Positions 1 through 36,856 of a stretch of 36,856 nucleotides of DNA are shown here, piece by piece. The stretch is from positions 1-36,856 of IMG/VR virus record IMGVR_UViG_3300024255_000072; one strand, written 5' to 3'. This DNA comes from a virus. Every line of letters begins with the position of its first letter. Within the stretch, counting starts at the first letter, position 1. The notes beneath the pieces were generated by a model. The model saw nothing but the letters and a program-made list of their open reading frames with translations. It had not been told where the DNA came from and did no database searches. The position numbers were made by a program, and so were the translations under genes.

Positions 1-1
1 A

Positions 2-238
2 GTGTTCCACAACGATAGAGACATCGAGTTCATCCAATTCAAAAGATGGCTTGAAAGATTATATTCTGAGCAAGGTACGTCCGACGGTGACGTGCTTGTT
101 CTAAATCATAGATCGTGCGAGATGATTTCGGACGAACTATATGAAAAAATCACTGCAAAGTTCCCCAGCCGCTTTGTAGAGATTGAAGTCGCCGAAGATG
201 GCGAAAATGGCTGTACAATTTACTATCCTAAATGCTAA
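2..238 (+). CDS. C-terminal fragment, possible 6-carboxytetrahydropterin synthase (QueD-like)
   Basis: The reading frame is open at the left edge, so this is probably the 3' end of a longer gene; the GTG at position 2 need not be a start. The visible 78 residues have a PTPS/QueD-like end: a DF-K-W-L-like segment (EFIQFKRWL), an S-C-E-M-I stretch where QueD has T-S-E, then a V-E-I-E-V-x-E strand and a final N-G-C-T-I-Y-Y resembling the A-G-C-I-Y end of E. coli QueD. QueD converts dihydroneopterin triphosphate to 6-carboxytetrahydropterin, between FolE and QueE, and both of those are encoded about 4 kb downstream. That context supports the call, but the metal-binding histidines would lie outside the window, so the assignment is tentative. 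Confidence 0.45.
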   Translation: MFHNDRDIEFIQFKRWLERLYSEQGTSDGDVLVLNHRSCEMISDELYEKITAKFPSRFVEIEVAEDGENGCTIYYPKC

Positions 239-257
239 TAAAAGAGAGAAACTTAAA

Positions 258-464
258 ATGGCAAATAACTTCCCTCCGGTCAACAAGATCTTTGACGACT
301 TGGACAAGTTCCGCGACTACTGTCGCTTTGAAGGTAAACCTTTTAATGAAAAGGATCTTTACAAGAAAGATGCTTGGGTGTGGCAAGCCTACGGCAAGTA
401 TCAAAACTACCTTCGTGCGAAGGCCCGTAATGGAGGCCGTGATTTTAAACAACGGAGAAACTAA
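258..464 (+). CDS. Conserved small phage protein, unknown function
   Basis: A 68-residue protein, starting MANNFPPVNKIFDDLDKFRD and ending in a basic tail (RNGGRDFKQRRN). I chose the ATG at 258 rather than the in-frame ATG at 183: a purine-rich AAGAGAG site lies just upstream of 258, and the earlier start would overlap the preceding gene by 56 bases. The stop codon abuts the ATG of the next gene, so it is probably translated with the downstream cassette. The charge pattern (acidic and aromatic first half, strongly basic end) could suit nucleic-acid or protein binding, but I recognise no domain and assign no function. Confidence 0.75.
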   Translation: MANNFPPVNKIFDDLDKFRDYCRFEGKPFNEKDLYKKDAWVWQAYGKYQNYLRAKARNGGRDFKQRRN

Positions 465-1520
465 ATGACTATTCATATTGTAGATATCGAAGCAGTAGAT
501 ACACGCTATACTAAGCAATGGAAAGAGTTTCTTCCAAAGCAACTGCAACGAGCTACAAATGAAAATGTAAAAGTCATTAGTGGCGGGGATACACCTCAGG
601 CAACTACGCCTGGGGCGTTCCTCAATTTTGGCGGTACTAATGTTTATAAAAGTAAACAACTTGAAACTATTGGTGAAATGTTTTGTGCAGGATCTGTAAA
701 AGACAATGACTACTTTTTATATACAGATGCGTGGAACCCTACTGTTATACAATTAAAGTATATGGCAGAGTTACTAGGTGTTGATATTAAAATTGGTGGC
801 TTATGGCACGCCGGTAGTTATGATCCGCAAGATTTTTTAGGCAGACTTATAGGTGATAAACCTTGGGTAAGACATGCTGAAATGTCAATGTTTGAATGCT
901 ATGATGATAACTTTTTTGCAAGTGACTTTCATATTGATATGTTTACAGATGTATTTAATGAAGACTATGTAATAGACTGGGACAAAATACACCGTGTAGG
1001 TTGGCCTATGGAGTATCTAAAGAACAGTTTAGATAGCTACAAAGGAATGGAAAAGCGAGACTTAATTTTATTTCCACATCGTGTTGCTCCTGAGAAACAA
1101 GTTGATATCTTTAGAGATCTTGCAATGCGGTTACCTCAATACGAGTTTGTAGTGTGTCAAGAACGAGATTTAACAAAAAACGAATATCATAACTTGTTAG
1201 GCGAAAGTAAACTAGTGTTTAGTGCTAACTTACAGGAAACACTAGGTATTAGTTGGTACGAAGGCGCATTAGTTGATAGTATTCCTATGGTTCCAGATAG
1301 ACTAAGTTATGCCGAAATGGCATTACCTGAGTTTAAGTACCCTAGTGAATGGACTGAAGATTATGATGCGTACTTGCACAACAAAGATAAAGTTATTGCA
1401 CAAATTGTAAACTATATGGAAAATCACGAAGACTTACTTGTTAGTTTAGAAAAACAACGCATGAAGTTAAACAAAGATTTTTTTAGCGGAAACGAATTGT
1501 ATGACACAGTTAACAGATAA
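465..1520 (+). CDS. GT-B-fold glycosyltransferase (GT4/group 1-like)
   Basis: A 351-residue cytoplasmic protein with the layout of a retaining GT-B glycosyltransferase. The N-terminal half has no signal peptide. The C-terminal half carries the nucleotide-sugar signature: LILFPHRVAPEKQVD at about 200-214 (R206 and K211 where GT4 enzymes hold the donor phosphates), a beta strand around 227-233, and an E-x7-E motif at E258-E266 (ETLGISWYE). It is therefore likely to transfer a sugar from an NDP-sugar to an unknown acceptor, perhaps DNA, a protein or a glycan. A CGGAGAA ribosome site sits at 453-459, and the stop overlaps the next start by 20 bases. It leads a cassette of overlapping genes for a cupin, a phosphoribosyltransferase, a 2OG oxygenase and a HIT protein. 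It does not resemble the sequence of T4 beta-glucosyltransferase as far as I can judge by eye. Confidence 0.75.
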   Translation: MTIHIVDIEAVDTRYTKQWKEFLPKQLQRATNENVKVISGGDTPQATTPGAFLNFGGTNVYKSKQLETIGEMFCAGSVKDNDYFLYTDAWNPTVIQLKYMAELLGVDIKIGGLWHAGSYDPQDFLGRLIGDKPWVRHAEMSMFECYDDNFFASDFHIDMFTDVFNEDYVIDWDKIHRVGWPMEYLKNSLDSYKGMEKRDLILFPHRVAPEKQVDIFRDLAMRLPQYEFVVCQERDLTKNEYHNLLGESKLVFSANLQETLGISWYEGALVDSIPMVPDRLSYAEMALPEFKYPSEWTEDYDAYLHNKDKVIAQIVNYMENHEDLLVSLEKQRMKLNKDFFSGNELYDTVNR

Positions 1521-1860
1521 TTTTATATACTCATTACCAGACACAATTGACCTAGACAGTAATGACAATATTACTGTTACATTAGATAGCAGTACATGGG
1601 ATGATAGTTTTACTACTAACCCTAGTTCAATATACTCGTCTAATAGCATCAGTAATGGCAATGTTGTTATTGAAGGTGAGTTAACGGTAGGCGGTGTAGA
1701 TGTTATGCAGTCTATTAAAGATATGCAACGTGTACTAGGTGTTGTGGGCAGAGATATCGAAAAGGAAGAAAAGTATGCAGGACTAAAACGTGCCGCAGAA
1801 GCATACGAACGTGAACTAGCAAAAATAGAAACCTTCGAAACGCTAAAGGATTCAGCATAA
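1501..1860 (+). CDS. Small protein with beta N-terminus and coiled-coil C-terminus, unknown function
   Basis: A 119-residue protein. Residues 1-50 are rich in S, T, N and D with no charged clusters. Residues 52-68 (GNVVIEGELTVGGVDVM) look like the beta-strand repeats found in phage fibre proteins. Residues 70-115 form a likely alpha-helical coiled coil rich in K, E and R (DIEKEEKYAGLKRAAEAYE). Similar short proteins occur in marine T4-like phages, and I infer a virion or assembly role. The start lies inside the glycosyltransferase gene (20-base overlap), and the stop overlaps the cupin start in a TAATG, so its translation is probably coupled on both sides. Function unknown. Confidence 0.7.
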   Translation: MTQLTDNFIYSLPDTIDLDSNDNITVTLDSSTWDDSFTTNPSSIYSSNSISNGNVVIEGELTVGGVDVMQSIKDMQRVLGVVGRDIEKEEKYAGLKRAAEAYERELAKIETFETLKDSA

Positions 1861-2291
1861 TGTTTAATTTTTTAAAAGATCGCAAACGTGTAATTAGAGA
1901 CAGAGACAGTAACGAGCCGTACTTAGTTCGTTGGTATTTGTTTCTAAAGGACAGAAAGAACTTTCCTTTCAATATCACTTTACACAAAGTACTAGTAAGT
2001 GATGAGCCTACACTACACGACCATCCTTGGAGTTATGCTACTTTTATTATTAAAGGCGGCTACTATGAAAATACTCCTAAAGGACGCTTATGGCGTGGCC
2101 CAGGACACTTCCGTTATCGTAGTGCAGATGATTTACACTATTTAGAACTTGCAAAAGATGCTGAAGGTAACGAAATACCTTGTTGGAGTTTGTTCTTTAT
2201 GGGCAAGAAAGCAACAGATTGGGGATTTGTCAAAGACGGAGAATGGATTCACAATAAGATTTACTTAGCAAGAGGAGCAAAACACGAATGA
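1860..2291 (+). CDS. Cupin-like metal-binding protein
   Basis: A 143-residue single-domain protein. The cupin signature is visible: a strand ending in H53-D-H55 (TLHDHPW) followed by a GGYYE turn, then a second motif centred on H93 (SADDLHYLEL). This is the usual arrangement of metal ligands in a small beta barrel. The C-terminal half has several W and F residues (CWSLFFMG, DWGFV). Cupins of this size may be dioxygenases, isomerases or simply binding proteins, and the substrate cannot be read from the sequence. It starts in a TAATG overlap with the gene before it and ends in an ATGA overlap with the gene after it, which places it firmly in the cassette. Confidence 0.7.
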   Translation: MFNFLKDRKRVIRDRDSNEPYLVRWYLFLKDRKNFPFNITLHKVLVSDEPTLHDHPWSYATFIIKGGYYENTPKGRLWRGPGHFRYRSADDLHYLELAKDAEGNEIPCWSLFFMGKKATDWGFVKDGEWIHNKIYLARGAKHE

Positions 2292-2476
2292 GCATGAACC
2301 ATGATGCAAAACCTAAAGACGAAGAACTTGAACGCATGAAGGCGGAGTTTCTTGCTAAAGGTGGTAAAATTACTAAAGGTAAAACTAAACCAATGCCTAA
2401 TGAACTTGGTATCAGTAACAATAGTTGGAATAATAAATTAACTAAGGCAGAAAAAGATGCCAAGGAGAGTAAATGA
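2288..2476 (+). CDS. Small basic conserved phage protein, unknown function
   Basis: A 62-residue lysine-rich protein. A helical segment (EELERMKAEFLAKGG) precedes a basic KITKGKTKPMP stretch, and the end (NKLTKAEKDAKESK) is again highly charged. It overlaps its neighbours by four bases on both sides (ATGA), so it is very likely translated. The composition suggests a nucleic-acid-binding or intrinsically disordered protein, but I recognise no family. Confidence 0.65.
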   Translation: MSMNHDAKPKDEELERMKAEFLAKGGKITKGKTKPMPNELGISNNSWNNKLTKAEKDAKESK

Positions 2477-3030
2477 TTAAGAAACATTACTATAATTGGC
2501 AAGATGTAGAAAATGCTTGCATCAACATTGCACTACAAATGTATAAAGACAAATGGCGTCCTGACTATATTGTAGGTATTACCAGAGGCGGCAACGTTCC
2601 TGCTACTATACTAAGCAACATGTTAGGTGTACGTGGCGAAGCATTAAAAGTAAGTTTACGTGATGCTACAGGTCAAAGTGAAAGTAATACTTGGATGGCC
2701 GACGATGCATTTGGATATGTAGATGAAAAAGAACGTGTTGATACTAAAAGTCGTTGGGACATTAGTAAACGTAAAAATATTTTAATTGTAGACGACATTA
2801 ACGACACTGGCGCTACATTTGACTGGATCAAACAGGACTGGCAAGCAAGTTGTTTACCTGACGAAGAAAGTTGGAAAACAGTATGGCATAATAATGTTCG
2901 CTTTGCTACTATTACAGATAATTTATCAAGTGACTTTAATGGCACTGTAGACTATAGCGTACACGAAGTAAACAAAGCAGAACAAGACGTTTGGTTAGTT
3001 TATCCCTGGGAGAACGTAGGCGAGTATTAA
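2473..3030 (+). CDS. Type I phosphoribosyltransferase
   Basis: A 185-residue protein with the PRPP-binding signature of type I phosphoribosyltransferases at residues 103-115 (ILIVDDINDTGAT). An earlier loop, GITRGGN (35-41), matches the PPi-binding loop of xanthine/hypoxanthine-type enzymes. The C-terminus has a VWLVYPWE segment, also seen in xanthine/guanine PRTase-like proteins, where that part contacts the base. It probably joins a purine-like base to PRPP or does the reverse. In a phage that also encodes deazaguanine-synthesis enzymes, a modified purine is a conceivable substrate, but that is inference. It has ATGA overlap with the gene upstream and TAATG overlap with the oxygenase downstream. 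Confidence 0.85.
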   Translation: MIKKHYYNWQDVENACINIALQMYKDKWRPDYIVGITRGGNVPATILSNMLGVRGEALKVSLRDATGQSESNTWMADDAFGYVDEKERVDTKSRWDISKRKNILIVDDINDTGATFDWIKQDWQASCLPDEESWKTVWHNNVRFATITDNLSSDFNGTVDYSVHEVNKAEQDVWLVYPWENVGEY

Positions 3031-3635
3031 TGGCAGACTTATATAATCTTTTTCCTGTGCCAATAGTTAGTTCTTTTTATAACGATTCTACAAATCTAAA
3101 AAAAGTTCTTGCTCCTAAGTTTAAAGAATACGAAATTAACAATCCTGATGGTGACCAATATTCGCCTTACGGATACACTTCATATTATAGCTCAGATAAT
3201 ATCCTTCTTTGGAAAGAGTGTAAAGAGTTATTAGATGTAATTGGAAATGAAGTAGTATCGTTACATCATAAAGCAGGACTATCCGGTTCAGTATATCTTG
3301 AGAACAGTTGGTTTTCAGTTAATAGACAAGGTTCATATCATGATCCACATTGTCATATTCCAAGTATATGGAGCGGATGTTACTATGTACAATCTAATTT
3401 AGACCAGGATGCTAAAATTTCATTTTTAAATAATAATCATTATTCAAACTGGCCTTTTGTGCAAAAGTCAATTACAACTGAATATAATAGTAATAGCTCA
3501 ACTTTTTCTGTCGAAACAGGTACTTTACTAATATTTCCTAGTTATTTACTTCATAGAGTTGAACAACAATTATCTAGTAACGATAGAATAACTATTGCAT
3601 TTAATTTTAACAGTAAAGGAGAATCTTTATCATGA
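3030..3635 (+). CDS. Putative 2OG-Fe(II) oxygenase (PF13759/TIGR02466-like)
   Basis: A 201-residue protein starting at the ATG in the TAATG junction with the PRTase gene. An upstream in-frame ATG at 2991 lies inside that gene and was rejected. It resembles the small 2OG-Fe(II) oxygenases common in marine phages. The N-terminal LFPVPIV motif is typical. The putative iron ligands lie in YHDPHCHIPSIWSGCYYV (H107 and H109, residues 103-120) and in LLHRVEQ (H175), with R186 placed to bind 2-oxoglutarate. Family members are presumed to hydroxylate a protein or small molecule; no substrate is known to me. Its base composition is more AT-rich than that of its neighbours. The stop overlaps the HIT gene in an ATGA. 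Confidence 0.75.
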   Translation: MADLYNLFPVPIVSSFYNDSTNLKKVLAPKFKEYEINNPDGDQYSPYGYTSYYSSDNILLWKECKELLDVIGNEVVSLHHKAGLSGSVYLENSWFSVNRQGSYHDPHCHIPSIWSGCYYVQSNLDQDAKISFLNNNHYSNWPFVQKSITTEYNSNSSTFSVETGTLLIFPSYLLHRVEQQLSSNDRITIAFNFNSKGESLS

Positions 3636-4006
3636 ACATCGACACTTTAGAAGTAGCAAAACAAGACGGAAGAGCTCCGTGGACTAACGTAGAGCTTGAC
3701 ACACGTGACTTTATTGTGTATAGTGACATATACCCCGTAACTGAAGGACATACATTAGTAGTCCCTAAACAAGCAACACAAGAAGACATTTTAAAATGTA
3801 TGAAGTTTGCAGTTGCTATGGGTCAACAGAACGTAGAAGCATCTAGTAATAATGTTACAGGCTTTAACGTAGGAATTAACATAGGCGAAAGTGCAGGTCA
3901 AACTTGCATGTATCCACATGTTCATCTAATCTTCCGTCGTAATGGGGACATGGAAGATCCGAAAGGCGGCGTCAGAGGCGTCATCCCATCTAAACAAAAA
4001 TATTAA
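3632..4006 (+). CDS. HIT-family nucleotide hydrolase/transferase
   Basis: A 124-residue histidine-triad protein. Visible family features are the GHTLVVPKQ strand (39-47), GFNVGINIGESAGQT (77-91), then the triad region CMYPHVHLIFRR (92-103) and the downstream GDMEDPKGGVRGVIP. The catalytic middle histidine is H96 and the third is H98. The first position of the usual H-x-H-x-H triad is Y94 here. HIT enzymes cleave nucleoside phosphoramidates or dinucleoside polyphosphates such as Ap4A, or deadenylate substrates. It is the last gene of the overlapping cassette and is followed by a strong ribosome site for the next small gene. Confidence 0.85.
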   Translation: MNIDTLEVAKQDGRAPWTNVELDTRDFIVYSDIYPVTEGHTLVVPKQATQEDILKCMKFAVAMGQQNVEASSNNVTGFNVGINIGESAGQTCMYPHVHLIFRRNGDMEDPKGGVRGVIPSKQKY

Positions 4007-4017
4007 GGAAAGGAACT

Positions 4018-4224
4018 ATGGACTTGAAGGAACAAATGATTAAAGCGGCAAGACTACACGCTGAAGCGGAGATAGAATTGCATAAGACTAATATCGAAGT
4101 TTACATGCAAAAAGTTGTAGGCATTGGAGAACACTCTGATATCATTGAAACAATTCAAAAAGAATTAGATGCAATGGCTACAGCACACGATCGTCTTGAT
4201 ATGTTAAACACATATTTTGTATAA
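4018..4224 (+). CDS. Small helical conserved phage protein, unknown function
   Basis: A 68-residue protein that appears almost entirely helical, with heptad-like spacing of leucine and isoleucine (for example IIETIQKELDAMATAHDRLD) and an aromatic end, NTYFV. A strong AAGGAAAGGA ribosome site lies 5-10 bases before the ATG. It ends just before the sigma70-like promoter of the folE operon, so it is probably the last gene of the upstream transcription unit. No recognisable domain. Confidence 0.7.
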   Translation: MDLKEQMIKAARLHAEAEIELHKTNIEVYMQKVVGIGEHSDIIETIQKELDAMATAHDRLDMLNTYFV

Positions 4225-4229
4225 CATAC

Positions 4230-4258
4230 TTGACAAAAACCTAAATACAATGTATAAT
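4230..4258 (+). promoter_or_regulatory. Sigma70-type promoter for folE-queE operon
   Basis: A perfect TTGACA (4230-4235) and a perfect TATAAT (4253-4258) are separated by 17 bases. The expected transcription start is near 4265, giving a leader of about 55 bases before folE. The leader ends in a GGAGAA ribosome site at about 4311-4316. The consensus match suggests use of unmodified host RNA polymerase, hence early or middle expression. Confidence 0.85.
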
Positions 4259-4320
4259 ATAACTTATATTGTGCATTGTATTAATAACGGCAATCCACTG
4301 CCTAAACATCGGAGAAAAGA

Positions 4321-5010
4321 ATGGATAAATCCAAAGAAATAAAAGCCCGTTTGCAACAAGCAGACAAACGCTTCTGGGCCGGCGACAATATTTCAGACTA
4401 TATTAAAGACGGCGAAAAACAAGTACTAATTGACGAGCTTGCTGTTAAGTTTGAAGACGTATTACAAGGTCTTGTAATAGATACAGAAAACGACCCTAAC
4501 AGTAACGGCACAGGTAAACGTCTTGCAAAGATGTATATCAATGAGCTAATGGCAGGCAGGTATGAACCAATGCCGCCGGCGACAGCATTTCCAAATGATA
4601 GCGAAGATCGTTATGAAGGTATGTTAGTTGTGCGTAGTGAACTTACAAGTATGTGTTCACATCATCATCAGATTGTTAGAGGTGTAGCATACATTGGTAT
4701 TATTGCATCAGACAAACTAATTGGTTTAAGTAAGTATACACGTATTGCACAATGGTGTGCTATGCGAGGTACATTACAAGAAGAACTTGCAAACGACATT
4801 GTACGTGAGATTCAAAAAGCAACTGGTGCAGAACACTTAGGTGTTTATGTACAAGCAACACACGGTTGTGTTGAAAACAGAGGTGTAAAAGCACACAGTA
4901 GTCTTACACAAACAACTGTACTAAAAGGTGCATTTAAAAATGACGCAGGTACAAAGAAAGAGTTTATGGACAATATTAAACTACAACAAGAATTTGCATG
5001 TGGGAAGTAG
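4321..5010 (+). CDS. folE: GTP cyclohydrolase I
   Basis: A 229-residue enzyme that turns GTP into 7,8-dihydroneopterin triphosphate, the first step of both folate and 7-deazaguanine (preQ0/queuosine) synthesis. The zinc ligands match the family spacing: C112 and H115 in MCSHHH, and C183 in THGCVENRGV, the same +3/+71 spacing as Cys110, His113 and Cys181 of the E. coli enzyme. The LIGLSKYTRIAQWCAMR segment (133-149) and the C-terminal SSLTQTTVLKGAF are typical. The canonical C-E-H-H is C-S-H-H here. It is the first gene after a sigma70 promoter, and queE starts three bases after its stop, which points to deazaguanine rather than folate synthesis. Confidence 0.95.
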   Translation: MDKSKEIKARLQQADKRFWAGDNISDYIKDGEKQVLIDELAVKFEDVLQGLVIDTENDPNSNGTGKRLAKMYINELMAGRYEPMPPATAFPNDSEDRYEGMLVVRSELTSMCSHHHQIVRGVAYIGIIASDKLIGLSKYTRIAQWCAMRGTLQEELANDIVREIQKATGAEHLGVYVQATHGCVENRGVKAHSSLTQTTVLKGAFKNDAGTKKEFMDNIKLQQEFACGK

Positions 5011-5013
5011 AGT

Positions 5014-5907
5014 ATGAAACTTAGATATTCAGAAGCGTTTTATAGCGTACAAGGCGAAGGCAAGTTTGTAGGAGTACCTAGTGTATTCCTACGCACATTC
5101 GGTTGTAACTTTCGTTGTATGAACTTTGGTGTTGATACTAAAAAGAATCGTACCGAATTACATGCTGAAGGACAACGATACAATCAAGAAGTAGCAGATT
5201 TAATTGCTAAAGATGTGCATAAGACTACAGAAAAGTTTGAAGACTTACCTATTATACATACAGGCTGTGATACTTATGCAAGTATCTATCCCGAATTTAA
5301 ACATTTTAACAAACAAGCAGAGGTTGAAGAAGTAGTTGAACATCTGCTATCACTCACTCCTAACGGTAAGTGGGTACAGGATAATGGGCAAGATGTCCAT
5401 TTAATATTAACGGGTGGCGAACCATTGCTTGCATGGCAACGTTTATATGTAGAGTTATTTGAACACCCACGTATGCGAGACTTAAAAAATGTTACATTTG
5501 AAACAAACACTACACAAAACTTACACGACGAGTTTAAAAATTATCTCATCAATCAAGACAGATTTACAATCACTTGGAGTTGTTCCCCAAAACTTAGTGT
5601 CTCAGGAGAACCTTGGGAAACTGCTATTAAGCCTAGTGTTGCTAGTGAGTATAACAGTGTTGACGGTAGTGACATGTATCTTAAGTTTGTTGTGGCTACT
5701 AATGACGACTTTGATGAAGTTAAAAAAGCTGTGGACGCTTACAGAAGTGCCGGGGTGGAATGTCCGGTATATCTTATGCCGTTGGGCGGACGTAGTGAAG
5801 AATACTCCCTCAATGTTAAAGATGTCGCTGAAGCGTGTATGGCAGAAGGATGGAGATTCACGCCAAGACTCCACATTTCCTTATTCGGAAATGCCTGGGG
5901 CACTTGA
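5014..5907 (+). CDS. queE: 7-carboxy-7-deazaguanine synthase, radical SAM, with split cysteine motif
   Basis: A 297-residue radical-SAM enzyme expected to convert 6-carboxytetrahydropterin to 7-carboxy-7-deazaguanine. Supporting features are the QueE-type N-terminus YSVQGEGKFVGVPSVFLRTF (10-29), the SAM-binding glycine motif ILTGGEPLLA (131-140) and the end HISLFGNAWGT. The [4Fe-4S] cysteines are unusual. C31 and C35 form C-x3-C, but no cysteine follows within two residues. The best third ligand is C85 in HTGCDTYAS, which looks like the canonical W-C-D-T segment displaced by about 47 residues. The inserted segment (about 38-82) is charged and ordered-looking. It sits directly after folE in the same operon. 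Confidence 0.88.
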   Translation: MKLRYSEAFYSVQGEGKFVGVPSVFLRTFGCNFRCMNFGVDTKKNRTELHAEGQRYNQEVADLIAKDVHKTTEKFEDLPIIHTGCDTYASIYPEFKHFNKQAEVEEVVEHLLSLTPNGKWVQDNGQDVHLILTGGEPLLAWQRLYVELFEHPRMRDLKNVTFETNTTQNLHDEFKNYLINQDRFTITWSCSPKLSVSGEPWETAIKPSVASEYNSVDGSDMYLKFVVATNDDFDEVKKAVDAYRSAGVECPVYLMPLGGRSEEYSLNVKDVAEACMAEGWRFTPRLHISLFGNAWGT

Positions 5908-5914
5908 TCCGCAT

Positions 5915-6010
5915 ATGAATTATAAAAACAAACAACATGAACGAGCTATGAAGGCACCAATTAATGATGGTGGCAATCTAGAGAAACGTGTAAGGGAGGC
6001 AGGACTATGA
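5915..6010 (+). CDS. Possible 31-residue peptide
   Basis: A short frame between queE and the next gene, starting MNYKNKQHERAMKAPINDGG. It is polar and basic with no hydrophobic segment. It ends in an ATGA overlap with the following ATG, the coupling seen between real genes in this genome. There is no convincing ribosome site before the ATG at 5915, and the next gene has a strong site of its own (GGGAGG at 5994-5999) inside this frame. A shorter version could start at the methionine in RAMKAP. Moderate to low confidence that it is translated. Confidence 0.35.
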   Translation: MNYKNKQHERAMKAPINDGGNLEKRVREAGL

Positions 6011-6399
6011 AAGAGTTCTTTAAAAAACTAACAGGACTAGATAAGGTAGAAGCTGAAAAGGCTGCTGTTGAATCTGAAAAGATGGAACTTCTTAAAAAGA
6101 AAGATCCTAAAGCATATGCTACTAAAAAGAAACAGCCTTGGGTTAGTGTATTAGATGTAAAGGTCAATCAAGAAAACGTTCGAAACGGATTTTTTGAAAT
6201 GGACTGGAATGAATACTTTATTAAAGATCTTAAAAAAGCAGGTTACGGTGAAAACGGTGATTTAGATGAACAAATTGTAGATCTTTGGTTCCGTGACATT
6301 GTATATGGTATGCTTGAAGAAGAAGGACTAGATACTGAAAGAGGTGCAGGATATATTAATGTTGTGCCTATCGACAAGGGCAAGAGTGAAGTATCTTAA
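6007..6399 (+). CDS. Conserved phage protein, unknown function
   Basis: A 130-residue protein with an N-terminal charged helix (residues 1-45, rich in K and E). A more folded part follows, containing QPWVSVLDVKVNQENVRNGF and DWNEYFIKDLKKAGY, then a WFRDIVYGMLEEEG helix. The GGGAGG ribosome site seven bases upstream is strong. Proteins of this shape recur in marine T4-like phages without an assigned role. It is the last gene before the promoter of the RNase H unit. Confidence 0.75.
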   Translation: MKEFFKKLTGLDKVEAEKAAVESEKMELLKKKDPKAYATKKKQPWVSVLDVKVNQENVRNGFFEMDWNEYFIKDLKKAGYGENGDLDEQIVDLWFRDIVYGMLEEEGLDTERGAGYINVVPIDKGKSEVS

Positions 6400-6402
6400 T
6401 GC

Positions 6403-6431
6403 TTGACACAAGCCAGATCTGGTGTTATAAT
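6403..6431 (+). promoter_or_regulatory. Sigma70-type extended -10 promoter for RNase H unit
   Basis: TTGACA (6403-6408), a 17-base spacer and TATAAT (6426-6431), preceded by TGT at 6423-6425, which gives a full extended -10 element. The transcription start is expected near 6438. It is the strongest promoter by eye in the window and drives the small peptide at 6461 and the RNase H gene. Confidence 0.87.
6413..6422. promoter_or_regulatory. Perfect palindrome in promoter spacer, candidate operator
   Basis: CCAGATCTGG is a perfect 10-base palindrome lying between the -35 and -10 boxes of the promoter at 6403-6431. Its location would let a bound dimer block RNA polymerase. It could be a chance occurrence; the three other sigma70-like promoters in the window do not contain it. 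Confidence 0.35.
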
Positions 6432-6460
6432 AATACTATAATTAACACAAAGGCAAAACT

Positions 6461-6547
6461 ATGATAGAATTATTAGGCATTACATTACTTGTTGCGTTCG
6501 TACAGAATGGCGACTTGTTCTCACTATGTATATCGGGGTGTTCATAA
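6461..6547 (+). CDS. Possible 28-residue hydrophobic peptide
   Basis: A frame too short for standard gene calls, running from the ATG at 6461 to TAA at 6545-6547, one base before the RNase H start. Translation gives MIELLGITLLVAFVQNGDLF and then SLCISGCS: a single hydrophobic stretch (residues 3-14) that could span or enter a membrane, with two cysteines near the end. An AAAGG site lies about eight bases upstream. It is the first possible translation product after the 6403 promoter. It could be a small membrane peptide or a leader that couples translation to RNase H; the evidence is only positional and compositional. Confidence 0.4.
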   Translation: MIELLGITLLVAFVQNGDLFSLCISGCS

Positions 6548-6548
6548 T

Positions 6549-7532
6549 ATGACAACTTATGTATTAGTAGATACCGCTAACACGTTCTTTAGAGCTCGAC
6601 ATGTAGTACGTGGCGATTTAGATACTAAAGTAGGTATGGCACTACACATTACACTTAACAGTGTTAAGAAAGCATGGAATGACTTCGATGCTGACCATGT
6701 TGTGTTTTGTTTAGAAGGTCGTAGCTGGCGTAAAGATTATTATGAGCCTTACAAGCGTAATAGGCAAGTTGCACGAGATGCACTTACACAACGTGAGCAA
6801 GAAGAAGATACAGCGTTTTGGGAAATCTTTGACGAGTTTAAAAACTTTGTTACAGACAAGACTAATTGTACTGTTATGCGTGATCCGCAACTAGAAGCAG
6901 ATGATCTTATTGCAGGCTGGGTACAAGCACACCCTAATGACAATCATGTTATTATTAGTACTGACGGCGACTTTGCACAACTTATTGCACCTAACTGTAA
7001 ACAATACAACGGTGTTAGTAATACTACAATTACACACGAAGGCTACTTTACAGACAAGGGCGATCGTGTAATTGACAAGAAGACTAAAGAGGAGAAGCCT
7101 GCACCTGATCCTGCATTTATGTTGTTTGAGAAGTGTATGCGTGGTGACACTAGTGATAACGTGTTTAGTGCGTATCCAGGTGTACGCAAGAAAGGCACTA
7201 AGAACAAAGTTGGCCTTATCGAAGCATACGAAGATAAGAACACTAAAGGCTACAACTGGAATAATATGATGTTACAACGTTGGACAGATCATAACGGTGA
7301 AGAACATCGTGTACTAGACGACTACAATCGTAATGTTGTACTATGTGATTTGACTGCACAACCTGCAGACATTAGAGAGATAATTAATAATACTATTGCA
7401 GAAGTAGAACCTAAAGAGATAGCACAAGTTGGTATGCGTCTTATGAAGTTCTGTGCTAAATGGGATATGCAACGTATTGCAGATCAGGCAGCATCTTATG
7501 CAACACCATTACAAGCGAGGTATCCTAAATGA
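6549..7532 (+). CDS. rnh: RNase H / 5'-3' exonuclease of FEN-1 family (T4 Rnh-like)
   Basis: A 327-residue nuclease expected to remove RNA primers and flaps during phage DNA replication. The acidic metal site is visible in order: D8 (VLVDTANTFF), E56 (FCLEGRSWRKDYYEPYKRNR, with the basic arch residues), E116/D118/D119 (LEADDLIAGW), D139 and D141 (STDGDF), and D200/D203 in RGDTSDNVFSAYPGVRKKG, the start of the helix-hairpin-helix-like DNA-binding part. The ATG at 6549 is preferred over the in-frame one at 6489, which would add 20 unrelated residues and read through the small peptide. The stop overlaps the next start in an ATGA. Confidence 0.9.
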   Translation: MTTYVLVDTANTFFRARHVVRGDLDTKVGMALHITLNSVKKAWNDFDADHVVFCLEGRSWRKDYYEPYKRNRQVARDALTQREQEEDTAFWEIFDEFKNFVTDKTNCTVMRDPQLEADDLIAGWVQAHPNDNHVIISTDGDFAQLIAPNCKQYNGVSNTTITHEGYFTDKGDRVIDKKTKEEKPAPDPAFMLFEKCMRGDTSDNVFSAYPGVRKKGTKNKVGLIEAYEDKNTKGYNWNNMMLQRWTDHNGEEHRVLDDYNRNVVLCDLTAQPADIREIINNTIAEVEPKEIAQVGMRLMKFCAKWDMQRIADQAASYATPLQARYPK

Positions 7533-8002
7533 TAAAAACTAAAACTATTCTAAAAGATAAATTTTGGATCTTAGAAGATAACGGTGTACGTGTTGGGACA
7601 ATATCATTGGCGGACGAAAATCGTTTTATGGTTAGTGGAACACAAGGTACAACATATTTTGATAGTAAAAAAGCACTAAAAAAGACGTTTGGTAATAATG
7701 TATTAATAAACGAAGTTAGTACAACTGAATCTGTTAACATTGATAAAGAAGCATACGGTTATCCTACAAGCACAGCACCATTTAATCCAATGTTAGATGT
7801 TCAACGAAAACTTCCATTATTTACTAAAAGTAAAAAATCAAAAAGTTTATATTGTGCAGGTTACTATATTATTCACTTTGATAAAGGTTGGGTTAAAAGT
7901 TTTTGTCCTAAACTAATTACTGTAGAACGTTACGAATCTCAAGGTCCGTTTAAAACAGATATTGAAATGAGATCAGCACTGAGTAAAGCAAATGCAAAAT
8001 GA
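7529..8002 (+). CDS. Conserved phage protein, unknown function
   Basis: A 157-residue protein with a beta-rich N-terminus (KFWILEDNGVRVGTISLADE). A central segment has the GYPTSTAPFNPMLD motif, then KLPLFTKSKKSKSLYCAGYY and GWVKSFCPKLITVERYESQG. The conserved-looking cysteines and aromatic clusters suggest a folded domain that might bind nucleic acid or a ligand. Coupled by ATGA to the RNase H gene, so a replication-linked role is possible. I do not recognise a named family. Confidence 0.72.
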   Translation: MIKTKTILKDKFWILEDNGVRVGTISLADENRFMVSGTQGTTYFDSKKALKKTFGNNVLINEVSTTESVNIDKEAYGYPTSTAPFNPMLDVQRKLPLFTKSKKSKSLYCAGYYIIHFDKGWVKSFCPKLITVERYESQGPFKTDIEMRSALSKANAK

Positions 8003-8228
8003 TCCTTTAAATACTGCACCGATACAGCAGTTCATACAACAAGTTAAAAATGCAGATCTAAGTAATTCTAAAGAAGTTAAGTTAAGTATTACACAAGCAA
8101 AAAACTTAGCATATACATTAGGTACTGTAATGGCAAGACTAGAAGGCGACCTTGAAAGATACGTAAAGGAGAACTCTAGTGGCGGAACAGTTGAAGTTCA
8201 GTTAGACGGCGGCACTGACTGGAAGTAA
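7992..8228 (+). CDS. Small helical conserved phage protein, unknown function
   Basis: A 78-residue protein. Residues 8-60 are predicted helical (IQQFIQQVKNADLS, then SITQAKNLAYTLGTVMARLE), and the C-terminus is short and polar with EVQLDGGTDWK. It overlaps the upstream gene by 11 bases and is the last gene of the RNase H unit before a late-type promoter motif. No known domain; a coiled-coil adaptor is one possibility. Confidence 0.7.
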   Translation: MQNDPLNTAPIQQFIQQVKNADLSNSKEVKLSITQAKNLAYTLGTVMARLEGDLERYVKENSSGGTVEVQLDGGTDWK

Positions 8229-8252
8229 AGTACACACTTAACTATAAAAAGA

Positions 8253-8261
8253 GATAAATAT
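8253..8261 (+). promoter_or_regulatory. Candidate T4-like late promoter
   Basis: GATAAATAT resembles the T4 late promoter TATAAATA and the three other RATAAATAY sites in this window, with no TTGACA-like box in front. It lies 31 bases before the ATG at 8292, in a short non-coding gap that also holds the AAGGAG ribosome site (8277-8282). Confidence 0.5.
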
Positions 8262-8291
8262 ATGCGTATATAATTTAAGGAGTATACGCAA

Positions 8292-8582
8292 ATGAGTAGG
8301 CCAAAACCAACTGTACTTTTAGAACATATTGATAAAAAAACATATAGAGCAGAACAAGTATTAGATGCAGATGCTATATGGGCAGTGTTCTACAATAATA
8401 AGCCTTTTAACTTAAAGAGTCTAAACTCTATTACAAATTATCCTGGCCCAAAATATAAGAAGGTATCATTCTCTAATCCCGGTCATGCACATAACTTAGC
8501 ATTAAAATTAAACGACATGTTTAATACTGACGAATTTGCGGTATATAAGTTAACAGCAGGTGAATTAGAAAACGAAGAATGA
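8292..8582 (+). CDS. Conserved phage protein, unknown function
   Basis: A 96-residue protein with a beta/alpha pattern: TVLLEHIDKKTYRAEQVLDA, then WAVFYNNKPFNLKSLNS, a PGPKYKKVSFSNPGHAHN loop and a final helix, NLALKLNDMF. It has a good AAGGAG ribosome site. It overlaps the next gene by four bases (ATGA). Unrecognised; the KKVSF and GHAHN segments suggest a small alpha/beta fold, possibly nucleic-acid-binding. Confidence 0.72.
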   Translation: MSRPKPTVLLEHIDKKTYRAEQVLDADAIWAVFYNNKPFNLKSLNSITNYPGPKYKKVSFSNPGHAHNLALKLNDMFNTDEFAVYKLTAGELENEE

Positions 8583-8959
8583 ACTGGAAAGAAACATATA
8601 CAAAAATCTTTCTCAATCAATTAGGTAAGACTTCAAACGAGTTAAGCGTTAAAGAGTTTATGCCGCTTTGGTGGAAGAATACTAGAGACTCCGGAGGATT
8701 GAGACTGACTGACTGCGGCTTTGATGTCTTAACCGAAATTGACTTAGCGTCATACGAAGTACCGTATCCTAAAGATATGCCTCTTACTACTCAAGTTATT
8801 ATCTTTTTAGACAAATTTATAGACTGTCCTTACTACATTACCAATAGAGCAATACACGTAACGAGCGAAAAGAAGGCAATGGAACTGCATCTTTTTAGTG
8901 GAGACTTACGTAAATACGGCTTAACCAAAGCAATGAATCGTCAAAATAAATTTAATTAA
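8579..8959 (+). CDS. Conserved phage protein, unknown function
   Basis: A 126-residue protein with distinctive motifs FMPLWWKNTRDSGGLRLTD (28-46) and PYYITNRAIHV followed by ELHLFSGDLRKYGLTKAMN near the end. The pattern resembles short proteins found repeatedly in marine T4-like phages without a function. It is coupled to the gene upstream by ATGA and followed by a sigma70 promoter for the AAA+ ATPase gene, so it ends this transcription unit. Confidence 0.72.
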   Translation: MNWKETYTKIFLNQLGKTSNELSVKEFMPLWWKNTRDSGGLRLTDCGFDVLTEIDLASYEVPYPKDMPLTTQVIIFLDKFIDCPYYITNRAIHVTSEKKAMELHLFSGDLRKYGLTKAMNRQNKFN

Positions 8960-8973
8960 TTCTTTAAAAGAGG

Positions 8974-9002
8974 TTGACTTCCTACTTGTCTGAGCGTATA
9001 CT
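8974..9002 (+). promoter_or_regulatory. Sigma70-type promoter for MoxR-like ATPase gene
   Basis: TTGACT (8974-8979), 17 bases, then TATACT (8997-9002): one mismatch from consensus in each box. The transcription start should lie near 9009, upstream of the chosen ATG at 9057. Confidence 0.75.
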
Positions 9003-9056
9003 ATATACATAGTAAGAAATTACTTAGCACTGATAATGACAAATGAGGAATACAAC

Positions 9057-10145
9057 ATGGAAAATACAGCCATTCGAACTGTAAGCCCTAACAAGGCAAA
9101 AACTAGCATTAAACATGCTATGAAAAAGAAGCGTCCAATCTTTCTTTGGGGGCCTCCAGGTATTGGTAAATCTGAAGTAGTTGAACAAATTACTAATGAT
9201 ATGCCCAATTCACACTTAATTGATATTCGACTATCGCTATGGGAACCTACAGATATTAAAGGTATTCCGTATTTTGATAGTAACTCGGGTACAATGGTAT
9301 GGGGTGCACCTAGTGAATTACCAAGTGAAGAATTTGCAAAACAATACGACAATATTGTATTGTTCTTAGACGAAATGAATTCGGCAGCACCTAGTGTACA
9401 AGCGGCAGCATACCAATTAATTCTTAATCGTCGTGTAGGACAATACAAACTGCCAGACAATGTAATGATTATTGCGGCAGGTAACCGTGACGCTGACAAA
9501 GGTGTCACGTATAGAATGCCAGCACCGTTAGCTAACCGTTTTGTTCACTTAGAACTTTCAGTTAGTTTTCCAGACTGGTTTGAATGGGCAGTTAACAATA
9601 ATATACACAAAGATGTTGTAGGTTACTTACAGTTTAGTAAGAAAGACTTATACGACTTTGATCCTAAAAGCCCTTCACGTTCGTTTGCTACTCCACGTAC
9701 ATGGACATTTGTAAGCGAATTATTAGAAGACGAACTGGATACTGAAACTACTACAGATTTAGTATCAGGTTCAGTTGGTGAAGGACTTGCTATTAAGTTT
9801 ATGGCACACCGTAAAGTAGCGGCATCTATGCCTAACCCAAGTGACATTTTGTCAGGAAAGGTTAAAGAGTTGAAACAGACAGAAATCAGTGCAATGTATT
9901 CCTTAACTGTTTCACTATGCTACGAACTAAAAGAAGCGTCAGACGCAAACGATAAGAAGTTTGATGATAAAGTTAATAACTTTTTGCGCTTTGCAATGGA
10001 TAACTTTGAGACTGAGTTAGTTGTAATGGGTGTTAAAGTAGCACTCACTCAGTATGCATTGCCCATTGATCCAGACGAAGTAGAATGCTTTGATGAATTC
10101 CACGATCGTTATGGTAAGTATATTAAGGCAGCACAACAGTCTTAA
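9057..10145 (+). CDS. MoxR-type AAA+ ATPase
   Basis: A 362-residue ATPase. Walker A is GPPGIGKS (32-39), Walker B is VLFLDE (101-106), followed by N-S-A-A-P-S and then the sensor-like IIAAGNRD and arginine-finger-like ANRFVHLEL segments. MoxR ATPases usually remodel or load cofactors onto a partner with a von Willebrand A domain, and such a partner is the next gene. I chose ATG 9057 because GAGGAA (9045-9050) lies six bases upstream; the ATG at 9036 has no ribosome site. The gene has its own promoter and its own terminator, so it is not simply co-transcribed with its partner. Confidence 0.88.
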   Translation: MENTAIRTVSPNKAKTSIKHAMKKKRPIFLWGPPGIGKSEVVEQITNDMPNSHLIDIRLSLWEPTDIKGIPYFDSNSGTMVWGAPSELPSEEFAKQYDNIVLFLDEMNSAAPSVQAAAYQLILNRRVGQYKLPDNVMIIAAGNRDADKGVTYRMPAPLANRFVHLELSVSFPDWFEWAVNNNIHKDVVGYLQFSKKDLYDFDPKSPSRSFATPRTWTFVSELLEDELDTETTTDLVSGSVGEGLAIKFMAHRKVAASMPNPSDILSGKVKELKQTEISAMYSLTVSLCYELKEASDANDKKFDDKVNNFLRFAMDNFETELVVMGVKVALTQYALPIDPDEVECFDEFHDRYGKYIKAAQQS

Positions 10146-10160
10146 TAGGTGTGTTGGGTT

Positions 10161-10186
10161 TGGGCGATCCCGTAAAAAATCGCCCA
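10161..10186 (+). terminator. Intrinsic terminator after ATPase gene
   Basis: TGGGCGAT (10161-10168) pairs with ATCGCCCA (10179-10186), an 8-base-pair GC-rich stem with a 10-base loop. A mixed T-rich tail (ATTCTTCTT) follows. It lies 15 bases after the ATPase stop codon and just before the promoter at 10194, which is good placement despite the imperfect U tract. Confidence 0.7.
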
Positions 10187-10193
10187 ATTCTTC

Positions 10194-10222
10194 TTGACAT
10201 TATTAGTAAATAATAGTATAAT
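10194..10222 (+). promoter_or_regulatory. Sigma70-type promoter for VWA/metallopeptidase-like gene
   Basis: Perfect TTGACA (10194-10199) and TATAAT (10217-10222) with a 17-base spacer. The expected start near 10229 lies downstream of the ATG at 10225, which rules out that ATG and supports 10258 as the real start. Confidence 0.87.
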
Positions 10223-10257
10223 ATATGTATAGAAAGCAACAAAGTGAGAGGCACAAT

Positions 10258-11616
10258 ATGTTAGATTTTTTACCACAGCATGTAGCAATGCAAATGTCTA
10301 CAGAAAAAACTGCAAGTAAACTAAAGAATTGGCAGCCTGATCCTAATATTACTCCAGAACAACTAGAAGAAATGCGTGTAGAAGTATATGACCGCATTAT
10401 TGTTGCTCGTGTAGGTTTGCTGTTGCGACATCCATTCTTTGGCAATATGGCTACACGTTTACGCATTTTAGCCGCAGATGACTGGTTACCCACTGCCGCT
10501 GTAGACGGTCGCAACCTCTACTATAATACTCAATTCTTTAATGCAATGAATAATAAAGAAATTGAGTTTGTTGTTGCACATGAAATTTTACATATGGTAT
10601 TTGATCACTTAGGACGCAGAGATGATCGTAATCCTATGTTATACAATATTGCTGCCGACTACAAAGTAAACAACTTATTAGTCCGTGACCGTATTGGCGA
10701 AAAGCCTAAAATTGTAGATTGCTTTCAAGACTTTCAATATGATGCAGATACGTCAGAAGAGATCTATGACAAATTGTTTGAAAAAGCAAAACAAAATATG
10801 GAAGATTTTTTAGAGCAACTTGCTAGTGAAGGTGAAATGCTCGACGAACATTTAGATGATGGAAGCGACACCGACGGCGAACAAGGCGAAGAAGAAAAAG
10901 ATGTAAACGGTAATAATGTTTCTAAAAAACGTCCTAAATTTAGCAAAGAAGAAATGGCTAAGATCAAAGACGAAATTAAAGAAGGAATGATGACTGCCGC
11001 ACAGGCCGCTGGTGCTGGAAATACACCAGGTGAAATTACTCGAATGATCCAAGAACTCACAGAGCCTAAAATGAACTGGCGTGAGATTTTACAGCAACAA
11101 ATACAGTCAACTATTAAGAATGATTTTACATTTAGTCGTCCAAATCGTAAAGGTTGGCATACAGGTGCTATACTACCAGGACAAGACTTTGACGAGACAA
11201 TTGATATATCTGTTGGTATTGATATGTCAGGTTCAATTGGTAACTCACAAGCAACAGACTTTTTAAGTGAAGTACAAGGTATTATGGATCAGTATCAAGA
11301 CTATAATATAAAAGTATGGTGCTTCGATACTAAAGTTTACAACGAACAAGATTTTACTTCTGACAATGGCGAAATATTACAAGACTATGAAATTGTTGGC
11401 GGTGGTGGCACTGACTTTATGGCTAACTGGACGTATATGAAGGAAAACGATATTGTTCCTAAAAAGTTTATTATGTTTACAGACGGTTATGCGTGGGATA
11501 GTTGGGGTGAAGAAGATTACTGTGATACTATCTTTCTTATTCATTCACATCATGATAAGAATATACAGGCACCATTTGGCACCACACTAAGATATGAGGA
11601 AGCTCTTGCCGCATAA
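10258..11616 (+). CDS. VWA-domain protein with N-terminal HExxH metallopeptidase-like domain
   Basis: A 452-residue protein, the likely partner of the MoxR ATPase. The N-terminal domain has the zinc motif HEILH at 108-112, in EFVVAHEILHMVFDH, as in predicted VWA-associated metallopeptidases (DUF2201/PF13203 type). An acidic disordered linker covers about 190-225 (many D and E). The C-terminal VWA-like domain carries the metal-dependent adhesion motif D322-M-S324-G-S326, a GGGGTDF loop (T385, D386) and D409 in MFTDGY. The start at 10258 has a GAGAGG ribosome site and lies downstream of the expected transcript start. Such pairs may assemble or release protein complexes; proteolytic activity is not proven. 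Confidence 0.85.
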   Translation: MLDFLPQHVAMQMSTEKTASKLKNWQPDPNITPEQLEEMRVEVYDRIIVARVGLLLRHPFFGNMATRLRILAADDWLPTAAVDGRNLYYNTQFFNAMNNKEIEFVVAHEILHMVFDHLGRRDDRNPMLYNIAADYKVNNLLVRDRIGEKPKIVDCFQDFQYDADTSEEIYDKLFEKAKQNMEDFLEQLASEGEMLDEHLDDGSDTDGEQGEEEKDVNGNNVSKKRPKFSKEEMAKIKDEIKEGMMTAAQAAGAGNTPGEITRMIQELTEPKMNWREILQQQIQSTIKNDFTFSRPNRKGWHTGAILPGQDFDETIDISVGIDMSGSIGNSQATDFLSEVQGIMDQYQDYNIKVWCFDTKVYNEQDFTSDNGEILQDYEIVGGGGTDFMANWTYMKENDIVPKKFIMFTDGYAWDSWGEEDYCDTIFLIHSHHDKNIQAPFGTTLRYEEALAA

Positions 11617-11893
11617 ACTAAAAGAGCCAAATGTATTAAATTTATTTGATGCACGTAAGTCGAATACTATTGTTCCGTACTTTGAATACATAGCCATTCC
11701 TTACACCTATAACATCGAAGAATCATTAAATAAATGGATACTAAAGCATTTAAAAGGTCGATACTTTGTAGGAACTACTATTGATATTTCAACAAATTCT
11801 AACAAAGTAGAAACACTAATAAAAGTGGGCTTTGAAGACTCAAAAGAAATGAGTTATTTCATGTTAGCCTGTCCACTTTTAAAGTACAAATAA
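11594..11893 (+). CDS. Conserved phage protein, unknown function
   Basis: A 99-residue protein overlapping the end of the VWA gene by 23 bases. Recognisable segments are VPYFEYIAIPYTYNIEESLN, WILKHLKGRYFVGTTI and the end MSYFMLACPLLKYK. The aromatic strands and GRYFVG turn suggest a compact alpha/beta fold. No strong ribosome site precedes the ATG, so translation is probably coupled to the gene upstream. I know of no function. Confidence 0.7.
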   Translation: MRKLLPHKLKEPNVLNLFDARKSNTIVPYFEYIAIPYTYNIEESLNKWILKHLKGRYFVGTTIDISTNSNKVETLIKVGFEDSKEMSYFMLACPLLKYK

Positions 11894-11932
11894 CAAAGTA
11901 CATATAATTAATTATACACAAGGAGAAAACTT

Positions 11933-12178
11933 ATGGCTGATGAACAAAAAAACGTAGAACAAGAAGCACCACAATCGCAAGCACCAGAGGCGCAGGCGGC
12001 TGAACTAACAGTGCAAGACTTGACTGCAATTAAACAGATTATTGATGTTGCAAGCTCGCGTGGAGCGTTTAAAGCAAACGAAATGGCTGTTGTAGGTACA
12101 ACATATAACAAATTGGAATCTTTCTTAGGTGCTGTGGCAGCGCAACAGGAACCCCAGGAAGAACCTAAAGGAGAGTAA
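11933..12178 (+). CDS. Small conserved phage protein, unknown function
   Basis: An 81-residue protein. The first 25 residues are a Q, A and E-rich disordered leader. Then comes a conserved-looking core, LTVQDLTAIKQIIDVASSRG, followed by AFKANEMAVVGTTYNKLESF, and a Q/E/P-rich tail. An AAGGAG site lies before the ATG. The core is probably two helices. Similar small acidic proteins occur near structural genes in marine T4-like phages; I infer a virion or assembly role without direct proof. Confidence 0.75.
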   Translation: MADEQKNVEQEAPQSQAPEAQAAELTVQDLTAIKQIIDVASSRGAFKANEMAVVGTTYNKLESFLGAVAAQQEPQEEPKGE

Positions 12179-12180
12179 TT

Positions 12181-12798
12181 ATGGCTCTAAAACACGTAGG
12201 AAGAGTTGCCAACACAGGCAAAAAAGTATTAGTTGCATATAGAGTGGTTCCTGGAGAACCTGACTCATGCTTAGTAATACCAACACAAGCACTTGATGCG
12301 GCACAACACGACTCTGCTATTAAAGTAGTAGAATCAAACGCAGGTCAAAATGCATACGAACTAGCAGAAGCAATGTCTCGTACTACATTACCAGACGGCA
12401 TGAATATGTTAGTAGGAATGCAAAAGTATGGTAAGATGGTTAAAGCAAAAACTGACACAATTGAAATGACTCCTGACAGTAAAAGCATTGTTAACTTAGC
12501 AGAACTTAACAAAATGATTGCTGAACAAAAAGGTGTAACAGTTGCAGACTTAGCATTAAAAGGCGGAGATGGTAAAACTGTACAACCTAAAGATTCAGGT
12601 CCAGCAATTAACCCATTAGACACTTATAGTTCAAATACACCCACATCAGACGGTGTCTTAACTGACGAAGATTTGGCAGCACAATATCGTTCACAAGCTG
12701 ATGCTCTATTTAAAGAAGCAAAGGTATTAAGAGAACAAGCAGAGGAACTGGTTCCCACAAAGAAAAAGTCCAAAGCCAGTGCCAAAACCGCCCAATAA
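12181..12798 (+). CDS. Conserved phage protein, unknown function
   Basis: A 205-residue protein. The N-terminal half is folded: MALKHVGRVANTGKKVLVAY, then RVVPGEPDSCLVIPTQALD, a helical ELAEAMSRTTLPDGMNML segment, and LNKMIAEQKGVTVADLALKG at about 119-138. The C-terminal third is low-complexity, with a helix (QYRSQADALFKEAKVLREQ) and a lysine-rich end. It starts two bases after the preceding stop with an AAAGGAGAG site, and the next gene overlaps its end by 20 bases. It recurs beside the small acidic gene before it, so the two may act together; the role is unknown. Confidence 0.75.
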   Translation: MALKHVGRVANTGKKVLVAYRVVPGEPDSCLVIPTQALDAAQHDSAIKVVESNAGQNAYELAEAMSRTTLPDGMNMLVGMQKYGKMVKAKTDTIEMTPDSKSIVNLAELNKMIAEQKGVTVADLALKGGDGKTVQPKDSGPAINPLDTYSSNTPTSDGVLTDEDLAAQYRSQADALFKEAKVLREQAEELVPTKKKSKASAKTAQ

Positions 12799-13093
12799 GA
12801 AACTTCCACAAGAAGTAATTAATCATTGGCCCGAGGTATTCGAAGATGTTGACATAGACGTTGTCCCTCTCGAATACCTCGAATCAGTACGAGTTGAATT
12901 TAAAGACGGCAAGATTTGGGATATAGATATTAATACCCAAAAGAACAAAGTTGAGGATTTAGAAAAATCTTTAGATGATTTGTTTGATCAGTATCAAGAT
13001 CACATCAAAAATGTTGATTTTAGACTCAATACCAAACGAGTCAAACAAGACATTACAACAAGAACAAGAAAATTTCTAAAGCTGAGAAGATAG
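12779..13093 (+). CDS. Conserved phage protein, unknown function, GTG start
   Basis: A 104-residue protein starting at a GTG inside the end of the preceding gene (20-base overlap). The core, LPQEVINHWPEVFEDVDIDV, then VPLEYLESVRVEFKDGKIWD, looks like a small beta-hairpin domain. The end is basic (NTKRVKQDITTRTRKFLKLR), which could bind nucleic acid or capsid. It is the last gene before the late promoter of the fibre gene. No named family recognised. Confidence 0.72.
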   Translation: MPKPPNKKLPQEVINHWPEVFEDVDIDVVPLEYLESVRVEFKDGKIWDIDINTQKNKVEDLEKSLDDLFDQYQDHIKNVDFRLNTKRVKQDITTRTRKFLKLRR

Positions 13094-13101
13094 TTCAGAT
13101 G

Positions 13102-13110
13102 GATAAATAC
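13102..13110 (+). promoter_or_regulatory. Candidate T4-like late promoter for tail-fibre gene
   Basis: GATAAATAC lies 9 bases after the preceding stop and 38 bases before the fibre ATG at 13148. It matches the RATAAATAY form seen before two structural genes on the other strand. A CAGGAG ribosome site follows at about 13133-13138. Confidence 0.6.
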
Positions 13111-13147
13111 TAATAACAAATAAACATGTTATCAGGAGTTAACTAGA

Positions 13148-15076
13148 ATGGCATTACAGATCAGACGTGGCACAGATGCTGAACGTACCGCAGGTGGCGG
13201 TGTAGTATTCGCAAACGGCGAGTTGGTGTATGTAACAGATACCGACAAATTATTTATAGGTGACGGAGCAACGCCTGGTGGTATGCCACTAGCTGGTTCA
13301 GCTATAGCAACATTAGGCGAATATATTACCGCAGACACAATAAATTCAACATTAGACTTACAACAAAATTTAGACCTTAATGGCAAAGACATAATTGGTA
13401 CAGGTAATATTAATATTGCTGGTACTATTAATGCTACTGGCAATGTAAACATTGGTGACGATGTTAACACGGACACGGTAGACTTTGCAGCAAAAATAAC
13501 AAGTTCATTAACTCCGAACGCAGACGCTACATACGACTTAGGTACAACTTTACTAAAATGGAATAACATACACGCAGTAAGACTTGACGGTGACGTAGAA
13601 GGTAGTGTGTTTGGAGATGATAGTACATTACTAGTAGATGGAGTTAGCAATAAGATTGTTGGCGCAGTAGATACCGCAAGTTTAAGAACAAGTGAATCAA
13701 AAATTGCACTTGGTGAAGAAGCTGGAAATGATACACAAGGCAGTAATGCAATCGCAATAGGGTATAAGACAGGTCGGCTCCAACAAAGTGCAGCGGCCGT
13801 TGCAGTTGGTGATCAAGCAGGTAATCTGTATCAAGGTGCCGGCAGTGTTGCAGTTGGTCAAACCGCAGGTAAAACAAGCCAAGGCGCATCAGCAATAGCA
13901 ATTGGATCAGCCGCAGGACAAGTTAATCAAGGTCAAGCTGCAATAGCAATTGGAGAGTATGCAGGTCAGTCAGACCAAGCCGCAAACTCAATTATAATTA
14001 ACGCATCAGGTAATTCTGTAACAGACGGTCCAACAGGTAGTTTAGTAATTAAGCCAATTAGAGATGCAGTTGGTACAACCGTAGTAATGTACGATAACTC
14101 AACAAACGAAGTAACACATACAGCAAGCCCTGCATTTGACTTAACTGGTAACTTAAAGGGTGACGTTGTTGCAACAAACGGTACTATAATTTTACAGAAC
14201 GGTAGTGACGGCACAGACGCTACATTTACTGGAGCAGTAGTAGGTGTTGTAGACGGTGTTCTTGGCGGAAATACACCATATGCAATAACAGGTACAACAA
14301 TAGTTGCAAACACAGGCTTTACTGGTAACTTAACTGGTAATGTAGTAGGTAACTTAACTGGTGATTTAACTGGATCTGTATTTGCAGACAACAGTACTTT
14401 ACTAGTAGACGCAGTTGCAGGATCTATTCCAGGTGCTAATATTACTGGCACACTAACAAATAATTTAACCGGTAATGCTACTGGTGATCATTCAGGAACT
14501 TTTACAGGTAATGTGTTTACTACACTAATTGATTCAGATGATTCAAGTCCAATTACAGTTACTCCAAGAATGGACTTTAGTTCAGACGTTATAGTAAACA
14601 ATAGTATACGTTTAACTACAACAGGGTTTCCAGGAAGTGAAACTGTTATAATAGATAACACAGGAACTGTTAATTGTGCAAGATTAGAAACACAATCTAT
14701 TGCTCATATAGGCGGCGGTGAAATAAACTTTAGCAATCGAGTAGGGTTTGATAAAGATGCAACATTTGCAGGACAATCTACATTTATAGATAAAGTAAGT
14801 GTTCAAACTATTACTGGCGTAGTTGAAGGTAAATTTGCTGTAGAAACATTTACTGGTGATCCAGATGATGATGCTTCAGTTGCAGATCTTGCAAATTATA
14901 ATAAACATTTTGAAGCTACTATAGAAAAAGCAACATTTGGTGTGCCGGCACAATTTGCTAATATGACAACTGGTGTTCGAAATGCACTAACACCGGCAGC
15001 TGGTATGGTTGTGTTTAATACTACAGAGACAAAATTACAAGTATACACAGGTTCAGCCTGGGCAGACTTACACTAA
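13148..15076 (+). CDS. Tail fibre with MTD-like N-terminus and YadA-like repeats
   Basis: A 642-residue fibre protein. Residues 1-50 (LQIRRGTDAERTAGGGVVFA, then GELVYVTDTDKLFIGDG) match the N-terminal domain of major-tropism-determinant-like phage proteins. Residues 185-280 form six tandem 16-residue repeats of the AIAIGxxAGxxxQGxx type, as in the trimeric head of YadA/Hep_Hag adhesins. About residues 390-455 are GNLTGNVVGNLTGDLTG-type glycine-rich repeats. A DSTLLVDGV/NSTLLVDAV segment occurs twice (about 158 and 417). The C-terminus (MVVFNTTETKLQVYTGSAWA) is like that of other fibre proteins. It probably forms a trimeric host-binding fibre. It is the only structural gene on the + strand and converges with the - strand fibre block. 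Confidence 0.85.
   Translation: MALQIRRGTDAERTAGGGVVFANGELVYVTDTDKLFIGDGATPGGMPLAGSAIATLGEYITADTINSTLDLQQNLDLNGKDIIGTGNINIAGTINATGNVNIGDDVNTDTVDFAAKITSSLTPNADATYDLGTTLLKWNNIHAVRLDGDVEGSVFGDDSTLLVDGVSNKIVGAVDTASLRTSESKIALGEEAGNDTQGSNAIAIGYKTGRLQQSAAAVAVGDQAGNLYQGAGSVAVGQTAGKTSQGASAIAIGSAAGQVNQGQAAIAIGEYAGQSDQAANSIIINASGNSVTDGPTGSLVIKPIRDAVGTTVVMYDNSTNEVTHTASPAFDLTGNLKGDVVATNGTIILQNGSDGTDATFTGAVVGVVDGVLGGNTPYAITGTTIVANTGFTGNLTGNVVGNLTGDLTGSVFADNSTLLVDAVAGSIPGANITGTLTNNLTGNATGDHSGTFTGNVFTTLIDSDDSSPITVTPRMDFSSDVIVNNSIRLTTTGFPGSETVIIDNTGTVNCARLETQSIAHIGGGEINFSNRVGFDKDATFAGQSTFIDKVSVQTITGVVEGKFAVETFTGDPDDDASVADLANYNKHFEATIEKATFGVPAQFANMTTGVRNALTPAAGMVVFNTTETKLQVYTGSAWADLH
13700..13987 (+). repeat. 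Six tandem 48-base coding repeats (YadA-head type)
   Basis: Six consecutive 16-codon units encode [AKS][IV]A[IVL]G-x-x-[AT]G-x-x-x-Q-x-x-x, with a degenerate seventh (SIIINASG). The protein motif is kept better than the DNA, so these are structural repeats and not a CRISPR array. Confidence 0.8.
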
Positions 15077-15099
15077 TACTTAAATAAAATTTAGTCACA

Positions 15100-15127
15100 A
15101 AAAAAGGAGCGTTATTGCTCCTTTTTT
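15100..15127. terminator. Bidirectional intrinsic terminator between convergent fibre genes
   Basis: AAAAAAGGAGC (15100-15110) pairs with GCTCCTTTTTT (15117-15127) around a 6-base loop. The A tract on one side and T tract on the other give a U run on either strand, so it can end transcription from both the + strand fibre gene and the - strand fibre block. Confidence 0.88.
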
Positions 15128-15142
15128 ATTCTTTAATTTACC

Positions 15143-17752
15143 TTATACTTTAAGTATACATTCAACTAATTTTTCTTCTTCTGAACTGTTAGATTCTAGC
15201 GCAACACCTACCATGCTTCCGCCATTAATTGCGGTACTTGCAGTTCCATTATCGAAAATGTATACTGCTTGTCCTTTCTTAACGGCACCCATTATGCGAG
15301 TTGGTACACGACCTTTAAGTGCTACTGCTACGCCACCTTCTAATCCATCGTTCATTAATAATGCAGGATCAGTTGATATAACACCTACTGCAATACGTCC
15401 TTGTGAACTAGGTTCAACTTCGTATTCTTCGCTACTGCTAATACAAACAACAGTACCAGGTATTAAGTCTTCTTGTGCTGTGTATTTCTCTGCCAAGTCA
15501 GCATAGTTAGCAGTTACAGCATTACCTGTCAAATTGCCTATAAAATTGCCTTGGCTTAAAGTAATACCGTCGGATGTAAATGTACTATGTGCTGACCCAT
15601 CTCGTACCACTGTCATTGCTGACGCTGTAACTGTAGCACTTGTGCCTCCACTAACAATAGAATTAGTTGAAACTCCGCCAACTGCATTAGTAACAGCAGT
15701 GTCAACTTCTGATGTACTATAAACATCTAAGTTAGTTCTTGCAGTTGATGCTGTAGTAGCACCAGTGCCGCCTGCTGTTATAGGTAATGTTGATCCCGAT
15801 GATCCAAAACTAATATTTTCAGCGTATAAATTATCAAAGTAGCCGTCTTTATCAGTACCTACGTCATTTACTTGTCCTACAAATTTTGTTGATGCAGTAA
15901 TAGTTGTACCGCCAATAAGTGATGCTGATATATCAGATACAAAAATATCACCGCTTGCGTCTCTAGCAACTAAGTTATTTGCTGAATTAGTAGTAGTGGC
16001 GTCAATACCTAATTGTATGGCGGCAGTTTCTCTTTCTGTGCCATCTAAAGTAGTGTTTACATATACATTTAAATATGGATCTTCATTCCAAACACTAACA
16101 TGTTTTACATAACTGCCTGTAGTATCTGTTCCTAATGCAATTGAATTTCCAACTGTACTTAATGTTAAAGTTACATTCTCAGATCCATCTAATGACACAA
16201 CACCACTGGCGTCACCGTCTACAGTAATTGTTCTTGCAGTGGTCCATTGTGCTGCCGATGCTGCTTGTCCATTTAAACTGCCTACAAATTCTGTAGCATA
16301 AATTTTTGAATTTTCGTCTCTAACTACAATAGTACTAGCTGAATTAGATATACTAGCTAATCTGTGTTCATAAGTATCAGGTACACCTGTAGGAACTTGT
16401 AAGGTTGCAGATCGTGTTGCTAATCCATTAAATTGTGTAGCAAATAATTCGCCATTTGAATCTCTTAATGCAAGTTTGTTTGCTGTGCTTGCAATTGTAG
16501 CATTAACGTATGTACTACTGTCAGCTACTTGTACACCATCAGCTGTAGTAACTCGTGCTGTAAGGGCTGCTGTAGCGTCTGTGCTGTTGTATAAGTGCGT
16601 TCCGCGGAATGCAGTACCAAATATGTCACCTACACTATCTCGTGTTACAATAGTGTTTACAGTGTTATTTTTGTCAGCAATTTTATACGTACCGTTACTT
16701 AATAATGAATCAGCTTCGTCTGCAATGCCTCTAAATTTGGTAGCAAATACTTCGTTCCATCTTAAACCAGTACTACCAATATCAAAGTTATTATCTGAAA
16801 TTGGCATCGGACCATTATGTGTAAGAGTAAGCGGAGTAACTGTACTTCCGCCAGTGTCTTTAACTTTGAAGTTTAGTTTAGCATTAGTAATTGTAGATTC
16901 AACAATTGCTTCGTTACCGACAACTTTTAATATTAATTCGTTATTTGGTCCAATTAATAAACCGTCATTGTCTTCTATATTAACTTCTGTAGCAAAAACC
17001 GGATTAGTACGTTGTACAAACTCAGTTCCTAAAACACCATTTAATCTTAGTGCATTAGAAGCACTACCATGGAAACTATAATTACCCGAAGTTACACCGT
17101 CGTTTGCATTTTCAGTATTGACTAATGTAATACCTTTTTTAATTCTATCAAATCCGCTAATTGCATTTGAATCATCTAATGTAAATTCATCGTTACTTGC
17201 AACAAAAACTACTACATCATCCATAAATCCTTTAAGTATTCTATGTTGATAAGGAGTAGGATCTGGTTGATTTGCAAATAAACTATCATATACTAAAGCA
17301 TCTATAACATCAGTTCTAACATCTTGTGCTCCTTTTGGTCCAACTAATACAAAAGGATCGCCTGTTGATGCGCCAGTATGAGCATAGAGTTGACTAGTTA
17401 CATCATCCCACCATAAGTCGCCTTTGCTAACATTTGCTGCTGTAATTGCTGCGCCTGTTGGTTTTGCTCCAATGTGAACGTTTCCGAGGGGAACAAAAAC
17501 TTTTTCATCATTGCCGTCATATGCTTTTACTTTGCCATCGTCTGTATCAAACCATAACTGACCTGTAATTGGTCTTGGTGGTTGATTTGCTCCTGCAAAG
17601 TTTTCTAAAAGATAAACAAAATTTTCATTTTGTATTTCGCCATAACCAGCATAGTTTTTACCTATTAGCTTTAGATCGGTAGTATTATCAATTGTACCGT
17701 CTTCGACTATTGCAAGCTCGTTATTTCTAGTATTAAATATTGTGTATGCCAT
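15143..17752 (-). CDS. Tail fibre paralogue, 869 residues, with DLAEKY-type C-terminal module
   Basis: The last and longest of three related fibre genes. Residues 1-200 hold the shared anchor module: LIGKNYAGYGE, ENFVYLLENFAG, GQLWFDT, GDLWWDD and VLVGPKG appear in the same order in the two upstream paralogues. The middle is a long beta-repeat region with recurring RDS/RDE-type turns (for example LALRDSNGELFATQFNG, TIVVRDENSKIYATEFVG), each followed by a strand. From about residue 735 there is a distinct module, YADLAEKYTAQEDLIPGTVV, then GRIAVGVISTDPALLMNDGL and ALKGRVPTRIMGAVKKGQA. Similar ends occur on marine phage fibres, where they may be receptor-binding or maturation domains. It has its own late-type promoter and ends at the bidirectional terminator. 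Confidence 0.85.
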   Translation of the reverse strand: MAYTIFNTRNNELAIVEDGTIDNTTDLKLIGKNYAGYGEIQNENFVYLLENFAGANQPPRPITGQLWFDTDDGKVKAYDGNDEKVFVPLGNVHIGAKPTGAAITAANVSKGDLWWDDVTSQLYAHTGASTGDPFVLVGPKGAQDVRTDVIDALVYDSLFANQPDPTPYQHRILKGFMDDVVVFVASNDEFTLDDSNAISGFDRIKKGITLVNTENANDGVTSGNYSFHGSASNALRLNGVLGTEFVQRTNPVFATEVNIEDNDGLLIGPNNELILKVVGNEAIVESTITNAKLNFKVKDTGGSTVTPLTLTHNGPMPISDNNFDIGSTGLRWNEVFATKFRGIADEADSLLSNGTYKIADKNNTVNTIVTRDSVGDIFGTAFRGTHLYNSTDATAALTARVTTADGVQVADSSTYVNATIASTANKLALRDSNGELFATQFNGLATRSATLQVPTGVPDTYEHRLASISNSASTIVVRDENSKIYATEFVGSLNGQAASAAQWTTARTITVDGDASGVVSLDGSENVTLTLSTVGNSIALGTDTTGSYVKHVSVWNEDPYLNVYVNTTLDGTERETAAIQLGIDATTTNSANNLVARDASGDIFVSDISASLIGGTTITASTKFVGQVNDVGTDKDGYFDNLYAENISFGSSGSTLPITAGGTGATTASTARTNLDVYSTSEVDTAVTNAVGGVSTNSIVSGGTSATVTASAMTVVRDGSAHSTFTSDGITLSQGNFIGNLTGNAVTANYADLAEKYTAQEDLIPGTVVCISSSEEYEVEPSSQGRIAVGVISTDPALLMNDGLEGGVAVALKGRVPTRIMGAVKKGQAVYIFDNGTASTAINGGSMVGVALESNSSEEEKLVECILKV

Positions 17753-17771
17753 ATTCGTTAATATCCCCTAT

Positions 17772-17793
17772 TACGATAATAGTATTTATCGTA
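17772..17793. repeat. Hairpin enclosing late promoter
   Basis: TACGATAA (17772-17779) and TTATCGTA (17786-17793) are perfect inverted repeats with a 6-base loop, in the gap between two fibre genes. The late-promoter motif on the - strand overlaps the loop and one arm. No U tract follows, so it is not a typical terminator; an operator or chance palindrome is possible. Confidence 0.6.
17782..17790 (-). promoter_or_regulatory. Candidate T4-like late promoter for 869-residue fibre gene
   Basis: Read on the - strand the sequence is GATAAATAC, identical to the motif at 13102-13110. It lies about 30 bases upstream of the ATG at 17752, with a GGGG-containing ribosome site between. The other two fibre genes upstream have no gap for a promoter, so this one may give the last fibre extra expression. 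Confidence 0.6.
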
Positions 17794-17810
17794 TTTGCGT
17801 GTTTCTCTAT

Positions 17811-20066
17811 TTACGGAGACTCTCCGTTTGGTCCTGTAGCTGTTACTTGCCATTCATTTACGCCCAAAACTTCAACTACTTTAAAAAATCTTTTTACCCT
17901 TGTTGACGTTGCAGTTGGTGTTGCACCGTCATCTGCTTTTAATACTACATCGCCATCTGACGACCCTGTAAAACCAATGTTAGTTACTACTTGTTGATTC
18001 GGTGAACCACCACTTGTTGGTGTTACTCCGTAAGGTTCAACTGTATTTAGGTCTGAAAAGTCAACGCCAATATCAGTATAATCAATAGTGTCTTCAACAT
18101 TAATATTAGATACTTCACCTCTTAACTTAGTAGTATGTACTCTTGCATATGTGTTTGCACGTTTTTCTACTGCTGGATGTAAAAAATTAATTATATCAAG
18201 TAACTGTGCATCAACTGAGCCAAAACCTGGTTGCGGCATGTCTGTTATATCTAGTGCAAGTGCTACGGTTGCACTTTCCATTTGTGTATCTACATAATTT
18301 TTATTTGCTGCATCACTTAATGCACCTGTAGTATAATCAGTAGTAGCAACACCTGTAATTTTTACATCAGAACCACCATTCTTAACTGTAATAGTACCAG
18401 AACTATCAAGCACAAGTCCTGAGCTAGTTACAATGCTTGGACTTCCACTAAGTTCATCTATTAACATTGAATTATGCACACGAAGTCTGTCCATAATACC
18501 AACGTCTCTAATGCCTAACGCTGTTTCAATTGCAGTTCCTAATTCATGATATGTTTGACCACTATTTTCTTGAATCATAGTAACATCATTAATCTTATAT
18601 GCTTTACCATCTACAAGATTTACGTTATCATTAAACTCCCAGTTAGTTCCGTATGACTGATCATTAATCCATAAAATTGTTTTATCATTACCTGTCCCGC
18701 CGTCGGCTAGACCTTTTACTCTAATTCCTGCACCGTCTGCTGTAGTATTGTTACGCTGTGATACACTAACAGCATTAACTGCTGTTACGCCGTCATTTTG
18801 GATTAGTACTGTTGTATCAGGTAATGTAAACGCATATCCGCCCGTTATAAACGATCCATTAGTAGGTTCTAATTTAATTGTTAATCTATCTTCTGAAATT
18901 GATTTAAACGTACCTGTTGCGTTTGACGTACCTTGAGTAATTACGGTTCCAACTGCTATTGATAATGCCTGTGCAGGATCAATTGCTGAATTAAGTGTTA
19001 TAATAGTATCAGCATGACCTAATTCAATGTTGAAATCATCTACTGATAGTGTAGTTGATTCGATTACTGTATTACTACCTAAAACAGTAAGATTACCTTT
19101 AATTAATGCATCGCCGTTTACATCAAGAGTAGCTTCAGGCAGTGCGTCAGTATCTAAATTAATTCCAAAACTTTTATTTTGAGGATTAATTACTAATGCA
19201 TCATAGTCTGTATCACCAAATAGTCTAACTCTAAACTGATCGTTTGATTGTGTATTTTGTAAGATTGTACTAGTAGCAGATATAGTCATTCTAAATTCGC
19301 CGGAATTACCAATCGTTAATCCGCCACTATTGTTAATTTGCAAAGTTCCAGTTGTTTTATCGTTTTGGTCGTTCTTTAAAAATTGTCCTGCTGTTTTCTT
19401 AACTCTTAACCCTGTATCTGGATCAATTTCGTCTGTAACTAATGCTTCAGTTGATTCTGATATACCGTAAAATAAGAAGTTATTTCTATCAACAACATTA
19501 ATACCTTGTTTAACTTCGCCAACTATTTGTAATAACGATTGTTCTTCAATTGTAGGAGTATATGTTTCATTACTAATAAATGCAACTAAGGCTTCGCCAA
19601 CATACATTTTTAGAATAGTATGGTCAACAGCTGATTTATCAGTTACTGTATCTACTTGCCAACCTGATAATCCTTGACTATTTTCAAAAACTGGACCAAC
19701 TAATACTAAATCAGTGCCGTCATAAAAGTAAAGTTGATTACTTCCGTTGTTAATCCAGATATCACCAGCTACCATGTCTGGACGTTGACTTGCAACTATA
19801 GCACCATTTGATTTAAAACCTGTACCGTCATAAACTTTTAATCTACCTTCACTTCGATCATACCAAAGTTGTCCTGTAATTGGTGTAGTTGGCGCTCCTG
19901 CAGATGAAAAGTTTTCAAGCAGTTTAATTAAATTTTCATTAAACGCTTCGCCAAAGCCTACATAGTTTCTTCCTATAAGTGTTAAATCACAAGAAGTAGT
20001 ATCTATTTGGCCATCAACTAATTCAGTAAGCAGTGTTCCGTCTGTTTTATTAAGTTTGTAAGCCAT
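17811..20066 (-). CDS. Tail fibre paralogue, 751 residues
   Basis: The middle member of the three-fibre family. The N-terminal anchor module is clear: LIGRNYVGFGEAFNENLIKL, ENFSSAG, GQLWYDRSEGRLKVYDGTGF, GDIWINN and VLVGPVF. After about residue 210 it diverges into beta-strand repeats containing LDVNGDALIKGNLTVLGSNT (the 'given-index fibre' style of T4-like tail proteins). The C-terminal 150 residues (for example PQPGFGSVDAQLLDIINFLH) are unlike either paralogue, and the protein ends abruptly with TGPNGESP. The ATG overlaps the stop of the upstream fibre gene in a TAATG, so translation is coupled. Likely a structural fibre with its own receptor specificity or a connector role. Confidence 0.83.
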   Translation of the reverse strand: MAYKLNKTDGTLLTELVDGQIDTTSCDLTLIGRNYVGFGEAFNENLIKLLENFSSAGAPTTPITGQLWYDRSEGRLKVYDGTGFKSNGAIVASQRPDMVAGDIWINNGSNQLYFYDGTDLVLVGPVFENSQGLSGWQVDTVTDKSAVDHTILKMYVGEALVAFISNETYTPTIEEQSLLQIVGEVKQGINVVDRNNFLFYGISESTEALVTDEIDPDTGLRVKKTAGQFLKNDQNDKTTGTLQINNSGGLTIGNSGEFRMTISATSTILQNTQSNDQFRVRLFGDTDYDALVINPQNKSFGINLDTDALPEATLDVNGDALIKGNLTVLGSNTVIESTTLSVDDFNIELGHADTIITLNSAIDPAQALSIAVGTVITQGTSNATGTFKSISEDRLTIKLEPTNGSFITGGYAFTLPDTTVLIQNDGVTAVNAVSVSQRNNTTADGAGIRVKGLADGGTGNDKTILWINDQSYGTNWEFNDNVNLVDGKAYKINDVTMIQENSGQTYHELGTAIETALGIRDVGIMDRLRVHNSMLIDELSGSPSIVTSSGLVLDSSGTITVKNGGSDVKITGVATTDYTTGALSDAANKNYVDTQMESATVALALDITDMPQPGFGSVDAQLLDIINFLHPAVEKRANTYARVHTTKLRGEVSNINVEDTIDYTDIGVDFSDLNTVEPYGVTPTSGGSPNQQVVTNIGFTGSSDGDVVLKADDGATPTATSTRVKRFFKVVEVLGVNEWQVTATGPNGESP

Positions 20067-22225
20067 TACTCTTGTTCTCCTGCGTAGATTATATAGTTAA
20101 GCGTCAAGAATGGATTTAAAATATCAATTTGTTGCCCAATTGATGTGCCGTCTGCTAGTATGCCACCGGATCCTTCATATAATGCACCGGTACCAGTACC
20201 AGTTAAATCTTCGACGCCAATAGTATGTGTTCTATTTAAATTCTCAACTGCTGCTGTTGGACTTATTGCATAAAATTGAGAACCAGTAGGATCATTTCTA
20301 TCATTTATTAAGTCATGTTCGTGTTCCGGCAAGTGTCTTAGTTCAATAGTAGTTTTGTCTACACCAGCCGAGCCGCCATGCAAGTCAGCAGCACTATCTG
20401 TTGTAACATTAGCTGCGCCAGCTCTGCCCATACTATCGTTACCCAACGGAAATCTACCTCTTAAATCTGGTACAGCAAAAAATTCATCCGGATTATTTGG
20501 CTGTAATCCATCTACAACTGCTTTAGATTTAAAGCTATATTGCACACGTGACCAAAGAGTTGGATAAGATGACTTTAAGTAAGTTGATCCGTCACATATT
20601 AACCAACCATCTCCTAACGGACTATCAATTGTAGGGTCATCTAATATACCAGCATATGGCATAATTGTACCAATTGGTACAATTGCTTTAATTCCGCCTA
20701 ATATTCTGTCTCTTGGCATTTTATAAAGACTGCCACTTTTATTAACTAGAAACTCATCAGTTGCTTCAGAAGCAACCGGAACTCCCGGAGTTCCAACAAC
20801 ACCTGATTGATTACCAATAAAGCCTGGATCAATAGTAGTATTAAATGTTACAGTGCCTTGCTGTCCGTCAAATTCAACATTATTAGCAGCAATATCACCT
20901 GCTACTTGGAATACTGTCGGTGATGAAAGTCTATTTGCTAAGCCTGAACGTCCTGAAACGTTACCTTGTACATCTCCACGTAAACTTCCTACAAATTCAG
21001 TAGCATACATAGCACTAAACACTTTATCAGGCTGTCCGATTGATCTTAAATTATGTGAGTCTGGTAACAAAGCTGCCGAAACCGGATTCACTGATCCAGT
21101 GTCTGGATTAATAAGATTAGCTTTACCAACAATAAGTGGACCGTCTATATCTGCATGGCCGCCTACATATAAATTTTTAGCAATTCCAGCGCCACCGCTA
21201 GTAACAATACTTCCACTACTAACACCGCTGCTGTCTGTAAGACTAGTAACTTTTAATTGTGTATCAGTTTGTATTGTTCCAACGACATCTAATTCTTTTT
21301 GTGGACTAGGATTGTTAATGCCTACTTTTTCGGTACTATCAACTGTTATTACAGTAGTTGTTGTACCTGCATTATTCATTCTTATTTGTAAGTTAGAACC
21401 GCTTATATCGTGCTGTAAGACGCCCGCAGTACCGTCTATTTGCAGTTTTAGTTCATTACTAATACCAACACTAACCCCTGCTACATTCTTAATTTTAAGC
21501 GGTGCATTTGCGATATTTTCTGCATCTTTGCGCATCACATTTGCTGCTGTAATAACAGGTTGTCCTGGAATAAACAAGTTTAATGACTTTTCTGATATTC
21601 CGTTAAATTGTGGTATGCCGTCACCTTCAATATTACTCGATGAAAGATTAATGCCTGGACGTATTCCGTCTATAAAACCATCTATTGCTGCTTTTGGTGT
21701 AAATGCTTCTCCAGATACAACCGCAACTGGTTTTCCTTTTACTTCAACAAATATAACATTATAATCGTTATTATCAATTGCTGTTATTGTGCTAGGCCTA
21801 GTACCTGTTTCTAATCCTTCTGCAAATTCTGGTCCAACTAATACCCAACCCGAACCTGCAAATAAGTATAATTGCTGATTATCTGTATCTACCCAAAGAT
21901 CACCAATAACTGAATTTGCTGCATCTGGTGCTAAATTAGCTTTCTTTAATCCGCCTGCTGCTACCCAAGTTGTTCCGTCCCATAGTTTTAACTGATCTAC
22001 TCCTGGAGTATTGTCATACCATAGTTGGCCTTCTACAGGATTTACTGGTTGTACTGAGTTAGCAAAATTTTCTAATAAGTGCAAAAAGTTTTCTGCAATA
22101 CTAGATCCGTATGCAGTAGTATTTCTACCTGGAATATTTAACGAAGTTTCTTGGTTAATAGTGTTATCCTCAATAACAATACTACCCTTGTTTACAAAAT
22201 CTGAATATCTAATAGTATATGCCAT
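20066..22225 (-). CDS. Tail fibre with phage tail collar domain, 719 residues
   Basis: The first of the three fibre paralogues. Residues 1-130 are the shared anchor module (NTTAYGSSIAENFLHLLENF, GQLWYDN, LKLWDGTTW, GDLWVDT, VLVGPEF). The middle part has LDVVGTIQTDTQLKVTSLTD-like strand repeats. From about 512 to 600 is a phage tail collar domain (PF07484 type): IVPIGTIMPYAG, DGWLICDGSTYLKSSYPTLW and FAVPDLRGRFPLGND. The end, HLPEHEHD, then NPFLTLNYIIYAG, is the classic finish of collar-domain short fibres such as T4 gp12. It starts two bases after the preceding stop and overlaps the next fibre gene by one base. It is a strong candidate for the receptor-binding fibre. Confidence 0.9.
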   Translation of the reverse strand: MAYTIRYSDFVNKGSIVIEDNTINQETSLNIPGRNTTAYGSSIAENFLHLLENFANSVQPVNPVEGQLWYDNTPGVDQLKLWDGTTWVAAGGLKKANLAPDAANSVIGDLWVDTDNQQLYLFAGSGWVLVGPEFAEGLETGTRPSTITAIDNNDYNVIFVEVKGKPVAVVSGEAFTPKAAIDGFIDGIRPGINLSSSNIEGDGIPQFNGISEKSLNLFIPGQPVITAANVMRKDAENIANAPLKIKNVAGVSVGISNELKLQIDGTAGVLQHDISGSNLQIRMNNAGTTTTVITVDSTEKVGINNPSPQKELDVVGTIQTDTQLKVTSLTDSSGVSSGSIVTSGGAGIAKNLYVGGHADIDGPLIVGKANLINPDTGSVNPVSAALLPDSHNLRSIGQPDKVFSAMYATEFVGSLRGDVQGNVSGRSGLANRLSSPTVFQVAGDIAANNVEFDGQQGTVTFNTTIDPGFIGNQSGVVGTPGVPVASEATDEFLVNKSGSLYKMPRDRILGGIKAIVPIGTIMPYAGILDDPTIDSPLGDGWLICDGSTYLKSSYPTLWSRVQYSFKSKAVVDGLQPNNPDEFFAVPDLRGRFPLGNDSMGRAGAANVTTDSAADLHGGSAGVDKTTIELRHLPEHEHDLINDRNDPTGSQFYAISPTAAVENLNRTHTIGVEDLTGTGTGALYEGSGGILADGTSIGQQIDILNPFLTLNYIIYAGEQE

Positions 22226-22227
22226 TG

Positions 22228-22848
22228 TTACGCCTCATTAAATCCAGTTAAACTTTGGACCCTTACAGTATAATCAATTTGTATAAGTCTATTAAGTGAT
22301 TTTTGCACAGGGTGGAAAATAACATGTGTTAGTAATCTACCATCAGTGCCACTTGCTCCAGAACTAATTAATCCTAGCTCGTCAAATACATATAAATTTT
22401 CTGTATTTGTAGCGGTATCAAATGCATCTTGGCCACTTGGTTCACCGTAATCTAACAAACAACTTATAAGTATGTCTGTGTAGTTTGTACCACTTACATG
22501 TCGTGTTTCTATTTTATTTCTTACTGGGTCTGTATTATTACTTGCTTGGTCGTCTACCACTTTAGCAAATGTTTGATTATACAAACTTGCGTTTGTACCA
22601 GTACTGTTTGGCGTTAAGTATGTAATAATACCAGTTGGGTCAACTGATGTACCTCCATTACCAAATGCCATTTTATATATTGGTCCTTGTCCTGCGTTTC
22701 CTAAAGACTCTGCAAGTGCTATACTCATATTTTCATAGTGTATAGCATTACGCTTGTCGATAAGAATTTCTCCACTCTCAGGATCATGGATCTTAATATG
22801 TCCTTGGAGTAGTACTCCGTTTAAATCATTAAATGTATCTGTTGTCAT
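22228..22848 (-). CDS. Virion structural protein, 206 residues
   Basis: The first 50 residues (LNGVLLQGHIKIHDPESGEI, then DKRNAIHYENMSIALAESLG) and the MAFGNGGTSVDPTGIITYLT segment (60-79) resemble small tail-associated proteins found beside fibre genes in marine T4-like phages. The C-terminal half is beta-rich (TDILISCLLDYGEP, LNRLIQIDYTVRVQSL). No signal or membrane segment. It follows a late promoter whose motif overlaps the stop of the giant gene, has an AGGAAG ribosome site, and is followed within two bases by the fibre genes. I infer a baseplate or fibre-attachment component. Confidence 0.78.
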   Translation of the reverse strand: MTTDTFNDLNGVLLQGHIKIHDPESGEILIDKRNAIHYENMSIALAESLGNAGQGPIYKMAFGNGGTSVDPTGIITYLTPNSTGTNASLYNQTFAKVVDDQASNNTDPVRNKIETRHVSGTNYTDILISCLLDYGEPSGQDAFDTATNTENLYVFDELGLISSGASGTDGRLLTHVIFHPVQKSLNRLIQIDYTVRVQSLTGFNEA

Positions 22849-22865
22849 TATATCTTCCTGCTAGT

Positions 22866-22875
22866 GTATTTATTC
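22866..22875 (-). promoter_or_regulatory. Candidate T4-like late promoter overlapping a stop codon
   Basis: On the - strand the sequence reads GAATAAATAC; its TAA (complement of 22870-22872) is the stop codon of the giant gene. It lies about 18 bases upstream of the ATG at 22848 and could start transcription of the 206-residue protein and the fibre genes separately from the giant gene. Confidence 0.55.
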
Positions 22876-25800
22876 GGGTAAGCCAGTTGTTGCTCCGCGG
22901 ATGAATTGCGCTATTGGATTCTGCGAATACCTCAACTGCTCTCCTGGACTTTGCCATGTTTTTCCTAATTTTCTTACTATTAATATTCTACTATTTGCTT
23001 CTGGTGTATCTACAAGGCTTACTGTAGCAACATTGTTGTCTATAGTAAGGGTAAATTCTGCATCTAAAACAATATCGCCACCTGGACTATTTTGATCAAT
23101 TAGACCAGTTACCAAGTTGCCATCTGCATCAGTTTCTTGGAACTGATATGCTGTAATTGCATTTTTACGCAATCTTCTGCCACCTACAAATATTTCTAAT
23201 TCGTTTACACCATTAGTTGGCATCCAGTCTAGTAATATTTGCGTTGACTCGTCATCAAGTGCGATAGTTGAAACCATTTGATCTTTATAAGGAATAGTTT
23301 CTTTATCGCTTTGATCCATACACTCAGTCCCTGCTTCGTATATTGTACGAGCACCAGTACCCAATGTACTTCTACGTAATTGCGAAAGTACATTACCGTC
23401 TACTTGGAAATATTCAATTCTTTCGCCTTCTACAAAAAGCACACCCGGATTGTTTTTAGCAACATCAGGAATAGTAATATCTGATGCATCTGCTAATACA
23501 ATTTCTTTATCAGTTACATTTAAGTCTTGTAACAATGTATAAACATTATCTTTATTTAATCGTTTGTAGTGAGTTCTATTTAACATATCTTTAAACATTC
23601 TAAATCCAAACTTCTCATTTGATTTAGGTGCTGCAAAATGTATTACTTGAACTATATCGTTTGCTACTAATGGTCTAGTTATTTGTATATAGCTATCTAA
23701 TTTAACTAGCTTGTAATCACGATTTGGTGTTAATAATATACCATTTAGCACTACCCAAACATATGCAGTATCTAACGCCGGTGATCTTAATTTAATTAAT
23801 CCTTTACCACGCCTATGTGCTTCGTAATAATCATTATCGCCAACAGTTAGTACACTTCTAGATACTGTAGTTTTTGTTTCCATTTGTATATCTTGTATTT
23901 CATGTCTAGAAAATGTAAACACATCAATAGTTGCATCTTGTGCTGGAATACTTTCTAGTACAATCGAGTCGCCAGCTTCAATTAGGTCTACATCTTGTAT
24001 TCTAGTTGAAATTGCATTACTAGTTTGACCTTCAACTGGTATTGTGTCGTCAGCGTCAGCTAGTTGTTCTAACCCAGGAAGTGTTCCTATAATAGTTAAG
24101 ACATTCGAACTATAAGATTTTACAGTTGCAGTAAATTGCGTACTGTCAGGATATCCTATTGTTACTTGTTCGCCTTCAGTAAATGTACCGGTAACTTGTG
24201 TTATTACTAATCTAGTATTTTTAGCAAAACTATATTCAGCAGTTGAAGGAATAACTATTTCTAAATCGTCACCTGTTTCACCTACGTTATCAAATAATAC
24301 AACTTGACTATTACCAAAATCCCAGTTATAATCTATTAAGAATTTTAATTTTCTGCCGTTTATATAAACATCTACTTGATCTGGTGCAAGTGTACTTCCT
24401 GGATACTGCGCACGATCTAATGGATATTCTCTAGTTGATGAAATATACCATTGCTGTGTGTATCCTGGATATAAAATAGTATCGTCTACCTTAACAATAA
24501 CATTGTGACTTAACGGTAATCTTGTTGAAGGTTCAGGTGATAAATTAAATCCAACTGTACTTCCGTCACCTATATATCTATTTACAGTTGCTTCACTATA
24601 TCTTTGTACTGTTGACTCATTAGTATCATATAATGCATAATATATGAATGCATTTTCTTCTGGTGAAGTTACAAACTCTAGTCCAACTAATCCTTGAAGA
24701 TCGCCATAAGTGCTGTCTGTTTCAAAAATAGCTACTTGAGACTTTAATCCGTTTACTGTTATATACGATTGTAATCCTTCTCTGTACACAGATTTTGTAA
24801 CAAATATACGAGTAGTTCCGTCACCTGTAAAGTTGTCTATATCAAGTATTCTTTCTCCATTTCCAGCCATTGACGAAATATTAACTATATCGCCTGCACT
24901 TAATGGAGTATTTAATGTTATAGATTTATTAAAGTAATCAATTTCGTACTGAGTTTCAGTTAACAGTGTTCCGTTAATTTTTACAAACAACGAATAAATG
25001 TTATGTGGTAGAATACTTAGATCAAACTCTGTTTGTGAATCTGTAGATGTATAATTTCGTGTACTAATTAAACTGCCGCCGTCTGCAACTCTGTCATACA
25101 CTTTTAAGTCCAATGTGTCATGCAGCTGACCTGGAACTAATTCTTCTGGACCTTTTGATGTTGTTGGTGTAACAAATCCGTCGCCATCAAGGTTTATACT
25201 ACCTGCATCAAGTCCTGTTGCAGTGCCGTATTGTAAATTTCCGCCTTCAAGTAAAGTATCAAATCCTGATCCACTTGGTAGGAAACTACCGTCACTTGTT
25301 GATTTTCTAATAGTAACTGTTGGATTAATTGATGTTCCTGCTACTGCTGGGGTTCCGTCTACTACTATATCAACTACATATCCTGATGCTCCTGCTAAAC
25401 TTGGATCGTCTTGTGCTGGTGTATTACCGTCACCAAATATACTATTAATAGTTGCCAACGAAGGCTTACTAATAACCGGAGCAATGTATGTATTAAAGAA
25501 CGCATAACTTATTGGAAGTGTTGCTTGGATTTGTGCTGGTGTACGTACATCATCTGCCCATTCAGGATCAAGACTGTTGCCGTCCCATAGCCCAGTATAA
25601 TCAAACATAGCAAAGTTTAACAAATACATATATTCTTTTGCTGCTACTTCAAATGCATCTGCATCTGTTTTCCAAGCATTTAAAGGAGTTTGATAACCTA
25701 TTGGTTCCCACTTGCCTGCGTCAAATGCTTCTTCCATTGCTGCATACAAAGGACCAGTTGCCCAATCTGCACTAATGTATGAATACAGTTTTATATCGTC

Positions 25801-28800
25801 TGTTAGACCGTGCATATGTAGTGTGTGGAATACGTGTTCAATAACTTCTTGTGCGTCAATCTCACCATCGCCGTAGCCATCGCCGGTTGAGTTTAAGTAC
25901 CAAACCATATCATTAGCAACGTGTGAATCAAACAATGGAGTTAAGTTCCAACTAATAACACCTGCGTCAGTTAGGAAGTTTGGAGTATACTCTGCTCCTG
26001 AGCCTCTTGCTACTCGTTGTAGTGTTGGTAATCCTTCGTGCCAAGTTCCTGCATCACCACTTAATGTTTTAATTAAGTTTCTTTGGAATGCTTCGTTAAT
26101 ACCTGCGCCATTTGGATCTAAGAATAATTCAAACATACGTGCTACTTTTTCTAGCCACGCATCTGGAACTGCTGTTTGTCCGCCTACTGTGCCGGCGCCC
26201 ATAATTCTTACACCGTTAGTTGTAACTTCACGTTTGAAGAAATCACTACCATCGCCTGTAACATTACTAATTGCTCCGTTGTTGTATTCTGCATCTGCCG
26301 GTAACCCAGCAACTTCTGGTGTTCCTCCTGATTGGAAATAATCTTCCCATTCGTCAACATTTTCAATGTTAATTTTGTAAACAGGTAACCCGCTTGCATC
26401 TGTAGTTACTTCGTATTCGTCGCTCTCAGTACTAAGTGATTTCATTATTGCATTTGGATTACCAAGAGCAAGTACCGTTGAACCATCATCTGCTAGATAA
26501 GTTTTTGTACTACCGTCATAATTTATATCGTCAACTCTTGTAGCATTTAGATATACGTTATAAGTTGTATCTACTTCTAAAGGTTTAGATAATGTAAACG
26601 ATGTTTGTATGCCAGTAGTAGTAAAACTTTCATCATCAAAGTTTTCATCATAGTTATCCCATTCAGTAGTGTACCAAGGACGACTATCGTAACCTAAATC
26701 TTGACCAAATTCAAACGAACGTACTTCTACGCCACCGTAATCAACTCCGTCCATTAACTGTCCTAAGTCTTTACCGTACTGTCCTGTTTCAGGATTATAT
26801 AATAAATTAATTCTGTCAGCAGCTGAAAGAAGCTCGTAACTCTTATTATATGTTACTGCAATAGTAGTGCCAGCAACACGAGACCTTTCAAGAGTTATGT
26901 AACCATATTCACTTGTATGCGTTTCTCCAGAAGCCTTTATACTTTCATTATTATATGAATATTCACTGTCAAGTGCTTCAACACCATCAATGACTACACT
27001 TACATTTGCCTTAGTTAAGTCTAGCGGCCACTTCAATTGGATTTTTAATTCAGTACCAGTGCTTATAAATGTTTCGGTTTCTTTTAGATTTAGAGTTTCA
27101 AAATTAGGAGTAATTCTGTCAAACTTTTGTTTAACATTAATTGTTCTAATTTTCTTATTACCTAAAACAATACTAACTCTTGGTTGTGTTCCGTCTTCTG
27201 ATTGTGTTCCTTCAATGTTAACAGTAGGAATACTAGTATACCCACTTCCTTGATTATTTACTAGGATACTTTTTACTTGTCCACTACCTATAAATGCCGT
27301 AGCAGTTGCACCGGTGCCACCACCGCCTGAAATTATTACTGACGGAACTTCAGTATAGCCGCTTCCGCCGCTTTCAATTAATATTTCAGTAACACTATAT
27401 GTAAAATTATCAATCCAATTCTTTTGCGGGAATTCATTTACATCAAAATTAATATCTGATAATACTCCATCATTGATTGTAACTTTTGGTGAAATAATCT
27501 CACCACGTTGCGGATCATAAAATGGTGACAAATCAAAATCTGTTACAACACTTTGAGTATTATCTAATTTATCGTATGCTGATAGATATTCTCTAATTTT
27601 AGTTTTATAAGGTTTAACTTCTTCAACATATGCTTCGAAACTAGGTAAATTATCATTTTGGAATGTAGTTTTTTCTTTTAGTTCGCCAACATTATGTTTT
27701 GCTTTTATAAAACTTGTTTTAAATACCCAATCAGCATAATTTTGTTCTGATAATACGTAACGCAAACTTGCAAATAATAATTGATTATATTCATTTGCTA
27801 ATTCATCTATGAATAATTCATCTCTAATTGTTTCTAATATTTTACGTAATTCAATTGAACAGTCGTTATCAGTATCATAAAGTTTATTTACAATTTCAAT
27901 AGTTCCGTTTTGTCTACCTATAGTTTTATAACCTGTAGTATAATCCGGTGTATCAATGTTTACTATTTTTTCTAATAATATCCAGCCGCCGCTACCGACA
28001 TCACTAACTTTAGATATATCACCGATATTATCATCAATAATATTTAATTGGTAAAAATCATCAATTAAGAAATCAATTGCAGTAAGAGAACTAAATCCAT
28101 CAGCATACCAGTCTACATAATTCCAATAATCTTGTACATTGTATGATTGCTGACTTGATATTGACCAAGTTCTAGTATTATCGTCCCAAGCATAAATTGA
28201 CCATGCTCCGCCTATTGTACTATCAGCACGTACTAGCGTACTAAGTGGTCTAACAGAAAGTGTTAAATCATCTTTATAATAAGTACCGCCGTTAATTACA
28301 TCAACACTTGTAATAATGCCAAGTGTATTGATATTAGCACGTAATTCTAATCCACTTCCGGTACCAGTAGATATAATTTTTGGTGGTATTTTATATCCAC
28401 GTCCTGGATTTATTAAATTTACACCTGTTACTGTGCCATCAACTAATACTGGTTCTAGTATTGCTTGTGTTGCTCTAACTGTACCAACTAAACGTAATTC
28501 TTCATCAATGTCTATTGCACTATCATATAGTCCAGATAACGTTGACGGTAAAGGCTCTGAATCAGTTAATTTTGTAAGATTAAGATTATCAACAGCAAGT
28601 TCATTTATAAGAACTCTATTCACTCTTTCAATAAATTGTTTTAATGCTTCCTGTCTATTAATAAACCAACTTTGTCTAGGTCTGTTTTGATTACCATACT
28701 TTTGCTTTACACTCAAACTGGAGTCAGGAACTTCTCTACCATATTTGTCTGCTCCAATTAAACTATCAAACCATTTTTCTTCAATTACATCTTTAGGTCG

Positions 28801-31800
28801 ACTTGTTTCTAACCCATCAGTAATAATTTGATACTCAGTATGAATATTGTTATCTTGATTTCCGATAGTCCAATAACGGAAATTAATTGCAACATCTTTG
28901 TCATTAGTTAATTTATTTGAATTATGTACTACAAATCTATCATTGCCAAGAATAGTTACAAACTTTATTTGTTGTCCTGCAGGATCTTGTATTATATTAG
29001 AAATATCAAATGCTGTTCTATTTCTTCCTTCAATGTTTGGTACTACTCTAGTATCTTTGACCCAGAAGTAATAACGTTTACTAAAGCTCTGAGAAATATT
29101 ATCGTATACATCTTTTTCTACATATCGTGTATCGCTATATTTTGTTTGCCCGCTGTAACCATCAGCTACGCCTTGATTAGTATTAGCTCTTAGATCCCAT
29201 TGTGACGGAATTACTCTTGACTCGACCCATTCGTAAATGTCAACACTTGCACCTTGTGCAAGATTGCCCCAAATATTATTTGAATATGTAATATCACCTT
29301 GATGATAATCAACAAATTTTACTGTGCTTAAATCCCACCATAGTTTACCAACATTTTTACTATTCCAAGAAGTTAGTGCTTCTTTACTTGAACTGTTGCC
29401 AACATTATAGTTTGCAGGGTCAAAATAAGTCTTGTAAGATAATTCTTGCTCTGCAATGCCTGCAATTTTTCCTAGCACAGGATCAATTATATCTAAACGA
29501 GAAAGCATTTTATTTTTACTAGTATCGTATATAAATGACCCTCTCATTTTAGTAATATCTACAGGTGTAACTGGACTTCTATGTACTGCCCACACTCTTG
29601 CTTCGCTATCTTTTATATAAACAGCAACCTTGCCGCCATCTAGTGCCGGAAGTCCTACTAATATTGTGTTATCTTGAACAATAGCGTTTTTACCAAAGTC
29701 TTTAACATTAAAATTATTATACTTTAATCTTTGACCAAATACTAATGTATCATTTATATTCTCATATAGATATACAATCCCACTGTCTTGAACAGAACTT
29801 ACATGAGTTGTAAATCCGTTATCAAATGTAGTTTGTCCTACTGATAGTTCACGTTGCGGATCATTAACATACTTGCTATTAAATGTAGCTTCCGAATTAG
29901 TGTCTCTATTTAAATACCTATCAAATGTAGTTTCTAAAATAATATCACTTGTACTACCTGTAACAATTAATTGATCGCCATCAAAATCTAATCTTGCCCC
30001 AAACTCTTCAGCAAGTTCTTTATTTGGACTTTCTAATACTTGATGTAAATTAAATGTTCCGCTTGTATTTTTGTAAACATATACTTTACCTTGTAGTAAA
30101 TTTTCTCCAGTTGTACTAGGAGCACTAACTGCAACAAGGTTACCATTATTTGAAACTGAAACTTTTGTTCCAAATCCTAAACTATCTTGAGGGGCTGCAA
30201 ATTCTGTTAGATATTCAAAGTGATTATCTTTTAAGGCGTAAATTATAAGTTTATTACCAGTTGAGTATTCAGCTATAGTGGCTAATGTGTTGCCACGTTT
30301 ACTAATATCAAATGTTTTTCCAAATGTACTTGTATTCAAATTAACAATGCTGGAATCTTCGCCTGGGAAAACATAACCAGATGTGTTAGGCAAGTACCCT
30401 ACAAAGTCAATATGATCACTTAACAATCTCCATTTTGTATTATCAAATTCTTCATCACCTAGGTTAGTAAGAGCTTTGTAGAATACATCGTTATATATAA
30501 CAATTTGACCTTCATAATAAGAATCGTTATTACTATAAACTCCTTTAAAGTTTTGATTTTTTCCTAACTGCCAATTATACTCACCAAATTCGTTTGATCC
30601 ATGTATAACAAAATAAACTCGTCCACTGCCGCCGATAGCGTCAGTATCATTAATATGATTTTCTTCACTGTTTAATACTAGTCTGTAGAAATTATCGTTA
30701 TTAATTAACTTAACATCAGCTGCAAGTTTTCTATTATTTTCTCTGTTAGGAAGGATATATCCGTTGACTAAATCATAATTATCTGTTTCAGTATTATAAG
30801 AATATACAAAGAATGCACCTTCGTTTATAAAGGAACTTGCATCTCTACCAACATTAATAGGAATATTATTAACTTCTTGCCAATCATTATTTTCAGTACT
30901 TGGTACTAACGGATTTCTTGGTAAGCCGGGTTTAAACTCTTCAATCCAAGTTTGATATTCTATACCTGAAATAAATTTAGTTTCATAATCTGCAATTTCA
31001 TCTGTTTGACTACTAATTGCATATGTAAGTTTTGGTGGAATAACAAAATTCTCTGCATGTTGGAATACTGCTAGTTTACCAATATCTTCATCAGCTAGTT
31101 GTCTAGACTCTGTTGAACCTATGAGTGTTTGCTGTATACCAACTTCTTTGTACAAGAACATTGCTTCTGTAACTGTTCCGCTGTAACGTTCGCCAAATGT
31201 AAATATTCCTGCAACATCTTTAACATATATTCTACATTTGTTTAAGTCTCTTTGGTAATACATAACTGTTGCAGTAGCACCAGTTTTTCCTTCACGTACA
31301 GTATCACCTACTTGAAAATCAATAAGACTATTATGAGTAAAGTCAATGTATCCGTCCCACAAATCATACGGTGTTTCAACTGTATTAATAATACTATAAG
31401 GATCATTACCAAACCCAGTATCACTTATATCAGGTAAGTTTCCAGATGCATCTCTAATGTCATTTAAGAATACTCCAACTTTAGTAGTTGGGTTGGACGC
31501 TACTTTATCTGAAACATTTTTAGGCATTCTAACAACCCATCGAGGATCTAAAACATCAACTTCTGTTGCGTCTCCAGCAATACCTTGGCTTTTATGACTT
31601 AAAACTCTAATTAGATCAACTTCTTTTTGGAAGGGTTGATCAATTGCGCCTAAAACTTGTATTGGATTATCTAATGCGTTTTGTGTACTAGAATTATAAG
31701 GAAGTCTTGCAGTACTTTCTGTCCAAGTAGCATTAGGGTTAGTAAATGTATTAGGATTGTAACTGTTTTTAACATCTGATATAACTAAACCGTATGCATT

Positions 31801-34800
31801 ATCAGATGTAGTGTTTCCAGGAATATAAGAGTTATCTGTTGCAATTTCCCAGAAGCCGCCTAATACGTTACTTCTATCAATTTCATCATGTAACGGACGA
31901 TTGTATGTGCCAATTAAGAACTGATCATTAATATAAAGCTCTCCGTTTTCTTCAAATACTCCATTTTTGTCATTAGCATAAATTACTAATCTGCCTAATT
32001 CTTTTCTAGTATATATAACTGTTGCATTACCAGTAGGTGTAGTAATTCGTGCTCCTGTTTCAATTAACGTAGAAATATCAGTCGGTACTGTGTTTGCACC
32101 TAAGTCAGTCCATTCAAGTGCTGTTTGACTTGTTTTGTTAATTAAATTGCCATCAGTTTTAAATATGCCAGATACATTAATTACTTCTATTACATTATTA
32201 TTAATTTTATTTACAGTACCAATTACAGTATTATTATCTTGACCAATTAAATCGCCAACACTAATATTTGCTGTAGGAATTACATCTGTAGTTGTAAGTG
32301 TTACCGGAATATTTGGCGTATTTACTGGATCTATAATATAAAATACGTCTTCAACCTTACGTCTAATAGTATGTACTGTTTCAGTTAAAAATGATTTAGT
32401 TATTTCAGACTGAGCATTATTAAAAGGAGAATTAACTCTACGAATAACACCTTGTATTGTGCCGTCACCTAGATTAAAGTTGCTCGGATCTGCTCCAATG
32501 GGCTCTCCGCTAAATCCAATTGTACCGTTTAACTTGACTGTTAAACCCGGATCTCTATATAATTCAACTTGTTGATCTAGTAGTTTTTTAACATAGTATG
32601 TAGTACCTTCTAGACCCTTAACACCCTCTTGTCTTATAGTATCAAAAGGAACATTAATATCACTGTTGTCAAAAGTATCTGATCTAAAAGTTAAGTTATC
32701 ATTAGTAAAATCTGTTAATATTATTGCGTCACCGTCTTGTAAACCGTGATCAGTACGTGTTGTAAGTGTTACAGGTTTAATTATTCCATCTTCTTCAATT
32801 TGCATTCCAAGACCAACAATGTCAATACCTGGTTCATTAATATATGCGTTGGATAAATCATTCCAGTTAAAATAAACTCTATCGCCTACGTTGCTTCCTT
32901 CAAACGCATCTGCTGATGCTCGAACAAGCATATGATCTGTTGTTACATCTTTTAACGGATAGTCACCTGTAGTAATTATAGGAAAATCTAAATAATTATT
33001 ATACGTTTTATATAATTCCGAACGCCATCTGCTAACACTATCAAATGTACCAAATACAACATTATCAGTTCTTCCAAAAACACGTCTACGTGATTTATAT
33101 AGTCCGCCGTTATATTGTACAATGGAACCTAATTTATAATCACTTGTAAAATTAAAGTTATCTTTGAATGCACTTTTTACATAAGTTGCTTCTGGTGCTC
33201 CAACAACAATGTGTTTTCCGTCTGGACTCATTGCAACACTATCACCATAGCGACTTGATCCGTTATCAAAATTTGTAATAGGTTCTAATGTTTGATGCGG
33301 CTGTAAAGTACCAAACACTGTACTTCCGTCTTGCTCTCTTTTGTAAACGTGTACTTTACCTTGTCCGTCTGTTGGAGATCCAACAGCAACAAACGTATTA
33401 TCAGCATCAGTTGCAATACTATCGCCAAATGCATCAGCAGTATTGTTAGGGTTGATTATATCTTCATCAAAATTATATGCATTTGATGCTTTTAGTACAT
33501 TCCATGTATTTTTATCATCAACACTGTCAACCCATATTAATTCGTCGTTACTAATATCTGTTTCAGCATACTTGTTTGCATCTTCAAGTTTTCCTACACG
33601 GTTTGATATTAGTGTCGAAACTATACCAGCTAAATTAGTTTCTTCCTCAGTAAGTACACTTTCACCTAAATTAATAGTAACTCTATTTAAATTTACATTT
33701 ACTACTTCATAAAATCCGTCAATGTCTACTACATTTTTAAGTCCAATATAACTACCTACATCAAAATTAGATATTCTGTCTAAAATAATTTCTGCTTGAT
33801 TTGATTCTAATGGAACTGCGCCAGTAGCAGTAAATACTGTATCAACATGTTTGTACACATTCCATTCTTGACCTTCAAAGGTTACCCAAATATAGTCTCC
33901 TTCGGTTACAGTTTCGATATCTAAATTAAGTATATCTTCTTTATTTCTTACTACGTATCTTACATCAGTTTCTCTAACATATCCAGCAGTCTTAATTGGT
34001 GTTTCAGACAAATATGTTGTTGGAAAGGGAGTATGTGTATATTCGTTTGGTTTTACATATACGTCACTTGTTCGTTGACGATAAATTAAATCAGTTTCGT
34101 CACCAGTAATTGTATCTGTTAGTAATACAGGCTGAGGACTTAGATTCATGTTTTCTTCGTCTAAAATAAATTCAATTTCATCAAATCCGTCAGCAGCTCC
34201 GTACTGTCCTGCACGTATTGCCCATTCTTCGTAAAATTCTAAACTTTCTTTATCTGCTGCTCCTAATGCATCAAATAATTTAGTTAACGCATTTCGAGTA
34301 CCTTTATCTTGTATCATACCTTGATAAAATTTATACTGCGATACGTCATCATTAATAATATTTGCTAGATAATCTCTTTTTTGGTAACCAATTAAATGTT
34401 GTGCTACTTCTTGTTGACCTACATCAAAATTATCAGTATCTAAATCGTAAAAGTCTGCAAACTGATTTGTTTTATATTCTAAGTTTGTTAATAACCTTGG
34501 CGTAGGTTTTTCTGCTAACCTGTACCAATTTGTTGCTATAAAATCTTTTGTTCCGCCTATTTTAGTAGTAGCAGTATAATAAAATTCTTTAAACTTAACT
34601 ACGTCTCCAATAGCATAATCTTTATACGGTGTCCATTCTGTTGTTACTGCTTGGTCGTAAACAAATCCTGGAATATTTAAACCACCTGTCCAGTCAGCAG
34701 TTCTATATCCTAGTACACGAATACGTTCTTGTCTATATCCTGCTTCAGGATCATAAATTACATCTTTAAATTCAGTTACATTATCTAATAGTACAACATG

Positions 34801-36856
34801 TTCTTTCTGAACTAATGGCAGTTTTAATGAATATATTCCATCGGCTGTATTTTTTAAAGATAATACAAAAGTATTATCATCTTGCCTAAATATATTACAA
34901 AATTCTTGTTTTAATTTAGTTCCGTCAGCTTTAACTAGCCCATAATCATAAAAAGTATCAAATACATTATCAACTACTAAACTATCTCTTTTAAATTGTA
35001 TTTTTCCTGCCGACGGACTTACTGTTATTAATGCTCCGCTATCCCAGTTCTGTAATGTCCAGAACATAAATTCTTTTGAACTTAGTTTCCAGTTTTCAAC
35101 AGTTTCAAGTTCGTTATTAAAACTATCAAATACAAATCCAAGATCTTTTAAGTGTTCGCCGTAACCTATTAAAAAATCAACAACTTCTTGTGTGGTTTTT
35201 AATAGTGTACCGTATGGTAATTCTTGTGGAAAAACTTTATCAAACTGTGTTCTAAATATTGCACTACGACCGCCAACTTGTGGTAAACTTGCTAATTTAA
35301 CAAATTTGCCAGTATCAAATATCTGTGTACTAGTGTGCCCTGTTGTTGTTTTATAAAACTGTCCGTTGTTTCTAACTACTGAACCTTCAATATAACGTTG
35401 ATTAGAATCCCATTCAACATAGCTATCACTAACTCCTCCAACATTAACTGTAGGATCTTTTTCGTTTGGTTGGAAATTGTAATATGTAAATGAAGGTCTT
35501 GTTGAATCATAACCTCTTAGTATATACCCACTAGAGGCTTTTTCAATAACAACTCCGCTATATGTAACTAGCTCTACAGGACTACTTGTTTGAAGTATTA
35601 CTTCATAATTTTCATCTGGAACGAAAACATTGCCTTGACTTAGCGGTGTTCGTGAATCTAAGATTAAATTAAATTTACTCTTGTCAGTAAATCCGCCAAT
35701 CTTAAATGCCATTTGATTAGTAATACTTTTGACATTATTTTGATATTCTTCATAATTTACAAGAATATTACTTGCAAGATAATTAGCAATAAAATTAACA
35801 AATCCTGATGTATAAGTTCTTGTTCTAGTTTCTAATGTAGAATTATTTGGAAAGACTAAATCTTGTAATCTAATGCGTTTACCTGTTTCCGAATAAACAA
35901 TTTGATCAGCACTATTTCTTTGTACACGTAATCTATCAAATCCTAATCCAATAATTTTTGCAGGCTGTAATAATATCCATGCTTTAAATAACGAAAATGC
36001 ATATTCTGAACTTCTGCGCCAAGCTGTTTCAACTGGTGCTTCGTCACCGAATACAAATGTACTTCGTGTTAGCCTATTAACATAATTTTGTGCATATCCG
36101 CTATCTAACGGACTTAGTAAATTACCTTGTTCGTCAACTGGAATATAAGTTGTAAGATTTGGACGTTTATACTTGTCAATTATTTGTTTTACAACATTAG
36201 GTTGTGCTACAATTCCTTTTTCTAAATCTTGCCACATTAATAAATTGTTACTAGTATAAGGAGCCGGTCCGTACTGTGTTTCCCACCAAGTAGGCTTAAT
36301 ACTAAAGCCTAACATTTCCCAAGGATGTGTATGTGGACGATCGGTATCAAATGCTTGTTTGTATATTGCTCTCCAATAACCTGGCAATTGTTGACCTGTT
36401 GGTGAAACCATACTACTGTAGTTGTATGTAAATTTATTCTCTCTTTCGTAAAAGCTAAAATCAGTGTAATCAACATCACCAACTACACTCAACCAAGACG
36501 CAAAGTCTTTAAGCATGACTGTATCTATTTGGTCTTTAGAAATTGATGTATTTCTATTTGCTCCGGGCACAAAATCATTTATGTCAATTACATTTTCGTC
36601 ATAGGATACTTTTAGATTATTGTAAATTCTCTTTTCAAATTCTAATAATAAATCATCTCGGTAATCACCATATGCTCTTGTTATAGATCCGTCATGCCCT
36701 TGTATAACTTCTGTAGGTTCTATGTAAGAATTGTCAATGAACTTTTGAGGAATAAATTTTGGATACATTCCTAATTTTGTAGGAGTAGGTGGTACAAACG
36801 AACCATCTGTAGTCTCGTACTCATATATAGTTATTTGGTCGTCTTCAGTTAACGGT
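22870..36856 (-). CDS. Giant modular tail/baseplate adhesin-like structural protein, 5'-truncated by the window
   Basis: The frame is open without a stop for at least 4,661 codons and continues past the right edge: the 29 codons before the first visible ATG (36768) also read as protein (for example DDQITIYEYETTDGSFVPPT) and there is no ribosome site before that ATG. Modules, numbered from that Met: a W- and P-rich region (HPWEMLGFSIKPTWWE, about 143-158); carbohydrate-binding-like modules near 450-495, 707-754, 1202-1253 and 2072-2119; FG-GAP-type beta-propeller blades near 1110-1195 and 2145-2390; small beta modules (1500-1870); glycine-rich GSGYTSIPTVNI repeats (2777-2840, 3133-3185); an EF-hand-like/His-rich domain (3535-3763); and a string of VKINGTLL-type beta modules to the end. 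It is probably a tail fibre or baseplate protein for surface-glycan recognition. Function is inferred from its modules and its place next to the fibre genes. Confidence 0.85.
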   Translation of the reverse strand, partial: PLTEDDQITIYEYETTDGSFVPPTPTKLGMYPKFIPQKFIDNSYIEPTEVIQGHDGSITRAYGDYRDDLLLEFEKRIYNNLKVSYDENVIDINDFVPGANRNTSISKDQIDTVMLKDFASWLSVVGDVDYTDFSFYERENKFTYNYSSMVSPTGQQLPGYWRAIYKQAFDTDRPHTHPWEMLGFSIKPTWWETQYGPAPYTSNNLLMWQDLEKGIVAQPNVVKQIIDKYKRPNLTTYIPVDEQGNLLSPLDSGYAQNYVNRLTRSTFVFGDEAPVETAWRRSSEYAFSLFKAWILLQPAKIIGLGFDRLRVQRNSADQIVYSETGKRIRLQDLVFPNNSTLETRTRTYTSGFVNFIANYLASNILVNYEEYQNNVKSITNQMAFKIGGFTDKSKFNLILDSRTPLSQGNVFVPDENYEVILQTSSPVELVTYSGVVIEKASSGYILRGYDSTRPSFTYYNFQPNEKDPTVNVGGVSDSYVEWDSNQRYIEGSVVRNNGQFYKTTTGHTSTQIFDTGKFVKLASLPQVGGRSAIFRTQFDKVFPQELPYGTLLKTTQEVVDFLIGYGEHLKDLGFVFDSFNNELETVENWKLSSKEFMFWTLQNWDSGALITVSPSAGKIQFKRDSLVVDNVFDTFYDYGLVKADGTKLKQEFCNIFRQDDNTFVLSLKNTADGIYSLKLPLVQKEHVVLLDNVTEFKDVIYDPEAGYRQERIRVLGYRTADWTGGLNIPGFVYDQAVTTEWTPYKDYAIGDVVKFKEFYYTATTKIGGTKDFIATNWYRLAEKPTPRLLTNLEYKTNQFADFYDLDTDNFDVGQQEVAQHLIGYQKRDYLANIINDDVSQYKFYQGMIQDKGTRNALTKLFDALGAADKESLEFYEEWAIRAGQYGAADGFDEIEFILDEENMNLSPQPVLLTDTITGDETDLIYRQRTSDVYVKPNEYTHTPFPTTYLSETPIKTAGYVRETDVRYVVRNKEDILNLDIETVTEGDYIWVTFEGQEWNVYKHVDTVFTATGAVPLESNQAEIILDRISNFDVGSYIGLKNVVDIDGFYEVVNVNLNRVTINLGESVLTEEETNLAGIVSTLISNRVGKLEDANKYAETDISNDELIWVDSVDDKNTWNVLKASNAYNFDEDIINPNNTADAFGDSIATDADNTFVAVGSPTDGQGKVHVYKREQDGSTVFGTLQPHQTLEPITNFDNGSSRYGDSVAMSPDGKHIVVGAPEATYVKSAFKDNFNFTSDYKLGSIVQYNGGLYKSRRRVFGRTDNVVFGTFDSVSRWRSELYKTYNNYLDFPIITTGDYPLKDVTTDHMLVRASADAFEGSNVGDRVYFNWNDLSNAYINEPGIDIVGLGMQIEEDGIIKPVTLTTRTDHGLQDGDAIILTDFTNDNLTFRSDTFDNSDINVPFDTIRQEGVKGLEGTTYYVKKLLDQQVELYRDPGLTVKLNGTIGFSGEPIGADPSNFNLGDGTIQGVIRRVNSPFNNAQSEITKSFLTETVHTIRRKVEDVFYIIDPVNTPNIPVTLTTTDVIPTANISVGDLIGQDNNTVIGTVNKINNNVIEVINVSGIFKTDGNLINKTSQTALEWTDLGANTVPTDISTLIETGARITTPTGNATVIYTRKELGRLVIYANDKNGVFEENGELYINDQFLIGTYNRPLHDEIDRSNVLGGFWEIATDNSYIPGNTTSDNAYGLVISDVKNSYNPNTFTNPNATWTESTARLPYNSSTQNALDNPIQVLGAIDQPFQKEVDLIRVLSHKSQGIAGDATEVDVLDPRWVVRMPKNVSDKVASNPTTKVGVFLNDIRDASGNLPDISDTGFGNDPYSIINTVETPYDLWDGYIDFTHNSLIDFQVGDTVREGKTGATATVMYYQRDLNKCRIYVKDVAGIFTFGERYSGTVTEAMFLYKEVGIQQTLIGSTESRQLADEDIGKLAVFQHAENFVIPPKLTYAISSQTDEIADYETKFISGIEYQTWIEEFKPGLPRNPLVPSTENNDWQEVNNIPINVGRDASSFINEGAFFVYSYNTETDNYDLVNGYILPNRENNRKLAADVKLINNDNFYRLVLNSEENHINDTDAIGGSGRVYFVIHGSNEFGEYNWQLGKNQNFKGVYSNNDSYYEGQIVIYNDVFYKALTNLGDEEFDNTKWRLLSDHIDFVGYLPNTSGYVFPGEDSSIVNLNTSTFGKTFDISKRGNTLATIAEYSTGNKLIIYALKDNHFEYLTEFAAPQDSLGFGTKVSVSNNGNLVAVSAPSTTGENLLQGKVYVYKNTSGTFNLHQVLESPNKELAEEFGARLDFDGDQLIVTGSTSDIILETTFDRYLNRDTNSEATFNSKYVNDPQRELSVGQTTFDNGFTTHVSSVQDSGIVYLYENINDTLVFGQRLKYNNFNVKDFGKNAIVQDNTILVGLPALDGGKVAVYIKDSEARVWAVHRSPVTPVDITKMRGSFIYDTSKNKMLSRLDIIDPVLGKIAGIAEQELSYKTYFDPANYNVGNSSSKEALTSWNSKNVGKLWWDLSTVKFVDYHQGDITYSNNIWGNLAQGASVDIYEWVESRVIPSQWDLRANTNQGVADGYSGQTKYSDTRYVEKDVYDNISQSFSKRYYFWVKDTRVVPNIEGRNRTAFDISNIIQDPAGQQIKFVTILGNDRFVVHNSNKLTNDKDVAINFRYWTIGNQDNNIHTEYQIITDGLETSRPKDVIEEKWFDSLIGADKYGREVPDSSLSVKQKYGNQNRPRQSWFINRQEALKQFIERVNRVLINELAVDNLNLTKLTDSEPLPSTLSGLYDSAIDIDEELRLVGTVRATQAILEPVLVDGTVTGVNLINPGRGYKIPPKIISTGTGSGLELRANINTLGIITSVDVINGGTYYKDDLTLSVRPLSTLVRADSTIGGAWSIYAWDDNTRTWSISSQQSYNVQDYWNYVDWYADGFSSLTAIDFLIDDFYQLNIIDDNIGDISKVSDVGSGGWILLEKIVNIDTPDYTTGYKTIGRQNGTIEIVNKLYDTDNDCSIELRKILETIRDELFIDELANEYNQLLFASLRYVLSEQNYADWVFKTSFIKAKHNVGELKEKTTFQNDNLPSFEAYVEEVKPYKTKIREYLSAYDKLDNTQSVVTDFDLSPFYDPQRGEIISPKVTINDGVLSDINFDVNEFPQKNWIDNFTYSVTEILIESGGSGYTEVPSVIISGGGGTGATATAFIGSGQVKSILVNNQGSGYTSIPTVNIEGTQSEDGTQPRVSIVLGNKKIRTINVKQKFDRITPNFETLNLKETETFISTGTELKIQLKWPLDLTKANVSVVIDGVEALDSEYSYNNESIKASGETHTSEYGYITLERSRVAGTTIAVTYNKSYELLSAADRINLLYNPETGQYGKDLGQLMDGVDYGGVEVRSFEFGQDLGYDSRPWYTTEWDNYDENFDDESFTTTGIQTSFTLSKPLEVDTTYNVYLNATRVDDINYDGSTKTYLADDGSTVLALGNPNAIMKSLSTESDEYEVTTDASGLPVYKINIENVDEWEDYFQSGGTPEVAGLPADAEYNNGAISNVTGDGSDFFKREVTTNGVRIMGAGTVGGQTAVPDAWLEKVARMFELFLDPNGAGINEAFQRNLIKTLSGDAGTWHEGLPTLQRVARGSGAEYTPNFLTDAGVISWNLTPLFDSHVANDMVWYLNSTGDGYGDGEIDAQEVIEHVFHTLHMHGLTDDIKLYSYISADWATGPLYAAMEEAFDAGKWEPIGYQTPLNAWKTDADAFEVAAKEYMYLLNFAMFDYTGLWDGNSLDPEWADDVRTPAQIQATLPISYAFFNTYIAPVISKPSLATINSIFGDGNTPAQDDPSLAGASGYVVDIVVDGTPAVAGTSINPTVTIRKSTSDGSFLPSGSGFDTLLEGGNLQYGTATGLDAGSINLDGDGFVTPTTSKGPEELVPGQLHDTLDLKVYDRVADGGSLISTRNYTSTDSQTEFDLSILPHNIYSLFVKINGTLLTETQYEIDYFNKSITLNTPLSAGDIVNISSMAGNGERILDIDNFTGDGTTRIFVTKSVYREGLQSYITVNGLKSQVAIFETDSTYGDLQGLVGLEFVTSPEENAFIYYALYDTNESTVQRYSEATVNRYIGDGSTVGFNLSPEPSTRLPLSHNVIVKVDDTILYPGYTQQWYISSTREYPLDRAQYPGSTLAPDQVDVYINGRKLKFLIDYNWDFGNSQVVLFDNVGETGDDLEIVIPSTAEYSFAKNTRLVITQVTGTFTEGEQVTIGYPDSTQFTATVKSYSSNVLTIIGTLPGLEQLADADDTIPVEGQTSNAISTRIQDVDLIEAGDSIVLESIPAQDATIDVFTFSRHEIQDIQMETKTTVSRSVLTVGDNDYYEAHRRGKGLIKLRSPALDTAYVWVVLNGILLTPNRDYKLVKLDSYIQITRPLVANDIVQVIHFAAPKSNEKFGFRMFKDMLNRTHYKRLNKDNVYTLLQDLNVTDKEIVLADASDITIPDVAKNNPGVLFVEGERIEYFQVDGNVLSQLRRSTLGTGARTIYEAGTECMDQSDKETIPYKDQMVSTIALDDESTQILLDWMPTNGVNELEIFVGGRRLRKNAITAYQFQETDADGNLVTGLIDQNSPGGDIVLDAEFTLTIDNNVATVSLVDTPEANSRILIVRKLGKTWQSPGEQLRYSQNPIAQFIRGATTGLPE

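What the first reader, a model, noticed from the sequence alone, without database searches (positions are those of the whole stretch)
22870..36856. Phage structural gene of more than 4,660 codons that runs off the window
A single - strand frame covers 38% of the window with no stop and is still open at the right edge, so its true start is outside. T4's own long fibre proteins are about 1,000-1,300 residues. The modular make-up (carbohydrate-binding-like, propeller, EF-hand-like and beta-sandwich modules) suggests a very long adhesin or a baseplate 'arm' that may define a distinct kind of host-recognition machine.
Basis: partly seen in the sequence, partly recalled or inferred. Interest (0 to 1): 0.7.

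Follow-up and report, generated by a model that had tools for sequence, protein, structure and literature searches.

The report
Giant phage baseplate protein, swappable module
The long open frame is a real, 5,609-residue tail-baseplate protein of a known family found in very large phages; its unusual feature is a 310-residue enzyme-like block, found as a plug-in in about 18 different phage gene contexts and in surface proteins of marine bacteria.

Summary
The frame at 22870-36855 (-) has 4,661 codons with no stop and is open at the right edge. A second contig of the same population (2 mismatches in 23,984 bases) carries the start: the protein is 5,609 aa, about 629 kDa, and the window lacks its first 948 residues. 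Complete relatives of about 4,900-5,400 aa sit in dozens of marine contigs, so the frame is not an artefact.

It is not a new kind of machine. It belongs to PHROG 10938 (E 4e-234), the giant virion proteins of jumbo phages such as PA5oct, RaK2 and Atu_ph07. It lies directly after a gp6-type baseplate-wedge gene, the slot of T4 gene 7. Detectable homology to T4 gp7 or to VrlC was not found.

The surprise is the 'EF-hand-like' part, 25338-26301: a ~310-aa mobile module. Close relatives lack it. It is 92% DNA-identical to a module in a giant that is otherwise about 34% identical, and 83% identical to one in an unrelated cyanophage baseplate gene. It occurs in at least 18 gene contexts, usually once per phage, and in Actinomarinales lipoproteins. 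Its model resembles zincin metallopeptidases, but the metal motif is EHxxH, not HExxH. Activity is unproven.

The parts
22870..36856 (-). Giant virion protein gene, 3' 4,661 codons of 5,609; the 5' end (948 codons) lies outside the window
34000..36855 (-). Conserved N-terminal region (window residues 1-952), shared with jumbo phages at about 25-30% identity; includes CBM_5_12 (chitin-binding-like) at 35329-35415
   Evidence: the AlphaFold model of this part is weak (mean pLDDT 58), only the chitin-binding-like domain has solved look-alikes
29806..33858 (-). Hypervariable middle (window residues about 1000-2350) with FG-GAP propeller repeats and length differences between relatives
26431..29532 (-). 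Second conserved region (window residues about 2442-3475), partly shared with jumbo phages
25338..26301 (-). Mobile ~310-aa module inserted in a loop of the giant; block of 92.2% DNA identity with L090 (giant otherwise about 34% identical in protein) and about 82.5% with S-RIM2 SWRG_00078
25846..25881 (-). EF-hand-like acidic loop DGYGDGEIDAQE leading into the E/H-rich helix
25825..25839 (-). EHVFH motif (EHxxH) on the predicted active-site helix; the distant bacterial homologues keep it as EHLLH
25630..25638 (-). KEY (invariant Glu) on the second long helix, candidate third metal ligand (inference)
22873..25308 (-). C-terminal part of the giant, starting with the strand IRKSTSDGSFLP that closes the insertion site
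22228..22848 (-). Conserved 206-aa gene directly downstream (PHROG 11259, unknown function)
20066..22225 (-). Tail-fibre-like protein, 719 aa, with a Collar domain
17811..20066 (-). Virion structural / fibre-like protein, 751 aa
15143..17752 (-). Tail-fibre-like protein, 869 aa

Best explanation
The frame codes for a giant baseplate-wedge-slot protein of a marine relative of the jumbo/T4-type contractile-tailed phages. It follows the gp6-type wedge gene and precedes three fibre-like genes, so it most likely forms part of the six wedges and carries peripheral domains (shown: family and gene order; inferred: exact place in the virion). Into one exposed loop of it, this phage population has received a ~310-residue module that phages exchange widely between unrelated virion genes (shown). 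The module most likely folds like a zinc-peptidase (zincin). I think it acts on or grips a protein on the cell surface during adsorption, as its bacterial relatives are surface lipoproteins. That last step, and any catalysis, are inferred.
For: Family: PHROG 10938 E 4e-234; profile alignment to five jumbo-phage giants at 100% probability over 2,498 columns. Gene order: upstream ORF in L011 matches PHROG 10646 (E 1e-297) and PHROG 219, both baseplate wedge; a gp5-like hub/lysozyme gene lies before it in L010. Virion: PA5oct gp355 is marked ESI-MS/MS; phAPEC6 gp245 (381.88 kDa, next to wedge gp244) gave 17 peptides (PMC7247149). Mobility: nearest relatives L010, L012, L026 have 73-79 residues across the site where the window's protein has 406; module and host gene disagree (L090 giant about 34%, module 92%; L092 giant 68%, module 84%); 18 upstream and 20 downstream flank clusters; the module tree needs 28-32 context changes against 18 at least, and the giant context alone needs 5 or more forced by well-supported branches; in L128 it sits at a different site of a homologous giant; S-RIM2's copy lies in a PHROG 708 baseplate wedge protein about 330 aa longer than that profile. 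Fold: AlphaFold pLDDT 83.5, pTM 0.86; most of the structural matches of Z 4-7 are clan MA zincins, led by Zmp1/PPEP (Z 7.0). Host-side relatives: lipobox-bearing lipoproteins in Actinomarinales-type genomes, in L168 at a chromosomal locus.
Against: Foldseek gives the module no confident PDB or BFVD match, and a Z of 7 is within what unmatched models often reach. The canonical HExxH is absent. T4 gp7 homology was not detected. No virion data exist for this phage itself.
Confidence: 0.6

Rival explanations
1. The module is only a binding domain: a catalytically dead zincin-like or unrelated fold that recognises a surface ligand, and is shuffled like other receptor-binding domains of tail fibres.
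For: EHxxH instead of HExxH; fibre-like and baseplate contexts; module swapping between fibres is ordinary in phages (general knowledge).
Against: Conservation is unusually high for a receptor-binding tip (mean column identity 74%, over 90 invariant columns, many of them E, H, D, K, W), which fits an active or metal site better than a diversifying binding surface.
Confidence: 0.3
2. The module is a maturation protease that cuts its own carrier or a neighbouring virion protein during assembly.
For: It sits in an exposed loop of large virion proteins; one copy per genome in 19 of the 20 records with a match, G019 having a further partial match.
Against: The bacterial relatives are surface lipoproteins without any virion; carriers are too varied to share an obvious cleavage site.
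Confidence: 0.08
3. One reading: the giant is a very long adhesin or arm that forms a distinct host-recognition machine.
For: CBM and propeller domains and a hypervariable middle.
Against: Conserved family with a fixed slot after the gp6-type gene in cultured jumbo phages.
Confidence: 0.07
4. Artefact: a chimeric assembly or missed frameshift made the long frame or the inserted module.
For: A few contigs have split frames.
Against: Another contig agrees with 2 mismatches in 23,984 bases; intact frames in dozens of contigs; the module occurs inside intact genes of cultured phages.
Confidence: 0.02

Closest known systems
PHROG 10938 giant virion proteins of jumbo phages (PA5oct gp355, RaK2 ORF070, Atu_ph07 gp180, SCTP-2 140)
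   Same: Homologous over most of the conserved parts; same place directly after the gp6-type baseplate wedge gene
   Different: The window's protein is longer (5,609 vs 3,326-4,449 aa) and carries the mobile module and extra propeller/insert regions
T4 gp7 (baseplate wedge)
   Same: Same slot after gene 6
   Different: Five times longer; no sequence homology detected
S-RIM2 SWRG_00076 ('similar to gp7', 6,378 aa) and SWRG_00078 (PHROG 708 baseplate wedge)
   Same: Giant protein in the same slot; SWRG_00078 carries the same mobile module at 82.5% DNA identity
   Different: SWRG_00076 shares only short repeat motifs with the giant; SWRG_00078 is an unrelated carrier
VrlC (Pelagibacter phage HTVC008M gp57)
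   Same: Large marine T4-type baseplate protein said to stand in for gp7 (PMC7029224)
   Different: No profile similarity; different gene position (after a later wedge gene)
Zmp1/PPEP Pro-Pro endopeptidases and the M34 (ATLF) fold, clan MA zincins
   Same: Model shows a similar strand-helix order with an E/H-rich helix and a second helix with an invariant Glu; best Z 7.0
   Different: No sequence match; EHxxH instead of HExxH; an EF-hand-like loop precedes the helix; found as a mobile virion module

Membership tests
PHROG 10938 jumbo-phage giant virion protein | Sequence homology to the family profile | tested here: met
   E 4e-234; 100% probability against five members
PHROG 10938 jumbo-phage giant virion protein | Gene directly after a gp6-type baseplate wedge gene | tested here: met
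   In L011, same population, and related contigs; annotated jumbo phages
PHROG 10938 jumbo-phage giant virion protein | Component of the virion | not testable with these tools
   Only homologues: PA5oct gp355; phAPEC6 gp245, orthology inferred from size and position (PMC7247149)
T4 gp7 | Slot after gene 6 in the baseplate operon | tested here: met
T4 gp7 | Detectable sequence homology | tested here: not met
   hhalign probability 0.4%; not filed as gp7
VrlC | Detectable sequence homology | tested here: not met
   hhalign probability 0.4% against HTVC008M gp57
Zincin (clan MA) metallopeptidase, PPEP/M34-like | Zincin fold | tested here: inconclusive
   Model pLDDT 83.5; best Z 7.0, most listed rows zincins, but under Z 8 and no confident Foldseek match
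Zincin (clan MA) metallopeptidase, PPEP/M34-like | HExxH metal-binding motif | tested here: not met
   EHxxH invariant in 52 modules and in distant homologues; not filed as a zincin peptidase
Zincin (clan MA) metallopeptidase, PPEP/M34-like | Metal-dependent peptide cleavage | not testable with these tools
   needs protein

The most novel reading that the evidence does not exclude
Marine contractile-tailed phages share a freely exchanged, virion-borne protease-like module with an unusual metal motif, related to surface lipoproteins of Actinomarinales-type bacteria. It is plugged into whatever exposed virion loop is available and normally carried once per phage, as a portable tool for opening or cleaving a protein on the surface of abundant marine bacteria.
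Probability: 0.25. Interest if true: 0.75.

Novelty: new variant of a known kind. Interest (0 to 1): 0.5.

Why it matters
The giant protein extends a known baseplate family to above 600 kDa in abundant uncultured marine phages. More important, the mobile module has no family in Pfam, NCBIfam or PHROGs and no relative among PDB sequences, yet it crosses between phages whose carriers are unrelated and is shared with chromosomal lipoprotein genes. If it is a peptidase, it would be a portable virion enzyme against surface proteins in the sea. Cultured carriers (S-RIM2, Syn33, S-B43) make that directly testable.

Tried and rejected
T4 gp7 homology: not found by profile-profile alignment. VrlC homology: not found. 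PDB sequence search of the conserved core: only weak chitin-binding hits. Structure model of the core (934 aa): low confidence, only the CBM-like domain is interpretable. Module in BFVD, Pfam, NCBIfam, PHROGs, plasmids: nothing. Profile of the module against PDB sequences: nothing. Module in 396 genomes drawn across its phylum: only the starting genome; within its order 8 of 42 genomes. Paper searches found no description of the module in the open-access library held here; most subscription journals are not held.

Full report
1. The observation. The - strand frame 22870-36855 is real: 4,661 codons, no stop, open at the right edge. In 100 random sequences of the same dinucleotide make-up the longest open frame was 202 codons, and the base composition by codon position is that of a coding sequence. 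The window's record ends at 36856, so the start had to be sought elsewhere. Contig L011 overlaps the window over 23,984 bases with two mismatches and extends it; there the frame begins at an ATG right after a 1,200-codon gene and codes for 5,609 aa, 629 kDa. The window therefore lacks 948 N-terminal residues. 45 complete frames of 4,922-5,609 aa (some from near-identical contigs) occur among the best 78 loci; 462 stretches of the viral collection matched.

2. What the giant is. PHROG 10938 matches with E 4e-234 from profile position 755 onwards, consistent with the missing N-terminus. The annotated relatives are giants of jumbo phages: PA5oct gp355 (3,857 aa), Atu_ph07 gp180 (4,449), RaK2 ORF070 (3,326), SCTP-2 140 (3,807), Vibrio phage 2.275.O (3,771). 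Profile-profile alignment of 29 marine giants with five of these gives 100% probability over 2,498 columns. In PA5oct, RaK2 and Atu_ph07 the gene follows one annotated as baseplate wedge subunit. In L011 the gene before it matches PHROG 10646 (baseplate wedge, E 1e-297) and PHROG 219, and in L010 the earlier gene is a gp5-like hub/lysozyme. This is the slot of T4 gene 7. T4 gp7 itself, however, gives no detectable match, nor does VrlC of HTVC008M, which has been reported to replace gp7 in pelagi- and cyanomyophages (PMC7029224). I therefore place the protein by family and gene order, not as a gp7. Virion membership rests on homologues: PA5oct gp355 is marked ESI-MS/MS in its record, and phAPEC6 gp245 (381.88 kDa, next to wedge gp244) gave 17 peptides (PMC7247149); the orthology of the latter is inferred from size and position.

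3. Anatomy. Conservation along the protein shows a conserved first third, a variable middle with length differences, a second conserved region, the insertion site, and a moderately conserved C-terminus. Pfam finds a chitin-binding-like CBM_5_12 and FG-GAP propeller repeats. A structure model of 934 conserved residues was poor (pLDDT 58), and only the CBM-like domain had solved counterparts, among them proteins of the Agrobacterium phages Milano and 7-7-1.

4. The module. A megablast of the whole gene hit 85 cyanophage records; in the rows listed the match covers only about 930 bases. The matched place in S-RIM2 is in a different gene, SWRG_00078, which is a PHROG 708 baseplate wedge protein about 330 aa longer than that profile. 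The matching block in the window is 25338-26301. Relatives close to the window's giant (L010, L012, L026) have 73-79 residues across this site where the window's protein has 406; the flanking strands continue on both sides. The module is therefore a loop insertion.

5. It moves. L090's giant is about 34% identical to the window's, yet its module is 92.2% identical in DNA with sharp edges; L092's giant is 68% identical but its module only 84%. In L128 the module lies at another site of a homologous giant, after residue 1199. Among about 80 module-bearing frames there are 18 upstream and 20 downstream flank families. On the module tree the contexts need 28-32 changes where 18 is the minimum, and well-supported branches alone force five for the giant context. 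Contexts were clustered by BLAST and the sample is the best 80 of 207 places, so these numbers are estimates. Of 20 records with a match, 19 carry one copy, including contigs of 253 and 268 kb; one (G019) has a further partial match. No plasmid in the collection carries it.

6. What the module may be. It has no Pfam, NCBIfam, PHROG or PDB sequence match of note. The AlphaFold model is good (pLDDT 83.5, pTM 0.86). Foldseek has no confident hit, and the BFVD library none. A second alignment of Foldseek's candidates puts zincin metallopeptidases at nearly all top places: Zmp1/PPEP at Z 7.0 (rmsd 4.5, 162 aligned), PPEP-2, the lethal-factor fold, collagenases, aminopeptidases. Z 7 alone is not proof; the uniformity of the list and the E/H-rich helix add weight. 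The helix carries the invariant EHxxH rather than HExxH, an EF-hand-like loop precedes it, and a second helix carries an invariant Glu. Distant bacterial homologues keep EVIEHxxHT and that Glu (read by eye). I rate zincin-like fold at about 0.65 and peptidase activity at about 0.35.

7. Relatives in bacteria. Four Actinomarinales/Acidimicrobiia genomes carry it; in the three complete copies it is the C-terminal domain of a lipoprotein with a lipobox-like signal, judged by eye. In L168 the neighbours are chromosomal genes such as FabF-, FabI- and PPDK-like ones (named from sequence by eye). Matches occur in 8 of 42 genomes of that order, two of them to the distant form and two cut or partial. 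The direction of transfer is not shown.

8. Verdict. The long frame is a new, very long member of a known virion protein family. The mobile module makes it a new variant worth following. The open-access library held no description of the module, but most subscription journals are not held.

Noticed in passing
window 15143-22225 (-): The three fibre-like genes downstream (719, 751, 869 aa) share an N-terminal domain of about 300 residues at about 30% identity, so they look like tandem paralogues on one anchor type.
   Followed up: partly
window 4321-5907 (+): GTP cyclohydrolase and QueE-like genes side by side suggest 7-deazaguanine synthesis, perhaps DNA base modification.
   Followed up: no
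window 1860-3635 (+): Cysteine-dioxygenase-like, phosphoribosyltransferase-like and 2OG-Fe(II) oxygenase genes.
   Followed up: no
window residues 3152-3241 of the giant: GSGY-type repeats match PHROG 460, annotated 'head closure Hc2', which also matches an S-RIM2 baseplate protein; HTVC008M gp55, in the gp7 slot, bears the same name, so the label looks wrong for these proteins.
   Followed up: partly
L168:1807-5709: A 1,300-aa lipoprotein-like gene with a HEYEH motif lies directly before the module-bearing lipoprotein in an Actinomarinales-type genome.
   Followed up: no
L029, L041, L079: The giant frame is split in a few relatives; sequencing error or true splitting.
   Followed up: no

Follow-up and report, generated by a model that had tools for sequence, protein, structure and literature searches.

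We identified within a giant phage virion protein what is very probably a single seven-bladed FG-GAP beta-propeller of the integrin alpha type, blade 2 of which is interrupted in its B-C loop by about 789 aa. The protein is encoded by the stretch of viral DNA analysed here (36,856 nucleotides, IMG/VR record IMGVR_UViG_3300024255_000072), to which we refer as the window. This reading, to which we assign a probability of about 0.88, is based on comparison with relatives and on the modelling of two of them. The features of the window are listed in Table 1.

Table 1 Features of the giant ORF in the window, with predicted blades and modules
Feature	Position (nt)	Strand	Remarks
Giant virion structural protein ORF	22870..36855	-	4,661 codons in window, open at 5' end
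Hairpin of surrounding (host) domain, first half (LIWVDS..TWNVLKA), aa 1077-1094	33487..33540	-	Also in propeller-less PA5oct
Extra N-terminal strand at start of integrin-aligned range, probable closing strand	33454..33474	-	
Blade 1 (FGDS..GSP..KVHVYK)	33274..33450	-	
Blade 2, strands A-B (YGDSVAM..IVVGAP)	33190..33255	-	
Main insertion, about 789 aa, B-C loop of blade 2	30823..33189	-	
CBM5/12-like module opening the insertion, aa 1201-1252	33013..33168	-	Pfam 5.5e-4, below cut-off; 55.8 bits with the HMM built here, whose seed includes this copy
Small beta module 1, aa 1501-1545	32134..32268	-	Absent from L012 group
Small beta module 2, aa 1569-1615	31924..32064	-	Homologous to module 1
Small beta module 3, aa 1817-1868	31165..31320	-	Homologous to modules 1 and 2
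Blade 2, strands C-D (GAFFVYSYNTETDNYDLVNGYIL), aa 1983-2008	30745..30822	-	
Blade 3, degenerate (LAADVKLI..FYRLVLNS..GRVYFVIHG..YNWQL), aa 2013-2068	30565..30732	-	
CBM5/12-like module, D-A loop between blades 3 and 4, aa 2074-2119	30412..30549	-	
Blade 4 (FGKT..KLIIYA)	30196..30333	-	
Blade 5 (FGTK..SAP..GKVYVYK)	30028..30183	-	
Blade 6 (FGAR..TGS..IVYLYENI)	29725..30006	-	Includes its own B-C loop insertion
Insertion of about 59 aa, B-C loop of blade 6 (ETTFD..TTFDNG)	29779..29955	-	
Blade 7 (FGKN..GLP..KVAVYI..WAVHRS)	29575..29700	-	
Hairpin of surrounding (host) domain, second half (SFIYDTSKNKMLSRLDIID), aa 2410-2428	29485..29541	-	Contiguous with first half in PA5oct

The giant protein and its family

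A complete version of the protein, of about 5,609 aa, is present in a near-identical IMG/VR contig (L008); counted from the ATG-started ORF of that contig, the window lacks the first 977 or so codons of the gene. The ORF matches PHROG 10938, annotated as 'virion structural protein' (PHROGs profile search, E 1.8e-226), and the match extends over the conserved core, which places the protein in this family. Its aa 1-857 are covered to at least 80% by 56 cultured-phage records. Cultured homologues include PA5oct gp355, CBB_236, 121Q gp582 and Atu_ph07 gp180, from Rak2-like and related jumbo phages, and a protein of the jumbo phage Vibrio 2.275.O, and these homologues align to the window protein on both flanks of the propeller. 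The record of PA5oct gp355 carries the note 'ESI-MS/MS', which is evidence of a virion protein, and 21 peptides of CBB_236 were found in virions (PMC5259590).

The giant virion protein of these Rak2-like and other jumbo phages is homologous to that of the window over the N-terminal part and the C-part, and its gene also adjoins a gp6-like wedge gene. The difference lies in the propeller, which was detected in none of the seven homologues examined from cultured phages, among them PA5oct, 121Q, CBB and Vibrio 2.275.O. The whole propeller region and the insert-free propeller of the relative L103 were each compared by tblastn with 50,697 phage records, in both cases with no match, so that no propeller-bearing cultured phage was detected in this collection. 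When the N-terminal part was searched as a profile against PDB sequences, the only matches were the chitin-binding domain of chitinase A1 (E 0.009) and two weaker ones at chance level. An assembly chimera or a frameshift was rejected as the origin of the split, which recurs in many IMG/VR contigs and lies in a single open frame.

Motifs and blades in the window

The sequence-only reading had described six FG-GAP-like motifs in two clusters, and all six were found in the same frame of one minus-strand ORF: AFGDS..GSP at aa 1113, RYGDS..GAP at 1174, FGKT at 2149, FGTK..SAP at 2199, FGAR..TGS at 2256 and FGKN..GLP at 2358. The clusters are located at nt 33190-33450 and 29575-30333. The Pfam family FG-GAP_2 (PF14312) scores 29.3 bits on the ORF (E 1e-6); as this exceeds the curated cut-off of 23, the motifs are present beyond chance. 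In the relative L184, the same family reaches 56.2 bits.

The strands of the window were placed by carrying over, one to one through the alignment, the positions from the two modelled homologues described below. The resulting region of about 1,370 aa would comprise seven four-stranded blades, as in the integrin-type seven-bladed propeller (PMC3192720). The FG-GAP/Cage motif is not present in every blade, given that blade 3 has neither FG nor GAP and that blades 4, 6 and 7 have a partial motif. Calcium-binding DxDxDG loops were found nowhere in the window ORF.

Loop lengths among relatives

Searches of IMG/VR yielded loci L001-L020 and L029-L188, many of which represent the same contigs in overlapping copies, and clustering at 80% identity gave 76 non-redundant propeller regions among the matches listed. 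The order of the blades is identical in all 76. The most variable loop in their alignment is the B-C loop of blade 2, which lies between ..VVGAP and ..GAFFVY in the window (GVVYIY in others). Among the matches listed, this loop measures 6-28 aa in six rows (6 in L084, 13 in L103, 23 in L045/L046 and 28 in L077/L089), 71-77 aa in ten relatives, where it holds one CBM5/12-like module only, 234-371 aa in four, and 525-830 aa in 56. Within the last class, 46 loops have 525-657 aa, and those of 707-830 aa belong to the window's own group and to L062.

The nearest relatives all have the same split propeller, whereas more distant ones have the same blades with a far smaller gap. Since loops of 6-28 aa leave the blades contiguous, the two motif clusters represent one propeller. 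The proposal that a single propeller had been split by an insertion is thus borne out by these short-loop homologues, together with the models of L103 and L160, and the relatives lacking the insertion, for which a search had been suggested, exist in L084, L103, L045/L046 and L077/L089.

Structural models of relatives

AlphaFold2 models were obtained for two natural relatives, L103 and L160, and not for the window's own sequence. The insert-free L103 (459 aa, alignment of 18 rows) gave a pLDDT of 81.6 and a pTM of 0.81, and its model exhibits seven four-stranded blades with one hairpin on each side. Its top match in VIA-align is integrin alphaM (Z 32.4, rmsd 2.9, 321 residues aligned, model positions 36-408). 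The insert-bearing L160 (1,142 aa, alignment of 38 rows including the window) shares about 32% identity with the window along the main stretch of their alignment and gave a pLDDT of 84.8, with a pTM of 0.72, at which the model does not establish where the inserted modules sit. In its blade 2, strands 112-115 and 121-126 are followed by the insert and then by strands 697-704 and 710-717. Integrin alpha chains account for 49 of the 50 VIA matches listed for this model (Z 28.5-31.1, model range about 35-1091), the remaining one being a WD40 protein, and the range aligned to integrin alpha spans the insert. Ring closure was judged from the strand order and from the alignment to closed propellers; in the model of L160, the blades before and after the insert fit onto a single closed propeller. 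With regard to the ranking of matches, Foldseek itself placed WD40 G-beta chains first for the L103 model, whereas VIA placed integrin alphaM first and WD40 proteins at least 1.5 Z lower.

Structure prediction with and without the insert, as the sequence-only reading had recommended, was thus carried out on relatives and returned for both L160 and L103 one seven-bladed propeller rather than a pair of partial ones. Some details of that reading had to be revised. It was right to see a single propeller but arrived at six blades, having counted the degenerate blade 3 as part of the insert. A large insert in a propeller loop was also correctly recognized, but its length is about 789 aa rather than 950, as strands C-D of blade 2 lie beyond it, and its site is the B-C loop inside blade 2 rather than the boundary between blades 2 and 3. 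The carbohydrate-binding-like module said to follow directly after the second motif pair is indeed found there, at aa 1201-1252. Such modules and small beta modules do occupy the insert, with the exception of the second CBM-like module, which belongs to another loop, after blade 3.

Inserted modules and the face they occupy

The Pfam family CBM_5_12 (PF02839) matches three stretches of the ORF and reaches 44 bits over the whole ORF (E 2.3e-11; curated cut-off 26.2 bits). When scored alone, the module at aa 1201-1252 reaches 20.4 bits and that at aa 2074-2119 reaches 21.3 bits, both below this cut-off. An HMM built here from a seed of all four CBM-like copies, including that at aa 1201-1252, recovers all four. 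The inserted modules are mostly small beta modules, three of which are mutually similar. The likeliest function would be the binding of a host-surface glycan.

The long loops of the propeller are concentrated on one face. In 56 aligned homologues, the 4-1/2-3 face has 728 loops, of which 127 are at least 35 aa long, against 1 of the 784 loops of the opposite face, so that 127 of the 128 long loops exit by the same face. Because the homologue rows are related, the figure per distinct loop position is safer: loops are long at 7 of 13 positions on the 4-1/2-3 face and at 1 of 14 on the other (Fisher p 0.013). Within a blade, the 4-1 loop is found at the same end as the B-C (2-3) loop (PMC3192720). 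As the propeller's own entry and exit should share that face, the wording 'decorated face' is preferable to 'outer face'.

Genomic neighbourhood and possible function

A gp6-like baseplate wedge gene is found just upstream, on the same strand, in all seven of the relatives' contigs that were tested, at a site before which the window itself stops. The gene directly after the gp6-like gene occupies the gp7 position of T4, where the gene for the baseplate wedge protein gp7 likewise comes directly after gp6 and before genes for a small protein and tail fibres. No sequence homology to T4 gp7 was detected (hhalign probability 0.15%), and the giant protein is five times larger; a link to T4 gp7 sought by hhalign, through PHROGs and through a cyanophage intermediate gave no significant result. 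The giant cyanophage virion proteins (PHROGs 2885 and 701, and a 2,995-aa protein of Sf-FS3) are also very large and modular and directly follow a gp6-like wedge gene, but these proteins at the gp7 position show no significant profile match to the N-terminal region of the window's family.

We consider it close to an even chance that the protein is part of the baseplate or lies at it, adjacent to the gp6-like wedge, and that the propeller serves as a rigid platform from which carbohydrate-binding and spacer modules would be presented to the host surface. The main alternative, with a sizeable probability that nevertheless stays below one half, is that propeller and insert are purely structural, serving an enlarged baseplate wedge as spacer or clamp and playing no receptor role. 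The adjacency to the gp6-like wedge gene, the very large size of the protein, the viability of phages whose homologues have no propeller, and the predominance of small beta modules among those inserted would all be in keeping with such a role. It accounts less well for the recurrence of CBM5/12-like modules inside the propeller, for the crowding of long loops on one face, and for the turnover of loop contents between relatives, which is expected at an exposed surface.

Probable order of gain

In PA5oct, the strands matching LIWVDS..TWNVLK and SFIYDTSKNKMLSRLDIIDP adjoin via a short linker, with no propeller between them. Given that PA5oct keeps this uninterrupted site, the propeller is itself an insertion relative to it, and the large array is nested within the propeller as a second one. 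In a tree of the C-terminal neighbouring region, a branch with support 100/99 sets apart the seven propeller-less cultured phages. Among the matches listed, a 63-row clade (support 94/96) holds every insert of at least 500 aa, and all loops of less than 30 aa and of intermediate length fall outside it. One seven-row clade with CBM-only loops sits among the long-insert rows, on a weakly supported backbone (85/68), and likely reflects secondary loss or parallel gain. The root of the tree is not firm because of long branches among the cultured phages.

The position of this seven-row clade, though on a weak backbone, would also be compatible with a long insert that is ancestral in the propeller-bearing family, the short-loop forms being reductions. 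We regard this as unlikely, as rooting on the cultured-phage outgroup leaves outside the 63-row long-insert clade all six rows whose loop is shorter than 30 aa, as well as all four intermediate rows. In our main reading, a seven-bladed propeller was added inside a giant virion protein of a T4-like phage, between two strands that are still contiguous in PA5oct. The loops of one face subsequently took up extra modules: blade 3 is followed by one of the CBM5/12-like type, blade 6 contains a DTTFD segment, and the B-C loop of blade 2 holds a variable array. The turnover of modules in these loops may tune what is bound. The array leaves the propeller undisrupted because it exits by a surface loop, the two ends of which are adjacent.

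Discussion

The number of blades depends on how the hairpins on either side of the propeller (aa 1077-1094 and 2410-2428) are assigned. If they paired with each other as an eighth blade, rather than making up a host domain of their own, they would add four strands to the seven blades of four strands each. However, VIA matches the models to seven-bladed integrin and WD40 propellers, with ranges (36-408 and 35-1091) that leave the hairpins outside, and PA5oct has the hairpins without any blade, which makes eight blades quite improbable. That two independent partial propellers, or unrelated FG-GAP-like strands, are split by ordinary tandem domains, as the roughly 950 residues between the motif clusters and the tandem arrangement of most domains of the protein might suggest, is extremely improbable in view of the contiguous blades in homologues with a 6-28 aa loop, the single propeller alignment spanning the insert in L160, and the presence of blade 2 strands C-D beyond the insert.

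A single seven-bladed propeller interrupted within blade 2 calls for comparison with the integrin alpha chains that carry an inserted (I) domain (alphaM, alphaX and alphaL). These likewise have a seven-bladed FG-GAP propeller with a non-propeller insertion at blade 2, and they give the best structural match (Z 31-32). The integrin I domain, a single von Willebrand A domain of some 200 aa, is placed where blade 2 ends (PMC12422189). The phage propeller is not of this alpha-I type: its insert is in the B-C loop within blade 2, not in the D-A loop, and consists of CBM-like and small beta modules, not of a von Willebrand A domain. Identity between the integrin alpha and phage propellers is 15-19%, and the phage one is devoid of the DxDxDG calcium motif. 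We tentatively suggest that the phages may have arrived at a counterpart of the integrin I-domain invention, in which a propeller acquired by a giant protein of the baseplate region would act as a one-faced display platform and its blade-2 loop would repeatedly gain and lose entire recognition modules, thereby altering the binding to the host surface.

FG-GAP propellers, domain insertions in propellers and giant phage proteins of the baseplate region are each already known singly. A literature search of partial coverage returned no report of this arrangement, of a graded length series in one loop or of a strong bias to one face. The relatives provide an unusually complete natural series, from no propeller to a bare propeller, a loop with one module and loops of more than 800 aa, which bears on how large domains enter a closed repeat fold and leave it unbroken. 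They also add a second example of an FG-GAP propeller with an insertion at blade 2, and, since nearly all long insertions lie on one face, a privileged insertion face becomes a testable idea. Finally, a phage protein of 5,600 aa that otherwise bears just the label 'virion structural protein' now has a domain map, which suggests where host-recognition modules may sit in uncultivated marine phages.

Other insertions and modules of the giant structural protein

Insertions elsewhere in the propeller were found in three of the related IMG/VR loci. In L087 and L099 the D-A loop that joins blade 1 to blade 2 holds a separate insertion of ~100 aa, and L102 has a 168-aa insertion in the C-D loop of blade 5, which is the only long insertion on the face opposite to the decorated one.

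A segment of the giant ORF that contains an EF-hand-like motif has a patchy distribution across the family. It was found in the window and in L001, L005, L049, L050, L062 and L181, with the contigs of L001, L005, L049 and L181 terminating within it, and went undetected in the rest of the non-redundant set, in which some sequences stop short of the segment. L062 shares 81% identity with the window in this segment and only ~48% across the C-part, which suggests an exchange of modules. Far downstream of the main insertion, a match resembling a fourth copy of the small beta module scored 40.3 bits when this very stretch was part of the seed; with the rebuilt model of the module it did not rise above noise.

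Features of the giant ORF and of neighbouring genes
Feature	Window position	Strand	Giant ORF (aa)	Match or motif
GTP cyclohydrolase and QueE-like radical SAM genes, adjacent	4321-5907			
Three consecutive proteins (869, 751, 719 aa)	15143-22225	minus		PHROG matches
206-aa protein	22228-22848			PHROG 11259
Fourth-copy-like match	24070-24186		4195-4233	small beta module
Segment with EF-hand-like motif (~300 aa)	25399-26301		3490-3790	DGYGDGEID

Neighbouring genes

The PHROG 11259 protein also follows the giant gene in PA5oct, the cultured phage with a propeller-less homologue, where its annotation cites ESI-MS/MS evidence; it is a conserved partner of unassigned function. All three consecutive proteins share N-terminal matches to PHROG families 14394 and 15511, and further along their sequences they match differing tail families. 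These proteins are therefore likely to be a set of tail fibres with a common attachment domain. Finally, the adjoining GTP cyclohydrolase and QueE-like genes suggest a 7-deazaguanine (DNA modification) pathway in this phage.
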